64,000 nucleotides of DNA from Amycolatopsis methanolica 239. GTDB lineage: Bacteria > Actinomycetota > Actinomycetes > Mycobacteriales > Pseudonocardiaceae. The position numbers and the translations under genes are program-made. Below, piece by piece: positions 1 to 64,000 of this stretch. The stretch lies in the NCBI RefSeq assembly GCF_000739085.1, contig NZ_CP009110.1:1860001-1924000 (forward strand). The letters are read 5' to 3'. A model generated the notes under the pieces. It searched no databases and was not told the origin of the DNA. It saw only the letters and a program-made list of their open reading frames with translations. The number at the start of each line of letters is the position of its first letter. The stretch's first letter is position 1.

Positions 1-25
1 GCCTGACCCTTTCCCTGGAGGACCC

Positions 26-1321
26 ATGACGGCTCCCATCTCCGTGCCCGCGAAGGCATCCGCTGGGCAAGCACCCGGCAAGATCCGCACCTTGTTCGGC
101 GCGGGCATAGGCAACACGCTCGAGTGGTACGACTGGAGCGTCTACGCCATCTTCGCGCCCTTCTTCGCCAAGCAGTTCTTCGTCGGTGGCAACGCCACGA
201 GCGCCCTGCTGTCCACTTTGGCCGTGTTCGCGGTCGGTTTCCTGATGCGACCGCTGGGCGGGTTCTTCTTCGGCTGGCTCGCCGACCGCCGCGGACGGCG
301 GTTCTCCCTGACGACCTCGATGGTCACGATGGCGGTGGGCAGCCTCATCATCGGCATCGCGCCGACACACGACGCGATCGGCGTCGGCGCGGCGGTCATC
401 CTGCTGCTGGCCCGGCTGTTGCAGGGGCTCGCCCACGGCGGTGAGATCGCCGCTTCCTACACCTACGTCGCCGAGATCGCCCCCGGCGAGCGGCGGGGCC
501 TGTGGTCGACCAGCCTCTACATCTCGGTCACGGCCGGCATCGTGCTGGCGTCGCTGATCGGCGCCGCCGGGTCGAGCCTGTTCGGTGAACAGGCCCTGCG
601 CGACTGGGCGTGGCGCCTGCCGTTCCTGCTCGGCGGTGTCCTCGGTCTCGTCGGCCTGTATCTACGGCGCACCCTCGAGGAGACCGAGGCCTACACCGAA
701 GGCGCGAGGACCCGCAGCACCCGCGAGCTGCTGCGTGCGCTGGCCCGCAACAAGAAGAGCCTCGCCCGGATCCTCGGGCTCACCGCCGGCGTGACCGTCG
801 TCTACTACATCTGGGCCGTCGGCATCTCCGGATTCGCCATCAGCAGCAAGGGCGTCGACGCGACCGGTGGGCTGTGGGCCACTGTGGCGGCCAACGTGTT
901 CTTCATGATCACGCTGCCGCTGTGGGGCAAGCTGTCCGACCGCTTCGGCCGTAAACCGGTCTTCATCACCTACGGGGTCGTGTTTCTGGCGCTGTCGTTC
1001 CCCCTGATGTCGCTGATCAACGACTCGGCGCTCCGGCTTGGTGTCCTCATGGGCGTCGCGCTGTTCTTCCTTGGGGCCTTCGTCGGCATCATGCCCGCCT
1101 ACTTCGCCGAGCTGTTCCCCACCGAGGTCCGTGCCTCCGGTGTCGGCGTCCCGTACTCGGTGATGGTCGCGATCTTCGGCGGCACCGCCCCGTACGTGCT
1201 GACTTGGCTGCACACGCATCAGTTGGACTGGGTGTTCTCCTGCTACCTCGTCGCGCTCGTCGCGATCGGGCTGATCACCACGTTCCTCACCCCCGAGACC
1301 AAGGGCAGGCCCCTGACATGA
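26..1321 (+). CDS. MFS transporter, metabolite:H+ symporter (MHS) type
   Basis: A 431-aa integral membrane protein of the major facilitator superfamily. The N-terminal GNTLEWYDWSVYA segment (about residues 28-41), the loop GWLADRRGRRFS between helices 2 and 3, and a second cytoplasmic GKLSDRFGRKPVF loop near residue 300 are typical of the MHS branch (ShiA, KgtP, ProP relatives), which takes up carboxylates, aromatic acids or compatible solutes with protons. The ATG start has a good ribosome site (GGAGG about 6 nt upstream). The stop overlaps the ATG of the aminotransferase gene (ATGA), so the two are translationally coupled. That suggests the cargo is an amino acid or oxo-acid. Family is secure; substrate is unknown. 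Confidence 0.9.
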   Translation: MTAPISVPAKASAGQAPGKIRTLFGAGIGNTLEWYDWSVYAIFAPFFAKQFFVGGNATSALLSTLAVFAVGFLMRPLGGFFFGWLADRRGRRFSLTTSMVTMAVGSLIIGIAPTHDAIGVGAAVILLLARLLQGLAHGGEIAASYTYVAEIAPGERRGLWSTSLYISVTAGIVLASLIGAAGSSLFGEQALRDWAWRLPFLLGGVLGLVGLYLRRTLEETEAYTEGARTRSTRELLRALARNKKSLARILGLTAGVTVVYYIWAVGISGFAISSKGVDATGGLWATVAANVFFMITLPLWGKLSDRFGRKPVFITYGVVFLALSFPLMSLINDSALRLGVLMGVALFFLGAFVGIMPAYFAELFPTEVRASGVGVPYSVMVAIFGGTAPYVLTWLHTHQLDWVFSCYLVALVAIGLITTFLTPETKGRPLT

Positions 1322-2472
1322 AACCCCTGTCGACCCGGGCGACCACGATCCGCCCCTCACCGACGCTCTCGCTCAACGCTCAGCTCGCCGCCCGCGGCGC
1401 AGCGGGGGAGGAGGTGCTCAATCTCTCCGTCGGCGAACCCGACTTCCCGATGCCCGAACTGGCCCGCGACTACGCGCTCAAGGCCATCGCGGAGGGACGC
1501 AACCGCTACACCGACGTCGGCGGTGTCCCTGAACTGCGCGAGCGCATCAAGCGCAAGCTCGCCGAAGACAACGGCCTGGAATACGCGCCCGGCGACATCG
1601 TCGTTGCCAACGGCGCCAAGCACGCCCTCTTCAACGCCTTCCTCGCGCTGTGCGAGGACGGGGACGAAGTCGTCGTTCCGGCCCCGTACTGGGTGACCTA
1701 TCCCGAGCAGGTGCGGGTCACCGGCGCCGAACCGGTCATCGTGCCCACCGGGGCGGGCTTGAAACTGACGGCGGACCAGCTGGCGGCCGCGGTGACCCCG
1801 CGGACTAAAGCGGTTGTGCTCAGCAGCCCCGGCAACCCCACGGGCGCCACTTACAGCCGTTCGGAGTTGGAGGCACTCGCCGAGGTCGTCGTGCGGCACG
1901 ATTTGTTCGTCGTCGAAGACCTGATCTACGAATACTTCCATTACGACGACGGCGCGGTACCCAGTATCGCCTCGCTCGGGCCGGAGTTGAAGGACCGTAC
2001 CGTCGTCGTCAACGGGGTGTCCAAGAGCTGCGCCATGACCGGCTGGCGCGTCGGCTACACCGCCGCGCCCCCGGAGATCGCGCAGCTCATCCGCCGCCTG
2101 CAGGGCCAGGCCACCTCCAACGTGTCCGTCGTCGCCCAATACGCCGCCATCGGCGCCATGGACGACGTCCCGTGGGAGGCGATTAAGTCCTACCGCGACC
2201 GTCGCGACCTCGCCCACCAGCGGCTCACCGCGATCGAAGGCGTCCGATGCGGACTCCCGACCGGAGCGTTCTACCTGTTCCCGGACATCTCGACACTGCT
2301 CGGGAACCGAACCACGGATGAGTTCTGCAGCGAGCTGCTCGCTGAGCAGGGAGTCGGGTTGGTGCCGGGAAGTGGTTTCGGCGCGCCAGAGCACGTCCGG
2401 CTCAGCTACGCGGTCGCCCCCTCCGTTCTGGAGACCGCACTCGACCGCTTGGCGACGTTCGTAGCTGGATGA
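1318..2472 (+). CDS. Class I/II PLP-dependent aminotransferase (aspartate aminotransferase-like)
   Basis: A 384-aa fold-type I aminotransferase. Visible signatures are NLSVGEPDFPMP near the N terminus, VVLSSPGNPTGATYS in the middle, and the PLP-lysine region VSKSCAMTGWRVGY, in which the Lys of SKS forms the Schiff base. Length matches the aspartate/aromatic aminotransferase I-gamma group (about 380-400 aa). A longer in-frame reading starting at 1204 is rejected, because the ATG at 1318 overlaps the upstream stop by 4 nt and gives the normal family N terminus. It probably interconverts an imported amino acid and its 2-oxo acid; exact substrate not determinable. Confidence 0.88.
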   Translation: MKPLSTRATTIRPSPTLSLNAQLAARGAAGEEVLNLSVGEPDFPMPELARDYALKAIAEGRNRYTDVGGVPELRERIKRKLAEDNGLEYAPGDIVVANGAKHALFNAFLALCEDGDEVVVPAPYWVTYPEQVRVTGAEPVIVPTGAGLKLTADQLAAAVTPRTKAVVLSSPGNPTGATYSRSELEALAEVVVRHDLFVVEDLIYEYFHYDDGAVPSIASLGPELKDRTVVVNGVSKSCAMTGWRVGYTAAPPEIAQLIRRLQGQATSNVSVVAQYAAIGAMDDVPWEAIKSYRDRRDLAHQRLTAIEGVRCGLPTGAFYLFPDISTLLGNRTTDEFCSELLAEQGVGLVPGSGFGAPEHVRLSYAVAPSVLETALDRLATFVAG

Positions 2473-2780
2473 CGGTCGGTCGACAAACACAGCCGGCTTC
2501 TTGGCCGCCGCCTTCAGTTCGCGCACGAGCCGGGCCGCTGAAGAATCGGATCGCCGGCGTACGCCTGAATCACCTCGGCGCCGGCCACCTGCCCAGTGTT
2601 GGTGACCAGGGCCGTCACCGTCGCCCGCGGAACACCGGCGGTGACCGTCGTGGCGCAGGAAGCCGTACCCCTCGATCGCCTGGCAAGGGTGGCCGAAGAC
2701 CCGCGTGCGGACGGACCGCTCCTGTGAGAGGAAGTCCTCGGTTCCCGGTAGGGCGCGGTAGGCGGGTAGCCGGCCACGAT
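2470..2780 (-). pseudogene. Remnant of GH3 beta-glucosidase C-terminal (Fn3-like) domain
   Basis: On the minus strand the reading contains TALVTNTGQVAGAEVIQAYAGDP, close to the fibronectin-III-like domain that ends family 3 glycoside hydrolases (VTNTG..AGAEVVQ.Y..DP). In another frame it is followed by ARLVRELKAAAKKPAVFV, matching the conserved RP.RELKGF segment just after it. An FGHP and REP pair upstream resembles the FGHGLSYT and REPLFPFG region. The match is spread over at least two frames with no start and no catalytic domain, so it is a frameshifted 3-prime fragment. Confidence 0.55.
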
Positions 2781-3634
2781 GGTCCTCTCCTGGTCTGGTT
2801 TGTTACGCGACCGGTGTGCATGACACCCGCCCAGCCGAATCTGCTGATCACATGACTTCCGGCCGGAACGCCCACCTGCTGCGCCGAACTGCCAGGTGGC
2901 GGCCTGTGTGCATCCTGCGCGTGCCCCGGGGGGCGGCTCCTACCGGTTGCGCACTGGCGCCTGTGCTGCTCGTGGGAGCAGGAGCCGGAGTTCGAAGTGC
3001 CGAGTGTTAGCCGTCGTCGTCCTGTGGTGCTGTTATCCAGCCGCGAGCTTCGGCGTCTACGGCGTGGTCGGGGGCGGAACCGCACGCGAGTGCTTGCCTG
3101 GTCGCAGGGCAGGTCCGTCGGGGTGCTCGGCGAGTTTGAGCAGGTGACGGACAACTTCATGTGGATAGGGGGGCACCGTCCGTTCGTGGCTGCCCCAATA
3201 GTCGATCGCCGACTCGAACGGCTACGGGCCTGAGTGCCTCCGGCACGTCCCGGCGCCGGTCATGGTCGCCTACGCCTCCGGGGACAATGGCTGCTTCCCC
3301 TCGATGGCCCGGCGAGTTTGATCGGGACATTCGCACAGTTCCCCGCCCGACGGCAACCTGTCTTCGGGCGGGGTCGCCGGGGGTGACTCCGGTGTCCGGC
3401 GATGGAGTGCGGGTGCTGATCGCACCGTTGCTGCTGTCGTGGGTATCCGTTCCAGAATGACCGCCGGGTGGTCGAGGGGGACCACCCGGCGGTATCCACC
3501 AGCGCGGCCGACGTGCCCGGATCGGGCCGCCGGAACCACAGGCTCGAGTTGCACTCCTGGTGCACGATCAGGGTTGTTCGGCAGGGAAGAGTTCCACCCA
3601 TCCCAGGTCCGGCACTGCCGGGTGCCGTCGTGGG
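2473..3634. other. Intergenic stretch without an intact gene
   Basis: About 1.16 kb between the aminotransferase stop and the stop of the convergent MFS gene. Apart from the GH3 remnant (2470-2780) and the hairpin at 3461-3492 I see no coding sequence: the short open frames on both strands have Arg/Pro-rich compositions typical of GC-rich noise and no family resemblance. Confidence 0.6.
3461..3492. terminator. Perfect 13-bp stem, terminator-like hairpin
   Basis: CCGCCGGGTGGTC at 3461-3473 is followed by a 6-nt loop and its exact reverse complement at 3480-3492. It lies about 140 nt beyond the stop of the minus-strand MFS gene. There is no clear T-run, so termination is inferred from stem strength only. 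Confidence 0.45.
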
Positions 3635-4960
3635 TCAGTCGGCCAAAGAAGTGCCGCGGGTCTCGGGGCAGAACGGTGCGACAACCAGTCCGAGTAGGTA
3701 GATCAGTCCGACGACGGTCGCCGCGACACCGTACCCGCCCAGGGCGGAGATGATCGCCCCGGCGAGCAGGGGGCCGAGGAATGCGACGAAGCGGGCCGCG
3801 TTGAACACGAACGCTGCCCCGGTGGCGCGCAGGTGCGTGGGGTAGAGCTCGGGCAACCACACCGGCATCCAGGTGTACTGGCCCAGCGTGAAGAAGCCGT
3901 TGATGATCAGTACCACGACAACGAGGCCCAGGTCGTGGGTCCAGAGGAAGAGGACCGGCGTGAGCAGGAGGGACGCCGCGAAGTAGAGCATCGTGGCCGG
4001 CTTGCGGCCTACGCGGTCGGCGATGAAGCCGAAGCCGATATAACCGGCGATGGCGCCGACGTTGTAGATCATGCCGGCGGCGCTGGCCCAGGTCGTGGCG
4101 CTCCGGCCGGAGTCCGCGGCGATCCCGGAGACGTAGAGCGGTACCCAAGTCGAGATCCCCCACCATCCCAATGTGGTGGTGAGGGACATCAGCGAGCCCA
4201 GGATCGTGCGCTTCCGCAGCTCCGGGTCGGCGAAGATCTGCCGCAGGGTCAGCCGGGTGTAGGAAACCTCGTCACGGGTCAGGTTCTCGCGACGACGCTC
4301 ACGCAGGGAGTGCCGACGAGTGTTCGCCTTCGTCCACTGCTCGGACTCGGGGACGCTGCGCCGCAGCCACAGAGCGAAGAACGCGGGCAGCACACCGATC
4401 AGGAACATGATCCGCCATGCCTGGGGACCGACCGGGGCGACGAAGTACCAGCAGGCCGAGGCGATGAAGAAGCCGAGACCCAGGCCGCACTGCATGAGCC
4501 CGGCGGCCTTGGCGCGCGCGTGACTGGGCCAGATCTCGGCGATCAGCGAAGCTCCGGTGCCCCATTCGGAGCCGAGCGCGAAGCCGGTCACGAAGCGGAG
4601 CACCAGGAATGACGTCAGGTCCCAGGAGGCGGCGGTCAGTCCGGTGAAGACGGCGTAGAGGACGATCGCGACGAGAAGGGTTCGGCGCCGGCCGAAGTAG
4701 TCGGCGAACACTCCGCCGAGGATGCCGCCGATGCCCCAGCCGAGCAGCGTCACGGCGATGGTCGCGCCGCTGAGGAACGCGATCGAGGACTGCGGGGCGG
4801 ACGGGTCCAGTGTGCGCAGGACCTGACCGACGGTCAGGATCAGGGCGTAGGTCTCGAACCCGTCAAACAGCCACCCGAGGTTGGCTGCGATCAGTGATCG
4901 CCACTGTCGGCGGGTCACGCCCTCCCGCCAAGAGCGTCGTGCGACGGCGTTGTTCTGCAC
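3635..4960 (-). CDS. MFS transporter (sugar/aromatic acid symporter type)
   Basis: A 441-aa twelve-helix MFS permease. It has the WLFDGFETYALIL first helix, the ADYFGRRRTLL loop after helix 2, the LGSEWGTGASLIAE segment of helix 4-5 and a second ADRVGRKPATM loop, all typical of organic-acid/aromatic-acid symporters of the SP/AAHS/sialate group. The GTG start is preceded by GAGGAGG. It is transcribed away from the CoxG-like gene at 5192, so the 230-bp spacer holds two divergent promoters. Import of an aromatic or organic acid is likely from family and neighbours; the actual substrate is not visible. Confidence 0.88.
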   Translation of the reverse strand: MQNNAVARRSWREGVTRRQWRSLIAANLGWLFDGFETYALILTVGQVLRTLDPSAPQSSIAFLSGATIAVTLLGWGIGGILGGVFADYFGRRRTLLVAIVLYAVFTGLTAASWDLTSFLVLRFVTGFALGSEWGTGASLIAEIWPSHARAKAAGLMQCGLGLGFFIASACWYFVAPVGPQAWRIMFLIGVLPAFFALWLRRSVPESEQWTKANTRRHSLRERRRENLTRDEVSYTRLTLRQIFADPELRKRTILGSLMSLTTTLGWWGISTWVPLYVSGIAADSGRSATTWASAAGMIYNVGAIAGYIGFGFIADRVGRKPATMLYFAASLLLTPVLFLWTHDLGLVVVVLIINGFFTLGQYTWMPVWLPELYPTHLRATGAAFVFNAARFVAFLGPLLAGAIISALGGYGVAATVVGLIYLLGLVVAPFCPETRGTSLAD

Positions 4961-5123
4961 GGGGCCTCCTCGGCTTGCCGGTCAAGTCTCACAACGGGGA
5001 TGCGACGTCCTACGGACTGGATGTCGCCGACGGACCTTAGTTCTGGCTTGCGTGTCGAGGCAAGTGCGATGGTTCTGGAGCGCCCGCGTTGTTCCCTTAC
5101 TCTCTCCGAGGTTGCCATGCTGC

Positions 5124-5152
5124 TTGACACACCTTGGATCGAGTCGTAATGT
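5124..5152 (+). promoter_or_regulatory. Candidate promoter for the molybdenum-hydroxylase operon
   Basis: TTGACA at 5124-5129, a 17-nt spacer and TAATGT at 5147-5152 form a reasonable vegetative-type promoter 40 nt upstream of the CoxG-like start codon. Inferred from sequence only. Confidence 0.4.
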
Positions 5153-5191
5153 CCGCTATACAGGTCATCTAATCCTCTATGGCGGTCGATT

Positions 5192-5935
5192 ATGGTGAAG
5201 CTCGCGTCTTCTTTCCCGGTCCCGGCGGCGGCCGACAAGGTCATTGCCCTGTTCCTCGATCAGGCAACGATGCAGTCCTGCATCCCCGGGTGCGAGGAAC
5301 TCGTCCAGATCGACGAGACCCATTACCGGGGCATCCTGGTCAACGAGGTCGCCCACATGAAGCTGAAGGCCGGATTCACCGCTGAGATCCTGTCGGTCAC
5401 CGAGTCCCGTGCCACCGGCGAGCCCGCCGTCGTCAAGGCTGTCCTGCGCGGCGAGGATCGCCGCCTCGGCAGCACCATCCGGATTGATGCGACCCTCACG
5501 GTGACGCCCCTCGCGCCCGGCAGTGAGGGCACTGGTGAAGGTTCGGACGTCGCCTACGAGTTTGATCTGGCCATCCGGGGCAAGATCGGCCGACTGGGCG
5601 AATCGGTGATCCGCCGCCGTACCGCGGAAGTGGAGCGGCAGTTCGCCGACGCGCTCACTGCGGTGTGTGCTGGGCGGCCGGTGCTGCAGGGCGGAGGCGC
5701 GGCTGCGCAGAAGAAGACCCCTGCCGTTGCCGCGGCGGCCACGGTTTCCGGGGACCAAGTCACCCCGGTCGGCACCCCCGAGTCGCAGAGGTCGGTGGTC
5801 CACGGGCCGACGGGTGTTCCTGAGCCCGCAGTCGCGGGCCCGGTTCGTCGCGACTGGCTCGTGATCGGACTCGCGGTCGCCGCGTCGTTCGGGTACGGGA
5901 TCCTGCTCGGTCAGCGTCAGAGCCCGCGGAGGTGA
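5192..5935 (+). CDS. CoxG-like SRPBCC protein with C-terminal membrane anchor
   Basis: A 247-aa protein. Residues 1-150 form an SRPBCC/CoxG domain (N-terminal KLASSFPVPAAADKVIALF; CIPGCEEL; later FDLAIRGKIGRLGESVIRRR), the family that accompanies CO dehydrogenase-type molybdenum hydroxylases. In CODH systems CoxG attaches the enzyme to the membrane. After an Ala/Pro-rich linker there is one hydrophobic segment (WLVIGLAVAASFGYGILLG, about 222-240) near the C terminus, consistent with a membrane tether. It is the first gene of an operon with the FAD, Mo and Fe-S subunits, and its stop overlaps the next start. Confidence 0.85.
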   Translation: MVKLASSFPVPAAADKVIALFLDQATMQSCIPGCEELVQIDETHYRGILVNEVAHMKLKAGFTAEILSVTESRATGEPAVVKAVLRGEDRRLGSTIRIDATLTVTPLAPGSEGTGEGSDVAYEFDLAIRGKIGRLGESVIRRRTAEVERQFADALTAVCAGRPVLQGGGAAAQKKTPAVAAAATVSGDQVTPVGTPESQRSVVHGPTGVPEPAVAGPVRRDWLVIGLAVAASFGYGILLGQRQSPRR

Positions 5936-6783
5936 GTGCCGTGCGAGTGCACCGTCCGGAATCGCTGGACGAGGCGACGGCGTTGCTGAACGACCTGGAC
6001 GACGCCATGGTCTACGGCGGGGGTACCGCGATCCAGATCCTGCGGAAGCAGGGTTTGCTCTTCGTCGAGGACTACGTCGATATCGCCCGGGTGCCCGGCC
6101 TGGGCGAGCTCATGGTCACCTCGGACGTGCTGTCGATCGGCACCCTGACCCCGCTGCGCCGGGTGGAGACGGATCCGCGGGTTCGCGCCTTCGCGCCGCT
6201 GGCCTCGGAAACCTACGGACAGGCCGCGAACCCGCGGGTCCGGAACACGGCCAGCGCCGGGGGGAACATCGCGCACGGTGACTACCGGCTCGACCCGCCG
6301 ACCGCGCTGCTCGTGCTGGACGCGACCGTCCACCTGGCATCCAGCTCCGGGACCCGGGAGGTGTCCGTCCGCGAGTTCTTCACTGACTTCCAGGAGACCG
6401 CGGTCGAGCACGGTGAGCTGATCACGGCGATCACCGTGCCCCGGCCACCGGCCGGTTCCCGGGGCGCCTTCGAGAAGATGCGCAGCCTGAGCGAGAACGA
6501 CTGGCCGTGCGCCTCGGCCGCGGTGCTCGCGGTCCCGGAGGAGGGGTTCGTCGAGATCCGGATAGGGCTGGGCGCTCTGGCCCCCACGAGCGTGTACCTG
6601 GCCTTCGACCAGACCCCGGACATGACCGTCCAGCAAGCCGTCGACGCCGCCATCGACATCGCGAACTCGGCGATGGACCCGATCGCCGACGTGCGAGGCA
6701 GCGCCGCCTACAAGGCGCATCTCGGCCGGATCGCCGTCGAAGAGGCCGTTCGCCGCTGTTTGAAGGAGCTCGCCCGTGACTGA
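5932..6783 (+). CDS. Molybdenum hydroxylase FAD-binding (medium) subunit
   Basis: A 283-aa CoxM/XdhB-like subunit that passes electrons from the Fe-S subunit to FAD. The FAD-binding motifs are visible: YGGGTAIQIL near residue 25-34 and NTASAGGNIAHGD near residue 105, plus the C-terminal CO-dehydrogenase flavoprotein domain ending in LKELARD. The GTG at 5932 overlaps the upstream stop; an in-frame GTG at 5941 is an alternative start three codons later. The gene overlaps the large-subunit gene by 8 nt, giving the gene order medium-large-small. Confidence 0.9.
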   Translation: MSAVRVHRPESLDEATALLNDLDDAMVYGGGTAIQILRKQGLLFVEDYVDIARVPGLGELMVTSDVLSIGTLTPLRRVETDPRVRAFAPLASETYGQAANPRVRNTASAGGNIAHGDYRLDPPTALLVLDATVHLASSSGTREVSVREFFTDFQETAVEHGELITAITVPRPPAGSRGAFEKMRSLSENDWPCASAAVLAVPEEGFVEIRIGLGALAPTSVYLAFDQTPDMTVQQAVDAAIDIANSAMDPIADVRGSAAYKAHLGRIAVEEAVRRCLKELARD

Positions 6784-9208
6784 GATCGCGACTCGTGCAG
6801 CCGCCCCCGAGGCGCCGGCGGCCGACACCCCACGGCCTGGCGTGTCACCGGCTGCCGGTGTCCAACGGCCCCTCTACGGGGTTGGCGAGCGGCGTGCGCG
6901 CTTCGACGCGCTCGGCCGCGTGCGCGGCACGATCAGCTACGCCGGCGACGAGCCGGTCGGACCCGGCACGGCGTTCGTCGGTGTCCACCGCAGCACCATG
7001 CCTCACGCGCGGATCGTGGCGGTTGACGCGTCAGCGGCGCTGGAGATCGAGGGCGTCCTGGCCGTGGTCACGGGCCGGGACCTCTACGAGGTGTTCGGTG
7101 ACCGCATCTACACCGGCCCGGCGTTCTCGGACCAGCCCTGCCTGGCCGTGGACAAGGTGCGGTACGTCGGTGAGGCCGTGGCGGCGGTGCTGGCGACCGA
7201 CCTGGCGACAGCCCGGGCCGCCGCCGAGGAGGTCGCCGTCGAGTACGAAGAGTTGCCGCCCGTCTACGACATCGCCGACGGCCTGCGCGGCGACTCCTTC
7301 GTGCACGAGGAACTCCGCCCGAGTTCGGTCTTCGCCGATCTCGCGCACCTGCGCGGAGTGCGAGACACCAACGTCTGCTATGAGTACCGGCAGATCAGCG
7401 GGGACGCGGCCGCGGAACACGCCGCAGCCACCACCACGGTGTCCGCGACGACCTGGGCGCCGCCCACTCATCACGTGCCGATCGAGCTGCCGTCGACCAC
7501 CGCCTGGGTCGACAGCGACCGGCTCGAGATGCTGTCCACCACGCAGACACCTTCCTACGTGCGGCAAACCATCTCCAATCTGCTGGACCTGCCGCTGTCC
7601 CGGGTGCGCGTCATGACGCGGCCGCTCGGCGGCAGCTTCGGATGCAAGATGTACGACCGGTTCGAACCGCTCGCCGCGGCGCTGGCCTGGACCACGCGCA
7701 GGCGCATCCGGATCGACGCGACCCGCGAGGAGGCGTTCCTGCTGACCAGCCGCCACGGGGCCGAGGTGGCCGGCTCGATCTCCGCCGACGCCGAAGGCGA
7801 CCTCGTCGCCTTCAGTTCCGACGTCCGCTACGACACCGGAGCTTTCGCCGACGTCGGCCCGCGCATCACCGCCAAGTCCGGTCTCGTCGCGCCCGGCCCG
7901 TACCGGATCAAGAGCGTCGACGTCCGCTCCCGCTGCGTCTACACCAACAAGGTGTCCGCCGGCCCGTTCCGCGGCTTCGGCGTCCCTCAGGTGACCTGGT
8001 CACACGAAACTCTCATCGACGAGCTGGCGCACGAGCTGGGGGAGGACCCGTACCTGTTCCGCCGCCGTCACCTGCTCCGTGAGGGGGACGTCGCGACCGT
8101 CGGCACACCGATGCACAGCGCCGACTTCGTGACGTGCATCGACGAGGTCACCAAGGCGGTCGGCTGGGACGAGCGCACGCCCGAAGGCGACGGCAGGTGG
8201 GTGCACGGCAAAGGCGTCGCGGTCGGGATGAAAGCGGTGCTCACGCCCACGATCGCCAACGCCACGCTCAACCTCAACCAGGACGGCTCGGCCACCCTGC
8301 TGATCAGCACCGTCGACATGGGACAAGGCAGCGACACGATCATGGCGCAGATCGCCGGGCAGGTCCTCCGCCTGGACAGCCGCCTGATCCACGTCGTCCG
8401 CGCGGACACCGACGCCACCCCGTACGACACCATCACCGCGGGCAGCCGATCGACCTACCACACCGGCAACGCCGTGCGTCTGGTCGCCGAAGCGATGCGC
8501 GACAAGCTGCTGGGCTTCGCCGCCGAGCAGTGGGATGTCCCGGCCGAAGAGCTCCGGCTCGACACCGAGGGAGTCGTCCACGTCGGCGGCGACCGCCGGA
8601 TCTCCGTCCAGGACCTGGTGTGTGCCAAGTTCGGCGCACGCGGTGCGACGGTCACGACCGCCGAGAACTTCACCAGCTGGTGGGTCCCCTACGACCACGA
8701 CACCGGGTTGACGGAGAAGGCCACCGAGCACTGGTTCGCCGGAGCGGCCGCTGTGCGCCTGGCCGTCGACACCTACACCGGCCGCATCCGGACCCAGCAC
8801 CTCGCCGTCGCGGGCGACGTGGGCAAGGCCATCAACCCCACGCTGGTCGAGCAACAGCTCGCCGGTGCCGCCCTGATGGGACTTGGGCACACCCTGTTCG
8901 ACGAGCTCGTCTACGACCAGGGACAGCTCACCAACGCCACCCTCCTGGACTACCAGCTACCGTCGTTCAAGGACGTGCCCGAGAAGCTGACACCGATCAT
9001 CGTGGAGAGTGCCCACCGCGACGGTCCATTCGGCGCGAAGGGCGTGGGAGAGACGGCGATCCTCGCGATCGCCCCGGCCTACTCCGCCGCCGTCCGGGAC
9101 GCGTGCGGTGCTCGCATCACCACTCTTCCTCTCACCCCTGAGCGGGTCCTGAACCACCTCACATCCCTGACTGCCGGAGACGGCAATGCCCGGGAGGACC
9201 GGCGATGA
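6776..9208 (+). CDS. Molybdenum hydroxylase large subunit (molybdopterin-binding)
   Basis: An 810-aa catalytic subunit of the xanthine dehydrogenase/CO dehydrogenase family that binds molybdopterin cytosine dinucleotide. Key signatures are RPLGGSFGCKMYDR (about 282-295), AGPFRGFGVPQ (about 395-405), VDMGQGSDT (about 515) and GAKGVGETA near 757, whose Glu is the expected catalytic base. The active-site loop is GPFRGFG; it is neither the AYRCSFR of true form I CO dehydrogenase nor the AYRGAGR of form II enzymes. The substrate is therefore probably an N-heterocycle, aromatic compound or aldehyde, not CO. Start is GTG, overlapping the upstream gene; the end overlaps the Fe-S subunit start (ATGA). 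Confidence 0.9.
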   Translation: MTEIATRAAAPEAPAADTPRPGVSPAAGVQRPLYGVGERRARFDALGRVRGTISYAGDEPVGPGTAFVGVHRSTMPHARIVAVDASAALEIEGVLAVVTGRDLYEVFGDRIYTGPAFSDQPCLAVDKVRYVGEAVAAVLATDLATARAAAEEVAVEYEELPPVYDIADGLRGDSFVHEELRPSSVFADLAHLRGVRDTNVCYEYRQISGDAAAEHAAATTTVSATTWAPPTHHVPIELPSTTAWVDSDRLEMLSTTQTPSYVRQTISNLLDLPLSRVRVMTRPLGGSFGCKMYDRFEPLAAALAWTTRRRIRIDATREEAFLLTSRHGAEVAGSISADAEGDLVAFSSDVRYDTGAFADVGPRITAKSGLVAPGPYRIKSVDVRSRCVYTNKVSAGPFRGFGVPQVTWSHETLIDELAHELGEDPYLFRRRHLLREGDVATVGTPMHSADFVTCIDEVTKAVGWDERTPEGDGRWVHGKGVAVGMKAVLTPTIANATLNLNQDGSATLLISTVDMGQGSDTIMAQIAGQVLRLDSRLIHVVRADTDATPYDTITAGSRSTYHTGNAVRLVAEAMRDKLLGFAAEQWDVPAEELRLDTEGVVHVGGDRRISVQDLVCAKFGARGATVTTAENFTSWWVPYDHDTGLTEKATEHWFAGAAAVRLAVDTYTGRIRTQHLAVAGDVGKAINPTLVEQQLAGAALMGLGHTLFDELVYDQGQLTNATLLDYQLPSFKDVPEKLTPIIVESAHRDGPFGAKGVGETAILAIAPAYSAAVRDACGARITTLPLTPERVLNHLTSLTAGDGNAREDRR

Positions 9209-9663
9209 GCGATATCACCCTCAAGGTCAACGGCACGTGCCACAAGGTGCCCGTCGAGGACCAGACCCTGTTGCTGGACGCTCTGCGCGGGCGCGTGGGA
9301 ATCACGAGCGTCCGGGAGGGCTGCGGGGTCGGCGCCTGCGGTGCTTGCACCGTGCTCGCCGATGGTCACAGCGTCTCCTCGTGCCTCGCCGCCGCCGTCC
9401 GCTTCGACGACGTCGAGCTGACCACTGCGGACGGCCTGCCCGAGGACGATCCCGTCGTCTCCTCCTTCGTCGACAGCAACGCGATGCAGTGCGGGTACTG
9501 CATCCCCGGGTTCGTGCTCATGACCAAGGAGCTCCTCGCCGAGAACCCGGCACCCACCGACGAAGAGATCGTCAGCCACCTCGAGGGCAACATCTGCCGG
9601 TGCGCCACCTACCCGGAGATCCTCAAGGCCGTCCGGCTCGCGGCGGAAAGGAATGCCGGATGA
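9205..9663 (+). CDS. Molybdenum hydroxylase 2Fe-2S (small) subunit
   Basis: A 152-aa CoxS-like subunit with two [2Fe-2S] clusters. The plant-ferredoxin-type cluster is bound by Cys40, Cys45, Cys48 and Cys60 (GCGVGACGACTV then C). The second, helical-domain cluster is bound by Cys96, Cys99, Cys131 and Cys133 (QCGYCIPGF and NICRCATY). All eight ligands are present and the length is normal, so the trio can form a complete hydroxylase. Coupled by 4-nt overlaps to the genes on both sides. Confidence 0.93.
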   Translation: MSDITLKVNGTCHKVPVEDQTLLLDALRGRVGITSVREGCGVGACGACTVLADGHSVSSCLAAAVRFDDVELTTADGLPEDDPVVSSFVDSNAMQCGYCIPGFVLMTKELLAENPAPTDEEIVSHLEGNICRCATYPEILKAVRLAAERNAG

Positions 9664-10448
9664 ACCTCGAGCGGCCGTGGGGTCGCCTGTACTTCCTCGA
9701 CGAAGGTGCCGGTCCCCTCGTCGTCCTGCTCCACCCGCTCGCGGAATCCGGCGAGATCTGGCGCGGGCTCATCGACCGGCTGACCCCGCACTTCCGGGTG
9801 GTCGTTCCCGACGCCCGGGGGCATGGTGGCTCGAGCTGGGACGGCACGCCCTTCTCGGTTCAGGACCTCGCCACTGACGTCGCCGCCCTCATCAAGTACC
9901 TCGATGCGGGTCCTGCCCGGGTGGCGGGTATGTCCATGGGTGGCTGCACGGCGATCGCCCTGGCGGTCCGGCACCCGGCACTCGTCGCGAACCTCGTCCT
10001 GGCGGACACCACCGCCGACTACGGTCCCGAGAAGGCAGCGGCGTGGGGTGAGCGTGCGGAGAAGGCCGTCAGCGTGCCCCGCGACAAGCAACTCGCCTTC
10101 CAGACCGACCGCTGGTTCTCGCCTGGCTTCCGGGAGCGGAACCCCGCCGAGGTCGAGCGGGTGTCGCGGCTGTTCGTCGCCACGAACTCCGCGGCTCACG
10201 CCGCAGCCTGTCGTGCACTCGGGTCCTATGAGGACTCGGCACGCCTCGGTGCGATCACTGCGCCCACGTTGGTGCTCGTCGGCGAGGACGACTACGCGAC
10301 CCCGCCCAGCATGGCCGAAGCACTGCACCGAGGTATCGCGGATTCCAAGCTCCACGTGTTTCGGGGGACCCGGCATCTGAGCCTGATCGAAAGCCCGCAG
10401 GCCCAGGAACTGACGGTCGAGCACTTCATCGGGTCGTGCTGCGGGTAA
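9660..10448 (+). CDS. Alpha/beta hydrolase (enol-lactonase/C-C hydrolase type)
   Basis: A 262-aa alpha/beta-hydrolase with a full catalytic triad: Ser92 in GMSMGG, Asp210 or Asp211 in GEDDYATPP, and His239 in GTRHLS. The oxyanion HP dipeptide (LLHPLAES) follows the first core strand, and DARGHGGSS is characteristic of 3-oxoadipate enol-lactonase and related ring-opening hydrolases. The ATG at 9660 overlaps the Fe-S subunit stop (ATGA), making it the last gene of the hydroxylase operon. It may hydrolyse a lactam or lactone made after hydroxylation of a ring; this is inference. The longer frame starting at 9186 is a read-through of the upstream gene region. Confidence 0.87.
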   Translation: MNLERPWGRLYFLDEGAGPLVVLLHPLAESGEIWRGLIDRLTPHFRVVVPDARGHGGSSWDGTPFSVQDLATDVAALIKYLDAGPARVAGMSMGGCTAIALAVRHPALVANLVLADTTADYGPEKAAAWGERAEKAVSVPRDKQLAFQTDRWFSPGFRERNPAEVERVSRLFVATNSAAHAAACRALGSYEDSARLGAITAPTLVLVGEDDYATPPSMAEALHRGIADSKLHVFRGTRHLSLIESPQAQELTVEHFIGSCCG

Positions 10449-10663
10449 ATCGCGAGGGAGGATGATCGTGGGTCTGAAGGTCGGCTACAAGGCCTGGCGG
10501 AGCAGTTCGGTCCGGGGGATCTGGTCGAGTACGCAGTGCGGGCCGAGGAACTGGGTCTGGACCAGGTGATGGTGTCCCATCATTTCCTGCCGTGGCGGCA
10601 CGAGGCGGGCTCGCGCCTGCGTCGATGTCGGCGGTGGCGGAGCGGACGAGCCGGGTACGGGCC

Positions 10664-10890
10664 GGCCGAGGCGGTGGAGGCGATCCAGGCCGACTACCCG
10701 GGGCTCGACGTGCGCGGGGTGGTCGGCGACTTCACCGAGCACCTCGGCCTGCTGCCCGGCGAGCCGCCGCGGCTGGTCGCGTTCCTCGGTGGCACGATCG
10801 GCAACTTCCTGCCCGCCGACCGGGGGAAGTTCCTGCGCTCGGTTCGGGACGTGCTGGGCGAGGGCGAGTGGTTTCTGCTGGGCACCGACC
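10664..10890 (+). pseudogene. egtD: egtD (histidine N-alpha-methyltransferase) internal fragment
   Basis: In frame from about 10664 the translation includes [21 protein letters not shown], then [20 protein letters not shown] and [17 protein letters not shown]. These match the SAM-binding core of the ergothioneine methyltransferase EgtD, where GSTIGNF is diagnostic. Both ends are cut: the left joins fgd sequence and the right ends at the inverted-repeat element. It is about 75 residues of a roughly 320-residue enzyme. Confidence 0.7.
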
Positions 10891-10892
10891 TA

Positions 10893-10947
10893 GGGCGTGT
10901 CTGACAACGATCCCAGCCCCCAACCGCGATCTTTGTCAAACACGCCC
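10893..10947. mobile_element. 55-bp miniature inverted-repeat element flanked by TA
   Basis: GGGCGTGTCTGACAACGATC at 10893-10912 and its inverted copy at 10928-10947 (reads GGGCGTGTTTGACAAAGATC on the minus strand) differ at only 2 of 20 positions. TA occurs directly outside both ends (10891-10892 and 10948-10949), as expected for a target duplication. A 15-bp centre carries no gene. This is the structure of a solo MITE derived from an insertion sequence with GGGCGTGT-type ends and TA targets. It sits exactly at the egtD/fgd junction. Confidence 0.65.
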
Positions 10948-11728
10948 TAAGTGTGCTGACCTGGACAGCGATAACGTGTCGTTCGAGGGCGAGTACTACA
11001 CGCTGGTCAACGCCAAGATCTACGACCGGCCGGTGTACGTGGCCGCCGGTGGCCCGGTGGTGGCGAAGTACGCGGGCCGGGCCGGGGACGGCTTCATCTG
11101 CACCTCGGGCAAGGGCATGGAGCTCTACAACGACAAGCTGATGCCGGCGGTCGCCGAGGGCGCGGCCGCGGCGGAGCGGGACGTCGCCGGCATCGACAAG
11201 ATGATCGAGATCAAGATGTCCTACGACCGGGACCACGCCAAGGCGCTGGAGAACACCCGGTTCTGGGCGCCGCTGTCGCTGACCCCGGAGCAGAAGCACA
11301 GCGTGTCCTCGGCCGAGGAGATGGAGCGGCTGGCCGACGAGCTGCCGATCGAGCAGATCGCCAAGCGGTGGATCGTGGCGTCGGACCCGGACGAGGCCGT
11401 CGCGCAGATCAAGCCGTACCTGGACGCGGGCCTGAACCACCTCGTGTTCCATGGCCCCGGCCACGACCAGGAGCGGTTCCTGACGCAGTTCGCCGAGGAC
11501 AACCTGCCGCGGCTGCGCAATTGGCCGACACGACGGACAACGCGTCCACCCGCGAAGACGCGCGATCAGTCTCGGAAACAGTGCCTGGACATGGCGTGGC
11601 AGGCGAGTCCGTCCTCTCCGGCCGGGCGAGCGTCGGTTTGCACCACGGCACTCCCTCTCGCCGGCGGGATGTACAGTCTTGTCATCTGGAACAGGCAATC
11701 GCCGAACGGTGCTGGAGGGAGGGCGTCC

Positions 11729-12526
11729 GTGTCGAATGAGGTTCCCGCGGTCGGTGCAGCCGTTCGAATTCTCGAGCGCATGGCGGCGGAACTGCCGAAG
11801 GCCGTCTCACCGACGGTCCTCGTCAACGAGCTCGAGCTGAACCGGTCGACCTGCTACAACATTCTCGCCACATTGCAACGCGCCGGGTGGGTCAGCAAGC
11901 TGGACGGCCGGGGCGGGTGGACTCTTGGCCCCAGGCTCCTCTCATTGACGGGTGTCAGCGACGATTCGATCGTCGCGGTCGTGCAGGACGAGATCGACGT
12001 GCTGAGCCGCCGGCTCGGCTACGTCGTCTTCGCCGCCAAGCAGGACGACTCGGGCGGGTACACGGTGATCGCCGTATCGGATCCCCGCCGGGGTGTGCGG
12101 GTCATCGTCGATGTCGGCGACCGCTTCCCGTTCTCCGCTCCCGCCCTCATGCAGGCGATGTACGCCTACCGTCCCTTCGACGACTTCGCCGCCGCGAGCC
12201 GGGGCCGTGCCGTGGAGAAGTTCACCGAATACACCGTGGCCGACCGTGAATCGCTCGCCGAGGTCTTCGCGGCGGTGCGGCAGCGGGGCTTCAGCACCAG
12301 TATCCGGCAGTTCAACCTCGCCCAGAGTGCGGCCGCAGCACCGGTCTTCGACAACATGGGCAAGCCCAGCCTGGCGATCGGCACCTTGGCCTTCTCCAGC
12401 GAGCTGGACTACGCCAACATCGACCCGATCGGCAAGCTGATCAACTCCACCGCGGCACGCATCACCGAGCGGACCGGCGGTACGGTGCCGATCGACGCGT
12501 CTGCACCGCGCGCCTCCGCCTCGTAG
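11729..12526 (+). CDS. IclR-family transcriptional regulator
   Basis: A 265-aa regulator. The N-terminal winged helix is visible ([23 protein letters not shown], then [19 protein letters not shown], about residues 9-55) and the rest is the ligand-binding IclR effector domain. The GTG at 11729 follows GGAGGGA by 8 nt. An apparent 644-aa open frame from 10592 is an artefact of the fgd remnant lying in the same frame. Downstream of the molybdenum-hydroxylase operon and separated from it only by pseudogene DNA, it could control that operon; the target is inferred. Confidence 0.88.
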
Positions 12527-12628
12527 CGTGAGGCGTCGTGGCCCGGCTGCCCACGCCTCGGCAAACTCGCCGAACCGTTCGCTCGCGGCGGCCTCGGTGG
12601 CGATGTGTGCCGGCTTCGACCCGGAGGC

Positions 12629-12960
12629 ATGACCCCGGACCAGGAAAGGGTCTACCGCGAGATCGTGGACGGCCCCGTGCACGGCTGGTCGGGGCAACGC
12701 GTGCAGCGTTGCACCAGCCCGATCTCGCCGACCGCCGGCAGCGGTTCGGCGAACTCCTGCGATACGGCACCAGCCTGCCCGGCCGGCTCAACGAACTGGC
12801 GATCCTCGTCGTGGCCCGGCACTGGACCGCTCAGCTCGAACGGTCAGTCCACGCGAAGGCGGCACTCGGCGCGGAGTTGTCGCCCGAGCATCGACGCCCT
12901 GCGGCTCGGTGAGCCACCGGTCTTCGACGACCAGGACCCGGTGTGTCGGCCCTGGCAGCG
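12629..12960 (+). pseudogene. Carboxymuconolactone decarboxylase-family protein, frameshifted
   Basis: Starting at ATG 12629 one frame reads MTPDQERVYREIVDGP. A second frame continues RQRFGELLRYGTSLPGRL then NELAILVVARHWTAQLE. The first frame resumes with SIDALRLGEPPVFDDQDP. Together these match the CMD-like proteins of actinobacterial degradation clusters (LAILVVARHW...DALR.GE.P). At least two frameshifts are needed, so the gene is dead. Confidence 0.6.
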
Positions 12961-12964
12961 CAGG

Positions 12965-13170
12965 GCGGCGATGAGGTGTTCGCCTGCGTTGCGTCCGCCG
13001 CTGCGTTGCGGCGGGGAACGACGTTGGTCGTCACGTGGTCGACCAGTTGCTTGATCTCTGCCGGGGTGGGCTCGTTCGAGGTGGCGGCACCGCGAGCAGG
13101 CCCTCCGGCGACAGGCCCATCCGTGCCAACCGATGTTGGACCGGCGGTGCGAGCCCCGGTTGGTTCCGGT
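12965..13170 (-). pseudogene. Possible tyrosine recombinase N-terminal remnant
   Basis: On the minus strand, LARMGLSPEGLLAVPPPR in one frame is followed in another by EPTPAEIKQLVDHVTTNVVP and RRN. This resembles the start and the SAM-like core-binding domain of actinobacterial phage-type integrases. No catalytic domain is present. The similarity is from memory of the family and is modest. Confidence 0.3.
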
Positions 13171-13181
13171 GAACAGGAACC

Positions 13182-13649
13182 GTGTGTGTGCTCATGGGCG
13201 TCCCGGCCGCAACCCCGGCGGTCGACTCCACGCCGCGTTGGCGGCGCGGGCTGCCGGCACTGATCGGGGCCGTCCGGTACGCCAGCAGGCAGGCGGCCAG
13301 CAATCCCGACTGGGTCGGCTCGACGCAGATCTTCACCCGCCTCGCCGTGATCGGGAACCTGGTCTCCTTCGGTGCTTCCGACGGGGCGCAGGTGCCGCGG
13401 GCGGGCGGTTCCGCGCAGCCTCGACCGCGGCCGCGCCGAGGGGTCGCGACGCGCGACAACCGGATGGTGCTGTTGCGGCTGCCGGAGGTGTCCTTCGCCG
13501 AGTCGGACGGAAACGACGTGTGGCTGTCCACCGACCAGGGGCGGTTGCGGGCCGCGTCCGCAGTCCTGGACAAGTTCGACGGGGCGAACACGATGGTGCC
13601 GGTTTCCCGGCGGAACGTGGCGGCCGTGCGCCGCGCGCTGGACATCTGA
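13182..13649 (+). pseudogene. LytTR-type DNA-binding domain, probably a fragment
   Basis: A 155-codon open frame. The last 65 residues read MVLLRLPEVSFAESDGNDVW, LSTDQGRLRAA and VSRRNVAAVRRALDI, the pattern of a LytTR domain (I..I.y.ESdgnyv.l.t..g....r..l......VhRs..vNl..i). The first 85 residues resemble nothing I know and include a stretch of low complexity. The start is uncertain and neighbouring sequence is decayed, so it is probably the 3-prime end of a LytTR regulator gene; it could still be expressed. Confidence 0.4.
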
Positions 13650-14469
13650 GCACAATCTCTGAAAGGAGGCGCGCGCAGTCCCGCAATCCCCGGGCTCAGC
13701 TCACCGACAGGCTGCCGGGGGCGAGCGTGACCGCCACGGCGGGGCCGGTAGCCACCGCCAACACCGCACAGGCGAAGGCATGCCGGGCCAGGTGCGCGGC
13801 AGGCGGGTCGCGTGCCCGGCAGCGAGTCCGAGCGCAGCGTTGACGGGCCCAGTCGATCGGGGCTCCGGCGTGGGTCACCACCCCGATGCAGCGCCACGAG
13901 GAGCATCGCCGACGGTCGTCGCAGCGACTTCCGGCACGGCTACATCACCTGGACCAGTGCCAACAACGCACCCAGGTCACGTACACATGCGCATCCGGTG
14001 AAGCGCCATCGCGCCGTCGGGGAGCAAGCCGGGAGCGGGGCTACGTGGTGGATGGGCCACGATGAGGCTCCACGGTCCTGAACGACCGGCGCCGACCTGT
14101 GCGGGAGTCGTATTCCTGCAGGTCAGCGCGATATCACTGACATAGTCCACGCCGAAGAGGTCACTGGTTCGATCTCAGTATCGCCCACCGGTTGTTTTAG
14201 CTGTTCAGACGGACCTGTCGACGACCATCATCGGCGGGCCGTTGGCGTGTGCGGGGAGCAGATGGGGAGCACGCTGCGCTGACCACCTGCGCGAATCCGA
14301 AGAGGTCACGCCGCATCCTGCTCCTGACCTGGGTCTTCGTCCCAGCACCATCCGCCGTCTACCGCTCCAACGCAGAACCCGCACCGGCGCCGGATCGCTG
14401 GAACCAGGGCGTGGGCTTAGCGGACCAAACCCATGACCTTGACGAAGAACCCGTGCAACCGTGCTCACC

Positions 14470-14570
14470 GAAGGCTTCTCCCCGCCACTTCCGCTACACC
14501 GGGATCTCGTTGACGTACGGTCTCGGCGGCATGCTGCTCGGCGGGCTCGGTGCGCGGGCACTGCCGTGCC
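14470..14570 (+). pseudogene. MFS (MHS-type) transporter fragment
   Basis: About 30 codons read SPRHFRYTGISLTYGLGGMLLGGLGA, matching the helix-11 segment of MHS transporters (P...RYTG.SL.Y.LG..LGGG). No other transporter sequence surrounds it. A short relic only. Confidence 0.45.
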
Positions 14571-14585
14571 TTCTTGTCACGCGAC

Positions 14586-15323
14586 TCAGTGCGCGGTCCA
14601 TCCGCCGTCGACCCGCAGGGTGCTGCCGGTCACGTAGGACGACGCGTCGCTGGCCAGGAAGACCGCCGCGCCGGCCAGTTCGTTCGCGTCACCGATGCGG
14701 CGTTGCGGCACGGCGTTGACGATGACCTCACCCCAACGGCTGTTCATCAGGCCGTCGGACAGGTCCGTGGCGAAGTACCCGGGCGCGAGCGCGTTCACCC
14801 GCACGCCGCGGTCGGCCCACTCGACCGCGAGCACCCGCGTGAGGGCCTCCACCCCGCCCTTGCTCGCGGCGTAGGCGGCGATCCGCTGGAAGCCGGTGGT
14901 GGCGTGCACCGAGGACACGTTCACGATGCTGCCCGCCCCCTGCTCGAGCATGCGGCGACCCGCGGCGCGGCAACAGAAGTACGTGCCGTCGAGGTTGACG
15001 CGGAGCACCTGGTGCCAATCGTCGTCGCTCAACGATTCGCTGCGCGTGAAGACCGGGCTGATCCCGGCGCAGTTGACGAGGGCGTCGACGCGTCCGAGGC
15101 GTCGCACACAGTCATCGGCGAACCCGGGCTGGTCCACGGATCCGGGCAGCACGACCGTGTCCGGCCCGGTCTCCTCCGCCAGCGTGCGCAGGTCCTGCTC
15201 GGTCCGGGAGGTCACGGCGAGCCGTGCGCCCGCCTTCGCCAGCGCCAGGGACATCGTGCGGCCGAGGCCTTTGCCAGCCCCTGTCACCCACACCGTCTTC
15301 CCGTCGAGATCGAACGTGTTCAC
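14586..15323 (-). CDS. SDR-family oxidoreductase
   Basis: A 245-aa classical short-chain dehydrogenase: NAD(P) motif TGAGKGLGRT (about 13-22), NCAGIS, catalytic Ser in NVSSVHA, YAASK with catalytic Tyr and Lys, and C-terminal YVTGSTLRVDGGWTAH. The GTG start overlaps the ligase stop (GTGA), so it is the last gene of the hyu/ligase operon; a longer open frame reaching back to 15518 lies inside the ligase gene in another frame and is rejected. It probably reduces a 3-oxoacyl or oxidises a hydroxyacyl intermediate; substrate unknown. Confidence 0.88.
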   Translation of the reverse strand: MNTFDLDGKTVWVTGAGKGLGRTMSLALAKAGARLAVTSRTEQDLRTLAEETGPDTVVLPGSVDQPGFADDCVRRLGRVDALVNCAGISPVFTRSESLSDDDWHQVLRVNLDGTYFCCRAAGRRMLEQGAGSIVNVSSVHATTGFQRIAAYAASKGGVEALTRVLAVEWADRGVRVNALAPGYFATDLSDGLMNSRWGEVIVNAVPQRRIGDANELAGAAVFLASDASSYVTGSTLRVDGGWTAH

Positions 15324-16831
15324 GCGATCACCGGCAGAGACCGCAGGTCGCGCTTGAGCACCTTGCCCGACGGGGTGCGCGGGAGCTGATCGATGAACTG
15401 GATCTCGGCGGGTACCTTGAACTTCGCGAGGCGTTCGCGGCAGAACGCGACGAGTCCGGCGGTGTCCACGACGGCGCCGGGCCGCAGCACGACGAAGGCC
15501 TTCGGCACCTCGCCCCACCGCTCGTGGGGCATGCCAACGACCGCGGCCTCCACGACGTCGGGGTGCTCGTAGAGGACGCGCTCGACCTCAGGCGTGGCGA
15601 TGTTCTCCCCGCCGGAGACGATCATGTCCTTCTTCCGGTCCTCGACGTAGAGGTAGCCGTCCTGGTCGATCCGGCCGATGTCGCCGGTGTGGAACCACCC
15701 GTCGCGCAAGGCCTTGGCCGTCGCCTCGGGGTCGCGCCAGTACCCCGCGAACACCTTGGGGCCGGAGAGTGCGATCTCACCGAGCTCGCCGCGCGGTACC
15801 TCGCGGCCGGTGTCGTCGACGATGCGCACCCGCAGGTGCGCGACCGGCCTGCCGACCGACCCGACCTTCGACAGCATGTGCTCGGCGTCGTTGAAGGTGT
15901 CGCCGGAGACGGTCTCGGTGAGTCCGTAGGCGTCGGCGAACCACGCGGCGGGGAACGCGGCGCGGATGCGCTCGATGAGCGGCACCGGCATCTTCTCCCC
16001 GCCGCCGATGATGAACCGGATCGAGGAGGTGTCCCGTTCGGTGAGCCCTGGCAGGTGCAGCAGTGCGTTCATCATCGAGGGGGCGAGCCAGATGTTGGTC
16101 GGACGTTCCCGCTCGATGATGTCGACGACCTCGGCTGCGTCGAACTTCCGCGTGAGGATCAGCGAACCGCCGGCGTGCAGGGTGGCCAGCGCGGGCAGGT
16201 CGAGCCCGCCGACGTGGTAGAGCGGTCCGCACACCAGCGTGGTGTCCGCGCTGGTGATGCCGAATTCCACGATCTGGCCGAGGTTCTTGTACAGCAGGTT
16301 GGCGTGGGTGATGCACACACCCTTCGGGCGGGAGGTGGTGCCGGAGGTGTACATCAGGCGCTGGAGCGTATCCGGGCCGACGTCCTCGAGCGGCACCACC
16401 TCGCCGAGGTGCCGTGCCACCAGGTCGTCGTAGGACGCCCAGCCCTCCCGCCGCTCGCCGAGCATCAGCCGGTTCCGGACCGGGATCGCCGACGCGGCGT
16501 CGGCGAACTCCGGCTCGGTGAGGATCGCTGCCGCCTCGGCGTTGCCGACGATGTAGTCCCATTCGGCGGGGGAGAGCCGGTAGTTCAACGGCAGGAACGC
16601 CGCACCGAGGTGGTTGAGCGCGAGAACCGTCTCGAGGAATTCGATGTGGTTGTAGAGCAGCAGCGCGACGATGTCACCGCGGCCGATGCCCAGTTCGCGC
16701 AGGCCGGCGGCCAGCGCGTGCACCCTGGCGGCCAGCTCGCGGTTGGTCACGTGGCGCTCGCCCTGGGACAGCACGACCTTGTCCGGGTAGCGGCCCAGGT
16801 TGTGCTCGAGCACGGCGGCGAAGTTGTACAT
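15320..16831 (-). CDS. AMP-forming acyl-CoA ligase
   Basis: A 503-aa member of the ANL superfamily that makes an acyl-adenylate and then the CoA thioester. Visible motifs are YTSGTTSRPKGVCITHANL (P-loop, about 170-188), YGLTETVSGD (A5), GWFHTGDIGRIDQDGYLYVEDRKKD (A7-A8 hinge, written here as GWFHTGDIG and DRKKD), and PRTPSGKVLKRDLR with the C-terminal catalytic Lys. Length is standard for medium-chain/aryl-CoA ligases. It starts at the last base of the preceding SDR stop (TGATG) and is part of the hyu operon, so it may activate the carboxylation product. Acid specificity is unknown. Confidence 0.92.
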   Translation of the reverse strand: MYNFAAVLEHNLGRYPDKVVLSQGERHVTNRELAARVHALAAGLRELGIGRGDIVALLLYNHIEFLETVLALNHLGAAFLPLNYRLSPAEWDYIVGNAEAAAILTEPEFADAASAIPVRNRLMLGERREGWASYDDLVARHLGEVVPLEDVGPDTLQRLMYTSGTTSRPKGVCITHANLLYKNLGQIVEFGITSADTTLVCGPLYHVGGLDLPALATLHAGGSLILTRKFDAAEVVDIIERERPTNIWLAPSMMNALLHLPGLTERDTSSIRFIIGGGEKMPVPLIERIRAAFPAAWFADAYGLTETVSGDTFNDAEHMLSKVGSVGRPVAHLRVRIVDDTGREVPRGELGEIALSGPKVFAGYWRDPEATAKALRDGWFHTGDIGRIDQDGYLYVEDRKKDMIVSGGENIATPEVERVLYEHPDVVEAAVVGMPHERWGEVPKAFVVLRPGAVVDTAGLVAFCRERLAKFKVPAEIQFIDQLPRTPSGKVLKRDLRSLPVIA

Positions 16832-17604
16832 CAGCGCTCCTCCGTGTGGAAGCTGTGCAGTTGTGCGCCCGCCTTGCCCCAGTGGATCGTGCTGGTCATG
16901 CCGCCGTCGGCGACCAGGTCGGCTCCGGTGACGAAATCGGACTCGGGGCCGGCGAGAAAGGCGACGACGCGCGCGATGTCGTCCGGTTCACCCAGCCGTC
17001 CGAGCGGGATGTTGTCCACAGTGGCCGAACGAATGGCCTGGTTGGCCAGGGTGTCCCGGTTCAGGCCGCTCTGGACCACGCCCGGGCTCACCGAGTTGAT
17101 GCGGATCCGGTGCTCGGCCAGCTCGGCGGCGAGCTGCTTGGTCAGTGCGAGCACCCCGCCCTTGGCCGCGGTGTAGGAGGAGAACCCGTACCCGGTGTGC
17201 CCGGCGATCGAGGCGATCTGCACGATCGAACCCCCGCCCGCCTCGGTCATGGCCGGGATGACGTGCCGCAGCAGGATGAAGTACCCGGTGAGGTTGACGT
17301 CGACCACGCGCCGCCACTCCTCGACCGAGCACTCGAGCAGCTTCTTGCGCACGATGATGCCCGCGGCGTTGACCAGTACCCGCGGCGCCCCGGGCAGGGC
17401 ACCGATCACGTCCCGCACGGCGTCGTCGTCGGTGACGTCGACCGCGTACTCGGTGGCCTTGCCGCCGTGTTCCTCGATCTCCCGCAGGGTGCCGCTCGCC
17501 CCGTTGACGTCGAGCAGCGCGACGGTCGCTCCTGTCGCGGCCAGGCGCACCGCGCAGGCCCGCCCGATACCGGAGGCGGCTCCGGTGATGACAGCGCAGT
17601 CCAT
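16831..17604 (-). CDS. SDR-family oxidoreductase
   Basis: A 257-aa classical SDR: TGAASGIGRA cofactor motif (about 7-16), NAAGI, catalytic Ser in QIASIAG, YTAAK active-site Tyr/Lys, and SDFVTGADLVADGGM near the end. ATG at 17604 is chosen because AGAGGA lies 5 nt upstream; an in-frame TTG at 17619 is possible. The ribosome site overlaps the stop of the upstream SDR gene. The last 20 residues after the DGGM motif (HWGKAGAQLHSFHTEER) are an unusual tail. Confidence 0.87.
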   Translation of the reverse strand: MDCAVITGAASGIGRACAVRLAATGATVALLDVNGASGTLREIEEHGGKATEYAVDVTDDDAVRDVIGALPGAPRVLVNAAGIIVRKKLLECSVEEWRRVVDVNLTGYFILLRHVIPAMTEAGGGSIVQIASIAGHTGYGFSSYTAAKGGVLALTKQLAAELAEHRIRINSVSPGVVQSGLNRDTLANQAIRSATVDNIPLGRLGEPDDIARVVAFLAGPESDFVTGADLVADGGMTSTIHWGKAGAQLHSFHTEER

Positions 17605-17615
17605 GTCGTTTCCTC

Positions 17616-18359
17616 TCAACCCATCGCGTATCCGCCGTTGACGTCGACCACGGCGCCGGTCATGTAGCTGGCCGCGGGGGAGGCGAGGAACGCCGCCACC
17701 CGCGCGATCTCCTCCGGCTGGGCGAGCCTGCCCAGCGGGCAGTAATCAGGCCGGTAGCCGCGTCCGGCGACCATTTCGGTGTCCACCACTCCGGGAGCCA
17801 CGCCGTTGGCGGTGATCCCGTGCGCAGCCTCGGTCTTGGCGAGCCACTTGACCATCGCGTGCACGGCGCCCTTGCTGGCCACATAGTGCGGCCCGGCGAG
17901 CACACCGCCGACCTTGCCCGCGACGGAGCCGATGCAGACCACGCGGCCACCGTGCCGTCGCAGGAGCGGCAACGCCGCCTTGATGGTCCACAGGGTGCCC
18001 TTCACGTTGACGCCCAGCACGTGGTCCACTTCGGACTCGTCGAGGTCATCGATGGAAACCGTGTCGCCGTACACCGCCGCCGAGGTGACCAGCGCGTCGA
18101 GTGCGGGCAACCCGGACAGGACCGCGCGCACCCCGGCCAGGTCGGTGACGTCCACCGCGTGCCCGGTGGCGGTCCCGCCCTCTGCCCTGATGGTGGCGAC
18201 GGTGCGGGCGGGGTCGTTGACGTCGAGCACCGTCACCTCGGCGCCCGCGGCGGCCAGCTCGCGGGCGATGTGCGCGCCGATGCCGCGGGCGGCGCCGGTG
18301 ACGACGGCCCGACGGCCGTGCATCCCGGCGGCGCCGCCCGCGGCGAGAACACCGGTCAC
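17616..18359 (-). CDS. SDR-family oxidoreductase
   Basis: A 247-aa SDR with TGAARGIGAH (about 19-28), TSAAVYG, catalytic Ser in CIGSVAGK, YVASK Tyr/Lys pair and YMTGAVVDVNGGYAMG at the C terminus. The GTG at 18359 overlaps the CMD-gene stop (GTGA); ATG at 18323 gives a shorter form starting MHGRRAVVTG and is the alternative. Three SDRs in one operon suggest successive oxidation or reduction steps on related intermediates, for example secondary alcohol to ketone before carboxylation (inference). Confidence 0.87.
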   Translation of the reverse strand: MTGVLAAGGAAGMHGRRAVVTGAARGIGAHIARELAAAGAEVTVLDVNDPARTVATIRAEGGTATGHAVDVTDLAGVRAVLSGLPALDALVTSAAVYGDTVSIDDLDESEVDHVLGVNVKGTLWTIKAALPLLRRHGGRVVCIGSVAGKVGGVLAGPHYVASKGAVHAMVKWLAKTEAAHGITANGVAPGVVDTEMVAGRGYRPDYCPLGRLAQPEEIARVAAFLASPAASYMTGAVVDVNGGYAMG

Positions 18360-18757
18360 GAGCCGGCGCCGTTGCGGCGCTCGTGGGCTTCCAGTTCCTC
18401 CATCAGCACCGGCACACCGAGAGTGCAGGTGTGGATGCCCAGGACACTGGTCAGCTCCAGGACCTCCATGATCTCCTCCTTGGTCGCCCCGTAGCCCAGC
18501 GCGTTGCGGATGTGCTGGCGCAGACCGGGCTCGTAGAGGTGCGTGGTGGAAGCGTCGATGGCGGTGTAGATCAGCTCCCGCACCTTCGGCTCGAGGACGC
18601 CCTTGCGCCACGGCACCGACGAGAAGGTCAGGTAGGCCTCGAAGAACTCGGGGTCCAGGCTGAGCAGCCCCTCCCAGAAGGGGTTCCAGTAGCCCCGTTC
18701 GGACACGAACCGCTCACGCAGCTCCCGTTGGCTCTCGTTGAGCTCGATCGATGTCAT
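18356..18757 (-). CDS. Carboxymuconolactone decarboxylase/AhpD-like protein
   Basis: A 133-aa CMD-domain protein. The core segment LEPKVRELIYTAIDASTTHL, then HIRNALGYGATKEEIMEVLEL, is typical of the family; the C-x-x-C redox pair of AhpD is replaced by STTH, so peroxidase activity is unlikely and a decarboxylase, isomerase or structural role is more plausible. ATG at 18757 has GAAGGAGA about 6 nt upstream; the GTG at 18772 that overlaps the upstream stop is less likely. Embedded in the hyu operon. Confidence 0.8.
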   Translation of the reverse strand: MTSIELNESQRELRERFVSERGYWNPFWEGLLSLDPEFFEAYLTFSSVPWRKGVLEPKVRELIYTAIDASTTHLYEPGLRQHIRNALGYGATKEEIMEVLELTSVLGIHTCTLGVPVLMEELEAHERRNGAGS

Positions 18758-18768
18758 GCTGGTCTCCT

Positions 18769-20700
18769 TCACTGCGCGGCCAGTTCGGCGCGGCGGCGGC
18801 GGGTGGCTTCTTCGTCGACGCGCAGCCCCTCCGGATCGGTGCGCGGATCGCCGGTGATGACCACGCCGTAGTCGCGGTAGGCGCCCTCGACTGTCACGTA
18901 CTCGTCACGCACGTCCCGCTTGACCCGTTCCGGGTCGCGGTCGAGCGGGTTGCCCCAGCCACCACCGCCATTGGTGAGGTAGCGGAACACCGCGTGCGGC
19001 TTGGTGTGCCACACGGGGGTGCTGGCGAAGTAGAAGTACTCCCCGTCCGGGTCGACGCACTTGGTCTCCGGGTCGAGCATCCCGGCCACCGGGGTGGCAC
19101 GTGCGTACACCTCGTCGGACGTCCCGAGCAGTTCCCTGGTGCGCACGACGTCGCGGTCCTCGGCGTGGAACAGCCACGTCGCACCGAGCGCGCCGCTCTT
19201 GCCGCCGTACACCCCGAGACCGCTGGGGCTCTTGGTGTGCAGCGGACTGGACCAGTGCTCGGCCGCGGTCAGGTACAGGGTGTCCTTGAGGACCGCGGCG
19301 CCGCCGCGGTTGGTGCCCGCACCGGAGCTGTCCGGGACGTACTCCTTGCGCAGCACCACCGCGGGCAGCTCGGACTCGATCGCCTCGGTCGCCGGATCGA
19401 GGTTGTTGGCCTGGTAGACCACGGAGTAGCTGTCCGCGTCGCCGGCCTCGGTGGCGCCCCACGGGCCGTGCTCGCCACCGCACTGCGCGGTGGTCACCCA
19501 CGGCGTCCCGTCCTCGAGCACACCGTTGGCGTTGTGGATGTTGAGCGAGCCGTAGTCACCGCCGACGGCCTTGCGGCCCAGTGCCTTCTCCAGCGCGCGG
19601 AACACCGCCAGCAGGACCGGTCCGGTGCTCTCCCAGTACAGGAACACCGCGCCGTCCGGTGGGGTGGCGCTGATGAACGTCCCGGCGGGCAGCACGATGT
19701 CGATGTCCCGGTAGGCACCGGAGGTGAACGGTGTCGCCGGGTCGATCAGGAATTTCAGTGCGACACCGACGGCGGTCTTGGTGTCCAGGATTCCCGCGTT
19801 GATGCTGGTGCGCGCCTGCGGCGAGGTCCCGCTGAAGTCCAGCTCCATGCGGGGGCCGACTTTGGTGATCCTGACCTTGATCCGGTATTCGACCGAGTCG
19901 TCGATGCCGTCGCAGTCGATGCCCTCCTCTGCCTCGTACACGCCGTCGGGCAGCTCGGCCAGCGCGGTGCTCATCGCCTCGGCGGAGACGTCGGTGCTGT
20001 ACCGGATAGCCCCGAGGTAGGCCTCGACCCCGTAGCGTGCGACGCTTTCCTGGATCAGCTGCTCGCCCAGCAACAGGTTCGCGTAGATGGTCTTGATGTC
20101 GGGCAGCAGCAGCGCGCAGTAGCGAGCGTTGTCGAAGATCAGGTTGAACGCGGACTTGACCGGCTTGTCGTCGCGGTAGAGCAGGGTCGGTGCGATGACC
20201 AGGCCGTTCTCGTAGACGTTGCGCTTGGTGCCGCTGAACCCGGCGGGCACGACGCCGCCCATGTCCAGCTGGTGGGCGCGCAGCGTGACGAAGGAAATGA
20301 TGCGGCCGTCCGCGAACACCGGCCGGATGAAGCAGATGTCGTTGACGTGGTTGCCCGCGCGGTACGGGTCGTTGCAGATCACCACGTCGCCGGGACGCAG
20401 GTTCTCCGGCCCGTACTCTTCGATGGTGTTGCGGACCGCCTCGGACATGGTGCCGAGGAACATCGCGAGACTGTTGCTGACCGACGACATCGGGTAGTTC
20501 TGCTCCGGTGGTCCGGAGATGGTGGCCGCGAAGTCGTACCAGTCGCGCAGGATCAGCGAGAACGCGTTGTTGAGCAGCCCGGTGCACATGTGCTGCACGA
20601 TGTAGCGCATCCGGCTGGACAGCACCGTCGCGGTGAACCGGTCGGCGCCGTACCGCTCGGCGAACTGCGCATCGTCGAGGTCCTTGAGTGAAACGGTCAC
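18769..20700 (-). CDS. Hydantoinase B/acetone-carboxylase alpha-type subunit (HyuB)
   Basis: A 643-aa HyuB-family protein. Characteristic blocks include VICNDPYRAGNHVND, ISFVTLRAHQLDMGG, LDFSGTSPQARTSINAG and the glycine-rich TNGGGGWGNPLDRDPERV near the C terminus. In ATP-dependent hydantoinases, oxoprolinases and acetone/acetophenone carboxylases this subunit works with HyuA, encoded just upstream. GTG at 20700 has GAAGGAG 6 nt upstream and is preferred over GTG 20715. The adjoining ligase and SDRs favour a carboxylase role over a hydantoinase role, since no carbamoylase is present; this remains inference. Confidence 0.9.
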   Translation of the reverse strand: MTVSLKDLDDAQFAERYGADRFTATVLSSRMRYIVQHMCTGLLNNAFSLILRDWYDFAATISGPPEQNYPMSSVSNSLAMFLGTMSEAVRNTIEEYGPENLRPGDVVICNDPYRAGNHVNDICFIRPVFADGRIISFVTLRAHQLDMGGVVPAGFSGTKRNVYENGLVIAPTLLYRDDKPVKSAFNLIFDNARYCALLLPDIKTIYANLLLGEQLIQESVARYGVEAYLGAIRYSTDVSAEAMSTALAELPDGVYEAEEGIDCDGIDDSVEYRIKVRITKVGPRMELDFSGTSPQARTSINAGILDTKTAVGVALKFLIDPATPFTSGAYRDIDIVLPAGTFISATPPDGAVFLYWESTGPVLLAVFRALEKALGRKAVGGDYGSLNIHNANGVLEDGTPWVTTAQCGGEHGPWGATEAGDADSYSVVYQANNLDPATEAIESELPAVVLRKEYVPDSSGAGTNRGGAAVLKDTLYLTAAEHWSSPLHTKSPSGLGVYGGKSGALGATWLFHAEDRDVVRTRELLGTSDEVYARATPVAGMLDPETKCVDPDGEYFYFASTPVWHTKPHAVFRYLTNGGGGWGNPLDRDPERVKRDVRDEYVTVEGAYRDYGVVITGDPRTDPEGLRVDEEATRRRRAELAAQ

Positions 20701-20711
20701 GGGTTTCTCCT

Positions 20712-22742
20712 TCACGCCTTGCGAATGCGCAGCTCACCGTGGGAGCCGACGTGGGCGGTCTGGCCGGGTACGAGGAACGTGGTGGACAGCGGTTCCCTGA
20801 TCACGGCGGGGCCGGGGATCTGGTCGCCGGCCCGCAGATCGGCCCGCTGGTACTCGTGTGCGGGGAGGTCTTCGTCGGTGAGGTAGCGGATGGTCAGGGT
20901 CCGGGTCGGCTCGGGGCGCTCGCCCGCGGGCCGCTCCGGCAGCACCGGGTACTCGACCTTGTCGGCGTTCACCACGGCCTGCACCCGGTACGTCACGCCC
21001 TGCACCGGCAGCGCCTCGAACTTGTTGCCGCTGCGTTCGGCGTAGGCCTCGTGGAAGTTGGCCACCATCTGCTCGACGCCCTCGGCGGTGATCTCGCCGT
21101 TGGGCACCGCGATGAACGGCGTCTCCCAGGTCTGGCCGGCCAGCCGTCCGTCGAAGCTGCGGACGAAGGTGACCTTGCCGCGGTCGGCGTCCTTCAACCG
21201 CTCCGAGAGCCGCTGTTCCATGGAGCGGTAGACCTTGTCGATCGACTCGGCGGCCTCCGCGGTGAGCAGGGTGTAGGCGCTGCGGCTGTCGGCGTAGACC
21301 AGGTCGGTGCTGACGAGGCCCAACGCGGAGAACAGGCCGGGGTGCGGCGGCACGATGACCTCGGCCGCGTGCACCAGGTCGAGCACCGCGGGAAGCAGCA
21401 TCGGACCCGCGGCACCGTAGGCGACCAGGCTGTAGTCGCGGGGATCGACGCCGTGCTGGATCGCGATGTTGGTGACGCCTTCGGCGATGTTGTTGATCCC
21501 GATGTTGAACGCGTAGGACACGCGCTGTTCGAACGACAGCTTGGTGTCCAGTGCCTCGAAGGCCTGCCGGGACAGCTCCGGGTCGAGTTTCATCCGGCCG
21601 CCCGCGAAACCGTCCGGGTCGATGATCCCCATGAGCAGACAGGTGTCGGTGGTCGCGGGTTGCGTGCCGCCGATGCCGTAGCACGCGGGTCCGGGATCGG
21701 CGCCCGCGCTGCCCGGCCCGACCTTCAGCTCGCCCGCCGCGTTGATCGTGACAAGGCTGCCGCCGCCGGCGCCGATGCTGGAGATCTCGTTGGACAACGC
21801 GTTGACGATGAGGTCGTGTTCCAGCTCGAACGTGGTGTTCACGAACGGCGCGCCGTCGGTGACCATGCTGATGTCGCACGAGGTGCCGCCCACGTCCGCG
21901 CACAGCAGGTTCCGGGCGCCGATCAGGCTGCCGAAGTGTGCACTGGAGACGGTGCCCGCGGCCGGGCCGGCGAACACGATCCGGAACGGGTGCTCCATCG
22001 CGACGTCGGAGCGAACCAGCTGGGCGGCGCAGTCGGCGAAGTTGAGATCGCCGGTGAACTTCAACTCGCGCAGTCCGGCGTCGAGGCGACGGGTGTATTC
22101 GCCGTAGATCAGCCGCATGAACACGTCGACGACGGTCGTGGAGGCGCGGGCGAACTCCTTGGCCAGCGGGGAGACCTCGCTGGAGATCGACACCGGGATG
22201 TCGCCCAGTTCCTCCTGCACCAGCTGGCGCAGGCGCTCCTCGTGGTGGTCGTTGACATAGGCGTTGATCAGGCAGATCGCCACGCCCTCGACGCCGCAGC
22301 GGCGCAGCACCGCGAGTTCGGCGCGGGTCTGGTCCTCGTCGAGCGGGATCAGCACACCACCGTCGGCGGTGAGCCGCTCGCGGATACCGCGGCGAAGATA
22401 ACGGGGCACCAGCGGGCGGTTGGCGTCGCCGTAGGATCGGCGCCACGCCGGGTTCATCAAGCCCTCGACGGGTCGCCAGGTGCGCCCGATGTCGAGGATG
22501 TCGCGGTGGCCCTCGGTGGTGAGGAACGCGATCTTGGGCAGCCGGCGAGTGATCACGGCGTTGAGCCCGTGGGTGCTGGCGTGGTTGAAGACTTCGGCCG
22601 CCTCGACGCCGATCTCCTCGGCTCCCTTGAGCACGCCCCGCTCGGTGGTGCGCACGTCCGTGGCGACTTTGACGGTCTTGATCTTGCCGTCCTCGATGGC
22701 CACGACGTCCGTGAACGTCCCGCCGACATCGACTCCGATCAT
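20712..22742 (-). CDS. Hydantoinase A/acetone-carboxylase beta-type subunit (HyuA)
   Basis: A 676-aa HyuA-family ATP-binding subunit. It begins MIGVDVGGTFTDVV, the ASKHA-type phosphate loop of this family, and continues with CADVGGTSCDISMV (second phosphate loop, about 275-290) and the SIGAGGGSLV segment. Length fits HyuA/AcxA (about 680-720). The ATG is preceded by AAGGGAGAAG. The stop overlaps the optional GTG of hyuB, and a small gene lies 16 bp upstream, so all three are co-transcribed. ATP-driven activation of a carbonyl or bicarbonate is the family mechanism. Confidence 0.92.
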   Translation of the reverse strand: MIGVDVGGTFTDVVAIEDGKIKTVKVATDVRTTERGVLKGAEEIGVEAAEVFNHASTHGLNAVITRRLPKIAFLTTEGHRDILDIGRTWRPVEGLMNPAWRRSYGDANRPLVPRYLRRGIRERLTADGGVLIPLDEDQTRAELAVLRRCGVEGVAICLINAYVNDHHEERLRQLVQEELGDIPVSISSEVSPLAKEFARASTTVVDVFMRLIYGEYTRRLDAGLRELKFTGDLNFADCAAQLVRSDVAMEHPFRIVFAGPAAGTVSSAHFGSLIGARNLLCADVGGTSCDISMVTDGAPFVNTTFELEHDLIVNALSNEISSIGAGGGSLVTINAAGELKVGPGSAGADPGPACYGIGGTQPATTDTCLLMGIIDPDGFAGGRMKLDPELSRQAFEALDTKLSFEQRVSYAFNIGINNIAEGVTNIAIQHGVDPRDYSLVAYGAAGPMLLPAVLDLVHAAEVIVPPHPGLFSALGLVSTDLVYADSRSAYTLLTAEAAESIDKVYRSMEQRLSERLKDADRGKVTFVRSFDGRLAGQTWETPFIAVPNGEITAEGVEQMVANFHEAYAERSGNKFEALPVQGVTYRVQAVVNADKVEYPVLPERPAGERPEPTRTLTIRYLTDEDLPAHEYQRADLRAGDQIPGPAVIREPLSTTFLVPGQTAHVGSHGELRIRKA

Positions 22743-22758
22743 GGTGGCTTCTCCCTTC

Positions 22759-23025
22759 TCAGTTGACGTCGAGGCCGTCGGAGGCCAGAGCGATCGGGCC
22801 GAGCAGCGGGCCCGGCTCGCGGGCCACCGACTCGAGCGTCTTCTGGTGTTTCACGACGGTGAACCAGCCGCCCTCGGACAGCACCGGGTAGCGCCGGAAG
22901 TCGGCGGCGGTGCTGCCGGGGAAGTCGCGGGCGAGCTCGACGCCCAACGCGCGCAGGTCCTCTTCGGAAACGTCCTCCCGCGGCACGGAAAGGCCTTGCG
23001 GAGCAGGGGACTTCTCATCACTCAC
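22759..23025 (-). CDS. Small hydantoinase/carboxylase-associated protein, unknown family
   Basis: An 88-aa acidic protein, first gene of the operon. I do not recognise a family. It contains EEDLRALGVELARDF, a WFTVVKH segment and PGPLLGPIAL, with no cysteine, no signal peptide and no membrane helix. Acetone and acetophenone carboxylases have a small third subunit beside HyuA/HyuB homologues, but that gamma subunit binds zinc through Cys residues which this protein lacks; it may be a different accessory subunit. Start is GTG with no strong ribosome site; 16 bp separate it from hyuA. Confidence 0.7.
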   Translation of the reverse strand: MSDEKSPAPQGLSVPREDVSEEDLRALGVELARDFPGSTAADFRRYPVLSEGGWFTVVKHQKTLESVAREPGPLLGPIALASDGLDVN

Positions 23026-23058
23026 GGGCCATCACTCCAGTGTGCTGCCGGTGGATTT

Positions 23059-23086
23059 GTTTCGTGTACCAGTCGGTCTACGAAAC
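23059..23086. promoter_or_regulatory. Palindromic operator between the hyu operon and TetR gene
   Basis: GTTTCGT-NN-ACC-AGTC-GGT-NN-ACGAAAC: seven outer and three inner bases pair perfectly over 28 bp. It lies 34 nt upstream of the small gene (minus) and 128 nt upstream of the TetR start (plus), the usual position for a TetR site that represses both directions. Confidence 0.65.
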
Positions 23087-23213
23087 GGTGACGGGAAGCA
23101 CTCTAAGGCGCGGGTCGGAACCTGACAAGCCCGGACCGGGTGAGCTTCCGCGATCGGTGTGGACGGTGGGTGAGCGAGCACGACGTGGTGCGAGCGGAAT
23201 AGGCTCTGGTGTC

Positions 23214-23873
23214 ATGCCAAGACCACCAGGGCACGGGCCGGGTTACGAGATCAAGCGACAGGAGATCATCGACCAGGCGGCGCGGCTGTTCGCCAAGCAG
23301 GGTTACGCGGCCACCGGGATCGCCGAGATCGGGCAGGTCGCCGGCCTTGCGAAGGGTGCGCTCTACTACTACATCGGGTCCAAGGAGAACCTTCTCGTCG
23401 AGATCCAGAACCGCGTCCTGAACCCGTTGCTGGCGGCCGCCCGGCGGATCGCGGCCCTGGACGAGGATCCGGTCCTGCGTCTGCGACTGCTGTCCCAGAC
23501 CCTGCTGGAGCTCATCCTGGCTCGGCTCGACCACATCTGGGTCTACGAACACGACTACCGGCACCTGCGCGGTGCGAACCGAACGCGGCTGCTCCACCAG
23601 CGGCAGGAGTTCGAGAAGATCGTGCGGGACCTGCTCGTGGAGGCGATGGAGACGGGCGCGTTCCGCAAGATGGACGCGCGCCTGGCGATGCTGCAGTTCC
23701 TCAACATGCACAACCACACCTACCAGTGGGCCAAGCCCGGCGGTAAGTGGGATGCGGAGTTCCTGTCCCGGGAGTACTGCGCCACGCTGATCTCCGGCTT
23801 CCGCAGCCCGTCCTACGACGCCGGAGACCTCGAGGAGCGGGTGCGGCGGTTCCGGGAGCACGAGCAGGGATGA
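23214..23873 (+). CDS. TetR-family transcriptional regulator
   Basis: A 219-aa repressor. Residues about 12-60 form the TetR DNA-binding domain (IIDQAARLFAKQGYAATGIA, then GLAKGALYYYIGSKENLL), followed by an all-helical ligand domain resembling the KstR2/FadR-like group, with a long YEHDYRHL segment. ATG 23214 is taken as start; an open frame back to 23040 lies across the operator and is rejected. Divergent from the eight-gene hyu operon, with which it shares the 28-bp palindrome; likely repressor of that operon, responding to an acyl-CoA or substrate. Confidence 0.9.
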   Translation: MPRPPGHGPGYEIKRQEIIDQAARLFAKQGYAATGIAEIGQVAGLAKGALYYYIGSKENLLVEIQNRVLNPLLAAARRIAALDEDPVLRLRLLSQTLLELILARLDHIWVYEHDYRHLRGANRTRLLHQRQEFEKIVRDLLVEAMETGAFRKMDARLAMLQFLNMHNHTYQWAKPGGKWDAEFLSREYCATLISGFRSPSYDAGDLEERVRRFREHEQG

Positions 23874-23893
23874 GGCCGTTCCCGCTGCCGCGT

Positions 23894-23927
23894 CCGTGTG
23901 GGACGGACACGCGTCCATCCCACACGG
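23894..23927. terminator. Bidirectional terminator hairpin
   Basis: A 15-bp stem with one mismatch (CCGTGTGGGA.GGAC paired with GTCC.TCCCACACGG) and a 4-nt loop lies in the 61-bp gap between the convergent TetR and E1 genes, 21 nt after one stop and 8 nt after the other. Confidence 0.6.
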
Positions 23928-23934
23928 CGCTTCG

Positions 23935-25905
23935 CTAGCCGAGCACGGATTTCCGCACGGCGGCGGCGATCCGCTCCTGGTCCGGGAGCCACTCGCGCTC
24001 CAGTGAGGGTGCGTAGGGCGCGGGGGTGTGGGCGGCGCCGACCCGCAGGACGGGCGCGTCGAGCGTCCAGAACCCGTGCTCGGCCGCGACGGCGGCCAGT
24101 TCCGCTCCGACGCCGAAGGCTTCCACGGCCTGGTGCGCCACCACGAGCCTGCCGGTCTTGGCCAGTGACCGCAGCACCGTCTCGGTGTCCAGTGGAGCGA
24201 TCGTGCGCAGGTCGATCACCTCGACGCTGATCCCGTCCTGGGCGAGTTGCTCGGCCACCGCGGTGCACTCGTGCACCAGTTTCGAGTACGACACCAGCGT
24301 CACGTCGGTGCCCTCGCGCCGGATGGCTGCCTTGCCCAGCGGCACCAGGTGGCCGGGTCGCGGCCGCGGGCCCTTGCGCCCGTACAACAGCCGGTTCTCC
24401 ACGAACACCACCGGGTTCGGATCGCGGATGGCAGCCCGGAGCAGGCCGTAGGTGTCCGCCGGGGTCGACGGCATCACCACGGTGAGCCCGGGGATGTGCG
24501 CGAGCAGCGCCTCCAGGCTCTGGGAGTGCTGGCTGCCCGAGGACTTGCCCGCGCCGAACTGGGTGCGCACCACCAGCGGCATGCTCACCGCGCCGCCGGT
24601 CATGAACCGCAGCTTCGCGGCCTGGTTCATCAGCTGGTCCAGGCACACGCCGAGGAAATCGAAGTACATCAGCTCCACGACCGGGCGCAGGCCGGCCATG
24701 GCCGATCCGACACCCGCGCCGATGATGGCGCTCTCCGAGATGGGGGTGTCGCGCACTCGCCCCGGGTAGGCCTCTGCGAGTCCGCGGGTGAGCCCGAAGA
24801 CGTTGCCGCCCGCGCCCACGTCGATCCCGGCCAGGAACACGTCCTCATCGGCGGCCAGCTCGTGCTCGAGCGCCTCCCGGACGGCGTCCATGGTGCGAAA
24901 GACCTCGCCGTCCGGTTCGGGCGGCTCCGGAACCGGCTCCCTGGGCACGCCTACGAAGTGGTGGAGGGTCTCCGGTTCCGGCTCGTCCGCGGCCTGCGCC
25001 TGCTCGACCGCGGCGTCGATGACCGCGTCGACCTCGCGGTCGATCTCGGCGACCCGGTCCGGGGCGAGCCGGGCCGCGAGCACCGTCAACGGGTCGCGCA
25101 TCTTCCATTCCGTGAGCTCGGCTGGTTCCCGATAGCGTTCCGGGTCACCCTCGTAGTGCCCGTGCCAGCGGTAGGTCTCGGCCTCCACCAGCACCGGTCC
25201 CCCGCCTGCCCGCAGGTCGCGCACCAGGCCGCTCACCGTGTCGGCCACCGCGACCACGTCGTTCCCGTCGACGTGCGCGAAGTCGATCCCGTACCCGCGG
25301 GCCCGGTCGGCCAGCGTCGCGCGGTGCTGGTCCTTCGCCGCGGAGAACTCGGCGTAGTGGTTGTTCTCGCAGAAGAAGATGATCGGGAGCTGCCACACGG
25401 CGGCGAGGTTGACCGCCTCGTGGAACATGCCCTGTGCCACCGCGCCGTCCCCGAAGAACGCGACGACCACGCCGCCGCGGGAGCGCAGCTGCGCCGCGGT
25501 CGCCGCTCCGGTGGCGATGGGCAGTCCGGCCGCCACGATGCCGTTGGCGCCGAAAATGCCCTTGCGCGGATCGGCGATGTGCATCGAACCGCCGCGGCCC
25601 CGGCACGTCCCGGTGCTGCGGCCCATCAGTTCCGCGAACATGCCGGTGACATCGAGCCCCTTGGCGATGCAGTGGCCGTGGCCGCGGTGTGTGGAGGTGA
25701 CCACGTCGCGGTCGTCGAGCGGCCAGCAGGCCCCCACGGCTGTGGCCTCCTGGCCGATCGACAGGTGCAGGAACCCGGGGATCTGGTTGACGCGGTAGAG
25801 CCGGGAGGCGCGGTCCTCGAACTGGCGGATCAGCCGCATCCGCCGGTACATCTCGGTCTGTGCCGCGACGTCGGCGCCGACGTCGCTCGCCTGGGTGGAA
25901 GTCAT
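23935..25905 (-). CDS. Fused E1 alpha-beta thiamine-diphosphate 2-oxoacid dehydrogenase
   Basis: A 656-aa protein joining both E1 subunits. Residues 1 to about 325 are the alpha part with the ThDP motif G152-D-G154 and N181/N182 (FFGDGAVAQG... CENNHY); after a Pro/Glu-rich linker (about 315-338) comes the beta part (DVFLAGIDVGAGGNVFGLT, ISESAIIGAGVGSAMAG, PVVFVENRLLYG). The order is that of acetoin, pyruvate and branched-chain 2-oxoacid dehydrogenases; one-chain fusions occur in actinobacteria. No E2 or E3 gene is near, so it must borrow them or act alone. ATG 25905 is chosen because earlier in-frame sequence is not conserved-looking. Divergent from the ADH operon. Confidence 0.85.
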   Translation of the reverse strand: MTSTQASDVGADVAAQTEMYRRMRLIRQFEDRASRLYRVNQIPGFLHLSIGQEATAVGACWPLDDRDVVTSTHRGHGHCIAKGLDVTGMFAELMGRSTGTCRGRGGSMHIADPRKGIFGANGIVAAGLPIATGAATAAQLRSRGGVVVAFFGDGAVAQGMFHEAVNLAAVWQLPIIFFCENNHYAEFSAAKDQHRATLADRARGYGIDFAHVDGNDVVAVADTVSGLVRDLRAGGGPVLVEAETYRWHGHYEGDPERYREPAELTEWKMRDPLTVLAARLAPDRVAEIDREVDAVIDAAVEQAQAADEPEPETLHHFVGVPREPVPEPPEPDGEVFRTMDAVREALEHELAADEDVFLAGIDVGAGGNVFGLTRGLAEAYPGRVRDTPISESAIIGAGVGSAMAGLRPVVELMYFDFLGVCLDQLMNQAAKLRFMTGGAVSMPLVVRTQFGAGKSSGSQHSQSLEALLAHIPGLTVVMPSTPADTYGLLRAAIRDPNPVVFVENRLLYGRKGPRPRPGHLVPLGKAAIRREGTDVTLVSYSKLVHECTAVAEQLAQDGISVEVIDLRTIAPLDTETVLRSLAKTGRLVVAHQAVEAFGVGAELAAVAAEHGFWTLDAPVLRVGAAHTPAPYAPSLEREWLPDQERIAAAVRKSVLG

Positions 25906-25947
25906 CTCGATCTCGCCCTTGTCGTGCTGGGGTTTCGGCCCGCCCCC

Positions 25948-25997
25948 TTGACATCTGGCGGGGAACCACGATTCTTGTACCGATTGTTCGAAAAAAC
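25948..25997 (+). promoter_or_regulatory. Candidate promoter and inverted repeat before ADH
   Basis: TTGACA at 25948-25953, a 17-nt spacer and ATTCTT at 25971-25976 form a weak-to-fair promoter in front of the ADH gene. Just downstream TTGTT-N6-AACAA is a small inverted repeat that could be an operator for this divergent region. Confidence 0.35.
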
Positions 25998-26021
25998 AAC
26001 TCTGACGCGAAGGTGGGTCGG

Positions 26022-27074
26022 ATGCGAGCGTTGCGGTGGCACGGCCGGGGTGATCTGCGACTGGACGAGGTGCCCGAGCCGCCCGAGCCCGGCCCAGGCG
26101 AGGCGCTGGTGGCGGTCTCCTACGCGGGCATCTGCGGTACCGACCTGCACGAGCACTCCCACGGTCCAAACCTGATCAGGGAAAAGCCCCACCCGCTGAC
26201 CGGGTTCAGCCCGCCGGTGACCCTCGGGCACGAGTTCAGCGGCCGGGTCGTCGCACTCGGCTCCCCGGTTCCGGGTGTCGAACCCGGCACCCGGGTTGCC
26301 GTCGACCCCTGCCTGCGCTGCGGCAGCTGCCGCTGGTGCCGCCACGGCGAGTACCACATCTGCGCCAAGGGTGGTTCCGTCGGCCTCGCCTCGCCGGGCG
26401 CGTTCGCCCCGCTGGTCACGGTGCCCACCTACGGGCTCGTCCCGGTGCCGGACGGGGTGTCCGACGAGCTCGCCGCGCTGGCCGAGCCGCTCGCCGTGGG
26501 ACTGCACGCCGTGCGCCGGGCCGGCGTGCGCCCGGGTGACAACGTTCTGCTACTCGGTGCCGGGCCGATCGGCGTCGCGGTGCTGATGGCGCTCGAACTC
26601 GCCGGTGCGGCGGGAATCTACGTCAGCGAGCCGGTCCCTGACCGGGCCAAACGGGCGGCTGAACTCGGCGCGACCGAGGTCTACGACCCCGCCGTCACCG
26701 ACGTACGGCGCGAGGTGTTCCTGCGCACCGGGCGAATCGGACCGGACGTCGTCGTCGAGGCCACTGGACGGCCCGAGCTCGTCGAGCTCGCCGTGTCCGC
26801 GGTGCGGCGCGGCGGCCGGGTGGTGCTCGCCGGAATCAGTGGTGGCGCGGCGTCGCTGCCGCTGAAGCAGATCGTGCCGTTCGAGCGGACCGTGCTCGGC
26901 ACGCTCGGCTACAACTTCGACATCCCCCGGGTGCTCGACCTGGTCGCCGCGGCCCGGTTCGACCCCTCGCCGCTTCTGACCGGTGTGTACCCGCTTTCCC
27001 GGGGACTCGACGCGTTCCACGACCTCGCCTCCGGTTCCCACCTGAAGATCCTGCTCGACCCCGAGGAGCACTGA
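26022..27074 (+). CDS. Zinc-dependent alcohol dehydrogenase (butanediol/sorbitol dehydrogenase-like)
   Basis: A 350-aa medium-chain dehydrogenase. Catalytic zinc ligands are Cys38 (GICGTD) with His70-Glu71 (GHEFSG). The structural zinc site is complete: Cys100, Cys103, Cys106, Cys114. The NAD(P) fold shows LLGAGPIGV near residue 185. The HEHSHGPNLI insertion after CGTDLH is like 2,3-butanediol dehydrogenases. ATG 26022 gives the normal N terminus; an in-frame extension to 25860 is non-coding. It precedes an acyl-CoA dehydrogenase by one base and likely oxidises an alcohol or diol in the same pathway. Confidence 0.9.
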   Translation: MRALRWHGRGDLRLDEVPEPPEPGPGEALVAVSYAGICGTDLHEHSHGPNLIREKPHPLTGFSPPVTLGHEFSGRVVALGSPVPGVEPGTRVAVDPCLRCGSCRWCRHGEYHICAKGGSVGLASPGAFAPLVTVPTYGLVPVPDGVSDELAALAEPLAVGLHAVRRAGVRPGDNVLLLGAGPIGVAVLMALELAGAAGIYVSEPVPDRAKRAAELGATEVYDPAVTDVRREVFLRTGRIGPDVVVEATGRPELVELAVSAVRRGGRVVLAGISGGAASLPLKQIVPFERTVLGTLGYNFDIPRVLDLVAAARFDPSPLLTGVYPLSRGLDAFHDLASGSHLKILLDPEEH

Positions 27075-27075
27075 G

Positions 27076-28245
27076 ATGGATTTTGATCTGCCCGCGGAAA
27101 CCATTGCGCTGCAGCGGATGTGCCGCGATTTCGCCGCGAAGGAGATCGCGCCGTACGCAGCCGAGTGGTCCGAACGGTGCCACTTCCCGGCGCAGGTGTT
27201 CCGCAAGCTGGGCGAGCTGGGGCTGATGGGCATGCTCGTCGACGAGTCCTATGGCGGGGCGGACGCGGGGTTGGTGTCCTATGTGGCCGCAATGGAAGCG
27301 CTGGGCGAGGCGGACCAGTCGGTGGCATCGGCGTGGAACGCGCATTCCACGATCGCCACCCTGCCGCTGGCGCGTTTCGGGACCGAGGAACAGAAGAAGC
27401 GCTGGCTCGTCCCGCTCGCCACGGGCGAGAAGCTCGGTGCGTTCGGGTTGACCGAGCCCACCGCGGGTTCGGACGCCGCGGGTATCCGCACCACGGCTCG
27501 GCGCACCGAGGACGGCTGGGTGCTCAACGGCACCAAGATGTTCATCAGCAATGCCGGCACCGAGATGAGCCTCGGCGTGACCGTGCTGGCCGTCACCGGC
27601 ACCGACGACAACGGCAAGAAGCGGTACGGGACTTTCTTCGTACCGGACGGCACCGCCGGTTACGACAAGGGGCAGCCGCTGCGCAAGCTCGGATGGCACG
27701 CACTGGACACCCGCGAGCTCGTGTTCACCGACTGCTGGGTCCCGGAGGACCACCTGCTGGGGGAGGAGGGCAACGGGCTCCGGCAGTTCCTCGAGGTGCT
27801 GGACGCGGGACGGATCAGCGTCGCCGCGTTGTCACTGTCGCTCGCGCAGACCGCACTCGACCTCGCCGTCCGCCACGCGGGTGAGCGCGAGCAGTTCGGC
27901 CGTCCGCTCAACAGGTTCCAGGCCGTTGGGCACAAGCTCGCCGACATGGCAACGGAGGTCGAAGCCGCGCGCTGGCTGGTCTACCGCGCCGCGTGGCTGG
28001 GGGACCAAGGCCGCCCGTTCGCCAAAGCCGCGGCCATGGCGAAGCTGTACGCGTCCGAAGTGGCCAATCGCGCGGCCAGCGCGAGCGTGCAGATCCACGG
28101 CGGGTACGGGTTCATCCGCGAGTCCGCGATCTCGCGCTTCTACGCCGACGCGAAGATCCTGGAGATCGGCGAGGGCACCAGCGAGGTGCAGCGCAACGTC
28201 ATCGCCCGATCCCTCGTCCCGACCGGTAAGGAGATGCCGCGATGA
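27076..28245 (+). CDS. Acyl-CoA dehydrogenase
   Basis: A 389-aa flavoprotein of the acyl-CoA dehydrogenase family. It has FGLTEPTAGSDAAG (FAD/substrate loop), MFISNAGTEM, the QFGRPLNRFQAVGHKLADM helix and the C-terminal ILEIGEGTSEVQRN with catalytic Glu366 at the position used by short/medium-chain enzymes. It introduces a double bond between C2 and C3 of an acyl-CoA and passes electrons to ETF; a fused ETF is encoded at the right end of the window. Overlaps the enoyl-CoA hydratase start (ATGA). Confidence 0.93.
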   Translation: MDFDLPAETIALQRMCRDFAAKEIAPYAAEWSERCHFPAQVFRKLGELGLMGMLVDESYGGADAGLVSYVAAMEALGEADQSVASAWNAHSTIATLPLARFGTEEQKKRWLVPLATGEKLGAFGLTEPTAGSDAAGIRTTARRTEDGWVLNGTKMFISNAGTEMSLGVTVLAVTGTDDNGKKRYGTFFVPDGTAGYDKGQPLRKLGWHALDTRELVFTDCWVPEDHLLGEEGNGLRQFLEVLDAGRISVAALSLSLAQTALDLAVRHAGEREQFGRPLNRFQAVGHKLADMATEVEAARWLVYRAAWLGDQGRPFAKAAAMAKLYASEVANRAASASVQIHGGYGFIRESAISRFYADAKILEIGEGTSEVQRNVIARSLVPTGKEMPR

Positions 28246-29006
28246 GCGATGAGGTGCTGGTCGAGGAACAGGACCGGGTCCTGGTCATCACGATCAACCG
28301 CCCACGGGCCCGCAACGCCGTGAACGCGGCGGTCGCCACCGCCGTCAACGCGGCACTCGAACGACTGACCGAGCGCGATGACCTGCTCGCCGGTGTGCTG
28401 ACCGGTGCCGGGGACACGTTCTGCGCGGGGATGGATCTCAAGGCCTTCCTGCGGGGGGAGACCGTCTCGCTGCCCGGGCTGGGACTGGCGGGGCTGACCG
28501 AGCGACGTCTGACGAAGCCGATGATCGCCGCGGTCGAAGGCTACGCGCTCGCCGGCGGGTGCGAGCTTGCGCTGGCCTGTGACCTGATCGTCGCGGCGGA
28601 CAACGCCCAGTTCGGCATACCCGAGGTCAAACGCGGCCTCGTCGCCGCGGCGGGCGGGCTGCTGCGGCTGCCCACGCGCATGCCCTACCAGCTGGCCATG
28701 GAATACGCGCTCACCGGCGACCCGTTCGACGCGACCGTGGCGCACCGCCACGGCATGGTCAACCGGTTGACACAGCCGGGCCGGGCACTGACCGAGGCGA
28801 TGGCGCTCGCGCGCCGCATCACCGCCAATGCACCGCTGGCAGTGCGGGTGTCCAAGGCGGTCGTCAGCCGGGCACCCGGGTGGAGCGAGGAGGTGGCCTT
28901 CGAGCGCCAGCGGGAGCTGGTGCAGCCGGTCTTCGTCTCCGAGGACGCCCGGGAAGGTGCACGGGCGTTCGCGGAAAAGCGGGATCCGGTGTGGCGGGGT
29001 AAATGA
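28242..29006 (+). CDS. Enoyl-CoA hydratase/isomerase (crotonase family)
   Basis: A 254-aa crotonase. The first oxyanion segment GDTFCAGMDLKAF and the second region GYALAGGCELALACDL are present, followed by FGIPEVKRGLVAAAGG, where Glu in PEVKRG matches one of the two catalytic glutamates; the second catalytic Glu position appears to be Gly/Ala, so isomerase or other crotonase chemistry is possible. Third gene of the ADH-ACAD-ECH operon, consistent with a beta-oxidation-like step. Confidence 0.9.
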   Translation: MSDEVLVEEQDRVLVITINRPRARNAVNAAVATAVNAALERLTERDDLLAGVLTGAGDTFCAGMDLKAFLRGETVSLPGLGLAGLTERRLTKPMIAAVEGYALAGGCELALACDLIVAADNAQFGIPEVKRGLVAAAGGLLRLPTRMPYQLAMEYALTGDPFDATVAHRHGMVNRLTQPGRALTEAMALARRITANAPLAVRVSKAVVSRAPGWSEEVAFERQRELVQPVFVSEDAREGARAFAEKRDPVWRGK

Positions 29007-30711
29007 GACCTCCGCGGGCACAGGCAGAGCGAATCGCCGGCGCCTCGTCCCGCTGCTCGAATGCGCCGGCCAATTTCGTGAGAGCGCCGGGAAAGAGCGC
29101 CATGTGGGGTAGCGGGAAGCCGGCCGTTTCGTGAGCTCTGCCCGCATCGGGTGGCGGACGCGGCCGGCTTGCTGCTTGTGATCACCATTGGTGGTTTCGG
29201 TCCAGCACGGATCGAACGTCCCGCGCGCTGCGGCCGCGGAGGCGGGGTTGCGCACCACCCGCCACCGGCGGTCGTCCCGGATCATCCCGGCGAGCAGCCG
29301 TAGCCGGCCGCGCCCGCCAAGGCCAGGTGCTGATCGGCGCCGCGGTCGCGGATGTGCCGCTTTTCGTCGAGTGGCAACGACTGCGTCTCCTGCTCGACGT
29401 GCCAGGTCGTCCCGTCGTCGAGATCGTGGGCCAGGCGGGCGGGTAGCCCGTCATCGGTCAGGAGGCCCACCGAGAGGGCCTCCGGCTCGCGCTGGCGTCA
29501 TGCGAGGGCCTCTCCTCGATCTCAGGGGGTGAGGCCGCCAGGTTTCCCGATGTGTCTCCATGAAAACTGCCGGCAGGGCGCCTGGTTCCGGTGAGCGATC
29601 CGGTGGCGTCAGTCCTGTGGTGAGCGCTTTTCGGTCGCGGAGTGGGCGCGCTGTGCGCCTACTCGGGTTTCGTCGGTGGCTGCTCCGGTGTCGGACGGTT
29701 GCAGCCGCGAATAGCGGCGCTCGGCGGCCTGCTCGCTGGCTACCCCGAACGCTGGGGCCAGTGCCGCTCAGCTGGTGCCGTTCGAGCGGGGCGCGCTGAT
29801 CAGTTCCGGTCCCCGCGCGCTGCGCTCATTGCGCAGTGTGCGCAGTGCGGCGAGCAGTTGCTCGCACTCCGCGCACCGCCGGCTGCGGCGACGACCACGG
29901 CGCGAATGACGCCGGGGGGCGTGATCGGATCATCGTCCATACTGTCGTCCTACTGACGCCGACGCGTGCCGTGAGTTCGACCGGCTCTGACCCAGCAGTG
30001 GTCCGGTAGCGCGCCGGGGACCTGGTCGAGGCCCGCGATGCCCATGGACGCCTGCCGCGCCGGCACAGGGGTCGTGGTCTGTTTCGACCTGCGCGGCGTG
30101 GCGCCCGCTGCCCGCCGGCGACGACGTCCGGATGCAGGTCTCCGACCATCCGCGCGGCGGGTTCTCCCGCCAGCTGTTCCTCGGCGACAACCTGGACATC
30201 GACAACATCCGGACGTCACGCGGTCAGCACAAGCGTTCACTGGATCCTCGCAGAGGCGCGTTCGATCCCAGACCGACAACCGAGCAGGGCCCAAGATCGG
30301 ATCCAGCAGCTGGAACGGGCCCGCGCCCGAACCTTCACGGCTGCGCGCCACCGGCCGCGTACTCGCCTGCGTCGAACGCATCCTCGGAACCGAGGTCGCA
30401 CGCTGCTCCGCCCGCCGCTCGCGGGCGGGCAGCACCCTGTCGTGCCGCACTGCGGGTCGACAGTGGGGCGGCATCCTCCACAGGGACGTACCGAAGCCGA
30501 CGCGGACCGGGGGACGCTGTCGAGCCGCTTGTCGGCATCGAGCGGACCAGCGCGCGGTTCCCGCGGCGAAGATCTTGCTACGGGGAGACTTCCGCGAGTG
30601 CGGGTGTCCATCCGCGCCTTGAACTGTCGTTTTCCTTGCCGTGCGCAAGCAGCTCGGCTTTCCGGACGGGCCTGGGACCGGCCGGTACGACCGGCGGGGC
30701 CTTGGCGCTGC
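29007..30711. other. 1.7-kb stretch without an intact gene
   Basis: No frame on either strand gives a convincing protein. Minus-strand 29182-29470 reads GLLTDDGLPARLAHDL and TTWHVEQETQSLPLDE, which looks like a decayed coding piece of an unidentified protein; near 29960 the minus strand has ELTARVGVSRTTVW, an HTH-like scrap. Remaining frames are Arg/Pro/Ala-rich noise. Probably a graveyard of lost genes between two intact loci. Confidence 0.5.
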
Positions 30712-31713
30712 TCACAGCTGATGCCTGATCGGGACGACGGTCCGGCGGATATCCCTGCCGACTGGGTCTGCTGTATACGCCGCGATCTCGTGTTCGAGGC
30801 GCATCGGCGCGTGGTCGCGGTCGACCTCCTCGACCCGGCGACCGCGCGCCCGCGCGATCGAGCCGAGGCGGCGGCCGACCTCGTACAACGCGGAGCCGAC
30901 GAGTTCCTGCGTGCTGATCTCGAACGGCGCTCCCGGTCCGAACGGCGCCAGCATCTCGCCTAGCACGTCGGTGGCGAGCGGCAATAGTTCCTGCGTGCGT
31001 TCAGTGACGATCGCCCAGTTCGTGTCGTCGGCCGCGACGTGCCGCCGGCAGGTGAACGTTCCCCAGGCGACGTGACGGCGTTCATCGGTCGCGATGTGCC
31101 CGATGATCCGTTGCAGGCCGGTGAAGATCCCACGGTTCCGGCAGATCCGTGCCCATGCGGTGTAGCAGGTCAGCACGAAGAAGCCTTCGACGAGGTGATT
31201 GTGGGCCACCGAGGCGCGGATCTGGGCGGCGGGCGAGTGGTCGTCGGCGAGTGTGTACAGCGTCCACGAGAGCTCCTCGAGGAGGATCCGGCGGTGGCGG
31301 TCTCGACTCGCGATGAACCGGGGCAGGTCGTCACCCATCCCGAGCGCGCCGAACCACGCACGTAGCGCCTGCGCGTGCTTGGCCTCCTCGAACACGAGCT
31401 GTGTCAGGTAGGCGTCGTCGTGCGGCCTGCCCTCGGTGGCTATCGCCGCTACCAGCGGCTGCAGGTCCTGCAGCACCGACTCGCCGGCGGCCATGAGGCT
31501 GGCGATGAGTACGCAGGTCAGGCGTCGTTCCTCGGGGGTCAGTGCCGCGAAGTCGGCCTCGTCCTGAGTGAGGTCGACGTCGTCGGGGTTCCAGAAGTTC
31601 GCGTTGCCGTCGCGGAACAGTTTCCGCGGGACAGTATCGGGCCGGCGCCCCGTATCGGTGACTCCGCCGAGCTCGTGGTGGTGGCCGGGCTCGATATCGC
31701 GGGTGACGGACAT
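30712..31713 (-). CDS. R2-like diiron/Mn-Fe oxidase
   Basis: A 333-aa ferritin-like protein of the ribonucleotide-reductase R2/R2lox group. The six metal ligands are in place: Glu78, Glu110 and His113 (FEEAKH), Glu176 (HLVEGFF), Glu211 and His214 (DERRH). R2lox proteins (Mycobacterium Rv0233) carry a Val-Tyr ether cross-link at positions that by spacing correspond here to Leu81 and His171, so this crosslink seems impossible. It is not a class I R2 either: the usual C-terminal R1-docking tail is absent. ATG 31713 (MSVTRDIE) is preferred to the far upstream GTG. Sits 111 bp downstream of a histidine kinase on the same strand. Confidence 0.8.
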   Translation of the reverse strand: MSVTRDIEPGHHHELGGVTDTGRRPDTVPRKLFRDGNANFWNPDDVDLTQDEADFAALTPEERRLTCVLIASLMAAGESVLQDLQPLVAAIATEGRPHDDAYLTQLVFEEAKHAQALRAWFGALGMGDDLPRFIASRDRHRRILLEELSWTLYTLADDHSPAAQIRASVAHNHLVEGFFVLTCYTAWARICRNRGIFTGLQRIIGHIATDERRHVAWGTFTCRRHVAADDTNWAIVTERTQELLPLATDVLGEMLAPFGPGAPFEISTQELVGSALYEVGRRLGSIARARGRRVEEVDRDHAPMRLEHEIAAYTADPVGRDIRRTVVPIRHQL

Positions 31714-31824
31714 GACCACTCCAGGTGTTCGGGAACCGGCGCCGCAAGGATCACCCGGCCGGTCCGGTGCCGGAATGGTCCGCGCGGGCCACGGCTGGCC
31801 CGCGCGGGCCAACTTCCGGATCAC

Positions 31825-33102
31825 TCAGTCCACCGGGACCTCGACCTCGGCGACCAGGCCACCGCCCGGCCGGTTCCGGAACCCGACACGGCCGCCGAGT
31901 GCCTGCACGATCTGCTCGACGATCCAGAGGCCGAGCCCGGCCGTGCCGCGATTCGACCCGGCCGCGGTGAACTTGCCGGTCAGTTTCGCGAGGCTGCTCG
32001 CGTCCACACCGGAGCCGTGATCGAGGACCCGCAGCAGGAGCCTGCCGGCGGTGACTTCGGCCTCGACGTCGACGGGCTTGCCTTCGCCGTGACGGGCGGC
32101 GTTCTCGAGCAGGTTCGTGAGCACACGGCGGAACCGCTGAGGGTCCGTGGTGACCGTCAGCGCATCGTCGAAGTGCAAGCGCAGCCGTGGTGGCTGGATT
32201 CCGGCCGCGTCTGCGGAGGCGAGGACCAAGGACCGCAGCTCCACCGGCCGGGACCGGCCGGTGCCGAACGCCGGGCGGCGGCTCGCCGCGACGTCACCCA
32301 GTGCATCGAGCATGTCGGAGAGGTGGTTCGCGTGCTCGGCGATCAGCCGGCTGCCCGTTGCGCGGTCGGCCAGAGCGAGCGTGGCGTCCGTGGCGAGCCC
32401 CCGGGCCAGCGCGCGCAGCGAGATCACCGGGGTGCGGAATTCGTGCAGCAGGACAGCGAGGCCGTCCTGCTGGGACTGGTACGACTCGAGGAGCCGCCGC
32501 CGTAGGTCGCGTTCCTCCTCGGCCGCGGTGTGCTCGGCCATTGCCTCGACCCGGGCCGCGAACCCGGCTTCGCGTTCGCGTTCGACCAGCCGGGACAGGC
32601 TCGCGCCGAGGAGGCCGGTGAGCAGGAGGTAGCCCGCCCACCAGAGGCCCTGGAGCCAGCGCTCCTGCCCCGGTGTGAATCCCGGGTCGACCAGCAGCGC
32701 CACGGCCAGATAGGCGACGCCGAGTCCGAGGGCGAGTGCCACGGTCGGACCGAGCGGCAAGCGGATGGCCGCGGCGGTGACGACGAGCAACAGGATCGCT
32801 ACTCCGGGGCTGGTCGCCGCGCCGGTCACGGCGACCGTGAGCAGAGTGAAGGTCGAGTCGAGCACCGTGAGCAGCCAGGCCGCCGGCCAGGTGTGGAGCT
32901 CCCAGCGCGGATTCGCCGCGACGACGACCGCGTACCCGGACGCGATGGAAAGGGTCACGACGGCCCAGGGAAGGTGCCGCCGGACGTCGTCGCCACCGAA
33001 GAGGAGCAGCAGGGCCATCGACAGCGCGACCGCGAGCCGCACGGTGACCATTACCCGGGCGACCGGCAGCGCGCCCGGTACGGGTTGCCCGTCGGCCGCC
33101 AT
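31825..33102 (-). CDS. Sensor histidine kinase
   Basis: A 425-aa membrane sensor kinase. The first 170 residues contain about five to six hydrophobic helices with very short loops, suggesting sensing within the membrane; a short coiled linker (EREREAGFAARVEAMAEHT) leads to the H box LLHEFRTP (His220), then N box NLLENAARHG, G1 DHGSGV and G2 GLGLWIVEQ. Divergent from the response regulator with only 73 bp between starts, a typical pair. It may control the R2-like gene or the mce operon next door. Confidence 0.9.
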   Translation of the reverse strand: MAADGQPVPGALPVARVMVTVRLAVALSMALLLLFGGDDVRRHLPWAVVTLSIASGYAVVVAANPRWELHTWPAAWLLTVLDSTFTLLTVAVTGAATSPGVAILLLVVTAAAIRLPLGPTVALALGLGVAYLAVALLVDPGFTPGQERWLQGLWWAGYLLLTGLLGASLSRLVEREREAGFAARVEAMAEHTAAEEERDLRRRLLESYQSQQDGLAVLLHEFRTPVISLRALARGLATDATLALADRATGSRLIAEHANHLSDMLDALGDVAASRRPAFGTGRSRPVELRSLVLASADAAGIQPPRLRLHFDDALTVTTDPQRFRRVLTNLLENAARHGEGKPVDVEAEVTAGRLLLRVLDHGSGVDASSLAKLTGKFTAAGSNRGTAGLGLWIVEQIVQALGGRVGFRNRPGGGLVAEVEVPVD

Positions 33103-33175
33103 GCCGCCCTCCTTAGGACTCGCTGTGATCGCCGCGGTCGGCTCGGTGGCGGAACGTAGCTGCCATACTAGGCCG

Positions 33176-33847
33176 GTGACTGATCGCCGTCTGGTGGTCG
33201 TGGACGTGGACGATCACGACCTGTTCGCCAGAGGGTTGGCGTTGCTGCTGACGACCAACGCCGGTGATCGTTTCGAGGTGGGTGGAACCACCACTCACGT
33301 CGAGGAGGCGCCCGCGCTTGTCGAGTCCTGCGCGGCCGATCTTGCCCTCGTCGATCTGGCGATGCCGCCCCTCGGCGGAGCGGCCGCGATCCGCCAGATC
33401 AAGCGGCGCCACCCGGCCACCCGTGTGCTCGCGCTGTCCGGGTCGGACGATCTGGAACTTGCCGAGCAGGCTCTGCGCGCCGGAGCGGACGGCTATCTCA
33501 CCAAGTCGGCCGACCCGGAGGTCCTCGTCGCGCCGTTGCTGACGGTTGCCGCCGGTTTCCGCGTCCTCGAAGGCGAGCTGCTCGACGTGTTGCTGACCAC
33601 GGCCCGCAAACCGCCGGAAGCACTGCTGGACGCGCTCGATTCCCAGGATCTGCGGCTGTGGGCGCTGCTCGCCCGCGGCTTGGAGACCCAGGACATCGCC
33701 AACCGGATGCTGGTCTCCGAGCGCACGGCCAAGCGCATGGTCGCCTCGTTGCTGAACAGGATCGGCGCGGCCAATCGGGTCGAGGCCGCCGGGCTGGCCG
33801 GCGCCTACGGTCTGCTCGACCAGAGCCCCGGAGAATGTCCACAGTAG
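33176..33847 (+). CDS. LuxR/NarL-family response regulator
   Basis: A 223-aa regulator. Receiver domain: acidic pair Asp12-Asp13 (VDDHDLF), phospho-acceptor Asp60 (ALVDLAMPP), Ser/Thr switch in LALSGS, Lys110 (YLTKSADP). C-terminal helix-turn-helix: LETQDIANRMLVSERTAKRM, then LNRIGAANRVEAA. The GTG at 33176 is the family start; a -10-like CATACT ends 6 nt before it, so the mRNA may be leaderless. An open frame running back into the kinase promoter is rejected. Partner of the divergent kinase. Confidence 0.9.
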   Translation: MTDRRLVVVDVDDHDLFARGLALLLTTNAGDRFEVGGTTTHVEEAPALVESCAADLALVDLAMPPLGGAAAIRQIKRRHPATRVLALSGSDDLELAEQALRAGADGYLTKSADPEVLVAPLLTVAAGFRVLEGELLDVLLTTARKPPEALLDALDSQDLRLWALLARGLETQDIANRMLVSERTAKRMVASLLNRIGAANRVEAAGLAGAYGLLDQSPGECPQ

Positions 33848-34054
33848 AGGTTCGTCCTGGCGCGGTGACGTCGCGCCGACAACGTTGACAGTGCCCCGTG
33901 GTCCGCGGGTCGTTGCTACCCCAACGAGGCACCCTTTTGCCACCAGGTGGTGATGCGCGCCCGGTTCCGTGCGCCGCATCATTACCGACCATCACAGTCC
34001 CGCGACGCGGCCCGGCCGGAATGACGGTCATGCCCGGAGAAGGAGTTGGCTGGA

Positions 34055-34489
34055 ATGGTGAGCCGATCGCGAGTCGGGCCGGATGCCCGGGCCGGCACCC
34101 GGCTGACGGTGTCCCAGGGAATCGACACCAAGGCGTTCGGTCGAGGTGTCTGGCGCGGTTTCGTGATTTTGGTGATCGGCGCCCTCCTGCAGCCGATTGC
34201 TGCGGCTGTCGCACCCCTGGCCGGTGCGAGTTTCCTGCTGATCACCGCAGCCGTAGCGTTTGCTTTCGCCGGCTTTCGCACGGGCGACACGAACCACCCG
34301 ATCTTTCAGGGTGCCGTGACCGCGGTCGGTAGTTACGGTCTCGTGCTGCCACTGGTTTTCATTGTCTCGCTGTCGGTCGAACCGCCGCAGGTGGTGGCTA
34401 CGACTGTGATCGCCGTCGCCGCCGGTGGGCTGGCCGGCCTCACCGGCCACGTCGTTCGCGCTCGCGGTAAGCGAGGCGGAAAGATATGA
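34055..34489 (+). CDS. Small multi-pass membrane protein heading the mce operon
   Basis: A 144-aa protein with four hydrophobic segments (about 34-52, 55-73, 88-107, 113-131) and a basic C terminus (ARGKRGGK). I do not recognise a named family. ATG 34055 follows AAGGAG by 11 nt; TTG 34046 and GTG 34058 are alternatives. The stop overlaps yrbEA (ATGA), so it belongs to the mce operon. The 207-bp region upstream is the only gap large enough for the mce promoter (TTGACA at 33885 is a weak candidate). Confidence 0.7.
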   Translation: MVSRSRVGPDARAGTRLTVSQGIDTKAFGRGVWRGFVILVIGALLQPIAAAVAPLAGASFLLITAAVAFAFAGFRTGDTNHPIFQGAVTAVGSYGLVLPLVFIVSLSVEPPQVVATTVIAVAAGGLAGLTGHVVRARGKRGGKI

Positions 34490-35304
34490 CAGCAACAAAA
34501 CCCGCTCCCGCCCGACGGTTCAGCGCCAGTGTGCAGCGGCCACTGGTCGAAGCCGGCGAGATCGTCCAGCTGCTCACACGCGTGCTCTGGCTCGCGGTCC
34601 GCCACCCATTCGGCTACTGGGGCGAAGTCCGCGACCTCATGTTCGAGACGTTGCGCCGGTGCTGGCTGCCGGTCATTATTTCCACGACCGCGCTCGGTTT
34701 CGCCGGCCCGGGAATGCAGGGCGGCAGCCTCTACAGTGTTCTCGGCATTCCCGACCGCCTCGGATCCTTCCTGTTGATGGCGAGTGTCCGCGAATTCGCG
34801 CCGTGGATCGATGCGATGATCGTCGCTGGGGTGATGGGCACGGCCATCGCCGCCGACCTCGGCGCGCGGCGGATCCGCGAGGAGATCGACGCTATGGAGG
34901 TCCTCGGGGTCGACCCCGTCCGGACACTCGTGCTTCCCCGAATCGTCGCGGTCACCCTGATGACCGGCTTGCTCGAGGTGTTCGCGTTGGTATGTGGCGT
35001 GATCGGCGGATACATTGCGGCCGTGCCGATCTTCGGCGCCACCGGTGCGGCCTTCATCGGGAACTTCTGGTCCAACGCGACCACCACGGACATGTGGGGC
35101 AGCATCGTGAAGACCCTCGCGTTCGGATTGATCCTGTCGGTCGTCTGCTGTTACAAGGGGTTGAACGCCCAGGGCGGTCCGATCGGCGTCGGCCGCGCCG
35201 TCAACCAGGCGGTGGTCATCTCGTTTGCCTCGATCTGGATCTTCAACTACGTCTACACGTCCGCGCTCCTCGGACTGAACCCCGACATGCAGGTCTTCAA
35301 GTGA
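34486..35304 (+). CDS. yrbEA: YrbE/MlaE-type ABC permease A
   Basis: A 272-aa integral membrane permease of the Mce lipid importer. The MlaE signature is clear: IREEIDAMEVLGVDPVRTLV in the cytoplasmic loop (about 130-148), flanked by hydrophobic helices, with KGLNAQGGPIGVGRAVNQAV near the C terminus. It forms a heterodimer with the next gene product and is powered by MceG, moving lipids or sterols inward through the Mce protein tunnel. Confidence 0.94.
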   Translation: MTATKPAPARRFSASVQRPLVEAGEIVQLLTRVLWLAVRHPFGYWGEVRDLMFETLRRCWLPVIISTTALGFAGPGMQGGSLYSVLGIPDRLGSFLLMASVREFAPWIDAMIVAGVMGTAIAADLGARRIREEIDAMEVLGVDPVRTLVLPRIVAVTLMTGLLEVFALVCGVIGGYIAAVPIFGATGAAFIGNFWSNATTTDMWGSIVKTLAFGLILSVVCCYKGLNAQGGPIGVGRAVNQAVVISFASIWIFNYVYTSALLGLNPDMQVFK

Positions 35305-35314
35305 GGGATGAGGA

Positions 35315-36181
35315 ATGAGCGGAACCGTTCGGCGCGAGCCCGGGGCAACACCGCCGGGCCGGACGAAGACACCTGACGTCGTCATCACGTTCGGCGGGAT
35401 GGCGGGGAAGCTGCGCGACGCCGTGGCGGTCGGCGGTGACATCATGAAGTTCGCCGGCCGCACGGTGCGCAGCCTGCCGGATCTGCGGCACCACGTCACG
35501 GAAGTGTTCGCCCAGGCTGGAATCCTGATCCTGTCGAGCGGCATCATCGTCTGGCTGATGCAGTTCGTCGTCGGCACGATGTGTGCGACTGAGGCCAGCT
35601 ACACCCTGAAGCAGGTCGGCGCCCCGATCTATTCCGCGGTGTTCAACGACGTCTGCGGTCTTCGTGAGATGTCGGTTTACATGTGGGCGTACATCTTCGC
35701 GGCGAAGGTGGGTTGCGGGCTGGTCGCGGAAATCGGCTCGATGCGCATCGCCGAAGAGATCGACGCGCTGGAAGTCCTGGGCATCAAGTCGCGCAGCTAC
35801 CTCGTCGGGACCCGGATCGCGGCCGCCTGGATCTGCATGCCTTTCCTGTACATCGTCGGGCTCGGCCTGATGTTCATCTCGATGCACCTGGTCACGGTCT
35901 ACCAACTGGGCACCGTGTCCAGTGGTGGGTATTCCTTCGTCTTCTGGTTGTTCCAGAACCCGTACGACCTGATGGCCGCGATGTCGAAGATGATCGCGAT
36001 GGGCACGATCATCATCTTCGTCGGTTGTTACTACGGATACAACGCCGCCGGCGGTCCGGTAGGGGTCGGGAGTAACACGGCGAAATCGATGATGCTCAAC
36101 ATGGTGCTCATCCACGTCGTCGGGTTGCTCGGCACGTGGTTCTTCTGGGGCTCCTACCCGAACATGCCGATCGGTAACTGA
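35315..36181 (+). CDS. yrbEB: YrbE/MlaE-type ABC permease B
   Basis: A 288-aa partner permease. MRIAEEIDALEVLGIKSRSY is the MlaE loop motif and YYGYNAAGGPVGVGSNTAKS is the matching C-terminal segment; five to six membrane helices. It lies 10 bp after yrbEA with the ribosome site GAGGGATGAGG. A 35-residue soluble N-terminal extension rich in Pro/Thr/Arg precedes the first helix. Confidence 0.94.
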   Translation: MSGTVRREPGATPPGRTKTPDVVITFGGMAGKLRDAVAVGGDIMKFAGRTVRSLPDLRHHVTEVFAQAGILILSSGIIVWLMQFVVGTMCATEASYTLKQVGAPIYSAVFNDVCGLREMSVYMWAYIFAAKVGCGLVAEIGSMRIAEEIDALEVLGIKSRSYLVGTRIAAAWICMPFLYIVGLGLMFISMHLVTVYQLGTVSSGGYSFVFWLFQNPYDLMAAMSKMIAMGTIIIFVGCYYGYNAAGGPVGVGSNTAKSMMLNMVLIHVVGLLGTWFFWGSYPNMPIGN

Positions 36182-36193
36182 CAAGGAGAACTC

Positions 36194-37000
36194 ATGGTCA
36201 CCGGGGTGAACGGGACGGCTGTCGACAAGATCGGCTCACCTGATCGGGTGCACACGATGGAGGTGCGCGACGTCCACAAGTCCTTCGGCACCTTCGACGT
36301 ACTGAAGGGGCTCAACCTGGAATTCGCCGACAACGCGATCACCACCATTCTGGGCCCGTCCGGTACTGGGAAGAGCGTGCTCATCAAGCATCTCGTCGGC
36401 TTGCTCGAGCCGGACCAGGGCGAGGTGATGATCTTCGGTCGTGACATCTGGAAGATCGACCAGCGAGAACGCTATGAACTGCGCAAGCGCTTCGGTGTCC
36501 TGTTCCAGGACGGGGCGCTGTTCGGATCGATGAACATCTTCGACAACACGGCGTTCCCGCTGCGCAAGCACACCGACATGGACGAGGACGAGATCGAGGC
36601 GATCGTCAACCAGCGGCTCAAGGAGGTCGGCCTGGAGCGTTCGTCCTACAAATACCCCAACGAGGTGTCTGGCGGGATGCGCAAACGGGCCGGCTTCGCA
36701 CGGGCCCTGGTGATGAACCCCGACATCGTCCTGTTCGACGAGCCCGACTCGGGCCTCGACCCGGTCCGCACCAGCTTGCTCAACGACCTGATCCTCGACA
36801 TGCACCAGGAGTACCGCGGGACCTACCTGCTGGTGACCCACGACATCCGCACCGCGCGCAAAGTCAGCGACTATGTCGGGGTCATCTGGAAGGGCCAGGT
36901 TGTCCACTACGGACCGACCGAGGAGGCCTTCAACTCCCCGGACCCGTTCGTCCGCCAGTTCCTCTCCGGAGATTCCGCCGGACCGCTGGGAATGGACTGA
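36194..37000 (+). CDS. mceG: Mce transporter ATPase (MceG/Mkl-type)
   Basis: A 268-aa ABC ATPase. Walker A GPSGTGKSV (about 54-62), signature VSGGMRKRAGFARAL, Walker B IVLFDEPDSGLDP and switch His in LVTHD are all intact. The SGGMRKR signature and the GLDPVRTS sequence are typical of MlaF/MceG-class ATPases. In mycobacteria MceG is encoded away from the mce loci; here it is inside the operon between the permeases and the mce genes. Strong ribosome site AAGGAGA. Confidence 0.94.
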   Translation: MVTGVNGTAVDKIGSPDRVHTMEVRDVHKSFGTFDVLKGLNLEFADNAITTILGPSGTGKSVLIKHLVGLLEPDQGEVMIFGRDIWKIDQRERYELRKRFGVLFQDGALFGSMNIFDNTAFPLRKHTDMDEDEIEAIVNQRLKEVGLERSSYKYPNEVSGGMRKRAGFARALVMNPDIVLFDEPDSGLDPVRTSLLNDLILDMHQEYRGTYLLVTHDIRTARKVSDYVGVIWKGQVVHYGPTEEAFNSPDPFVRQFLSGDSAGPLGMD

Positions 37001-37004
37001 AGCA

Positions 37005-38234
37005 ATGCGCAGAATTCCTCTCTTCGTGCTGGGGGTGGCCGCGGTGGCCGCCGCCGCAGTGCTGATCGCCCCAGGCGACGACGAGTACCCGGCGAACGTG
37101 GTGTTGCCGTCGGCTACCGGCTTGATCCCCGGTAGCAAGGTCCTCGTGAACGGGTTCGATGCCGGGCAAGTCGACGAGGTTTCCATCAAGGACGGACGAG
37201 CGCAGGTCACCATGAGACTGACCAATGACTTCGCGCCGCTGCACGCCGGCGCGTCGGCGCGCATCGTGTGGAAAGCCGTGCTCGGTGAGCGGCAGCTCGA
37301 CGTCCGGGACGGCCCTGAGACGAACCCGGTCATCCCGGCGGGTGGCACCCTGGACGGCAAGGCGTCCGATCCCGTCGAGATGGACAAGGTGCTGGCTGCG
37401 CTCGACCCGGCCACCCGCACCCACCTGAGCTCACTGGTGCAGGGACTTGACCACACCGTGGTGGGCAACGAGACGGACCTCCGGCAGACCCTGCGGCAAG
37501 CCGGCCCGGCGATGGAAGCTCTCGGCGGGGTGCTGCGTGCCGTCGGCTCGGACGGGCCGGCGATCAGGGAACTGGTCGGACAGCTCAACAGCATGGTCAC
37601 CACGCTGGTGAACCGTGATCAGCAGGTGCGCGCCATCGTTTCCGGGCTGTCCGGCGCGACGGAAGCGGTCGTACAGCAGCGAGATCAGCTGCGCGCGGCG
37701 CTGGCGAAGCTGCCGGGCACCCTCGGGACCGCGGACCGGATGCTGGCCGATGTCCCCGGCACGGTAGACAAAGCGGTGCCGTTGCTGGAGGACCTCCGCC
37801 CGGCGACCGACCGCTTGCCCGCCGTGGCCCGCACCCTGCGCCCGGTGCTCGCGGACCTCCGCCCGACCGTGGCGCAACTGCGGCCGACCCTGGGAGCGCT
37901 GGGCACGTTGCTGCAGTTCACGCCAGGACTGCTCGACAGCGCCCACGGCGCCCTGCCTGGCACCGAGTCGGCGGTGACGTCGCTGACGCCTGCGTTGAGC
38001 TTCTTGCGGCCCTACACGCCCGAAGTGGTCGGCTGGTTGTCGAACTGGGGCTCTTCGGCGGCCAACTACGACAGCAACGGCCACTACATGCGCGTCAACA
38101 TCCCGGCTGGGATTTCGAGTTTCGACAACAATCCGGGAGTCATGCCGCCCGGGATGGTCAGCGACCCGTTCCCGGCACCCGGCGCGATCGCCGGGCAGCC
38201 GTGGACCGACGCGTTCGGGAGTGGAGTCCGATGA
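37005..38234 (+). CDS. mceA: Mce family protein A
   Basis: A 409-aa protein with one N-terminal membrane anchor (about 4-22), an MCE/MlaD domain (about 28-115; VLPSATGLIPGSKVLVNGFDAGQV) and a long helical region with repeated Leu/Ala heptads that builds the periplasmic tunnel. ATG 37005 lies 4 nt after the MceG stop; an upstream open frame inside mceG is rejected. Ends with a Pro/Gly-rich tail. First of six consecutive Mce proteins. Confidence 0.92.
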   Translation: MRRIPLFVLGVAAVAAAAVLIAPGDDEYPANVVLPSATGLIPGSKVLVNGFDAGQVDEVSIKDGRAQVTMRLTNDFAPLHAGASARIVWKAVLGERQLDVRDGPETNPVIPAGGTLDGKASDPVEMDKVLAALDPATRTHLSSLVQGLDHTVVGNETDLRQTLRQAGPAMEALGGVLRAVGSDGPAIRELVGQLNSMVTTLVNRDQQVRAIVSGLSGATEAVVQQRDQLRAALAKLPGTLGTADRMLADVPGTVDKAVPLLEDLRPATDRLPAVARTLRPVLADLRPTVAQLRPTLGALGTLLQFTPGLLDSAHGALPGTESAVTSLTPALSFLRPYTPEVVGWLSNWGSSAANYDSNGHYMRVNIPAGISSFDNNPGVMPPGMVSDPFPAPGAIAGQPWTDAFGSGVR

Positions 38235-39601
38235 GGACACGGCGCAGGATCCAGGCCGTGCTGGCCACGGCCGCGGTCGCGGCGGCCGTGGGCGGCGCCG
38301 CGGTCACCAACACCGGCTCCGGCGAGCAGCCGGACAAGCTGACGATCGTCGCGGAGTTCACTGACGCGAGCCCGCTGGTCGTCGGCAACGACGTGAAGGT
38401 CAACGGCGTCACCGTCGGCGAGGTGGCCGGCATGAGCGTCCACGAGGCCAAGGCGATGGTCACCCTCGCGGTCGACGGCTCGGCCCTGCCGCTGCACAAG
38501 GATGCCCGCGCCACTGTGCGGCCGGTCAGCCTGCTGGGGGAGCGCTACGTCGACCTCGACCGTGGCAGCGCCTCCGCCCCGGTGCTGAAGGAGGGCGACG
38601 TGCTTCCGGCCGGTCAGACCGGACAGGCGACCGACCTCGACCAGGTGCTCAACACGATCGACGACCCGACCGGTCAGTCGCTCGCCGCGCTGGTCACGAT
38701 GCTCGGCCAGGGTATGCAGGGCAACGGCGCCAACGCCCAGGCCTCGATCAAGGTACTCGCGTCGTCCATGCAGGACACCGACGGGCTGGTGAAGCTGCTC
38801 GGTCAGCAGAACCAGCTGCTCATCGACCTCGTCGACCACGTGCAGCCGGTCGCGAACGCACTGGCCGCCGACAACGGGAAGACCCTGGGCGATTTGGTCG
38901 ACTCCTCACGACAGGTGCTCGGTGTCACGGCCGAGAACCAGCAGGGCCTCGACGCCTCGCTCGCCGAACTGCCGGGAACGCTGGCCGCCGCACGCGACAC
39001 TCTCGCCGAACTCACCGGCACGGCCAAGGCGACCACGCCCGTGCTTGCGGGGATACGGCCGACGACCGACAACCTCACCGCGGTCAGCGACGAACTGCGA
39101 AGCTTCAGTGAGTCGGCGGACCCGGCGCTGACGAGCGCGAAGCCCGTCCTCCAGCGCGCTGAGACGCTGATGGATGCGGCCCGCCCGGTCGTCGAGGAGC
39201 TCCGGAAGGCGGGCCCGGGCGTGCGGGGCACCGTCGCCGGGGCGAACCCGCTCACCGCGGAGCTGACCGGCAACATCGAAAACGTCCTGAACTTCTTCCG
39301 GTTCTGGGCGATGTCGACCAACGGCTGGGACGGGCTTTCACACTACTTCCGCGGTCAGGCGATCATCCACCCGGAGGAGATCACCGGGTTGCTGCCGTCC
39401 CTGACCGGGACTCCACCGCCGCCCACCCTTCCGGGCGGGGACAAGCCGGCCGCGCCCTCGCCTGTGCCCGGCCTCCCCGGGCCCCTCGGCACGCTGGGTC
39501 TGCTCGACACGAAGTCCCTCGTCGCGCCGGACGGCGGCGTGACCGGGCTCAACGAGCGCCAGGAGAGCGGCGTTCTCCAGTTCCTGCTGGGAGGTTCCTG
39601 A
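38231..39601 (+). CDS. mceB: Mce family protein B
   Basis: A 456-aa protein: N-terminal hydrophobic anchor (about 7-25), MCE domain (LTIVAEFTDASPLVVGNDVKV then NGVTVGEVAG), long helical segment (about 140-350) and a Pro/Gly-rich C-terminal tail (GTPPPPTLPGGDKPAAPSP). The start overlaps the mceA stop (ATGA) and the stop abuts the mceC ATG (TGATG). Confidence 0.92.
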   Translation: MRTRRRIQAVLATAAVAAAVGGAAVTNTGSGEQPDKLTIVAEFTDASPLVVGNDVKVNGVTVGEVAGMSVHEAKAMVTLAVDGSALPLHKDARATVRPVSLLGERYVDLDRGSASAPVLKEGDVLPAGQTGQATDLDQVLNTIDDPTGQSLAALVTMLGQGMQGNGANAQASIKVLASSMQDTDGLVKLLGQQNQLLIDLVDHVQPVANALAADNGKTLGDLVDSSRQVLGVTAENQQGLDASLAELPGTLAAARDTLAELTGTAKATTPVLAGIRPTTDNLTAVSDELRSFSESADPALTSAKPVLQRAETLMDAARPVVEELRKAGPGVRGTVAGANPLTAELTGNIENVLNFFRFWAMSTNGWDGLSHYFRGQAIIHPEEITGLLPSLTGTPPPPTLPGGDKPAAPSPVPGLPGPLGTLGLLDTKSLVAPDGGVTGLNERQESGVLQFLLGGS

Positions 39602-40887
39602 TGGCCAAGCGCCAGTCGCGCAAGTTCCGCTCGATGTCCACGGGCGCCGTGGTGCTGGTGGTGTTCGCTCTCGCGCTGCAGCTCGCGCTCACGGCGGACC
39701 AGGGATTGCCAGGGGCGACCTACACCCTCGTCGACGCCGACGTCTCGGACGTGGGCGCGCTCCGCCCCGGTGACGACGTCCGCGTCGCCAGTGTGCGGGT
39801 CGGCCGCGTCAAGGACGTCCGGCTGGTCGGCGGGGTCCCGCGAGTGACGCTCCAGCTGGACGGCACGCGGGAGATCTACCGGGACGCGGCCGCAGAGGCC
39901 AAGACCGTCACGGTGGCCTCCCGGTCCGCGTTGGGGCAGAAGTACATCGCGCTGAACCCGGGAACACCCGAGGCGGGGCAGCTCGGCCCGTCGGATGTCA
40001 TCCCGCCCAAGCGGACCGCGGGCTCGCAGGAACTGAGCGACCTGCTGGACGTGCTCGACGCGCCCACCCGGGAGGCACTCGGCTCGACCGTGCGGGAGGT
40101 CGGGGGCGGCGCCGGCGGACACGCAGCGGACCTCCGGGACGCGCTCGAGGCCGCGCCACGGATGCTCCCCGACCTCGCGACCGTTTCGAAAGCCCTGTCT
40201 GCGAACGACGGTGCGGAACTGACGGCGCTGCTGACCACAGCCGACCGGCTCTCAGCCCGGTTCACCGGGCGCCAGGAACAGCTGGCGGAACTGCTCGGCC
40301 GGCTGGACACGACGATGCGGGCGGTCGCGGTGGATGAAGGGAAGCCGCTCGGCGAGGTCCTGCAGCGGGCGCCTGGCACGCTGCAGGCGGCGCGATCCGG
40401 TCTGCAATCGCTGCAGGCACCGCTCGAAGACCTGCACGCCGGCATGTCCCAGCTCGCGCCCGGGGCACGGGCTCTGGGTCAGGCGACCCCCGACCTCCGG
40501 GGCGTGTTGAGGGAAGCGGTGCCGCCTCTGGGGAAGGTGCCGGGCGTCGGCAGGCAGGCTGAGCCCGCGCTGACCGACTTGACGAAGACCGTCGGTGACG
40601 CGCGGCCGCTGGCGCCGCGGCTGACGCAGACGTTCGGCAGCGCCGACCAGTTCCTGCGAGTGCTGGCGCCCTACGCGCCGGAAGTCAGCGGGTGGTTCAC
40701 GAACTGGGCCGCCGCCCTCTCGCACGGTGACGCCAACGGTCACTTCCTGAGACTGTATCTGCTGTTCAGCGAGGAGTCCGTGCTCGGGCAGGGGGGCCTG
40801 CGGGATCCGCTGGTCGCCAGGAACCCCTATCCCGCACCGGGTGAGGCGGCGCAGGACGCCCGGAAAATCCCAGGAGGCAGCCGGTGA
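39601..40887 (+). CDS. mceC: Mce family protein C
   Basis: A 428-aa protein with an N-terminal anchor (about 15-32), MCE domain (YTLVDADVSDVGALRPGDDV, then VRVGRVKDVRL) and helical tunnel region; the C-terminal part FTNWAAALSHGDANGHFLR is the conserved Mce end block seen also in proteins A and F. Translationally coupled on both sides. Confidence 0.92.
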   Translation: MAKRQSRKFRSMSTGAVVLVVFALALQLALTADQGLPGATYTLVDADVSDVGALRPGDDVRVASVRVGRVKDVRLVGGVPRVTLQLDGTREIYRDAAAEAKTVTVASRSALGQKYIALNPGTPEAGQLGPSDVIPPKRTAGSQELSDLLDVLDAPTREALGSTVREVGGGAGGHAADLRDALEAAPRMLPDLATVSKALSANDGAELTALLTTADRLSARFTGRQEQLAELLGRLDTTMRAVAVDEGKPLGEVLQRAPGTLQAARSGLQSLQAPLEDLHAGMSQLAPGARALGQATPDLRGVLREAVPPLGKVPGVGRQAEPALTDLTKTVGDARPLAPRLTQTFGSADQFLRVLAPYAPEVSGWFTNWAAALSHGDANGHFLRLYLLFSEESVLGQGGLRDPLVARNPYPAPGEAAQDARKIPGGSR

Positions 40888-42224
40888 AACCGTTCGCACT
40901 TCGCTCCCGCATCGGGCACCGGCGGCCGGTGTCCGCGTTCAAGCTCGGCATCGTCGTCCTCGTGGCGACGTTGCTGGCCGGCTACGCGTTGCTCGAGAAG
41001 GACCGCGTCGCGACAGCGCTGCGGCCCGGCGACATCATCCGCGTCCAGTTCGCCCAGGACTACCACCTGCAGCCGTTCGTCTCCCAGGTCAAGGTTGCCG
41101 GGGTCCCGGTGGGCGTGGTCTCCTCGGTCGACCGCTCCGGCGACGGCTCGGCACTGGTCGAGCTGAAGGTGGACGACGGCGTCACCGGCAAACTCGGTGC
41201 CGCACCGAGCGCCGCCCTGCGCCCGACCACCATCCTCGGCGGCAAGTACTACGTGGAACTCGTCCCGGGCGGCGGCCGCACCACTTTCGCCGGCACCATC
41301 CCGGTAGAGCGGACCAAGACCCCGGTGGAGCTGCAACAGGTCGCGGACGCCCTGCAGCCGGACGCGGTGAAAGGCATGCGCTCCGCGACGCAGAACGTCG
41401 ACGAGGCCCTCCGCGCCGGCGGGACGGCGGCGATCGAGAGTCTGCTCGCCGACGCGCCGGACACGCTCGACGCGATGACGCCAGTCCTGCAAGGCTTGCA
41501 GGGCGCGGACCCACGCACCGACCTGACCAATGTCGTGCGCGGGTTCGAGTCGACTGCGCGCGTGCTGGCCGAGAAGCCAGGCCAACTCGACTCGATCGTG
41601 CAGAACCTGCAGCAGGTCACCTCGACGCTCGACCACCGGCGGGACGACATCGCCGCCGCGATCGCCGCCCTTCCGGGGGCACTGGACAACGCGGACGACG
41701 GGCTGGCCCACCTTGGCATCACGCTCGGCAAACTGCGGGACACCGCGGACACCGCGCGTCCGGTCGCGCGCGAGCTCGACGCGTTCCTGGCGCACTCCGA
41801 TCCGGTACTCGCCAGGACCCGGCCGCTGTTGACGGACGTGCGCGGCCTGCTCACCGACGCGCAGCCGCTGGTCGAGCAGCTCGTTCCCACCGCACACGGC
41901 GCCACTCAGGTCTTGGACGACGTCCGCGGGCCGGTGCTGGACCGTGTCAACGGCCCGATCATGAGCATGGTGCTGTCGCCCTTCAAGGGCACCGGAATCT
42001 ACGCCGGCGGCGGTTCGGACCAGCCGTTCTACAAAGAGGTCGGCTACATGTTCGCGACCATGGACCGCGCTTCCTCCCTCACCGACCCGAACGGCACGGC
42101 TGTGGGCCTCCAGCCGGGGCTCGGCGGCGGAAGCATCGCCGGCACCCCGATCAACTTCGAGCAGCTGTTGAACACGCTCGCCCACCTGCAGGGCGCCACG
42201 CCGGAGAACAGGAGCGGCCGATGA
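40884..42224 (+). CDS. mceD: Mce family protein D
   Basis: A 446-aa protein: basic N terminus, anchor (about 18-35), MCE domain (IIRVQFAQDYHLQPFVSQVKV, then AGVPVGVVSSV), helical region and a C-terminal domain (SPFKGTGIYAGGGSDQPFYKE) that resembles the end block of mycobacterial MceD proteins. Coupled by ATGA at its start and GATGA at its end. A large overlapping frame in the same region is Arg-rich noise joined to mceE. Confidence 0.92.
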   Translation: MKPFALRSRIGHRRPVSAFKLGIVVLVATLLAGYALLEKDRVATALRPGDIIRVQFAQDYHLQPFVSQVKVAGVPVGVVSSVDRSGDGSALVELKVDDGVTGKLGAAPSAALRPTTILGGKYYVELVPGGGRTTFAGTIPVERTKTPVELQQVADALQPDAVKGMRSATQNVDEALRAGGTAAIESLLADAPDTLDAMTPVLQGLQGADPRTDLTNVVRGFESTARVLAEKPGQLDSIVQNLQQVTSTLDHRRDDIAAAIAALPGALDNADDGLAHLGITLGKLRDTADTARPVARELDAFLAHSDPVLARTRPLLTDVRGLLTDAQPLVEQLVPTAHGATQVLDDVRGPVLDRVNGPIMSMVLSPFKGTGIYAGGGSDQPFYKEVGYMFATMDRASSLTDPNGTAVGLQPGLGGGSIAGTPINFEQLLNTLAHLQGATPENRSGR

Positions 42225-43498
42225 ACTCGCACCCAGGACGGGTCAGGCGGACCTGGCAGCGGATCTCCAGCGAACCGCGACTCAAGCGCAACGTCTTCGC
42301 CGTGGCCGCGCTCGTGACCGCGGGGCTGGTGACCGGTGGCTACATCCTGACGATGCAGCAGGTCCGTGTGCCCTGGGACGGCAAGACCCACTTCTCGGTC
42401 ACCTTCGAGTCCGCGCCGGCGATCAATCCGTCGAGCAGGCAGGAAGTGCGGATCGCGGGAGTGGCCGTCGGCGACATCCGTGCGGCGAGCGTCGACGACC
42501 GCGGGCACGCACGACTCGAGTTGGCGATCGACGAGAGACACCAGGTCTATGACAACGCGCGTGTGCTGCTGCGCCCGAAGAGCCCTCTGAACGAGATGTA
42601 CATCGAGCTGAACCCCGGCGGTCCGCCGGGGAAGCCGCTACCCGAGGACGGGGTACTGCCTGTTGTCAACTCGGTGCGGCCGGTGCAGGTCGACGAAGCG
42701 CTCGGGCACCTGGATGCCAACACCAGGGAAGCACTGACCACTCTGCTGTCCGAGTCGGATGTCGCGCTGGCCGGAGCGCCCGCCAATCTGCCGAAGGGCC
42801 TCGAGGCGACCGATCAGGTGGTGCGGGATCTGCGCCCCGTGGCGATCGCACTGCAAACCCGTAAGGAGACATTGCAGAAACTCGTCACCGCGCTGGGGCA
42901 GATCGCGTCGGCGACCGGTGACGACGACGAGCGGCTCGGCGCTCTGGCCGACTCTCTCCAGAAGGCCCTGGCGGCGGTGGGGCAGCGCAACGGCGACTTC
43001 GACCTCGCGCTCGCGCAGCTGCCGGACTTCACCCACCAGCTCGAGCAGGCTACTGGCAGCATCGGGGCACTGAGTGCACAGCTGGACCCGGTCCTGGACA
43101 AGCTGCGTGAGGCGAGCGGAACCCTCCCCGGCTCGCTGGAGCGGTTCACCGGCACGGTCGACAAGCTCGGGGAGACCGTCGACTCCGCCCGGCCGGCGGT
43201 CGACAAGGCCGTTCCCGTGGTCCGGGACCTGCGTCCGTTCGTCGCCGATGTCAACGCCTCACTCGGCGACCTGCACGACGTGACCGGACGGCTGGGCCCG
43301 ATCACCACAGCGGTGCTGCCGTACCTGAACGACCTGGCCGCGTTCGTCACGAACTCCCGGTCGATCACGAGCCTGCGGGATGGAACCGGTGGGGCGTACC
43401 GCGCCATCGCTCAGCTCTCGCCGGAAAGCGTCACGGGCCTGCTGCCGCTGCTGCCCGCCCTGCAAGCCGCCGCCGCGCAACAGGGGAGTGTCCAATGA
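42221..43498 (+). CDS. mceE: Mce family protein E
   Basis: A 425-aa protein with an N-terminal anchor (about 25-42), MCE domain (FSVTFESAPAINPSSRQEV, then IAGVAVGDIRA) and helical region. ATG 42221 overlaps the mceD stop by 4 nt; the apparent 885-codon frame starting at 40841 is an accidental upstream extension antiparallel in composition to mceD. In mycobacteria MceE is often a lipoprotein; here no lipobox Cys is visible near the N terminus, so it is anchored by a helix. Confidence 0.9.
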   Translation: MNSHPGRVRRTWQRISSEPRLKRNVFAVAALVTAGLVTGGYILTMQQVRVPWDGKTHFSVTFESAPAINPSSRQEVRIAGVAVGDIRAASVDDRGHARLELAIDERHQVYDNARVLLRPKSPLNEMYIELNPGGPPGKPLPEDGVLPVVNSVRPVQVDEALGHLDANTREALTTLLSESDVALAGAPANLPKGLEATDQVVRDLRPVAIALQTRKETLQKLVTALGQIASATGDDDERLGALADSLQKALAAVGQRNGDFDLALAQLPDFTHQLEQATGSIGALSAQLDPVLDKLREASGTLPGSLERFTGTVDKLGETVDSARPAVDKAVPVVRDLRPFVADVNASLGDLHDVTGRLGPITTAVLPYLNDLAAFVTNSRSITSLRDGTGGAYRAIAQLSPESVTGLLPLLPALQAAAAQQGSVQ

Positions 43499-44793
43499 GG
43501 ATTCCCGGTGAACTGGTCCCGCACATCCGGACCTTGGTGCTGGCGGTGTTCGTCGCGGCCTGCGCCGGCCTGTTCGGCTACCTGTGGCTGAACTCCGGCG
43601 GCCGGCTACCCGGTATCTCCCGGGCGGGTTACACCGCCGAGGTACAGTTCCGCGCCGCGTCGAACCTGGTGTACGACTCGGACATCACCATCGCCGGGGT
43701 CAAGGTCGGCAAGGTCGAGGCGTTGCGCACCGAAGGCGCCCTCGCGCACGTCACGATGCGGCTCGACCAGAACGCGCCGCTGCACGAGGGAGTGACTGTC
43801 CAGATCCGGAACAAGACCCTGATCGAGGAGACCTACCTCGAGATCACCGACGGCCACGGCCCGGCGCTTCCCGGCGGCACCGTGCTGCCGCCATCCGCGG
43901 GCAAGGAGGCCGTCGAACTCGACGACGTACTCACGAGCCTCGACCGGCCGACGAGGGAGTCGCTGGGCACGCTGGTCCGCTCGCTCGGAGCCGGGACGAA
44001 CGACACCAAGCAGGGGGTTTCCCAGGCACTGCAAGGGCTCGGTGATCTCGGCCGGGAGGGGCACGGCGCTGTGGAGGCACTCGCGGCCCAGTCCGGGGAC
44101 CTGCAGCTGCTGACCGGCAACACAGCGAAGCTGCTCGCGGCGCTCGACACCCGGCAGGGACAGATCGCCGACCTGGTGTCCGACGCCGACAGGCTCACCC
44201 AGGCGACCGCGGACAGTGACGCCCAGCTCCGGGAGGTCTTGAGGCTGCTGCCCGGCCTGATGGACACCGCCAAGAACGCCAGTGGCGGGCTGAGCCGGCT
44301 TTCGCCCGCCCTGGCCCCGGTCGCGGGCAGTCTGAACGCGGCCGCTCCCGACCTCGGCGCGGCGCTGCAGGAGCTGCCGGCCACCTCGGCCGATCTGCGT
44401 GGTCTGCTGCCGTCGTTGAACAGCGTGCTCGACTCAGCGCCCGGGACGCTGCAGCGGGTGCCCGTGGTGTCCGCGGATGCGTCGAAATTCCTGCCGGCCC
44501 TGAACGTGGCGCTGGGCGACGTGAACCCCATGCTGTCCTACCTGGTCCCCTACGGCCGCGATGTGGCCGCGTTCTTCACCAACATCGGGCAGGTGACTGC
44601 ACGGGGTGACGCCAACGGCAACGCGATCAGGCTGTTCATGGTCTTCAACGAGCAGAGCGTGAAAGGCTTTCCGGTCAACGTCGACGTCGGTCCGCTGAAG
44701 AAGAACAATCCGTACCCAGCGCCCGGGCAGGCGGCGAACCCGGGGCCGTTCACCGGGGCCTACCCGCGGGTCGAGCAGGACCCGCCGAAGTGA
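43495..44793 (+). CDS. mceF: Mce family protein F
   Basis: A 432-aa protein: N-terminal anchor (about 12-30), MCE domain (YTAEVQFRAASNLVYDSDITI, then AGVKVGKVEAL), long helical region and the end block MLSYLVPYGRDVAAFFTN then GDANGNAIRLF. Last of the six Mce subunits. The stop overlaps the next ATG (TGATG). Confidence 0.92.
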   Translation: MRIPGELVPHIRTLVLAVFVAACAGLFGYLWLNSGGRLPGISRAGYTAEVQFRAASNLVYDSDITIAGVKVGKVEALRTEGALAHVTMRLDQNAPLHEGVTVQIRNKTLIEETYLEITDGHGPALPGGTVLPPSAGKEAVELDDVLTSLDRPTRESLGTLVRSLGAGTNDTKQGVSQALQGLGDLGREGHGAVEALAAQSGDLQLLTGNTAKLLAALDTRQGQIADLVSDADRLTQATADSDAQLREVLRLLPGLMDTAKNASGGLSRLSPALAPVAGSLNAAAPDLGAALQELPATSADLRGLLPSLNSVLDSAPGTLQRVPVVSADASKFLPALNVALGDVNPMLSYLVPYGRDVAAFFTNIGQVTARGDANGNAIRLFMVFNEQSVKGFPVNVDVGPLKKNNPYPAPGQAANPGPFTGAYPRVEQDPPK

Positions 44794-47063
44794 TGCGCGT
44801 CAAGCTGCGGCGGCCCTCCCGCAAGGCGTTGGCGATGGCGGCGGTCCTCGTCGTCGTCACCGGGTTCGTCGCCACCGGCATGGCCAGAGCTCGCATCGAG
44901 ACCGGGGTCGGCTCGTTCCTGCCCAGCGACGATCCCGCTGTCGCCCGGTTCGAGGAGCTGAGCCGGTCGTTCGGCGGCGACCCCGTCGTCGTGCTGCTCG
45001 AATCGGCACAACCCGGGTTGCTGCTCGACCAGCCGCATCTGCCGTCTCTGGTCAAGCTGGAGGGCGAGTTCGCGAAACTGCCCGACGTCGCCGCCGTCTA
45101 CGGGCCGGGGACCGTCCTGAACCAGGCCGCCGGCCGGGCCCAGGACCTGATGGCGGAGCTCTCCGGCCGCCGCGACCGGCTGCGCGCGCAGGCGCTGGCC
45201 GAGGCCAGGCAGCGTGGCGCGTCCGACCGGGCTGCGGGCCAGGCCGGGGACAGCGCGGTGGCCGCGTTCGACCAGCGGTACGGCAAGCTGCTCGTCCAGG
45301 CCCTGCCGGCGGGCTTGCCGACGCTGAAGAACCAGGCGTTCGTCACCTCGGTCGTCTTCGGTGCGGACGGAAAGCCCCGGCCGCAGTGGCGTTTCGTCGT
45401 GCCGTCGGCCAACGCGGTCGCGATCCTGGTGCGCCCCCGGCAGAACCTCGACCAATCCGCCACGGAGCGACTCGTCCGGGGCGTGCGGGATGCGGTCGGC
45501 GCGGCCGCCGTCGACGGAGCGAAGGTGACCTTGTCCGGCGTGCCCGCGATAGCGAGCGCACTCGCCGACGAGGTCCGTGCGGAACTTCCCCTGCTCGGCG
45601 GTGCCGCGTTGCTCGCGGTGGCTCTCTGTTTCCTGCTGGTCCCGTGGCATCGCCGCCGGCACCGCCTGATGCCGTTGGCAGGTTCGCTGGTGGCCACCGC
45701 GGTGACGGTCGCCCTCTTCGGCTGGCTCGGACGGCCGCTGTCGCTCGGGGTGGTGGCCTTCCTGCCGGTGTTGCTCGGCGTCGGCAGCGACTTCCCGACC
45801 TACCTGGCGCGACGGGCCGACCGGCGGGTCGTGTTCGCGGTCGCCGCCGCCACCGCGGCCGCGTTCGGTGTCTTGGGGTTCGCGCCGTTGCCGTTCGTGC
45901 GGGATCTCGGGATCGCGCTCGGGATCGGTGTGCTGGTCGCTTTCGCCACGGGCCTGCTGTTCCGGCCGGGCAGGGCGGAGTCCGCATCCGTGAAGGTCCA
46001 CAGTGGACGCGCGGCGAGCCTGCCGGCGCGGCTGGGAGTGGGCCTGGCGGTGGCCGCGCTGGCGGCAGGTGGCTGGGCGACGCTGCCGAGGCTGTCCGTG
46101 CAGAGCGACATCGAGAGCTTCGTGCACGGTCTGCCCGCGTTCGACGACGCGCGGCACGTCGAGCAGGTCATCGGCTCCTCCGGCGAGGTCGACGTCGTCC
46201 TGCACGGCCCGGACGCCACCTCTCCGCAGGCGCTGGCCTGGTTGCGTCAAGCCCAGGATGTGACCATCGCGCGGCATGGTGACCGGCTCCGGCCCGTCGT
46301 TTCGCTCCCAACGCTGTTGAACTTCCTCGGACCCGCGCCCACGAAGGACGAGATCACCGCGGCCCTGCGCCTGTTGCCGCCCTACCTGACCGGGTCGGTT
46401 CTGCGAGCTGACGGGCAGGAGTCCGTTCTGTCGTTCGGCGTGCGGCTGGACAACATCGAGAGCCTGGTCGACCTGCGCGACGACCTGCTGAGCCGGCTCC
46501 CCCCGGCGCCGCCGGGATTCCGCGCCGAACTGACCGGGCTGCCGATCGTCGCGGCACGCGGGTACGAGCTGGTCTCCGGCAACCGGCTCTGGACCAACGG
46601 AGTCGGCATCGCCGTCGCCGGCCTCGTGCTCGCCCTCGTGCTCGCCCGGCGGAAGGACGCGGTGCGGGCGGTGGCCACCGCCCTCGTGGCAACCGGGACG
46701 GGACTGCTCGCGATCTGGCTGGCCGGGATATCGCTGACGCCGATCACGATGGCGCTGGGGTCCCTCATCGCCGCTGTCGGCTGTGAGTTCGCGGTGCTGC
46801 TGGTGGAGGCCGAACGCCGTCGTGATCACGCGCTGCGCAGATCCGTGCTGCTGGTGGGCGTGGTATCGACTGTCGGCTACCTCGCACTGGCGTTTTCGAG
46901 GCTCGACGTCATCCGGCAGTTCGGCCTGCTGCTCGCCGCGGCCGTCGTGCTGTCGATGGCCGCCGCACGGCTTGTCGTCTGGCTCGCGCCGGGCCGGCCC
47001 CGGCCCGGCCTTCCCGCGGAAACCAGCCCGGCCCCTGACACACATGTGGGAGTCATCTCATGA
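44793..47063 (+). CDS. MMPL/RND-superfamily membrane transporter
   Basis: A 756-aa RND-family protein with two repeats. Each repeat has one helix, a large extracytoplasmic loop and a block of about five helices (around 255-390 and 600-740). N-terminal ARIETGVGSFLPSDDPAVARF is the typical start of the first loop, and LGVGSDFPTYLARRADRR and AVGCEFAVLLVEAERRRDHA are the conserved helix-4 acidic segments of the two halves. It is coupled to mceF and likely moves lipid to or from the Mce channel; in mycobacteria MmpL11-like proteins work with Mce1/Mce4. That partnership is inference here. Confidence 0.85.
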   Translation: MRVKLRRPSRKALAMAAVLVVVTGFVATGMARARIETGVGSFLPSDDPAVARFEELSRSFGGDPVVVLLESAQPGLLLDQPHLPSLVKLEGEFAKLPDVAAVYGPGTVLNQAAGRAQDLMAELSGRRDRLRAQALAEARQRGASDRAAGQAGDSAVAAFDQRYGKLLVQALPAGLPTLKNQAFVTSVVFGADGKPRPQWRFVVPSANAVAILVRPRQNLDQSATERLVRGVRDAVGAAAVDGAKVTLSGVPAIASALADEVRAELPLLGGAALLAVALCFLLVPWHRRRHRLMPLAGSLVATAVTVALFGWLGRPLSLGVVAFLPVLLGVGSDFPTYLARRADRRVVFAVAAATAAAFGVLGFAPLPFVRDLGIALGIGVLVAFATGLLFRPGRAESASVKVHSGRAASLPARLGVGLAVAALAAGGWATLPRLSVQSDIESFVHGLPAFDDARHVEQVIGSSGEVDVVLHGPDATSPQALAWLRQAQDVTIARHGDRLRPVVSLPTLLNFLGPAPTKDEITAALRLLPPYLTGSVLRADGQESVLSFGVRLDNIESLVDLRDDLLSRLPPAPPGFRAELTGLPIVAARGYELVSGNRLWTNGVGIAVAGLVLALVLARRKDAVRAVATALVATGTGLLAIWLAGISLTPITMALGSLIAAVGCEFAVLLVEAERRRDHALRRSVLLVGVVSTVGYLALAFSRLDVIRQFGLLLAAAVVLSMAAARLVVWLAPGRPRPGLPAETSPAPDTHVGVIS

Positions 47064-48160
47064 AGATCACCGCGTTGCCCGCCAAGGTCCGGCTTCCCCG
47101 CAGCCGCCGTGGCCGGATCATGACCGCGCTCGTCCTCGTCGTGCTGCTCAGCGGGGCCGGACTCGCCTGGTGGTCGGTGCGTGCCGACGACCTGCCCGAC
47201 GACGCCGTTTTCGCCTACGACGGCCAGATCGAGACCGTCGCCCAGCTGGAGGAGCGGCTCCGGACCTTGACGGCGCTCTATGGCGTGCAGCCGCCGGACC
47301 AGCAGGACGCCGCCAAGTCCGACGCGTTCCGCCGGGACACCGCGAAGGCGGTCGCCGTCGGGATGGTGCTCGACCGCGCGGCGCGCGACCGAGGCATCGT
47401 CATCGGCGACAAGGCGGCACGTGATGTGCTGACACGGTTCATCTCCCAGCAGATCGGAGAAGGGCCGGAGGCACGGAGCAAGTTCGTCCAGGCGCTCGGC
47501 ACGACCGGCACGTCCGAGGACGCGGTGCTGGACGAGATCAAGCGCCAGCTCGCGGTCTCGCAGTTGTTCGACTCGGTCACCCGGGGAAGCTCGATCAGCG
47601 ATGGTGAGGTCGCGGACGCGTTCGAGAAGCGCAAGGCGCAGCTGGACACGCCGGAACGGCGACAGCTCAGCAACATCGTGGTCAAGACCAAGGAGGAGGC
47701 CGACCAGGTCCTCGCCGACCTCGGGGCCGGGACACCGTTCGAAACCCTGGTGGCCCAGCGGAGCCTGGACGGTTCGACGCGAGACAACGGCGGTGACCTC
47801 GGCCAGGTGACGTTGGCGCAGCTCGAGGACGGCTACGCCAAGGCCGCGTTCGCGACACCCGCCGGCGGGCTGTTCGGTCCCGTGCAGACCACGCACGGCT
47901 GGAACGTCGGCAAGGTCCGCCAGGTCCTGCCCCCGCAACCGGCGGTCTTCGACCAGGTCAAGGAGCAGCTCAAGCAGCAGCTGCCCCTGGAGAAGGCGCT
48001 CGCGACGTGGCGCGGGTGGCTCGGGGCACAGCTCGCGGACGCGAACATCCGGTACGCCGACGCCTACCGCCCGGCCGACCCGGCCGCGCCGCCGCAGCAG
48101 GCGCCGGGTTGGTCACCGGCGCCGGGGCAGGTGCCCGGGCAGCCCAGGCCGTCGCGATGA
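47060..48160 (+). CDS. Membrane-anchored SurA/PpiC-like peptidyl-prolyl isomerase
   Basis: A 366-aa protein: N-terminal anchor (about 18-38), SurA-like helical N domain (about 50-190), parvulin domain (about 205-295; LSNIVVKTKEEADQVLADL, GTPFETLVAQRS, NGGDLGQV, FGPVQTTHGWNVGKV), and a Pro-rich C terminus. It would fold exported proteins outside the membrane, plausibly the Mce subunits encoded upstream. Start overlaps the MMPL stop (ATGA). Confidence 0.85.
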   Translation: MKITALPAKVRLPRSRRGRIMTALVLVVLLSGAGLAWWSVRADDLPDDAVFAYDGQIETVAQLEERLRTLTALYGVQPPDQQDAAKSDAFRRDTAKAVAVGMVLDRAARDRGIVIGDKAARDVLTRFISQQIGEGPEARSKFVQALGTTGTSEDAVLDEIKRQLAVSQLFDSVTRGSSISDGEVADAFEKRKAQLDTPERRQLSNIVVKTKEEADQVLADLGAGTPFETLVAQRSLDGSTRDNGGDLGQVTLAQLEDGYAKAAFATPAGGLFGPVQTTHGWNVGKVRQVLPPQPAVFDQVKEQLKQQLPLEKALATWRGWLGAQLADANIRYADAYRPADPAAPPQQAPGWSPAPGQVPGQPRPSR

Positions 48161-48366
48161 TCGCGGACTTCGTGGTGCTCGCGGTGGCGGGCGCCGCACT
48201 GCTGGCGATCGGACGGTGGGGCTGCCGCGCGGCGGCCGGGTGGGTCAGCCCGGCACTGCCGGAACCCGAGCGCCTGCGGCGCATCGGGAAACTGCGGGGG
48301 AGCGGACGCGCGCTCCAGGTCGTGGGCGTGGTGTTCGCGCTCGCCGCGGTGTGGACCCTCTGGTGA
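48157..48366 (+). CDS. Small two-helix membrane protein
   Basis: A 69-aa protein with two hydrophobic segments (about 2-18 and 51-68) separated by a charged loop (PEPERLRRIGKLRGSGR). No family recognised. ATG 48157 overlaps the foldase stop (ATGA), so it is the last gene of the mce operon; a longer frame from 48007 is not used because it runs inside the foldase gene. Confidence 0.65.
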   Translation: MIADFVVLAVAGAALLAIGRWGCRAAAGWVSPALPEPERLRRIGKLRGSGRALQVVGVVFALAAVWTLW

Positions 48367-48369
48367 CGG

Positions 48370-49530
48370 TCAGGCAGGTTCGGGGGTTCCCCCGCCCTGC
48401 TGGGTCCGCAGGAACAGCGAGACCGCTTCCGCGCGGTTCGCGGCGCCGAGCTTACGCAGGATCTGCTTGACGTGGGACTTGGCGGTGTCCTCCGAAATCG
48501 TCAGCCGGGTGGCGATTGCGGCGTTGGTCCGGCCCTCGCCCATGAGTCGCAGCACCTCCAGCTGCCGCGGGGTCAGCGCCGACTCGACGAAGGACCGGGT
48601 CGGCACCGGTCCGGGCGGAGGGACCACGGGATCTCCGACGACCGGTGCCGCCGGGTGGCTACTGCTCAGGATCCGGTCCATGGCGTCGGCGATGCTCATC
48701 GTGAACCGGCCGACCTCGGTCCGCAGCGAGTACAGGCGTTCGACCAGCACGGTCCGCCGGAACGCGAGGCCGAGCCCCTGGGCGAAGGTGCCGAACACCT
48801 CGCGGTCGAACTCGTCGACCTGACGGCCCTGGACGTACCGATCCGCGTGCACCAGGCCGAGCACCCCGCCATCGCCGACCACGGGAGCGACCACATAGGA
48901 CTGCAGCCGGGCGGCCTCGACCAGGCAGGCAAGCCCACGCGCCTCGCGCTGGGCGTCGGTGACGAGCAACGCGCGCCGCCTGCGCACGGCCTCAGTCTCG
49001 ACGACGGTGCGGTCCAGGACGGGGGACTCCGCGCGGCCGATCCGCAGAATGTCCGCGGCCCAGCCGGGGTCGCCCAGCACGGTGCAGGACTGCGGCACCC
49101 AGACCGACTCCCGGATCTCCGAGAACAGCGCGCGGTCGAAGCCGAGCTGGCACACCGCCTCCGGCACGCGCTCGGCGAGCCGGGCCACCGAGCGCGCGTC
49201 CTGCAGCTGGGTCAGTGCCTGCTGGACCTGTGCGTGGACGCGAACCCGGAGGTCGAGATTGGCTTGCCGCAGCCGTTCGCGGGCGTCTGAGACTTCGATG
49301 AACAGATCGAGGACGGCGCCGGTGGGCCCCGCTGCGGCGAGTTCGCCGATTCGCTCGGCAAGCTCGGCGAGAACCGCTTCCGCGGCCGGGAACTCGTCGG
49401 GCACGTCCTGGCCGGGATCACTGCCGAGCAGGGACCGAGCGCGAGTGGTGACTGCCCGGACCTCGTGCAGGACGGCTTTGGGAATACGGTGCCCGCGGCC
49501 GTTCCGGGGCGGAGTCAACGCTGACTTCAT
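48370..49530 (-). CDS. GAF-domain LuxR-family transcriptional regulator
   Basis: A 386-aa regulator. The N-terminal third is helical (coiled, VSDARERLRQANLDLRVRV), the middle (about 125-265) is a GAF-like sensor (RVPEAVCQLGFDRALFSEI ... SYVVAPVVGDGGVLGLVHADR), and the C terminus (about 317-378) is a LuxR HTH (LTPRQLEVLRLMGEGRTNAA, then ISEDTAKSHVKQILRKLG). The ATG has GAGAGGA 5 nt upstream. It converges on the mce operon with a 3-bp gap and lies downstream of mhpB. Such GAF-LuxR proteins often activate mce or catabolic genes; target not visible. Confidence 0.87.
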   Translation of the reverse strand: MKSALTPPRNGRGHRIPKAVLHEVRAVTTRARSLLGSDPGQDVPDEFPAAEAVLAELAERIGELAAAGPTGAVLDLFIEVSDARERLRQANLDLRVRVHAQVQQALTQLQDARSVARLAERVPEAVCQLGFDRALFSEIRESVWVPQSCTVLGDPGWAADILRIGRAESPVLDRTVVETEAVRRRRALLVTDAQREARGLACLVEAARLQSYVVAPVVGDGGVLGLVHADRYVQGRQVDEFDREVFGTFAQGLGLAFRRTVLVERLYSLRTEVGRFTMSIADAMDRILSSSHPAAPVVGDPVVPPPGPVPTRSFVESALTPRQLEVLRLMGEGRTNAAIATRLTISEDTAKSHVKQILRKLGAANRAEAVSLFLRTQQGGGTPEPA

Positions 49531-49561
49531 GGTTTCCTCTCAAGCCGGGCGGGAACGCGGG

Positions 49562-49594
49562 GCGCCGGACCCGCTCGTCGGACGGGTCCGGCGC
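49562..49594 (-). terminator. 12-bp stem hairpin after mhpB
   Basis: GCGCCGGACCCG at 49562-49573 pairs perfectly with 49583-49594 across a 9-nt loop, 13 nt beyond the mhpB stop and before the LuxR start, suggesting that mhpB is mostly a single-gene transcript. Confidence 0.5.
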
Positions 49595-49606
49595 TGTGCC
49601 CGGGGG

Positions 49607-50551
49607 TCAGGCGTCGGCGGAAACTGCGGTGGTAACGGCGAAACCCGCCACCCACTCCGGCACCGGCTCGTAGAACCGGTAGTTCATCACGTACTTCCCG
49701 CGGGCCGCCATCGCGGCGTAGGCGGCGATCCAGGTCCGCACCTCGTGCGAGGAGTGTCCGGCCTGCCCGGCGAACCACTCGGTGCTCCAGGTGTCGACGA
49801 GCTGGAGTTCGCCTGTCGAAACCACGTCGAGGAACCGCTGGTCCCACTCCGGGTTGATCGGCTGCATCGACGACGTGCCTGCGGCCAGATCGAGGCCGGA
49901 AGCGATCACGCGGGCCTGTCGCCGGGCGCGCTCTTCGGGAGTCGGGTTGCGACCGTCGATCAGCCGGGCGGCAACCTCCGTTGTGGCGGTTTCCAGCTGC
50001 GGCACCGGCGGGTCGTGTGAGAGCCCGCCGGAGCCGAGGAATAGTACACGCTGCTCGTCGAGGTGTGCGCTCGCATGGCCGATTGCCGTGCCGAGCTGCC
50101 GGATGCGGCCGACGGGACAGAGCGGCACCGCGACCGAGTTGATGAAGACTGGGATGACGGGAACGCGGTCGAGCCCGCCGAACAGGAGCTGCAGCGGCTG
50201 GGAGAACCCGTGGTCGACGTACATCTTTTCGGACAACGCGACATCGATTCCGGCCGCCAGCACGTCCTTGGCCAGCATCCGTGCGGACTCGGCGACCGAA
50301 AGCTCGCCGGCCGGGGTTTCGTAGTCCCCGAGTGCGGTGGCCCTCGTCCCGATGCAGAACGGCGGCATCATGTCGTAGAAGAAGCCGTTGTAGTGATCGG
50401 GTGCGAAGAGTACCACGAGGTCGGGGTCGAATCCCGCGATGAAACTCCGCGCGTGTTCGAAAGCCGCCTCGACCCGCTCTTCTACGGCTTTCGCCGGACG
50501 GTTGAACCCGATCAGTGGCGAATGGGACAGGGCGCACACAGCAACGCTCAT
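49607..50551 (-). CDS. mhpB: Class III extradiol dioxygenase, 3-carboxyethylcatechol 2,3-dioxygenase type
   Basis: A 314-aa LigB-superfamily enzyme, the same length as E. coli MhpB and with its hallmark blocks: ALSHSPLIG (metal-site His near the N terminus), LFAPDHYNGFFYDMMPPFC, VDHGFSQPL with catalytic His114, FINSVAVP, and LFLGSGGLSHDPPVP with catalytic His179. MhpB opens 2,3-dihydroxyphenylpropionate (or the cinnamate analogue) with Fe(II) and O2. The promoter region carries the shared CTAGTATCTTAG site. Exact catechol specificity in this organism is inferred. Confidence 0.9.
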   Translation of the reverse strand: MSVAVCALSHSPLIGFNRPAKAVEERVEAAFEHARSFIAGFDPDLVVLFAPDHYNGFFYDMMPPFCIGTRATALGDYETPAGELSVAESARMLAKDVLAAGIDVALSEKMYVDHGFSQPLQLLFGGLDRVPVIPVFINSVAVPLCPVGRIRQLGTAIGHASAHLDEQRVLFLGSGGLSHDPPVPQLETATTEVAARLIDGRNPTPEERARRQARVIASGLDLAAGTSSMQPINPEWDQRFLDVVSTGELQLVDTWSTEWFAGQAGHSSHEVRTWIAAYAAMAARGKYVMNYRFYEPVPEWVAGFAVTTAVSADA

Positions 50552-50575
50552 CGAACCGGCCGTCCTTTCTCTGTA

Positions 50576-50592
50576 TTCACCCTACTGGTGAA
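50576..50592. promoter_or_regulatory. Inverted repeat in the mhpB upstream region
   Basis: TTCACC-CTACT-GGTGAA, a perfect 6-bp inverted repeat with 5-nt spacer, directly adjacent to the GntR-type site. It could be a second operator or part of a composite site. Confidence 0.35.
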
Positions 50593-50594
50593 AC

Positions 50595-50612
50595 ATGCTA
50601 GTATCTTAGCAT
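50595..50612. promoter_or_regulatory. GntR-type operator copy 1 (mhpB)
   Basis: ATGCTAGTATCTTAGCAT, a near-palindrome 44 nt upstream of mhpB. It shares CTAGTATCTTAG exactly with the site at the Rieske operon and closely with the two other copies. Confidence 0.65.
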
Positions 50613-50654
50613 AACAGTCCTTGGTTTCAACGACGCGACGGAAAGGGACGTGGC

Positions 50655-51800
50655 ATGGCGGTGACCGGGAATCGAAGCAAAGGTACCCACCGGGCAGTGC
50701 GAAGGAGGGCGGGGAGACGTCACCGGCGTGACCCGGGCGTATACGCCGCGGTCGCACTCACAGGTGCGGTTGTACTCGCAGGGGGGATGCTGCTCGGCGA
50801 ACCCGCAACCGTCGAGCGGGCCACCCCCGCCACCGCGACGACCAGGTCTCCGGCGCAGCTGGAATCAGCGTCGCTATCCACGCTGGGGGCGGGACTCCTT
50901 GCGACAGTGCCCAATGTTGCGGTGCCGCAGCCGCTGGCAGCTTCGGCGGACCGCCGGCTCGGTGCCGCCACCGCGTCCGGTGCGGGCATTCCGGCAACGG
51001 TGCTCGATGCCTATCGCAGGGCCGAGGCCTCGCTCGGCCACGTGAGCCCGGGGTGTCACCTGACCTGGGCGCTGCTCGCGGGCATCGGCAAGGTCGAGTC
51101 GAACCACGCTCGCCACGGCGACGTCGACAAGGAAGGAACAATGGTCCGGCCGATCTACGGCCCCGCCTTGGACGGATCGCCGGGCTTCGCCAGGATTTTC
51201 GACGCGCGGAGCGGGCAATGGGCGAGGGCCGCCGGCCCGATGCAGTTCATCCCCTCGACCTGGCAGAAATGGGGCGCGGACGGATCCGGGGACGGCAAGG
51301 TGGAGGTACAGAATGTCTACGATTCCACGGAATCGGCCGGCCGGTATCTCTGCGCAGGCGGTCGAGATCTGAGCACCGGATCCGGCCTGCGGAGCGCCAT
51401 TCTCGGTTACAACCACTCCGAGGACTATCTGAACGAGGTCACCGGGTGGATGCGAGCTTATTCCACCGGTTGGTTCGCCGTGCCGGACCAGCTCGGGTAC
51501 GACGGTGAAGACCCGGTCTACACCGATAGCGTGGCGTACACCCCAGCCCGTCCAGCGGCGCGGCCGGAGCGTCCCCCGGCTGCCGGTGATGCTCCGGCCG
51601 CGCCCGCACCGTCCAGGCCCGCCCCCGCCGCACCGTCCAGGCCCGCCCCCGCCGCACCGGACGGCCCGCCCGCGCCATCGGCCACGTCCCCGGCCCCGGC
51701 GCCTGCCCCGATCGCCGGATTGCCGGAACCGTTGGACGGCGTCGTCGCGACGGCTGGTCAGGCGGTGGACGGGGTTCTCGGCTCGCTCGGCACGTCCTGA
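50655..51800 (+). CDS. Secreted lytic-transglycosylase-like protein with Pro/Ala repeats
   Basis: A 381-aa exported or membrane-anchored protein. A very basic N terminus (residues 1-28) precedes one hydrophobic segment (about 29-48). The transglycosylase domain (about 115-275) shows catalytic Glu148 in GIGKVESNH, GPMQFIPSTWQKWG and ILGYNHSEDYLNEV. The C-terminal third is low-complexity Ala/Pro/Ser, including an exact 24-bp tandem duplication (APSRPAPA twice). It cuts peptidoglycan in the cell wall by family inference. It shares a divergent intergenic region with mhpB but has no evident metabolic link to it. Confidence 0.85.
   Translation: MAVTGNRSKGTHRAVRRRAGRRHRRDPGVYAAVALTGAVVLAGGMLLGEPATVERATPATATTRSPAQLESASLSTLGAGLLATVPNVAVPQPLAASADRRLGAATASGAGIPATVLDAYRRAEASLGHVSPGCHLTWALLAGIGKVESNHARHGDVDKEGTMVRPIYGPALDGSPGFARIFDARSGQWARAAGPMQFIPSTWQKWGADGSGDGKVEVQNVYDSTESAGRYLCAGGRDLSTGSGLRSAILGYNHSEDYLNEVTGWMRAYSTGWFAVPDQLGYDGEDPVYTDSVAYTPARPAARPERPPAAGDAPAAPAPSRPAPAAPSRPAPAAPDGPPAPSATSPAPAPAPIAGLPEPLDGVVATAGQAVDGVLGSLGTS
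51606..51658 (+). repeat. 24-bp direct tandem repeat within the transglycosylase gene
   Basis: Two exact copies (51606-51629 and 51630-51653) plus 5 bases of a third encode APSRPAPA twice. Likely to vary in copy number between strains by slippage. Confidence 0.8.
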
Positions 51801-51806
51801 ACCCCT

Positions 51807-51856
51807 GTGACGATTGATGGCGCCGCCCCGGCAGGGACGGCGCCATCAATCGTCAC
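51807..51856. terminator. Perfect 19-bp stem bidirectional terminator
   Basis: GTGACGATTGATGGCGCCG at 51807-51825 is followed by a 12-nt loop and its exact reverse complement at 51838-51856. It lies between the convergent transglycosylase and aldolase genes, 6 nt and 44 nt from their stops. Confidence 0.7.
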
Positions 51857-51900
51857 GCGGGCCCGGCCGCGCCACATCCGAGTACGGCGCCGCGCCGGTC

Positions 51901-52887
51901 TCAGGAGTCCTGGGCACGGACTTCGCCGACGAGCCTGCGCCAGCGGCGGCCGTTCTCGCGCGCGCCTTCGACGTAGGGGCCGGGAACGACGTGATACGGC
52001 GGGCGTGCGGGCCCGGCGGTGACATAGCCGGCCTCGTCGAAACGGACCTTCTCGAGGGGGATGTTGTACTTGGAGAACTCGGGAAAGTTCGTCCTGGCGA
52101 GGAACGGTTCGTAGGTCCACTCGATCCGGCGGGTGAGGTGCCGCGCCGTGCCGACGTCTCCGGCCCGGATCGCGTCGCGCAGGGCGAGCACGGGCTCCGG
52201 ACCGCACAAGGCGCTGCTGCTCCAGCAGCCGAGCGCCGTTTCCGGGTGCAGCGTGTGCGCCGCGAGCCAGTCGCTCTCCAGTGGCAGCAACCGGAGCCGG
52301 CCGCCGACCGCTGCCATGTCCGCGCCGAATTTCGGGGTGATCGCGATGTACTTCGCGCCGATGATCTGGGGTACGCCGGCGAGTTCGGCGTAGGCTGCTG
52401 ACGGAATCGGGCCCTTGAACGCCTCGGGGTTGTCGTAGAGGACGATCGCCATGTCGGGGAAGAGGCCGGCGACGCCGCGGTAGAACGCGATCAGCGTGTC
52501 GGCACCGAGCTCGCTCCACATCGGACGGCCGAGCATGACGCCGCGTACGCCGAGGCTCTGCAGGAAACGGATCCGCTCGACCGTGTCCCTCGTGTTGGAG
52601 GCAGTAGCCCCGACGAACAACGGGAGGTCCGGAGCGGTGTCCGAAACCGCGTCCGCGACGCACGCGGCGAAGGCCTGCCACTCGGCCAGCGTCAGGGTCG
52701 CCATCTCGCCGAGCGTCCCGTTGGTGATGATCCCGTCCACACCGTCGGCGACGAGCGCGCGGATCATCCGATCGGATTCGCGGAGGTCTACGGTGTCGCT
52801 TGCGGTGAGTGCGGACGCGCCGGGCAGTGCCGGGGTTGGCGTGACGGCGATGACCCCACGCAGGTCGTCGACACCGAACTTCTGCAT
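51901..52887 (-). CDS. DapA-superfamily hydratase-aldolase (NahE/PhdG-like)
   Basis: A 328-aa class I pyruvate aldolase. The Schiff-base lysine is Lys179 (IIGAKYIAIT), Tyr151 (LYDNPEAF) is the catalytic Tyr, and NGTLGEMATLT (about 56-66) corresponds to the GTFGECATLT loop of trans-o-hydroxybenzylidenepyruvate hydratase-aldolases. These enzymes add water and split an aryl-enoylpyruvate into an aryl aldehyde plus pyruvate after extradiol cleavage of fused-ring catechols. ATG 52887 has CGAGGAG upstream; a frame reaching 53103 is rejected. The VOC dioxygenase lies 94 bp upstream with a hairpin between them. Confidence 0.85.
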   Translation of the reverse strand: MQKFGVDDLRGVIAVTPTPALPGASALTASDTVDLRESDRMIRALVADGVDGIITNGTLGEMATLTLAEWQAFAACVADAVSDTAPDLPLFVGATASNTRDTVERIRFLQSLGVRGVMLGRPMWSELGADTLIAFYRGVAGLFPDMAIVLYDNPEAFKGPIPSAAYAELAGVPQIIGAKYIAITPKFGADMAAVGGRLRLLPLESDWLAAHTLHPETALGCWSSSALCGPEPVLALRDAIRAGDVGTARHLTRRIEWTYEPFLARTNFPEFSKYNIPLEKVRFDEAGYVTAGPARPPYHVVPGPYVEGARENGRRWRRLVGEVRAQDS

Positions 52888-52922
52888 CGCGTTCTCCTCG
52901 CGTTCACAGGAAATGGGCGATC

Positions 52923-52963
52923 CGCCCGGCAGGTCAGGTGGGGGCTGCCTTACCCGCCGGGCG
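52923..52963 (-). terminator. Hairpin between VOC dioxygenase and aldolase genes
   Basis: CGCCCGGC.GGT at 52923-52934 pairs with ACC.GCCGGGCG at 52952-52963 (12 bp, one mismatch, 17-nt loop). It may reduce read-through into the aldolase gene, or protect the upstream mRNA end. Confidence 0.4.
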
Positions 52964-52981
52964 ACCAGGGCTTCGGGGACT

Positions 52982-53857
52982 TCAGGAAGCGTGGCCGAAC
53001 GACTCAGGCGGCTGCAGGCCCCACGGGCTGAACGCCTTCGGGAAGTCGTCCCACACCACCGGGTCGTTGCGACGTACGCGCGGCATCTCAGCCGACAGCT
53101 CATAGCGGTTGCCAGCGGCCCAGAAGTAGGTGTAGACGTTGCCGCCCACGCCGTGCCGGCCCGGTCCGACCTCGATCGGCACGCCGTGCCGGGCGAGTTC
53201 GTCGGCAGCCAGTTTGAGGTGGTCGAACGACTCCATCCCGAGCGCGTAGTGGTGCAGCGACTTCCCGGCCTCGGGCGTGGAGATGATCGCGATGTCGTGG
53301 TGCAGCGTGCTGGCCCGGCACCAGGCCGCGCCGATCACCCCGGGTGCCGGGGCGAAGATGTCGGACACCTGAAAGTCCAGCAACTCGACCAGGAAGTCCA
53401 CCAGCGGCTTGGGATCCCGTGCTTGGACAGTGAGGTGGTCGAAGTCCAGCGCGCGGATGCCGCCGCGGTGAGGTGCTTTCGACGGGTGGAGGTACTGCGG
53501 CCCGGTCGAGAGCACCGCGAGTTCCATGCTGTGCCCGGAAGGCGCTTGGAACTGCAGGGACCGAACCACGCCGGGGTGTTCATCGGTGCGGGTTTCGGTC
53601 GCGACACCGGCTTCGGCCAGACGCGTCGCGTAGTGGTCGAGGTCGGCGACGTCGTCAACACGTAGTGCGAACCGCCGGACACCGGTCCCACCGGCGGTCA
53701 GGACCAGGTCGCAGCCGCCGTCGATGCCGACGGAGAGCCGCACCGCGCCGTCGGCGCGGCCGAGTTCCCGCATGCCCAGGACGTCGGTGTGGAAGCCGAT
53801 CGCTTCACCGAGGTCGGCGACGGCGAGTTCGGCGTGGGCCACCTGTGAAATACCCAT
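52982..53857 (-). CDS. Type I extradiol ring-cleavage dioxygenase (VOC family)
   Basis: A 291-aa two-domain vicinal-oxygen-chelate enzyme. In the C-terminal domain the three Fe(II) ligands can be placed at His141 (DFDHLTV), His213 (SFDHLKL) and Glu253 (NRYELSAEM); His187 and Tyr204 near LHHYALGM are the usual second-sphere residues. This is the fold of catechol 2,3-dioxygenases such as BphC and TesB. ATG 53857 gives the standard N terminus (QVAHAELAVADL). The upstream cupin gene ends 7 bp before it, so the genes are co-transcribed. Confidence 0.88.
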   Translation of the reverse strand: MGISQVAHAELAVADLGEAIGFHTDVLGMRELGRADGAVRLSVGIDGGCDLVLTAGGTGVRRFALRVDDVADLDHYATRLAEAGVATETRTDEHPGVVRSLQFQAPSGHSMELAVLSTGPQYLHPSKAPHRGGIRALDFDHLTVQARDPKPLVDFLVELLDFQVSDIFAPAPGVIGAAWCRASTLHHDIAIISTPEAGKSLHHYALGMESFDHLKLAADELARHGVPIEVGPGRHGVGGNVYTYFWAAGNRYELSAEMPRVRRNDPVVWDDFPKAFSPWGLQPPESFGHAS

Positions 53858-53864
53858 CGGTGGG

Positions 53865-54341
53865 TCAACTCCTGTCCATGTTGTCGTAGGGGATGTTGCC
53901 GGCGCTTTCCCGCCGGTTGATGCCGAGGGCATCGAGCTGTCGCGAGTTCTCGACGAGGATCATGCGAACTCGCCCGGTGCCGTCGTTGTAGTGCCGGTGC
54001 CAGACCCACGGCGGGGTGTAGACGAAGTCCCCGGCCGACCACCGCAGCGTCTTCGGCCCGATTTCGGAATAGCCGCTGCCCTCGATCACGCAGTGCACGG
54101 ACTCGTGCACATGGCGCTGGAGGTCCGTCGCCGTGCCGGCGGGGATCTCCTGCAGGTAGAACTCCATCGACTTCGCCGGGATGTCCGTGAGGACGCCGAC
54201 CTTACTGGGGTTGCCGGTTACGTCCTCGCCGAGCCACCGGGCACTCGCCGAGCGGGTGACCAGGTGCTCCGGCATCGATCGTTCAGGGGCGTAGTCCTTC
54301 ATCTCGTGGAGCTTGTGCATCCACTGATCGAAATTCGTCAT
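53865..54341 (-). CDS. Cupin-domain protein
   Basis: A 158-aa single-cupin protein. The two cupin motifs are visible: HVHESVHCVIEGSGYSEIG (with metal-binding His/His/Glu-type residues) and GDFVYTPPWVWHRHYND (final His). Such proteins in degradation clusters act as dioxygenases, isomerases or, like gentisate-type cupins, ring-cleavage enzymes; the small size suggests an accessory or isomerase role. ATG 54341 with GGAG 8 nt upstream; GTG 54350 is the alternative. It lies 15 bp after the SDR gene on the same strand. Confidence 0.8.
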   Translation of the reverse strand: MTNFDQWMHKLHEMKDYAPERSMPEHLVTRSASARWLGEDVTGNPSKVGVLTDIPAKSMEFYLQEIPAGTATDLQRHVHESVHCVIEGSGYSEIGPKTLRWSAGDFVYTPPWVWHRHYNDGTGRVRMILVENSRQLDALGINRRESAGNIPYDNMDRS

Positions 54342-54355
54342 GGTTCTCACTCCAG

Positions 54356-55120
54356 TCAGGTCGCGGTCATTCCACCGTCGACTACGTGGGTCTGGCCGGT
54401 CTGGAACCCGGCGAGCTCCGAGCAGAGATGGGTCACGAGCTCACCGATCTCCTCGGGACGCCCCCACCGCCCGACGGGGAGTTCGTCCGCGAGTTGCCGT
54501 CGCTCCAGTTCTTCGGTCGGCAAACCCGCGGCGGCCGCGCGCGCCGCCGCGAGGGAACGTCGCCGCGGCGTGTCGATGTGCGCGGGGGCGATCACGTGCG
54601 TGGTGACGCCCTGCGGCGCGACCTCCGCGGCCAGCGACCGTGCCAGTGCGGCCACTCCCGCCCGCATCACATTGGACAGGTGCAGCAGCGGCAACGGCTT
54701 GACCACGCCGACCGAGGTGACGTAGATCAGCCGTCCCCACCCGGCCGCGGACATCCCAGGCAACACCGCGTTGGTCAACGAGATCGCGCTGTCCAGGACG
54801 AGCCGGTAGGCCGAATCCCAGTCGTGCGCTGACAGTTCCGTGGCCTTCGCCGCTCGGGTGCCGCCGGTGTTGGACACCAGGATGTCGATCCCGCCGAGCG
54901 TTGCGCGCGCGGCTTCGGCCGCCGCGGCCGCGGCGCCGGGCTGGGTGAAGTCCGCGATGGCCCAGCCCGCCGCACCGACCTTCCGCGCGACGTCGCCTGT
55001 GTGCGGTCCGGTTCCCGTGATGAACACTTCGGCCCCGCCCGCTCGCAGCGACGTCGCGATCGCCGTGCCGAGCCCGCTCGACCCGGCGGTCACCAGCGCC
55101 CGGCGACCGTGCGCCGTCAT
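54356..55120 (-). CDS. Atypical SDR lacking the Tyr-Lys catalytic pair
   Basis: A 254-aa Rossmann-fold protein. The cofactor motif is TAGSSGLGTA (about 11-20) and NTGGT replaces NNAG. Catalytic Ser136 in VTSVGV is present, but the YxxxK pair is replaced by Ser149 and Arg153 (HLSNVMRAGV). This SNxxR pattern defines a known divergent SDR subgroup. C-terminal FQTGQTHVVDGGM is normal. Overlaps the HpaB-type gene stop (ATGA). Could be a cofactor-binding regulatory protein, or an oxidoreductase using another base. Confidence 0.85.
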   Translation of the reverse strand: MTAHGRRALVTAGSSGLGTAIATSLRAGGAEVFITGTGPHTGDVARKVGAAGWAIADFTQPGAAAAAAEAARATLGGIDILVSNTGGTRAAKATELSAHDWDSAYRLVLDSAISLTNAVLPGMSAAGWGRLIYVTSVGVVKPLPLLHLSNVMRAGVAALARSLAAEVAPQGVTTHVIAPAHIDTPRRRSLAAARAAAAGLPTEELERRQLADELPVGRWGRPEEIGELVTHLCSELAGFQTGQTHVVDGGMTAT

Positions 55121-56595
55121 GCCGCCGCACCCTCCCCGGTACCGCCGGGCAGGACGCCGACTTCCCTGGTCGAGGTGGCTAGCAGCCCGTCGATGAGGCC
55201 CAGCGGCTCGGTCCAGTCGTACTGGTTGAACTGGGTGTTGATGCGGAGGAACAGAGGATCGCCCGCGTAGAACCGCTCGTAGAGCTCGTGCCGGCCGCCG
55301 AAGGCGGAGACCGCGAGATCGGCGGCGATCTTGTAGATCGCGATGCGGTCGAGGCTGTTCGTGTCGGGGCCGCGATAGAACCGGGCGACGTCCGCGGCGA
55401 TCGGCGAGTCGAACGCGCTCACATCGGCAGGCTGGTAGAGCAGGCCGCCGGCGAGGATCTGCTGCAGGATCTCCCGGACGCGTGGGTACCAGCGGTTCCC
55501 GGAGTTGCGGATCGCGTACAACGGCCGGACGTCGGGGAACAGGATGCCCTCGTCGTTGCGGTGCGCGCCCGCTTCCGCGGCAAGGACCGCGGCCCTGGTC
55601 AGCTCGATGTATGTGGTGATCTCGCCGAGCGCGTCACGGACCTGGGGAAACTGGTCGGTCTTGACGATCTCGGTCGCCCGCTTGGCGATGCCCGCCACGA
55701 ACTGGAGCTTGGCCAGCAGCCGGACCGAGGTCTGGACGCCGGTGAAGGCGTTGGAGTTGATCGCCCAGATGTTGTTGACCCGCTCGTAGTCCTGGTTGAT
55801 GAAGACACGTTCCCAGGGCACCAGAACGTCGTCGAACACGACCACGGCGTCCATCTCGTCGAACCGGCTGGAGAGCGGGTGGTCGAAGCCGTTTCCGCCG
55901 CCGAACGGTTCGCGGCAGATCAGCCGGACACCCGGTGCGTCGGTGGGTATGGCGAACGCGATGGCGTAGGGTTTCTCCTCGGCCCCGTACTTCCGGAGCG
56001 AGAAGGGCCAGACGAGAATCTCGTCGGAGTAGGGCGCGGCCGTGGCGAGCATCTTCGCGCCGCTCACCACGATGCCGTCCGAGGTTTCGCGCTTGACGCC
56101 GAGGTAGGTGTAGGGATCGGGCTGTTGCGACGGCGGCTTCGAACGGTCGACCGGCGGGTCAGCCAAGGCGTGGGACAGGAAAAGATCGTTGTCCCGCACG
56201 TACTCGTAGTACGCGCGCACCCGGTCGGCTCCATCACCGAAGAACTCGGCGTTGGCGTTCCATGCCACCAGCATCGCGCTGACGAAGTCCGTGCTGCGCC
56301 CCATCATGCCGAGGCTGGAGTCCGCCCACTCCTTGTGCATGAACCGGCGGAGCTCGAGGTCTTCGGCCGTGCGGGGCATCAGGAACTGCACGCCGGCCTT
56401 GCGGCCGTCGTTTTCGGGCGAGAAGAGCATGCTGTCGGTCTTGAACTGGAGGTCGTAGAGGCGGGCGATTTCGGCCGCGGCGCCGGACGTGGCCTTGTGC
56501 CCGGCCACGTCGGTGATCTTCTCGGCCCCAACCCACAGCTCAGGGCTGTGCGTGCGGAGCCGATCGAGGTACGCGGCGCCGTTTCGTGCGGTCAT
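55117..56595 (-). CDS. HpaB-type flavin-dependent monooxygenase (4-hydroxyphenylacetate 3-hydroxylase family)
   Basis: A 492-aa oxygenase component of a two-component phenol hydroxylase. The start TARNGAAYLDRLRTHSPELWV, FMHKEWADSSLGMMGRSTDF, GVKRETSDGIVVSGAKMLAT, FDDVLVPWERVF and the C-terminal FYAGDP match the HpaB family, which ortho-hydroxylates phenols using free reduced FAD. The flavin reductase partner (HpaC) is not encoded in the window. ATG 56595 overlaps the hydrolase stop (TGATG). A frame running back to 57102 is antisense-like noise. It would convert a phenol into a catechol for the nearby VOC dioxygenase. Confidence 0.9.
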   Translation of the reverse strand: MTARNGAAYLDRLRTHSPELWVGAEKITDVAGHKATSGAAAEIARLYDLQFKTDSMLFSPENDGRKAGVQFLMPRTAEDLELRRFMHKEWADSSLGMMGRSTDFVSAMLVAWNANAEFFGDGADRVRAYYEYVRDNDLFLSHALADPPVDRSKPPSQQPDPYTYLGVKRETSDGIVVSGAKMLATAAPYSDEILVWPFSLRKYGAEEKPYAIAFAIPTDAPGVRLICREPFGGGNGFDHPLSSRFDEMDAVVVFDDVLVPWERVFINQDYERVNNIWAINSNAFTGVQTSVRLLAKLQFVAGIAKRATEIVKTDQFPQVRDALGEITTYIELTRAAVLAAEAGAHRNDEGILFPDVRPLYAIRNSGNRWYPRVREILQQILAGGLLYQPADVSAFDSPIAADVARFYRGPDTNSLDRIAIYKIAADLAVSAFGGRHELYERFYAGDPLFLRINTQFNQYDWTEPLGLIDGLLATSTREVGVLPGGTGEGAAA

Positions 56596-57452
56596 CACTT
56601 TCCTTTCAAGAACCTGATGTGGATGTCGTTGAACTGGTCCGGCTTCTCCCACTGCGGCCAGTGGCCCGCGCCCTCGAGGACCTCGAGGCGACTTCCGGGG
56701 ATCAGCTCCTCCAGGAGCGCGGCTTCTTCGACCGAAGCCGTCGGATCGTGGTCGGTCCACAGCAGAAGGGTCGGCGAGACGATGCGGTTGCACCACTGCG
56801 ACGACCAGACGTACGGCCGCCGGTGTTCCCAGTCCTGCACCGCGAGGATGTTGCGCATCGCGGTCTCGAACCCCGGCTGAGCGTAGATCCGCAGCCGCAG
56901 GTCCACGAGCTCGTCGGTGACAAGGCTCTTGTCGTGGAAGAGCCACTCGACCCTGGTGCGCACGCTCTGGCGGGTTGCCTCGCGGACCGCGCTCATGCTG
57001 GATTCCTTCAGCCTGGCCATCACCTCCGGCTTGTTCGTGATGTTGCCCGGCGTGTTGAGCACCAGCCGGTCGATCCGGGCTGGGTGGTGCGCCGCGGCCC
57101 ACGCCGCCACCCAGCCACCGAGCGACTCACCGGAGAGATGGGCCTTCTCTATGCCCAGCGCGTCCAGGACCGCGATCAGGTGGTCACTGAGGTAATCGAT
57201 CGTGTAAGGCCGGTCGGGCTTGGCCGAATGTCCGTGCCCCGCCATGTCGTAGACGATGACTCGGAATTCTTTCGCCAGGTCCCGGATGTTGCGGGAATAC
57301 GCCTCCAGGTGCCCGCCAGTGCCGTGCACCATGACCAGCGCCGGACCGGCGCCCGCCTCCACCACCCGGGTGGCGATGCCGGCCGCGTCCACGATCCGCT
57401 GGCGCAGTTCGGCGCCCGCCAAATCGCCCCAGATGCTTATGTGCTGCTCCAC
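56595..57452 (-). CDS. Meta-cleavage product C-C bond hydrolase (alpha/beta hydrolase)
   Basis: A 285-aa alpha/beta hydrolase of the MhpC/BphD/HsaD group. The oxyanion MVHGTGGHLE, YDMAGHGHS, nucleophile Ser110 (LSGESLGGW), acid Asp in LLLWTDHDPTAS and His in EGAGHWPQWE are all present. These enzymes hydrolyse the vinylogous 1,5-diketone made by extradiol dioxygenases. GTG 57452 has GGAAGGAA upstream. It is the first gene of the operon hydrolase-HpaB-SDR-cupin-VOC (-aldolase), whose promoter carries a GntR-type site. Confidence 0.88.
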   Translation of the reverse strand: MEQHISIWGDLAGAELRQRIVDAAGIATRVVEAGAGPALVMVHGTGGHLEAYSRNIRDLAKEFRVIVYDMAGHGHSAKPDRPYTIDYLSDHLIAVLDALGIEKAHLSGESLGGWVAAWAAAHHPARIDRLVLNTPGNITNKPEVMARLKESSMSAVREATRQSVRTRVEWLFHDKSLVTDELVDLRLRIYAQPGFETAMRNILAVQDWEHRRPYVWSSQWCNRIVSPTLLLWTDHDPTASVEEAALLEELIPGSRLEVLEGAGHWPQWEKPDQFNDIHIRFLKGK

Positions 57453-57488
57453 GGCATTCCTTCCTGTCGGGACGTCCTCTCATATTGG

Positions 57489-57505
57489 CATACTAGAATC
57501 TCAGG
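57489..57505. promoter_or_regulatory. GntR-type operator copy 2 (hydrolase/HpaB operon)
   Basis: CATACTAGAATCTCAGG, 37 nt upstream of the hydrolase GTG. It shares CTAGWATCTYRG with the copies at mhpB, gntR and the Rieske operon, and overlaps a possible promoter (TTGATC with CAATAT on the minus strand). Confidence 0.65.
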
Positions 57506-57554
57506 ATCAAGCCATGTTTCGGCAAGGTTGTCTTCGTCAGAGGGCGAAAAAGTA

Positions 57555-57590
57555 GAACGGGTGTCATGGCCGTGGTCATGACACCCGTTC
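57555..57590 (-). terminator. Intrinsic terminator of the GntR gene
   Basis: GAACGGGTGTCATG pairs perfectly over 14 bp with 57577-57590 across an 8-nt loop; on the minus strand the stem is followed by TACTTTTTCG, giving the T-rich tract of a rho-independent terminator 14 nt past the GntR stop. Confidence 0.75.
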
Positions 57591-57603
57591 AGGCGAGTGG
57601 TGG

Positions 57604-58239
57604 CTACACTTCCACGAACCTCCAGAACCGTGAGACGTGCTCCTCCATCAGCCTGCCTGCCCGTTCCGCGTCCCGGTGCTTGATCGCCTCGGTGATCTCG
57701 GCGTGCTCGGCCTGCGCCTGCGCCAGGTCGGTGCTCAACCGGTTCTTCTGGAGGTAGAAGTCGTTGAGGTCCCAGGTATCCATGGCCAGTTCGGTCAGCC
57801 GCTGGTTGCCACTGGCAGCCAGTACGGCGGAGTGGAAGTCTCGGTTGGCTCCGGCGAAGGCGAGTGCGTCGCGCCGTTTGGCTGGGCCGATGCCACGCAT
57901 CAGCATGTCATCGATCTCGGCCAGCTGGGCGTCGGTGGCAGTGAGTGCCGCGAGCCGTGCGCCGGCTCCTTCGAGGATACCCGCTACGGCAAAGTGGTCC
58001 CGCACCTTGCGTTCGTCCGGAACTGTCACCTGGCATCCGACCTGGGGAATGACCGAGATGAATCCGGCCGCGGCCAGTCGCATCACCGCGTCCATCACTG
58101 GCCTGCGGCTCACGCCGAACTCCGCCGCGAGGTCGTAGGTGCTCAGGATTTCGCCGAACTGATGGCGCCCCTCGAGCAGCTGGGTGAGGAGCGCTTGGTA
58201 GATCTGGTCTGTTTTGGTGACTGACGCGATCATAGGCAT
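57604..58239 (-). CDS. GntR-family (FadR/FCD) transcriptional regulator
   Basis: A 211-aa regulator. The N-terminal winged helix (about 10-72) shows IYQALLTQLLEGRHQFGEIL, TYDLAAEFGVSRRPVMDAVMRL and AAGFISVIPQVGCQV; the C-terminal FCD helical domain binds a carboxylate ligand through metal-site residues including Asp/His in ANRDFHSAVLAASGN and the terminal EEHVSRFW. It lies between the two halves of the aromatic island, and a copy of the shared operator is 55-70 nt upstream of it, indicating autoregulation. Probable repressor released by a pathway acid. Confidence 0.9.
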   Translation of the reverse strand: MPMIASVTKTDQIYQALLTQLLEGRHQFGEILSTYDLAAEFGVSRRPVMDAVMRLAAAGFISVIPQVGCQVTVPDERKVRDHFAVAGILEGAGARLAALTATDAQLAEIDDMLMRGIGPAKRRDALAFAGANRDFHSAVLAASGNQRLTELAMDTWDLNDFYLQKNRLSTDLAQAQAEHAEITEAIKHRDAERAGRLMEEHVSRFWRFVEV

Positions 58240-58293
58240 GGACTATCCGGCCCTTCGGTGCGGGAAGGTCGGTGCTGGCGTACTGTCGATCAC

Positions 58294-58310
58294 GCCGAGA
58301 TTCTAGCGTG
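58294..58310. promoter_or_regulatory. GntR-type operator copy 3 (gntR autoregulation)
   Basis: On the minus strand reads CACGCTAGAATCTCGGC, sharing CTAGAATCTC with copy 2 and fitting the CTAGWATCTYRG consensus, about 55-70 nt upstream of the GntR start. Confidence 0.6.
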
Positions 58311-58403
58311 TCAATGTCGAGCAGGGGGCGCCGAAGCGAAAGCCGCGGTGCGGTGGCCGGCTCGTTGAGCCGTGAAGCAGGGGCGCGCCGTCCGGGGCGG
58401 CAC

Positions 58404-58435
58404 TGAAGCCGGAGCGGGCTCCCGCTCCGGCTTCA
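58404..58435 (-). terminator. Perfect 15-bp stem hairpin after the SCP2-like gene
   Basis: TGAAGCCGGAGCGGG at 58404-58418 and its exact complement at 58421-58435 (2-nt nominal loop). Located 32 nt after the stop of the SCP2-like gene; it separates that gene from gntR. Confidence 0.6.
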
Positions 58436-58466
58436 GGCATGCCGTGGCCGCCGCCTGCGCCCTCGG

Positions 58467-58865
58467 TCAGTCCACCGACCAGTCGGTGTCGTCGATCTGG
58501 CCGAACATCTTCATGGCGGCCTCGAGGCCGGGCAGGTTGGCGAGCGCCACCGACATGGAACCGCGGAACTTGACCTTCCGGGTGACCATGGCTTTGGCGG
58601 CGGGCAGTTCGCCTTCGCCGAGACGCTGCCAGGTCTCCACCTTGGCGGTCAGCACGAAGTCCGGCTTCACGCCTTCGGTCGGGGCGCCGGCGCGCACGAC
58701 CTCGCCGGCGTTCACCTCGATCTGGCCCGCGCGGCTCTCGTTCTCCGCGAGGCGGTATTCGACGACCATGCTCAGCTTCTTGAGGCCCTCGCGTGTTGCG
58801 TCCGTGGTGTTCCAGAGCTCGGCGTAGGACTTCATCCACTCCGGCGACAGGACGGGTGTTCCCAT
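58467..58865 (-). CDS. SCP2/sterol-carrier-like protein
   Basis: A 132-aa soluble protein. The pattern of a central strand region (LSMVVEYRLAENESRAGQIEV, then FVLTAKVETWQRLGEGELPA), followed by an amphipathic C-terminal helix (ALANLPGLEAAMKMFGQID), fits SCP2-like lipid or hydrophobic-ligand binding domains found in actinobacterial steroid and aromatic clusters. ATG 58865 follows AAGGAGAG by 7 nt. It is divergent from the Rieske operon and shares its operator, so it probably belongs to the same regulon; it may deliver a hydrophobic substrate. Confidence 0.7.
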   Translation of the reverse strand: MGTPVLSPEWMKSYAELWNTTDATREGLKKLSMVVEYRLAENESRAGQIEVNAGEVVRAGAPTEGVKPDFVLTAKVETWQRLGEGELPAAKAMVTRKVKFRGSMSVALANLPGLEAAMKMFGQIDDTDWSVD

Positions 58866-58909
58866 GGTGCGCTCTCCTTCGGTTCGCCTCCGCGGCGGAC
58901 AACTGGGGT

Positions 58910-58937
58910 TTGACAACGACGCTGAAGATACTAGTAT
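58910..58937 (+). promoter_or_regulatory. Candidate promoter of the Rieske operon
   Basis: TTGACA at 58910-58915, a 16-nt spacer and TAGTAT at 58932-58937. The -10 box lies inside operator copy 4, so regulator binding would block RNA polymerase. Confidence 0.5.
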
Positions 58938-58940
58938 CTT
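58925..58940. promoter_or_regulatory. GntR-type operator copy 4 (Rieske operon/SCP2)
   Basis: AAGATACTAGTATCTT is a perfect 16-bp palindrome; extended to the right it reads CTAGTATCTTAG, identical over 12 bases to copy 1 at mhpB. It lies 59 nt from the SCP2-like start and 70-93 nt from the Rieske operon starts. Confidence 0.7.
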
Positions 58941-59010
58941 AGAAAGTCAGTCAAGCGGTCGCCGCGGTCCCGACTCATTGTCGGCCCGCCATTCTTTGGA
59001 GGAGACAAAG

Positions 59011-59040
59011 ATGTCCGACGCCAAGGTGGTCACATGTTGA
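59011..59040 (+). CDS. Nine-residue leader ORF overlapping the Rieske alpha start
   Basis: ATG at 59011 with an excellent GGAGGAGA ribosome site opens a frame MSDAKVVTC that stops at TGA 59038-59040. The oxygenase ATG (59034) lies inside this ORF in another frame and has only a poor ribosome site of its own. Either this is a translational-coupling leader, or the true oxygenase N terminus is MSDAKVVT joined to LRNELRQ through a frameshift. I cannot decide between them from one sequence. Confidence 0.4.
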   Translation: MSDAKVVTC

Positions 59041-60422
59041 GGAATGAACTCCGGCAGATCCTCGAGAAGGGTTTGCACGACGTAGAGTCCGACTGGACCG
59101 TTCCGGCCGCGATCATCAACGACCCGGAGATGCACGACGCCGAGCGCGAGCGCGTCTTCGGCCGCTCATGGGTTTTCCTCGCCCACGAGAGCGAAATCCC
59201 GGAACGCGGTGACTACGTCGTCCGGTACATCTCGGAAGACCAGTTCATCGTCTGCCGGGACGAAGACGGCCAAGTCCGTGGGCACCTGAACAGCTGCCGC
59301 CACCGCGGCATGCAGGTGTGCCGCGCCGAAATGGGGAACGCGTCCCACTTCCGCTGCCCCTACCACGGCTGGACCTACAACAACAAGGGCAGTCTCGTCG
59401 GTGTGCCAGCCGGGCGAGAGGCGTACGGCAACAAACTGGACAAGTCCTTGTGGCAGCTCAAGCCGGTTCCGAAACTGGACACCTACAAGGGGTTGATCTT
59501 CGGCTGCCTCGACCCAGACGCCCAATCCCTCGACGACTACCTCGGGGACATGAAATTCTACCTCGACATCGTGCTGGACCGAAGTGACGCCGGCCTGGAA
59601 GTCGTCGGCGCCCCGCAGCGCTGGGTCGTCGACGCGAACTGGAAGCTCGGCGCTGACAACTTCATCGGCGACGCTTACCACACGATGATGACCCACCGGT
59701 CCATGGTAGAACTCGGGCTGGCCCCGCCGGACCCGAAGTTCGCGCTCTACGGCGAGCACGTGCACACCGAGCACGGCCACGGCCTCGGCATCATCGGCCC
59801 GCCGCCGGGCATCCCGCTGCCCGAGTTCCTGGGCATGCCGGAGAACATCGTCGAGCAGCTGCAGCGCCGGCTTTCGCCGGAGCAGGTCGAGGTGTTCCGG
59901 CCGGTCGCGTTCATCCACGGCACCGTGTTCCCGAACCTGTCGATCGGCAACTTCCTGATGTCGAAGGACCACGTCTCGCCGCCGACGTCGTTCCTCACGC
60001 TCCGGCTGTGGCACCCGCTCGGCCCGGACAAGATGGAGATCATGTCCTTCTTCCTCGTCGAGAAGGAAGCGCCGGACTGGTACAAGGAAGAGAGCTACCA
60101 GGCCTACGTGCGCACGTTCGGGATTTCCGGAGCCTTCGAACAGGATGACGCCGAGAACTGGCGCAGCATCACCAGGGTGCTGGGTGCCCAGTACGCCAAG
60201 ACGATGGAGCTCAACTACCAGATGGGCCGCGGCGTCTACGAGCCCGATCCCGACTGGCCCGGCCCTGGCAACGCGTTCCCGATGGACTACGCCGAAGCCA
60301 ACCAGCGCAACTTCATGGAGTACTGGATGCAGCTGATGGTTACGGACCCGGCTTCGCACACCGGGAACGGCAAGGTCTCCGACGAGGCCGCGGCCGAAGC
60401 GCTGGCACGGGCGGAGGGCTAG
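59034..60422 (+). CDS. Rieske aromatic-ring-hydroxylating dioxygenase, alpha subunit
   Basis: A 462-aa oxygenase. The Rieske [2Fe-2S] cluster is held by Cys88-His90 (SCRHRGMQVC) and Cys108-His111 (CPYHGW). The mononuclear iron ligands His216 and His221 occur in NFIGDAYHTMMTHRS, with bridging Asp208 (GADNF). Length and blocks match the toluene/biphenyl/phenylpropionate dioxygenase group, which makes a cis-dihydrodiol. The beta subunit follows 5 bp later and the dihydrodiol dehydrogenase two genes on. Ferredoxin and reductase are not encoded nearby. See the leader ORF at 59011 for the start question. Confidence 0.92.
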   Translation: MLRNELRQILEKGLHDVESDWTVPAAIINDPEMHDAERERVFGRSWVFLAHESEIPERGDYVVRYISEDQFIVCRDEDGQVRGHLNSCRHRGMQVCRAEMGNASHFRCPYHGWTYNNKGSLVGVPAGREAYGNKLDKSLWQLKPVPKLDTYKGLIFGCLDPDAQSLDDYLGDMKFYLDIVLDRSDAGLEVVGAPQRWVVDANWKLGADNFIGDAYHTMMTHRSMVELGLAPPDPKFALYGEHVHTEHGHGLGIIGPPPGIPLPEFLGMPENIVEQLQRRLSPEQVEVFRPVAFIHGTVFPNLSIGNFLMSKDHVSPPTSFLTLRLWHPLGPDKMEIMSFFLVEKEAPDWYKEESYQAYVRTFGISGAFEQDDAENWRSITRVLGAQYAKTMELNYQMGRGVYEPDPDWPGPGNAFPMDYAEANQRNFMEYWMQLMVTDPASHTGNGKVSDEAAAEALARAEG

Positions 60423-60427
60423 GACCG

Positions 60428-60946
60428 ATGACCACCGCAACGGAGATCACCGACGCCACCGTGCGTGAAGTCACCGAGTGGCTCTTCACCGAAGCCGAAC
60501 TGCTTGACGCGGGCAAGTACCGCGAGTGGCTCGACGTGGTGGCCGAGGACCTGTCGTACGTCGTCCCGCTGCGGGTCACGCGCGAACGTGAGGCCGACAC
60601 GGACATCGTCGAGGGGATGACCCTGATGGACGACGACTGGGACTCGATGGAAATGCGCGTCCTGCGCCTGGAAACCGAGTACGCGTGGGCGGAGGACCCG
60701 CCGTCGCGCTCACGGCACTTCGTGACCAACGTCCGGGTCGCCGCCGGCGAGGCGGCGGACGAGGTGGCCGTCAAGTCGAACCTGCTGCTGTACCGCACTC
60801 GCGGTGACGTCGCGACGTTCGACATCCTCTCCGGCGAGCGCCACGACGTGCTCCGCCGGGTGGCCGGCGGCTACCGGCTCGCCAGGCGGGTCGTCGTGCT
60901 CGACCAGACCACCATCATGACGCACAACCTCGCTCTGATCATGTGA
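60428..60946 (+). CDS. Rieske dioxygenase beta subunit
   Basis: A 172-aa NTF2-fold subunit, normal length for the family. VREVTEWLFTEAELLDAGKY, then REWLDVVAEDLSYVVPLRVT at the start and SRSRHFVTNVRV in the middle are conserved blocks (the RSRH.VTNV pattern is diagnostic). It builds the alpha3-beta3 hexamer with the alpha subunit. Translation is likely coupled to the alpha gene. Confidence 0.92.
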   Translation: MTTATEITDATVREVTEWLFTEAELLDAGKYREWLDVVAEDLSYVVPLRVTREREADTDIVEGMTLMDDDWDSMEMRVLRLETEYAWAEDPPSRSRHFVTNVRVAAGEAADEVAVKSNLLLYRTRGDVATFDILSGERHDVLRRVAGGYRLARRVVVLDQTTIMTHNLALIM

Positions 60947-60959
60947 CGGAGGCAGTTCG

Positions 60960-61232
60960 GTGACCATCATCCACAACGAGGGCCAGGACCCGATCATTCA
61001 GATAGCCAACGAGTTCACGGTGATCCAGGTCAGCTACACCAGCACCGGCCAGCGCGAACGCCTCCTCGTCAGCTCACCCCGGCTCGGGTTCCAGACCCTG
61101 CTCGACCCGCTGCAGCTGGAAAGCCTCACCTGGCAGCCACCCGAAATGTACTCGAAGCTGCTCGACACCCCGTACGGACCCGGGACGGAGCTCAACGCGC
61201 GCCCGCTGTCGGCTCTGCTCGGAAAGGACTGA
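60960..61232 (+). CDS. Uncharacterised 90-aa protein of the Rieske operon
   Basis: A 90-aa protein with no Cys ligand set, no signal peptide and no membrane helix. It shows TVIQVSYTSTGQRERLLVSS, DPLQLESLTWQPPEMYSKLL and TPYGPG. I do not recognise a characterised family. Its place between the beta subunit and the dehydrogenase is where a ferredoxin often sits, but it cannot bind an Fe-S cluster. GTG start with ACGGAGG about 10 nt upstream. Likely an accessory factor of the oxygenase. Confidence 0.75.
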   Translation: MTIIHNEGQDPIIQIANEFTVIQVSYTSTGQRERLLVSSPRLGFQTLLDPLQLESLTWQPPEMYSKLLDTPYGPGTELNARPLSALLGKD

Positions 61233-61237
61233 TTCCC

Positions 61238-62053
61238 ATGGGTTTCCTGGACGGGAAGGTCGCACTGGTCACCGGCGGGGGATCGGGTATCGGCCGGGCC
61301 GTGGTCGACCTCTACGTGCGAGAGGGCGCGAAGGTCGGCATCCTCGAGATCTCGCCGGAGAAGGCGCGGGACCTGCAGGAGAAACTGCCCGTGGACGCCG
61401 TGGTCGTGACGCAGGGCGACGCGACTTCCATGTGGGACAACGAACGCGCCGTCGCGGACGTGACGGAAGCGTTCGGCTCGCTGACCACCGTGGTCTGCGC
61501 GGTCGGGGTGTTCGACTACTTCACCGAGATCCCGCAGCTGCCGAAGGACAAGATCGGCGAGGCGTTCGACCAGCTCTTCGCCGTCAACGTGAAGAGCAAC
61601 CTGCTCACCGTGAAGGCGGCGCTGGAACAGCTGATCGAGAACCGCGGGCAGATCATCCTCACCATTTCCAACGCCGGGTTCTACCCCGGCGGCGGCGGTC
61701 CGCTCTACGTGTCGTCGAAGTTCGCCGTTCGCGGTCTGGTGACCGAGCTGGCGTACGAACTTTCGCCGCACGTACGGGTCAACGGCGTGGCCCCCGGCGG
61801 CACGATCACGGACCTGCGGGGGATTCCCGCGCTGGCGAACGAAGGTCAGTCGCTGAAGGACGTGCCGGACATCGAAGGCCTGATCAAGGGGATCAATCCC
61901 CTGGGCGTGGTCGCCCAGCCGGACGACCACTCCTGGGCCTACGCGTTCCTCGCAGCCAAGGAACGCGCGCCCGCGGTCACCGGCACGATCATCCACAGCG
62001 ACGGCGGGCTGGGCGTGCGCGGGATGACGCGCATGGCGGGGCTCGAGCCCTGA
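61238..62053 (+). CDS. cis-2,3-dihydrodiol dehydrogenase (BphB/HcaB-like SDR)
   Basis: A 271-aa [13 protein letters not shown] (about 12-21), catalytic Ser in [19 protein letters not shown] Tyr/Lys pair, and [16 protein letters not shown] are typical of cis-dihydrodiol dehydrogenases such as BphB, HcaB and NahB, where the [12 protein letters not shown] sequence is characteristic. It rearomatises the dioxygenase product to a catechol with NAD+. Starts 5 bp after the 90-aa gene; ATG with GGAAAGG upstream. Confidence 0.9.
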
Positions 62054-62076
62054 TCCGGCACTGCACGAAGTGGGGA

Positions 62077-62110
62077 GACGGCCCGGGAAACCCGCGATTC
62101 GCGGGCCGTC
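62077..62110 (+). terminator. Hairpin between dihydrodiol dehydrogenase and rubredoxin
   Basis: GACGGCCCG at 62077-62085 pairs with CGGGCCGTC at 62102-62110. With no T-run it is a partial terminator or processing stem; it may lower expression of the electron-transfer genes relative to the oxygenase. Confidence 0.45.
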
Positions 62111-62138
62111 CCCTTTCCACACTCGAAAGGAGGCGTCG

Positions 62139-62396
62139 ATGAAGACGCTGGTGGCTACCGAGGAAACCCAGGCCGATCCGGCCACGGCGCTCTGGATCTG
62201 CGATGTCTGCCAGGACGTGTACGACCCCCGCCTCGGCGACCCCGAAGGCGGGATCGAGCCCGGTACGCCGTTCGCCGACATCCCGGACGACTGGGTCTGC
62301 CCGGTGTGCGGGGCGCGCAAGAAAGAGTTCCGGATGCTTGCACCAGGTGACGAGTACGACGTCGAGGACGACGCATATGCGGGAGCGCAGGGGTGA
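62139..62396 (+). CDS. Rubredoxin-like electron-transfer protein
   Basis: An 85-aa protein. Four cysteines are arranged [10 protein letters not shown] (about 20-29) and [13 protein letters not shown] (about 52-64), the rubredoxin Fe(Cys)4 pattern, with IPDDWVCP matching the conserved loop. It has an 18-residue N-terminal and a 20-residue acidic C-terminal extension compared with minimal 53-residue rubredoxins. AAAGGAGG precedes the ATG. Its stop overlaps the fused ETF start (GTGA), so the two are translated together and are probable redox partners. Confidence 0.9.
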
Positions 62397-64000
62397 GCAC
62401 GCCCGGCCGCGTTCTCGTCTGTCTCAAGCAGGTCCCGGTTCCTGGGCGGGGAGTCTTCGACGAACGTACGAAACGGATCCGCCGGGACGAGGACCAGGCC
62501 GTCACCAACCCACCGGACTTGCATGCGCTGGCGCAGGCGATCGCCCTGCGGGAGGAGACCGGCTGGGAGGTGGTGGCCGTGACGATGGGGCCGCCCGTGG
62601 CCGCGGAGACCCTGCTTGATGCGCTGCGCCGGGGTGCCGACCGTGCCGTGCACCTGGTCGATCGCCGCTTCGCCGGTGCCGACACCCTGGCGACGGCCCG
62701 CGCGCTCGCCAGGCTCGTCGAACGGGAGCGCCCGGAGTTGGTGCTCACCGGCTGGCGGACAGTCGACGGTGGCACAGCCCAGGTCGGCCCGCAGCTCGCG
62801 GAGCTGGCCGAGTTCCCGCAGCTGACCCAGGCCACGAACCTGCGGGCCGGCGACGGTGTCCTCACCGCAGACGTGGAAACCGACGTCGGCCGGGAAGCCT
62901 GGACCGTCGCGTTGCCCGCGGTGGTCGCCGTCGGACGGGGTGCCGAACCGCCGTGGGTGACCGAGGCAGACCTGTCGGCCGTGGAAACGCTCACCGCCGA
63001 GGAGCTCGGGGGAGGACCGCGGGAGTTCGGTACCCGGGGTTCACCGACCTTCGTGGCCGAGATCCGGCATGACGTCCGCGAACGCCGGGCCGAGCACGTC
63101 GAGGCCGGGTTCGACACTGCGAAACTGCTGGAGGCGGCCTTCGCGCCGCTCGAGCATGAGGCCGAAGTCGTCGTGCGCACCCCGTTGCGCGAGATCTGGA
63201 CGGTCGCCGAGCCGCTTCCCGGCGGTGGCCTCCACCCAACGAGTCTCGAAGCGCTGGCCTGCGCCCGCTCGGTCGCCGGTGACCTCCGAGCCACGATCGT
63301 GGCGGTGCTGCCGTGCGACCAGCCGCACGACCTCCCGCGAGTGCTCTACGCGCACGGGGCCGACCGGGTGCTGGTGCTGCGTGGCACTGAGCCGGCGGAA
63401 TATCGCACGGATCTGGTCACCGACGCACTGACCACGGCGATCGCCGCACATGCGCCGTTCGCTGTGATCGCGCCCTTCAGCGCCCGTGGTCGCGACTACG
63501 CCCCGCGCGTCGCCGCCCGGCTCGGGCTCGGTCTGACCGGAGACTTCACCGCGCTGGAGGTCCGCGACGCGGACACCGACGATCCCGACCTGCTGTGGCT
63601 CAAACCGGCACTGTCGGCGGACGTGCTCGCCCCGGTGATCGCGCACTCCACACCATCGATGGGCACGCTGCGGCCCGGTTCCTTCACGGCCCGAGCCGTT
63701 CGCGACCAGCGTGAGCCGAACGTCGAGGTCGCCGGTGGTACCGCGATCGGTGATTCTTCGTGCACCGCGGTCGAGCGCCAGGTCCAGCTCCTGGACGGCC
63801 CGCGACTCGCCGCGGCCCGGCTGGTCATCGGGCTTGGGCCGGGCCTGGGCACCGGTGCCCACCGCGTCGCCGAACGGGTCGCCGCGACACCGGGCATCGC
63901 GCTCGCCGCGACGTCGGCCGCGGTCGCCGCGGGAGAGTTGCCCCCGCAACTCGAGATCGGGCCACTTGCCCGCAGCATCGCGCCCGCGGTCTACCTCGGG
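62393..64000 (+). CDS. Fused electron-transfer flavoprotein beta-alpha (partial at window end)
   Basis: An open frame of 536 codons that runs off the end. Residues 1 to about 225 are ETF-beta ([12 protein letters not shown] start; [45 protein letters not shown]). Residues about 255 onwards are ETF-alpha ([47 protein letters not shown]), reaching the FAD domain start [13 protein letters not shown] and [18 protein letters not shown]. The order beta then alpha in one chain replaces the usual two genes. GTG overlaps the rubredoxin stop. It shuttles electrons from flavin dehydrogenases, or in reverse to rubredoxin. Confidence 0.85.

Follow-up and report, generated by a model that had tools for sequence, protein, structure and literature searches.

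Does a single regulator, reading a single short sequence, govern a whole aromatic-degradation cluster in Amycolatopsis methanolica 239? This is the question raised by one part of the window (by which we mean the whole 64,000-nucleotide stretch that was analysed), and the answer is probably yes, because four copies of one site stand in front of the operons and of the regulator's own gene, and recur in related clusters. The original prediction was of just such a GntR-controlled regulon, and it is supported by syntenic conservation, by an out-of-sample prediction in Rhodococcus and by the GntR gene that these clusters share.

The genes and the four repeated sites

Judged from their sequences, the genes are those of an actinobacterial nar (naphthalene)-type cluster:

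49607-50551, minus strand: MhpB-like class III extradiol dioxygenase (LigB); NCBIfam NF009910, 472 bits against a cut-off of 291
51901-52887, minus strand: trans-o-hydroxybenzylidenepyruvate-type hydratase-aldolase (PhdJ/NahE/NarC); PDB 6dan 282 bits, 6dao 252 bits
52982-53857, minus strand: VOC-type extradiol dioxygenase, catechol 2,3-dioxygenase-like, under the curated cut-off
53865-54341, minus strand: cupin protein
54356-55120, minus strand: SDR dehydrogenase
55117-56595, minus strand: HpaB-type flavin monooxygenase, oxygenase component
56595-57452, minus strand: alpha/beta hydrolase, nearest to meta-cleavage-product hydrolases, below their cut-offs
57604-58239, minus strand: GntR family regulator with FCD domain, 211 aa (Pfam)
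58467-58865, minus strand: SCP2 protein, 82% identical to its counterpart, Rhodococcus nar orf7
59034-60422, plus strand: naphthalene dioxygenase alpha subunit (NarAa type); PDB 2b1x 925 bits
60428-60946, plus strand: dioxygenase beta subunit (NarAb type), 80% identity
60960-61232, plus strand: conserved 90-aa nar-operon protein, 76% identity, no Pfam match
61238-62053, plus strand: cis-dihydrodiol dehydrogenase (NarB type), 85% identity
62139-62396, plus strand: rubredoxin, start at ATG, frame scanned from 62091
62393-64000, plus strand: large FAD-binding/ETF-like protein, continuing beyond the window end

The alpha subunit matches Rhodococcus naphthalene dioxygenase, and the NarAa, NarAb and NarB counterparts lie in one operon, in the same order as in R. 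opacus B4 (84, 80 and 85% identity). More broadly, counterparts of NarAa, NarAb, NarB, NarC, SCP2 (orf7) and rubredoxin are shared with the Rhodococcus nar clusters at 69-85% identity, while the FAD-binding/ETF-like protein is 65% identical to a Rhodococcus FAD-binding protein. The hydratase-aldolase (76% identical to its Rhodococcus counterpart) sits inside the hpaB operon, unlike in the Rhodococcus nar clusters; it is the last gene of that operon and was missing from the operon list first proposed. Excerpts of a review (PMC5006600) describe Rhodococcus strains as having usually just three structural nar genes, and name GntR-like regulators.

The exact sequence CTAGWATCTYRG occurs four times in the window, at 50598-50609, 57493-57504 and 58931-58942 on the plus strand and at 58295-58306 on the minus strand, and nowhere else in the 7.24-Mb genome, so the genome scan agrees with the claim that four sites share one motif with no further copy in the window. 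When motif frequency was assessed genome-wide, all 4/4 exact copies proved to lie inside one 8.3-kb stretch; a background-level motif frequency, which had been named as an outcome that would overturn the prediction, was thus not what the genome showed. Letter-permuted patterns (n=2000) gave a mean of 0.009 matches per window and a maximum of 1. Allowing up to 2 mismatches yields 11 matches in the window, the 7 non-exact ones all at 2 mismatches, and since this total was reached in 7/100 shuffles and is not unusual, we build the case on the exact copies only. The whole-genome scan returned 7 matches with 1 mismatch, all outside the cluster; the best matrix scores were 1.4 to 12.2 in 3-kb stretches around these, and 26.7 to 36.5 for the sites used to build the matrix. 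The pattern is of course post hoc, having been derived from the sites themselves, and out-of-sample tests therefore carry more weight.

In its fuller form the operator spans 16 bp and is a palindrome centred on CTAG; the symmetry is perfect at one site and imperfect at the other three:

Operator 1, 50592-50607, minus strand: AAGATACTAGCATGTT on the minus strand, 40 bp upstream of the mhpB-like gene
Operator 2, 57487-57502, minus strand: GAGATTCTAGTATGCC, preceding the hydrolase-hpaB-SDR-cupin-VOC-aldolase operon
Operator 3, 58297-58312, plus strand: GAGATTCTAGCGTGTC, preceding the GntR gene and adjoining a TTGACA box
Operator 4, 58925-58940, no strand assigned: perfect 16-bp palindrome AAGATACTAGTATCTT

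The main axis of symmetry is the middle of CTAG, with 71% complementary pairs, and not the middle of the 12-mer from which the work began (54%). The extended form proposed at that stage, CAYRCTAG..., describes three of the four sites, and fails as a general consensus at site 58931, which has GATACTAG instead.

How, then, do these sites sit relative to the promoters? At the narAa, mhpB and hydrolase promoters the site overlaps a -10-like box or sits in a promoter-like spacer. Operator 4 is common to the divergent SCP2 (minus strand) and Rieske (plus strand) operons and covers TAGTAT (58932-58937), 16 bp after TTGACA (58910-58915), which bears out the prediction of one perfect palindrome over a -10 box, and operator 2 lies inside a TTGATC-N17-CAATAT promoter-like pair. 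A simple promoter scan gave no -35/-10 pair for gntR. One would expect a protein bound at such positions to obstruct RNA polymerase, and for this reason we consider it improbable that the GntR protein acts at these sites as an activator or dual regulator and not as a simple repressor.

Conservation and prediction in related clusters

Six syntenic copies of the cluster are found in Pseudonocardiaceae, and the site is kept at the same four promoters in all of them (24/24). Four of the six (L023-L026) are near-identical, so the copies amount to about three lineages beside the window; in these four, a 6-bp deletion in the mhpB promoter disrupts the -35 spacing. Columns were compared across four lineages (the window, L022, L025 and G218, with L023, L024 and L026 left out as near-identical to L025), with the upstream sequence limited to 151 bp at the hydrolase gene of L022, where the gap is 1.2 kb, and to roughly 110 bp at mhpB of G218. 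Here 60/64 operator columns are invariant (15/16, 14/16, 16/16 and 15/16 for operators 1 to 4) versus 314/585 in the flanks.

The sites also travel with the regulator gene. Family genomes encoding the GntR protein at 88% identity or more have at least 2 exact sites in 5/5 cases, versus 2/292 of the others (Fisher 1e-9, a value that ignores relatedness). Five genomes of the family encode a GntR at 39-40% identity; one of these contains a single exact site, the other four none. An exact match also occurs in 24 other genomes of the family; in each of them a single locus of about 3 kb was compared with 20 window proteins (tblastn, E 1e-5), and apart from a weak SDR hit none of the cluster genes turned up. 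For 5 additional matches (G283, four; G105, one) there was no locus to compare.

A more demanding test is provided by Rhodococcus, where the operons are rearranged relative to the Pseudonocardiaceae cluster. A matrix trained on the Pseudonocardiaceae sites alone was scanned over eight nar plasmid regions, of ten plasmids found, all eight being close relatives, and in every region the five best matches fell at the same five promoters (40/40), namely gntR, flavin reductase-mhpB, hydrolase-hpaB, SCP2/narAa and rubredoxin. In a 19.1-kb part from R. opacus B4 the six best matches all lie within promoter zones, which account for 8.1% of the sequence, and none of 300 column-shuffled matrices placed five of five there. 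The whole 245-kb plasmid has five such sites and its reversed control 0, bearing in mind that the pattern is post hoc. In all ten Rhodococcus plasmids with NarAa at 80-90% identity, GntR and HpaB are present as well (10/10). A second GntR there, NarR1, could own some of the Rhodococcus sites.

The same regions bear on who uses the sites, and on which gene. Operator 1 has a divergent SLT (transglycosylase) gene on its far side, and this gene and mhpB are a divergent pair in all six Pseudonocardiaceae copies, so one might think that the site serves the transglycosylase and not mhpB. We regard this as very unlikely: tblastn gave no hit to the transglycosylase in the eight Rhodococcus regions, and mhpB, which there stands behind a flavin reductase gene, is still in an operon with a top-ranked site. 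Another regulator might equally be imagined, for example the LuxR-GAF protein (48370-49530) adjoining mhpB, which is encoded beside it in all six Pseudonocardiaceae copies; since tblastn (E 1e-4) finds no relative in the eight Rhodococcus regions, which have both the sites and the GntR gene, we set this candidate aside as quite unlikely. Conceivably, the protein that binds the sites might also have its gene in some other part of the genome. That the repeats are chance, or functionless duplicated promoter pieces, is suggested by a pattern that came from the sites themselves, and it strikes us as almost inconceivable given the genome-wide exclusiveness, the column conservation, the permuted patterns, the shuffled matrices and the Rhodococcus prediction.

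Further afield, the nar-like genes of the Pseudarthrobacter phenanthrenivorans plasmid pASPHE301 keep the order SCP2/narAa/narAb/narB/narC, and the three best matches, each above the shuffled 95% level for its rank, lie before a cupin/aldolase operon, between SCP2 and narAa, and before a GntR gene. Unlike in our cluster, that GntR is only 31% identical and the stretch searched gave no HpaB match. The matrix gave no match above the shuffled background on a plasmid of Priestia that encodes HpaB, a hydrolase and a GntR.

A model of the proposed regulon

Taken together, the sites track transcription units across rearranged clusters and co-occur with the GntR gene, and we think it very probable that the GntR/FCD protein encoded at 57604-58239 uses the four sites as its operators and would block transcription until a pathway carboxylate releases it. 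The most likely arrangement is an autoregulated repressor that an intermediate of the pathway releases; binding by GntR, repression and the ligand are what we infer. A dimer would sit on the 16-bp CTAG-centred palindrome, overlapping or adjoining the core promoter and thereby blocking transcription of four gene sets: mhpB; hydrolase-hpaB-SDR-cupin-VOC-hydratase-aldolase; gntR itself; and the divergent SCP2 and naphthalene-dioxygenase operons. The promoters would be freed again once the FCD domain binds a carboxylated intermediate of the pathway.

How new is this? GntR-type control of nar genes has already been proposed, and the portions of PMC5006600 and PMC11881993 consulted name GntR-type regulators for Rhodococcus nar clusters, so the finding is partly foreseen; in the literature searched, those portions included, we found no nar operator sequence, and a published one may exist. 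The shared-operator regulon is nevertheless well supported and testable. It furnishes a concrete gene list for one pathway, ring-cleavage candidates included, and a short sequence usable for binding tests and naphthalene sensors.

The regulator and its relatives

The protein has an N-terminal GntR winged helix-turn-helix (Pfam PF00392, 53.2 bits against a cut-off of 27, 2.4e-14) and a C-terminal FCD ligand domain (PF07729, 86 bits against 24.3, 3.6e-24), the two domains that would place it in the FadR subfamily of the GntR family. It is the only cluster regulator found in both the Pseudonocardiaceae and the Rhodococcus groups. More distant relatives were not found: in searches of 397 genomes from the order (E 1e-38) and 396 from the phylum (E 1e-40), the one genome with a match was each time its own. 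Is it then NarR1? It is 67-68% identical to the Rhodococcus GntR beside hpaB and only 35% to NarR1, and is not followed by NarR2; its sequence thus makes it a homologue of NarR1 and not an orthologue. NarR1's best match in the Pseudonocardiaceae copies and the Amycolatopsis genome is this protein. The Rhodococcus nar clusters encode both NarR1 and NarR2, unlike the Amycolatopsis cluster with its one GntR, and a search for NarR2 (4-vinyl reductase), run without a positive control genome, gave no match in the window, the six Pseudonocardiaceae copies or the Amycolatopsis genome.

Like other members of the FadR subfamily, the regulator combines a GntR helix-turn-helix with an FCD domain that retains the Asp/His/His/His pattern, and has a site before its own gene. 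According to excerpts of PMC4494728, FadR-subfamily operators usually consist of TKGT/ACMA boxes 2-3 nt apart, with NanR and BioR as exceptions. The operator here differs, being CTAG-centred without such boxes (the sites read AGATWCTAGYRTS), and residue 49 is Met, in contrast to Arg in the PDB relative 7xp0. It seems to us an even bet that this is a clade of GntR/FCD repressors in which an altered recognition helix (Met49) recognises a CTAG-centred operator and not GT/AC, and that, as operons were broken up and reassembled, one operator code kept the whole naphthalene pathway together (the upper nar genes and the HpaB/MhpB/hydrolase meta-cleavage branch) in both Pseudonocardiaceae and Rhodococcus, with a site retained or acquired by every transcription unit. 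The recognition-helix core, SRRPVMDA, is identical in the GntR rows that were aligned.

The operator and its copies in the host genome

It had been predicted that a single operator ties the aromatic-degradation operons of this cluster to one GntR regulator, and four copies of CTAGWATCTYRG are indeed found where they had been placed, with no fifth exact one in the window. A genome-wide scan, which covered 7,237,391 bases, returned the same four exact copies and none besides. The sites and the regulator gene are as follows.

50592-50607, operator, mhpB
57487-57502, operator, hydrolase-hpaB operon
58297-58312, operator, gntR
58925-58940, operator, SCP2/Rieske operons
57604-58239, minus strand, GntR/FCD regulator

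Allowing one mismatch to CTAGWATCTYRG adds seven matches elsewhere in the genome, around which (3 kb each) the best matrix scores run from 1.4 to 12.2, compared with 26.7 to 36.5 for the sites from which the matrix was built. Read on the opposite strand, the element approximates RAGATWCTAGYRTSYY, a palindrome centred on CTAG; this axis gives 71% complementary pairs (8 pairs) and the next best 54%. The operator at 58925-58940 is perfect, as claimed, and the extended form CAYRCTAG holds for three of the four sites and fails at the remaining one.

Conservation in the Pseudonocardiaceae

Syntenic clusters are present in Amycolatopsis sp. 2-2 (L022), Saccharomonospora sp. CUA-673 (L023), Sciscionella marina (L024), A. 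marina (L025), A. palatopharyngis (L026) and G218, a genome of the same genus as the window. Across four promoters in these six copies, a site differing from the 12-mer at no more than one position occurs in 24 of 24 cases, and in four-lineage alignments no variation is seen in 60 of 64 operator columns, versus 314 of 585 in the flanks. A GntR protein of at least 88% identity is encoded in five of the 297 family genomes, and these five carry exact sites numbering 4, 2, 4, 2 and 3, of which 14 out of 15 are inside the cluster; of the 292 others, 24 have any exact site and two have two or more. Five more genomes encode a GntR protein at 39-40% identity, and one of them has a single exact site, the rest none. 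Two side observations came from other genomes: five copies of CTAGAATCTTGG in the genome G283, which has no GntR match, possibly represent another repeated element, and six genomes of genus g8 (loci L043, L044, L045, L047, L048 and L049) conserve GATCACTAGAATCTCAGTGATGACGGAAGAG around their match to the 12-mer, with no adjacent cluster gene.

In the four near-identical copies L023-L026 an additional site (about 4000-4020, score 21.4) immediately precedes the flavin reductase gene; no site of comparable score lies at this gene in L022 or in the window's genome, in both of which it directly follows an ETF-like gene. In the window's genome, the flavin reductase-like gene (L059, 205-768) falls just beyond the window's end, and only an eroded remnant of an operator is visible.

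A nar-type cluster and its Rhodococcus relatives

The Rieske alpha subunit matches naphthalene dioxygenase (PDB 2b1x) with 925 bits over 459 residues, the next PDB match scoring 384, and is 84% identical to its counterpart on plasmid pROB02 of R. opacus B4. Identity to the same strain is 80% for the beta subunit, 85% for the dihydrodiol dehydrogenase, 82% for the SCP2 protein, 69% for rubredoxin and 76% for the hydratase-aldolase (51901-52887), the last gene of the hpaB operon, which matches PhdJ and trans-o-hydroxybenzylidenepyruvate hydratase-aldolases. On the strength of these matches, the cluster is therefore of the nar type. The hydrolase, HpaB, SDR, cupin and VOC proteins that make up the second branch share 77-82% identity with their Rhodococcus equivalents, and MhpB shares 51%. 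L024 continues with genes that we name from their translations as flavin reductase, hydratase, acetaldehyde dehydrogenase and aldolase; with these, and on the chemistry we infer for the second branch, a meta-cleavage route would be complete.

The 12 distinct Pseudonocardiaceae sites yielded a 20-bp matrix, which was run over nar plasmid regions of Rhodococcus, eight in all (L061, from R. opacus B4, and its close relatives L063-L069). In each, the five top matches fall at five promoters (40 of 40): those before gntR, flavin reductase-mhpB, hydrolase-hpaB and rubredoxin, and that between SCP2 and narAa. Even the lowest of the five scores (12.5-16.4) is above the 95% level for the fifth rank (6.6-7.5, from 200 column-shuffled matrices). 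In a 19.1-kb part of L061, the top six matches all lie inside promoter zones that make up 8.1% of the sequence, and none of 300 column-shuffled matrices placed five of five there. On the whole R. opacus B4 plasmid, ATNYTAGTATNYY, a pattern chosen afterwards, occurs at those five places only, its reversed control nowhere. The Rhodococcus operons are laid out differently, with the aldolase gene after narB, flavin reductase before mhpB and rubredoxin as its own unit; since the sites are still at promoters despite this rearrangement, the operator follows transcription units. In P. phenanthrenivorans the matrix scores highest ahead of a cupin/aldolase operon (28.8), next in the SCP2-narAa gap (14.1) and third before a GntR gene (13.3); at these three ranks the 95% levels of the shuffled matrices are 17.9, 13.1 and 11.1. 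The matrix found nothing above background on a Priestia plasmid.

Proposed regulator, mechanism and ligand

GntR is the sole cluster regulator seen in both the Pseudonocardiaceae and the Rhodococcus group. A LuxR-GAF gene beside mhpB is present in all six Pseudonocardiaceae copies, but nothing matches it in L062, another nar operon, or in any of the eight Rhodococcus regions. NarR2, a GntR-type regulator named for Rhodococcus nar clusters, finds no match in the window, the six copies or the host genome. NarR1 finds its top match in the host genome in the window's GntR (36%), whose recognition-helix core, SRRPVMDA, is identical in two aligned Rhodococcus proteins, and all 10 Rhodococcus plasmids with NarAa at 80-90% also encode this GntR and HpaB. 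A one-operator GntR regulon is well supported, and not surprising in principle. GntR-type regulators have already been named for Rhodococcus nar genes, in passages of PMC5006600 and PMC11881993; no nar operator sequence was found in the literature searched, a scope that leaves the primary paper outside.

The FCD domain of GntR keeps the Asp, His, His, His pattern that is a sign of metal-dependent, carboxylate-binding members. The usual operator of the FadR subfamily, as given in PMC4494728, has TKGT/ACMA boxes, whereas ours has none. Residue 49 is Met in the window's protein but Arg in its relative 7xp0; because the FadR contact at this position is given as non-specific in PMC4494728, we link Met49 to the new operator type as a suggestion only.

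At the narAa, mhpB and hydrolase promoters the sites overlap a -10-like box or fall in the spacer; the gntR site adjoins TTGACA, and the scan gave no -35/-10 pair at the gntR promoter. The simplest reading is a predicted repressor that, when bound, would block the promoter and would be released by a pathway intermediate. For Rhodococcus naphthalene operons, passages of PMC4988695 name naphthalene, salicylate or both as inducer, and in strain TFB some operons respond to naphthalene or tetralin and not to salicylate, so that we lean, tentatively, towards an upstream intermediate as the ligand.

Several smaller features of the cluster deserve mention. The hydratase-aldolase gene sits in the hpaB operon in the window versus behind narB in Rhodococcus (L061, 23971-24957). 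The transglycosylase-like gene at 50655-51800 is 58-68% conserved, as opposed to about 80-98% for other cluster proteins. At 43495-49530 the cluster is bordered by MCE, MmpL, SurA-like and LuxR-GAF genes with no exact operator; SurA recurs in three copies and MCE/MmpL in one, the remaining stretches stopping short of these genes. Finally, a 90-residue protein (60960-61232) without a Pfam match is present in all eight nar operons searched (the six copies, L061 and L062), at 64-96% identity.
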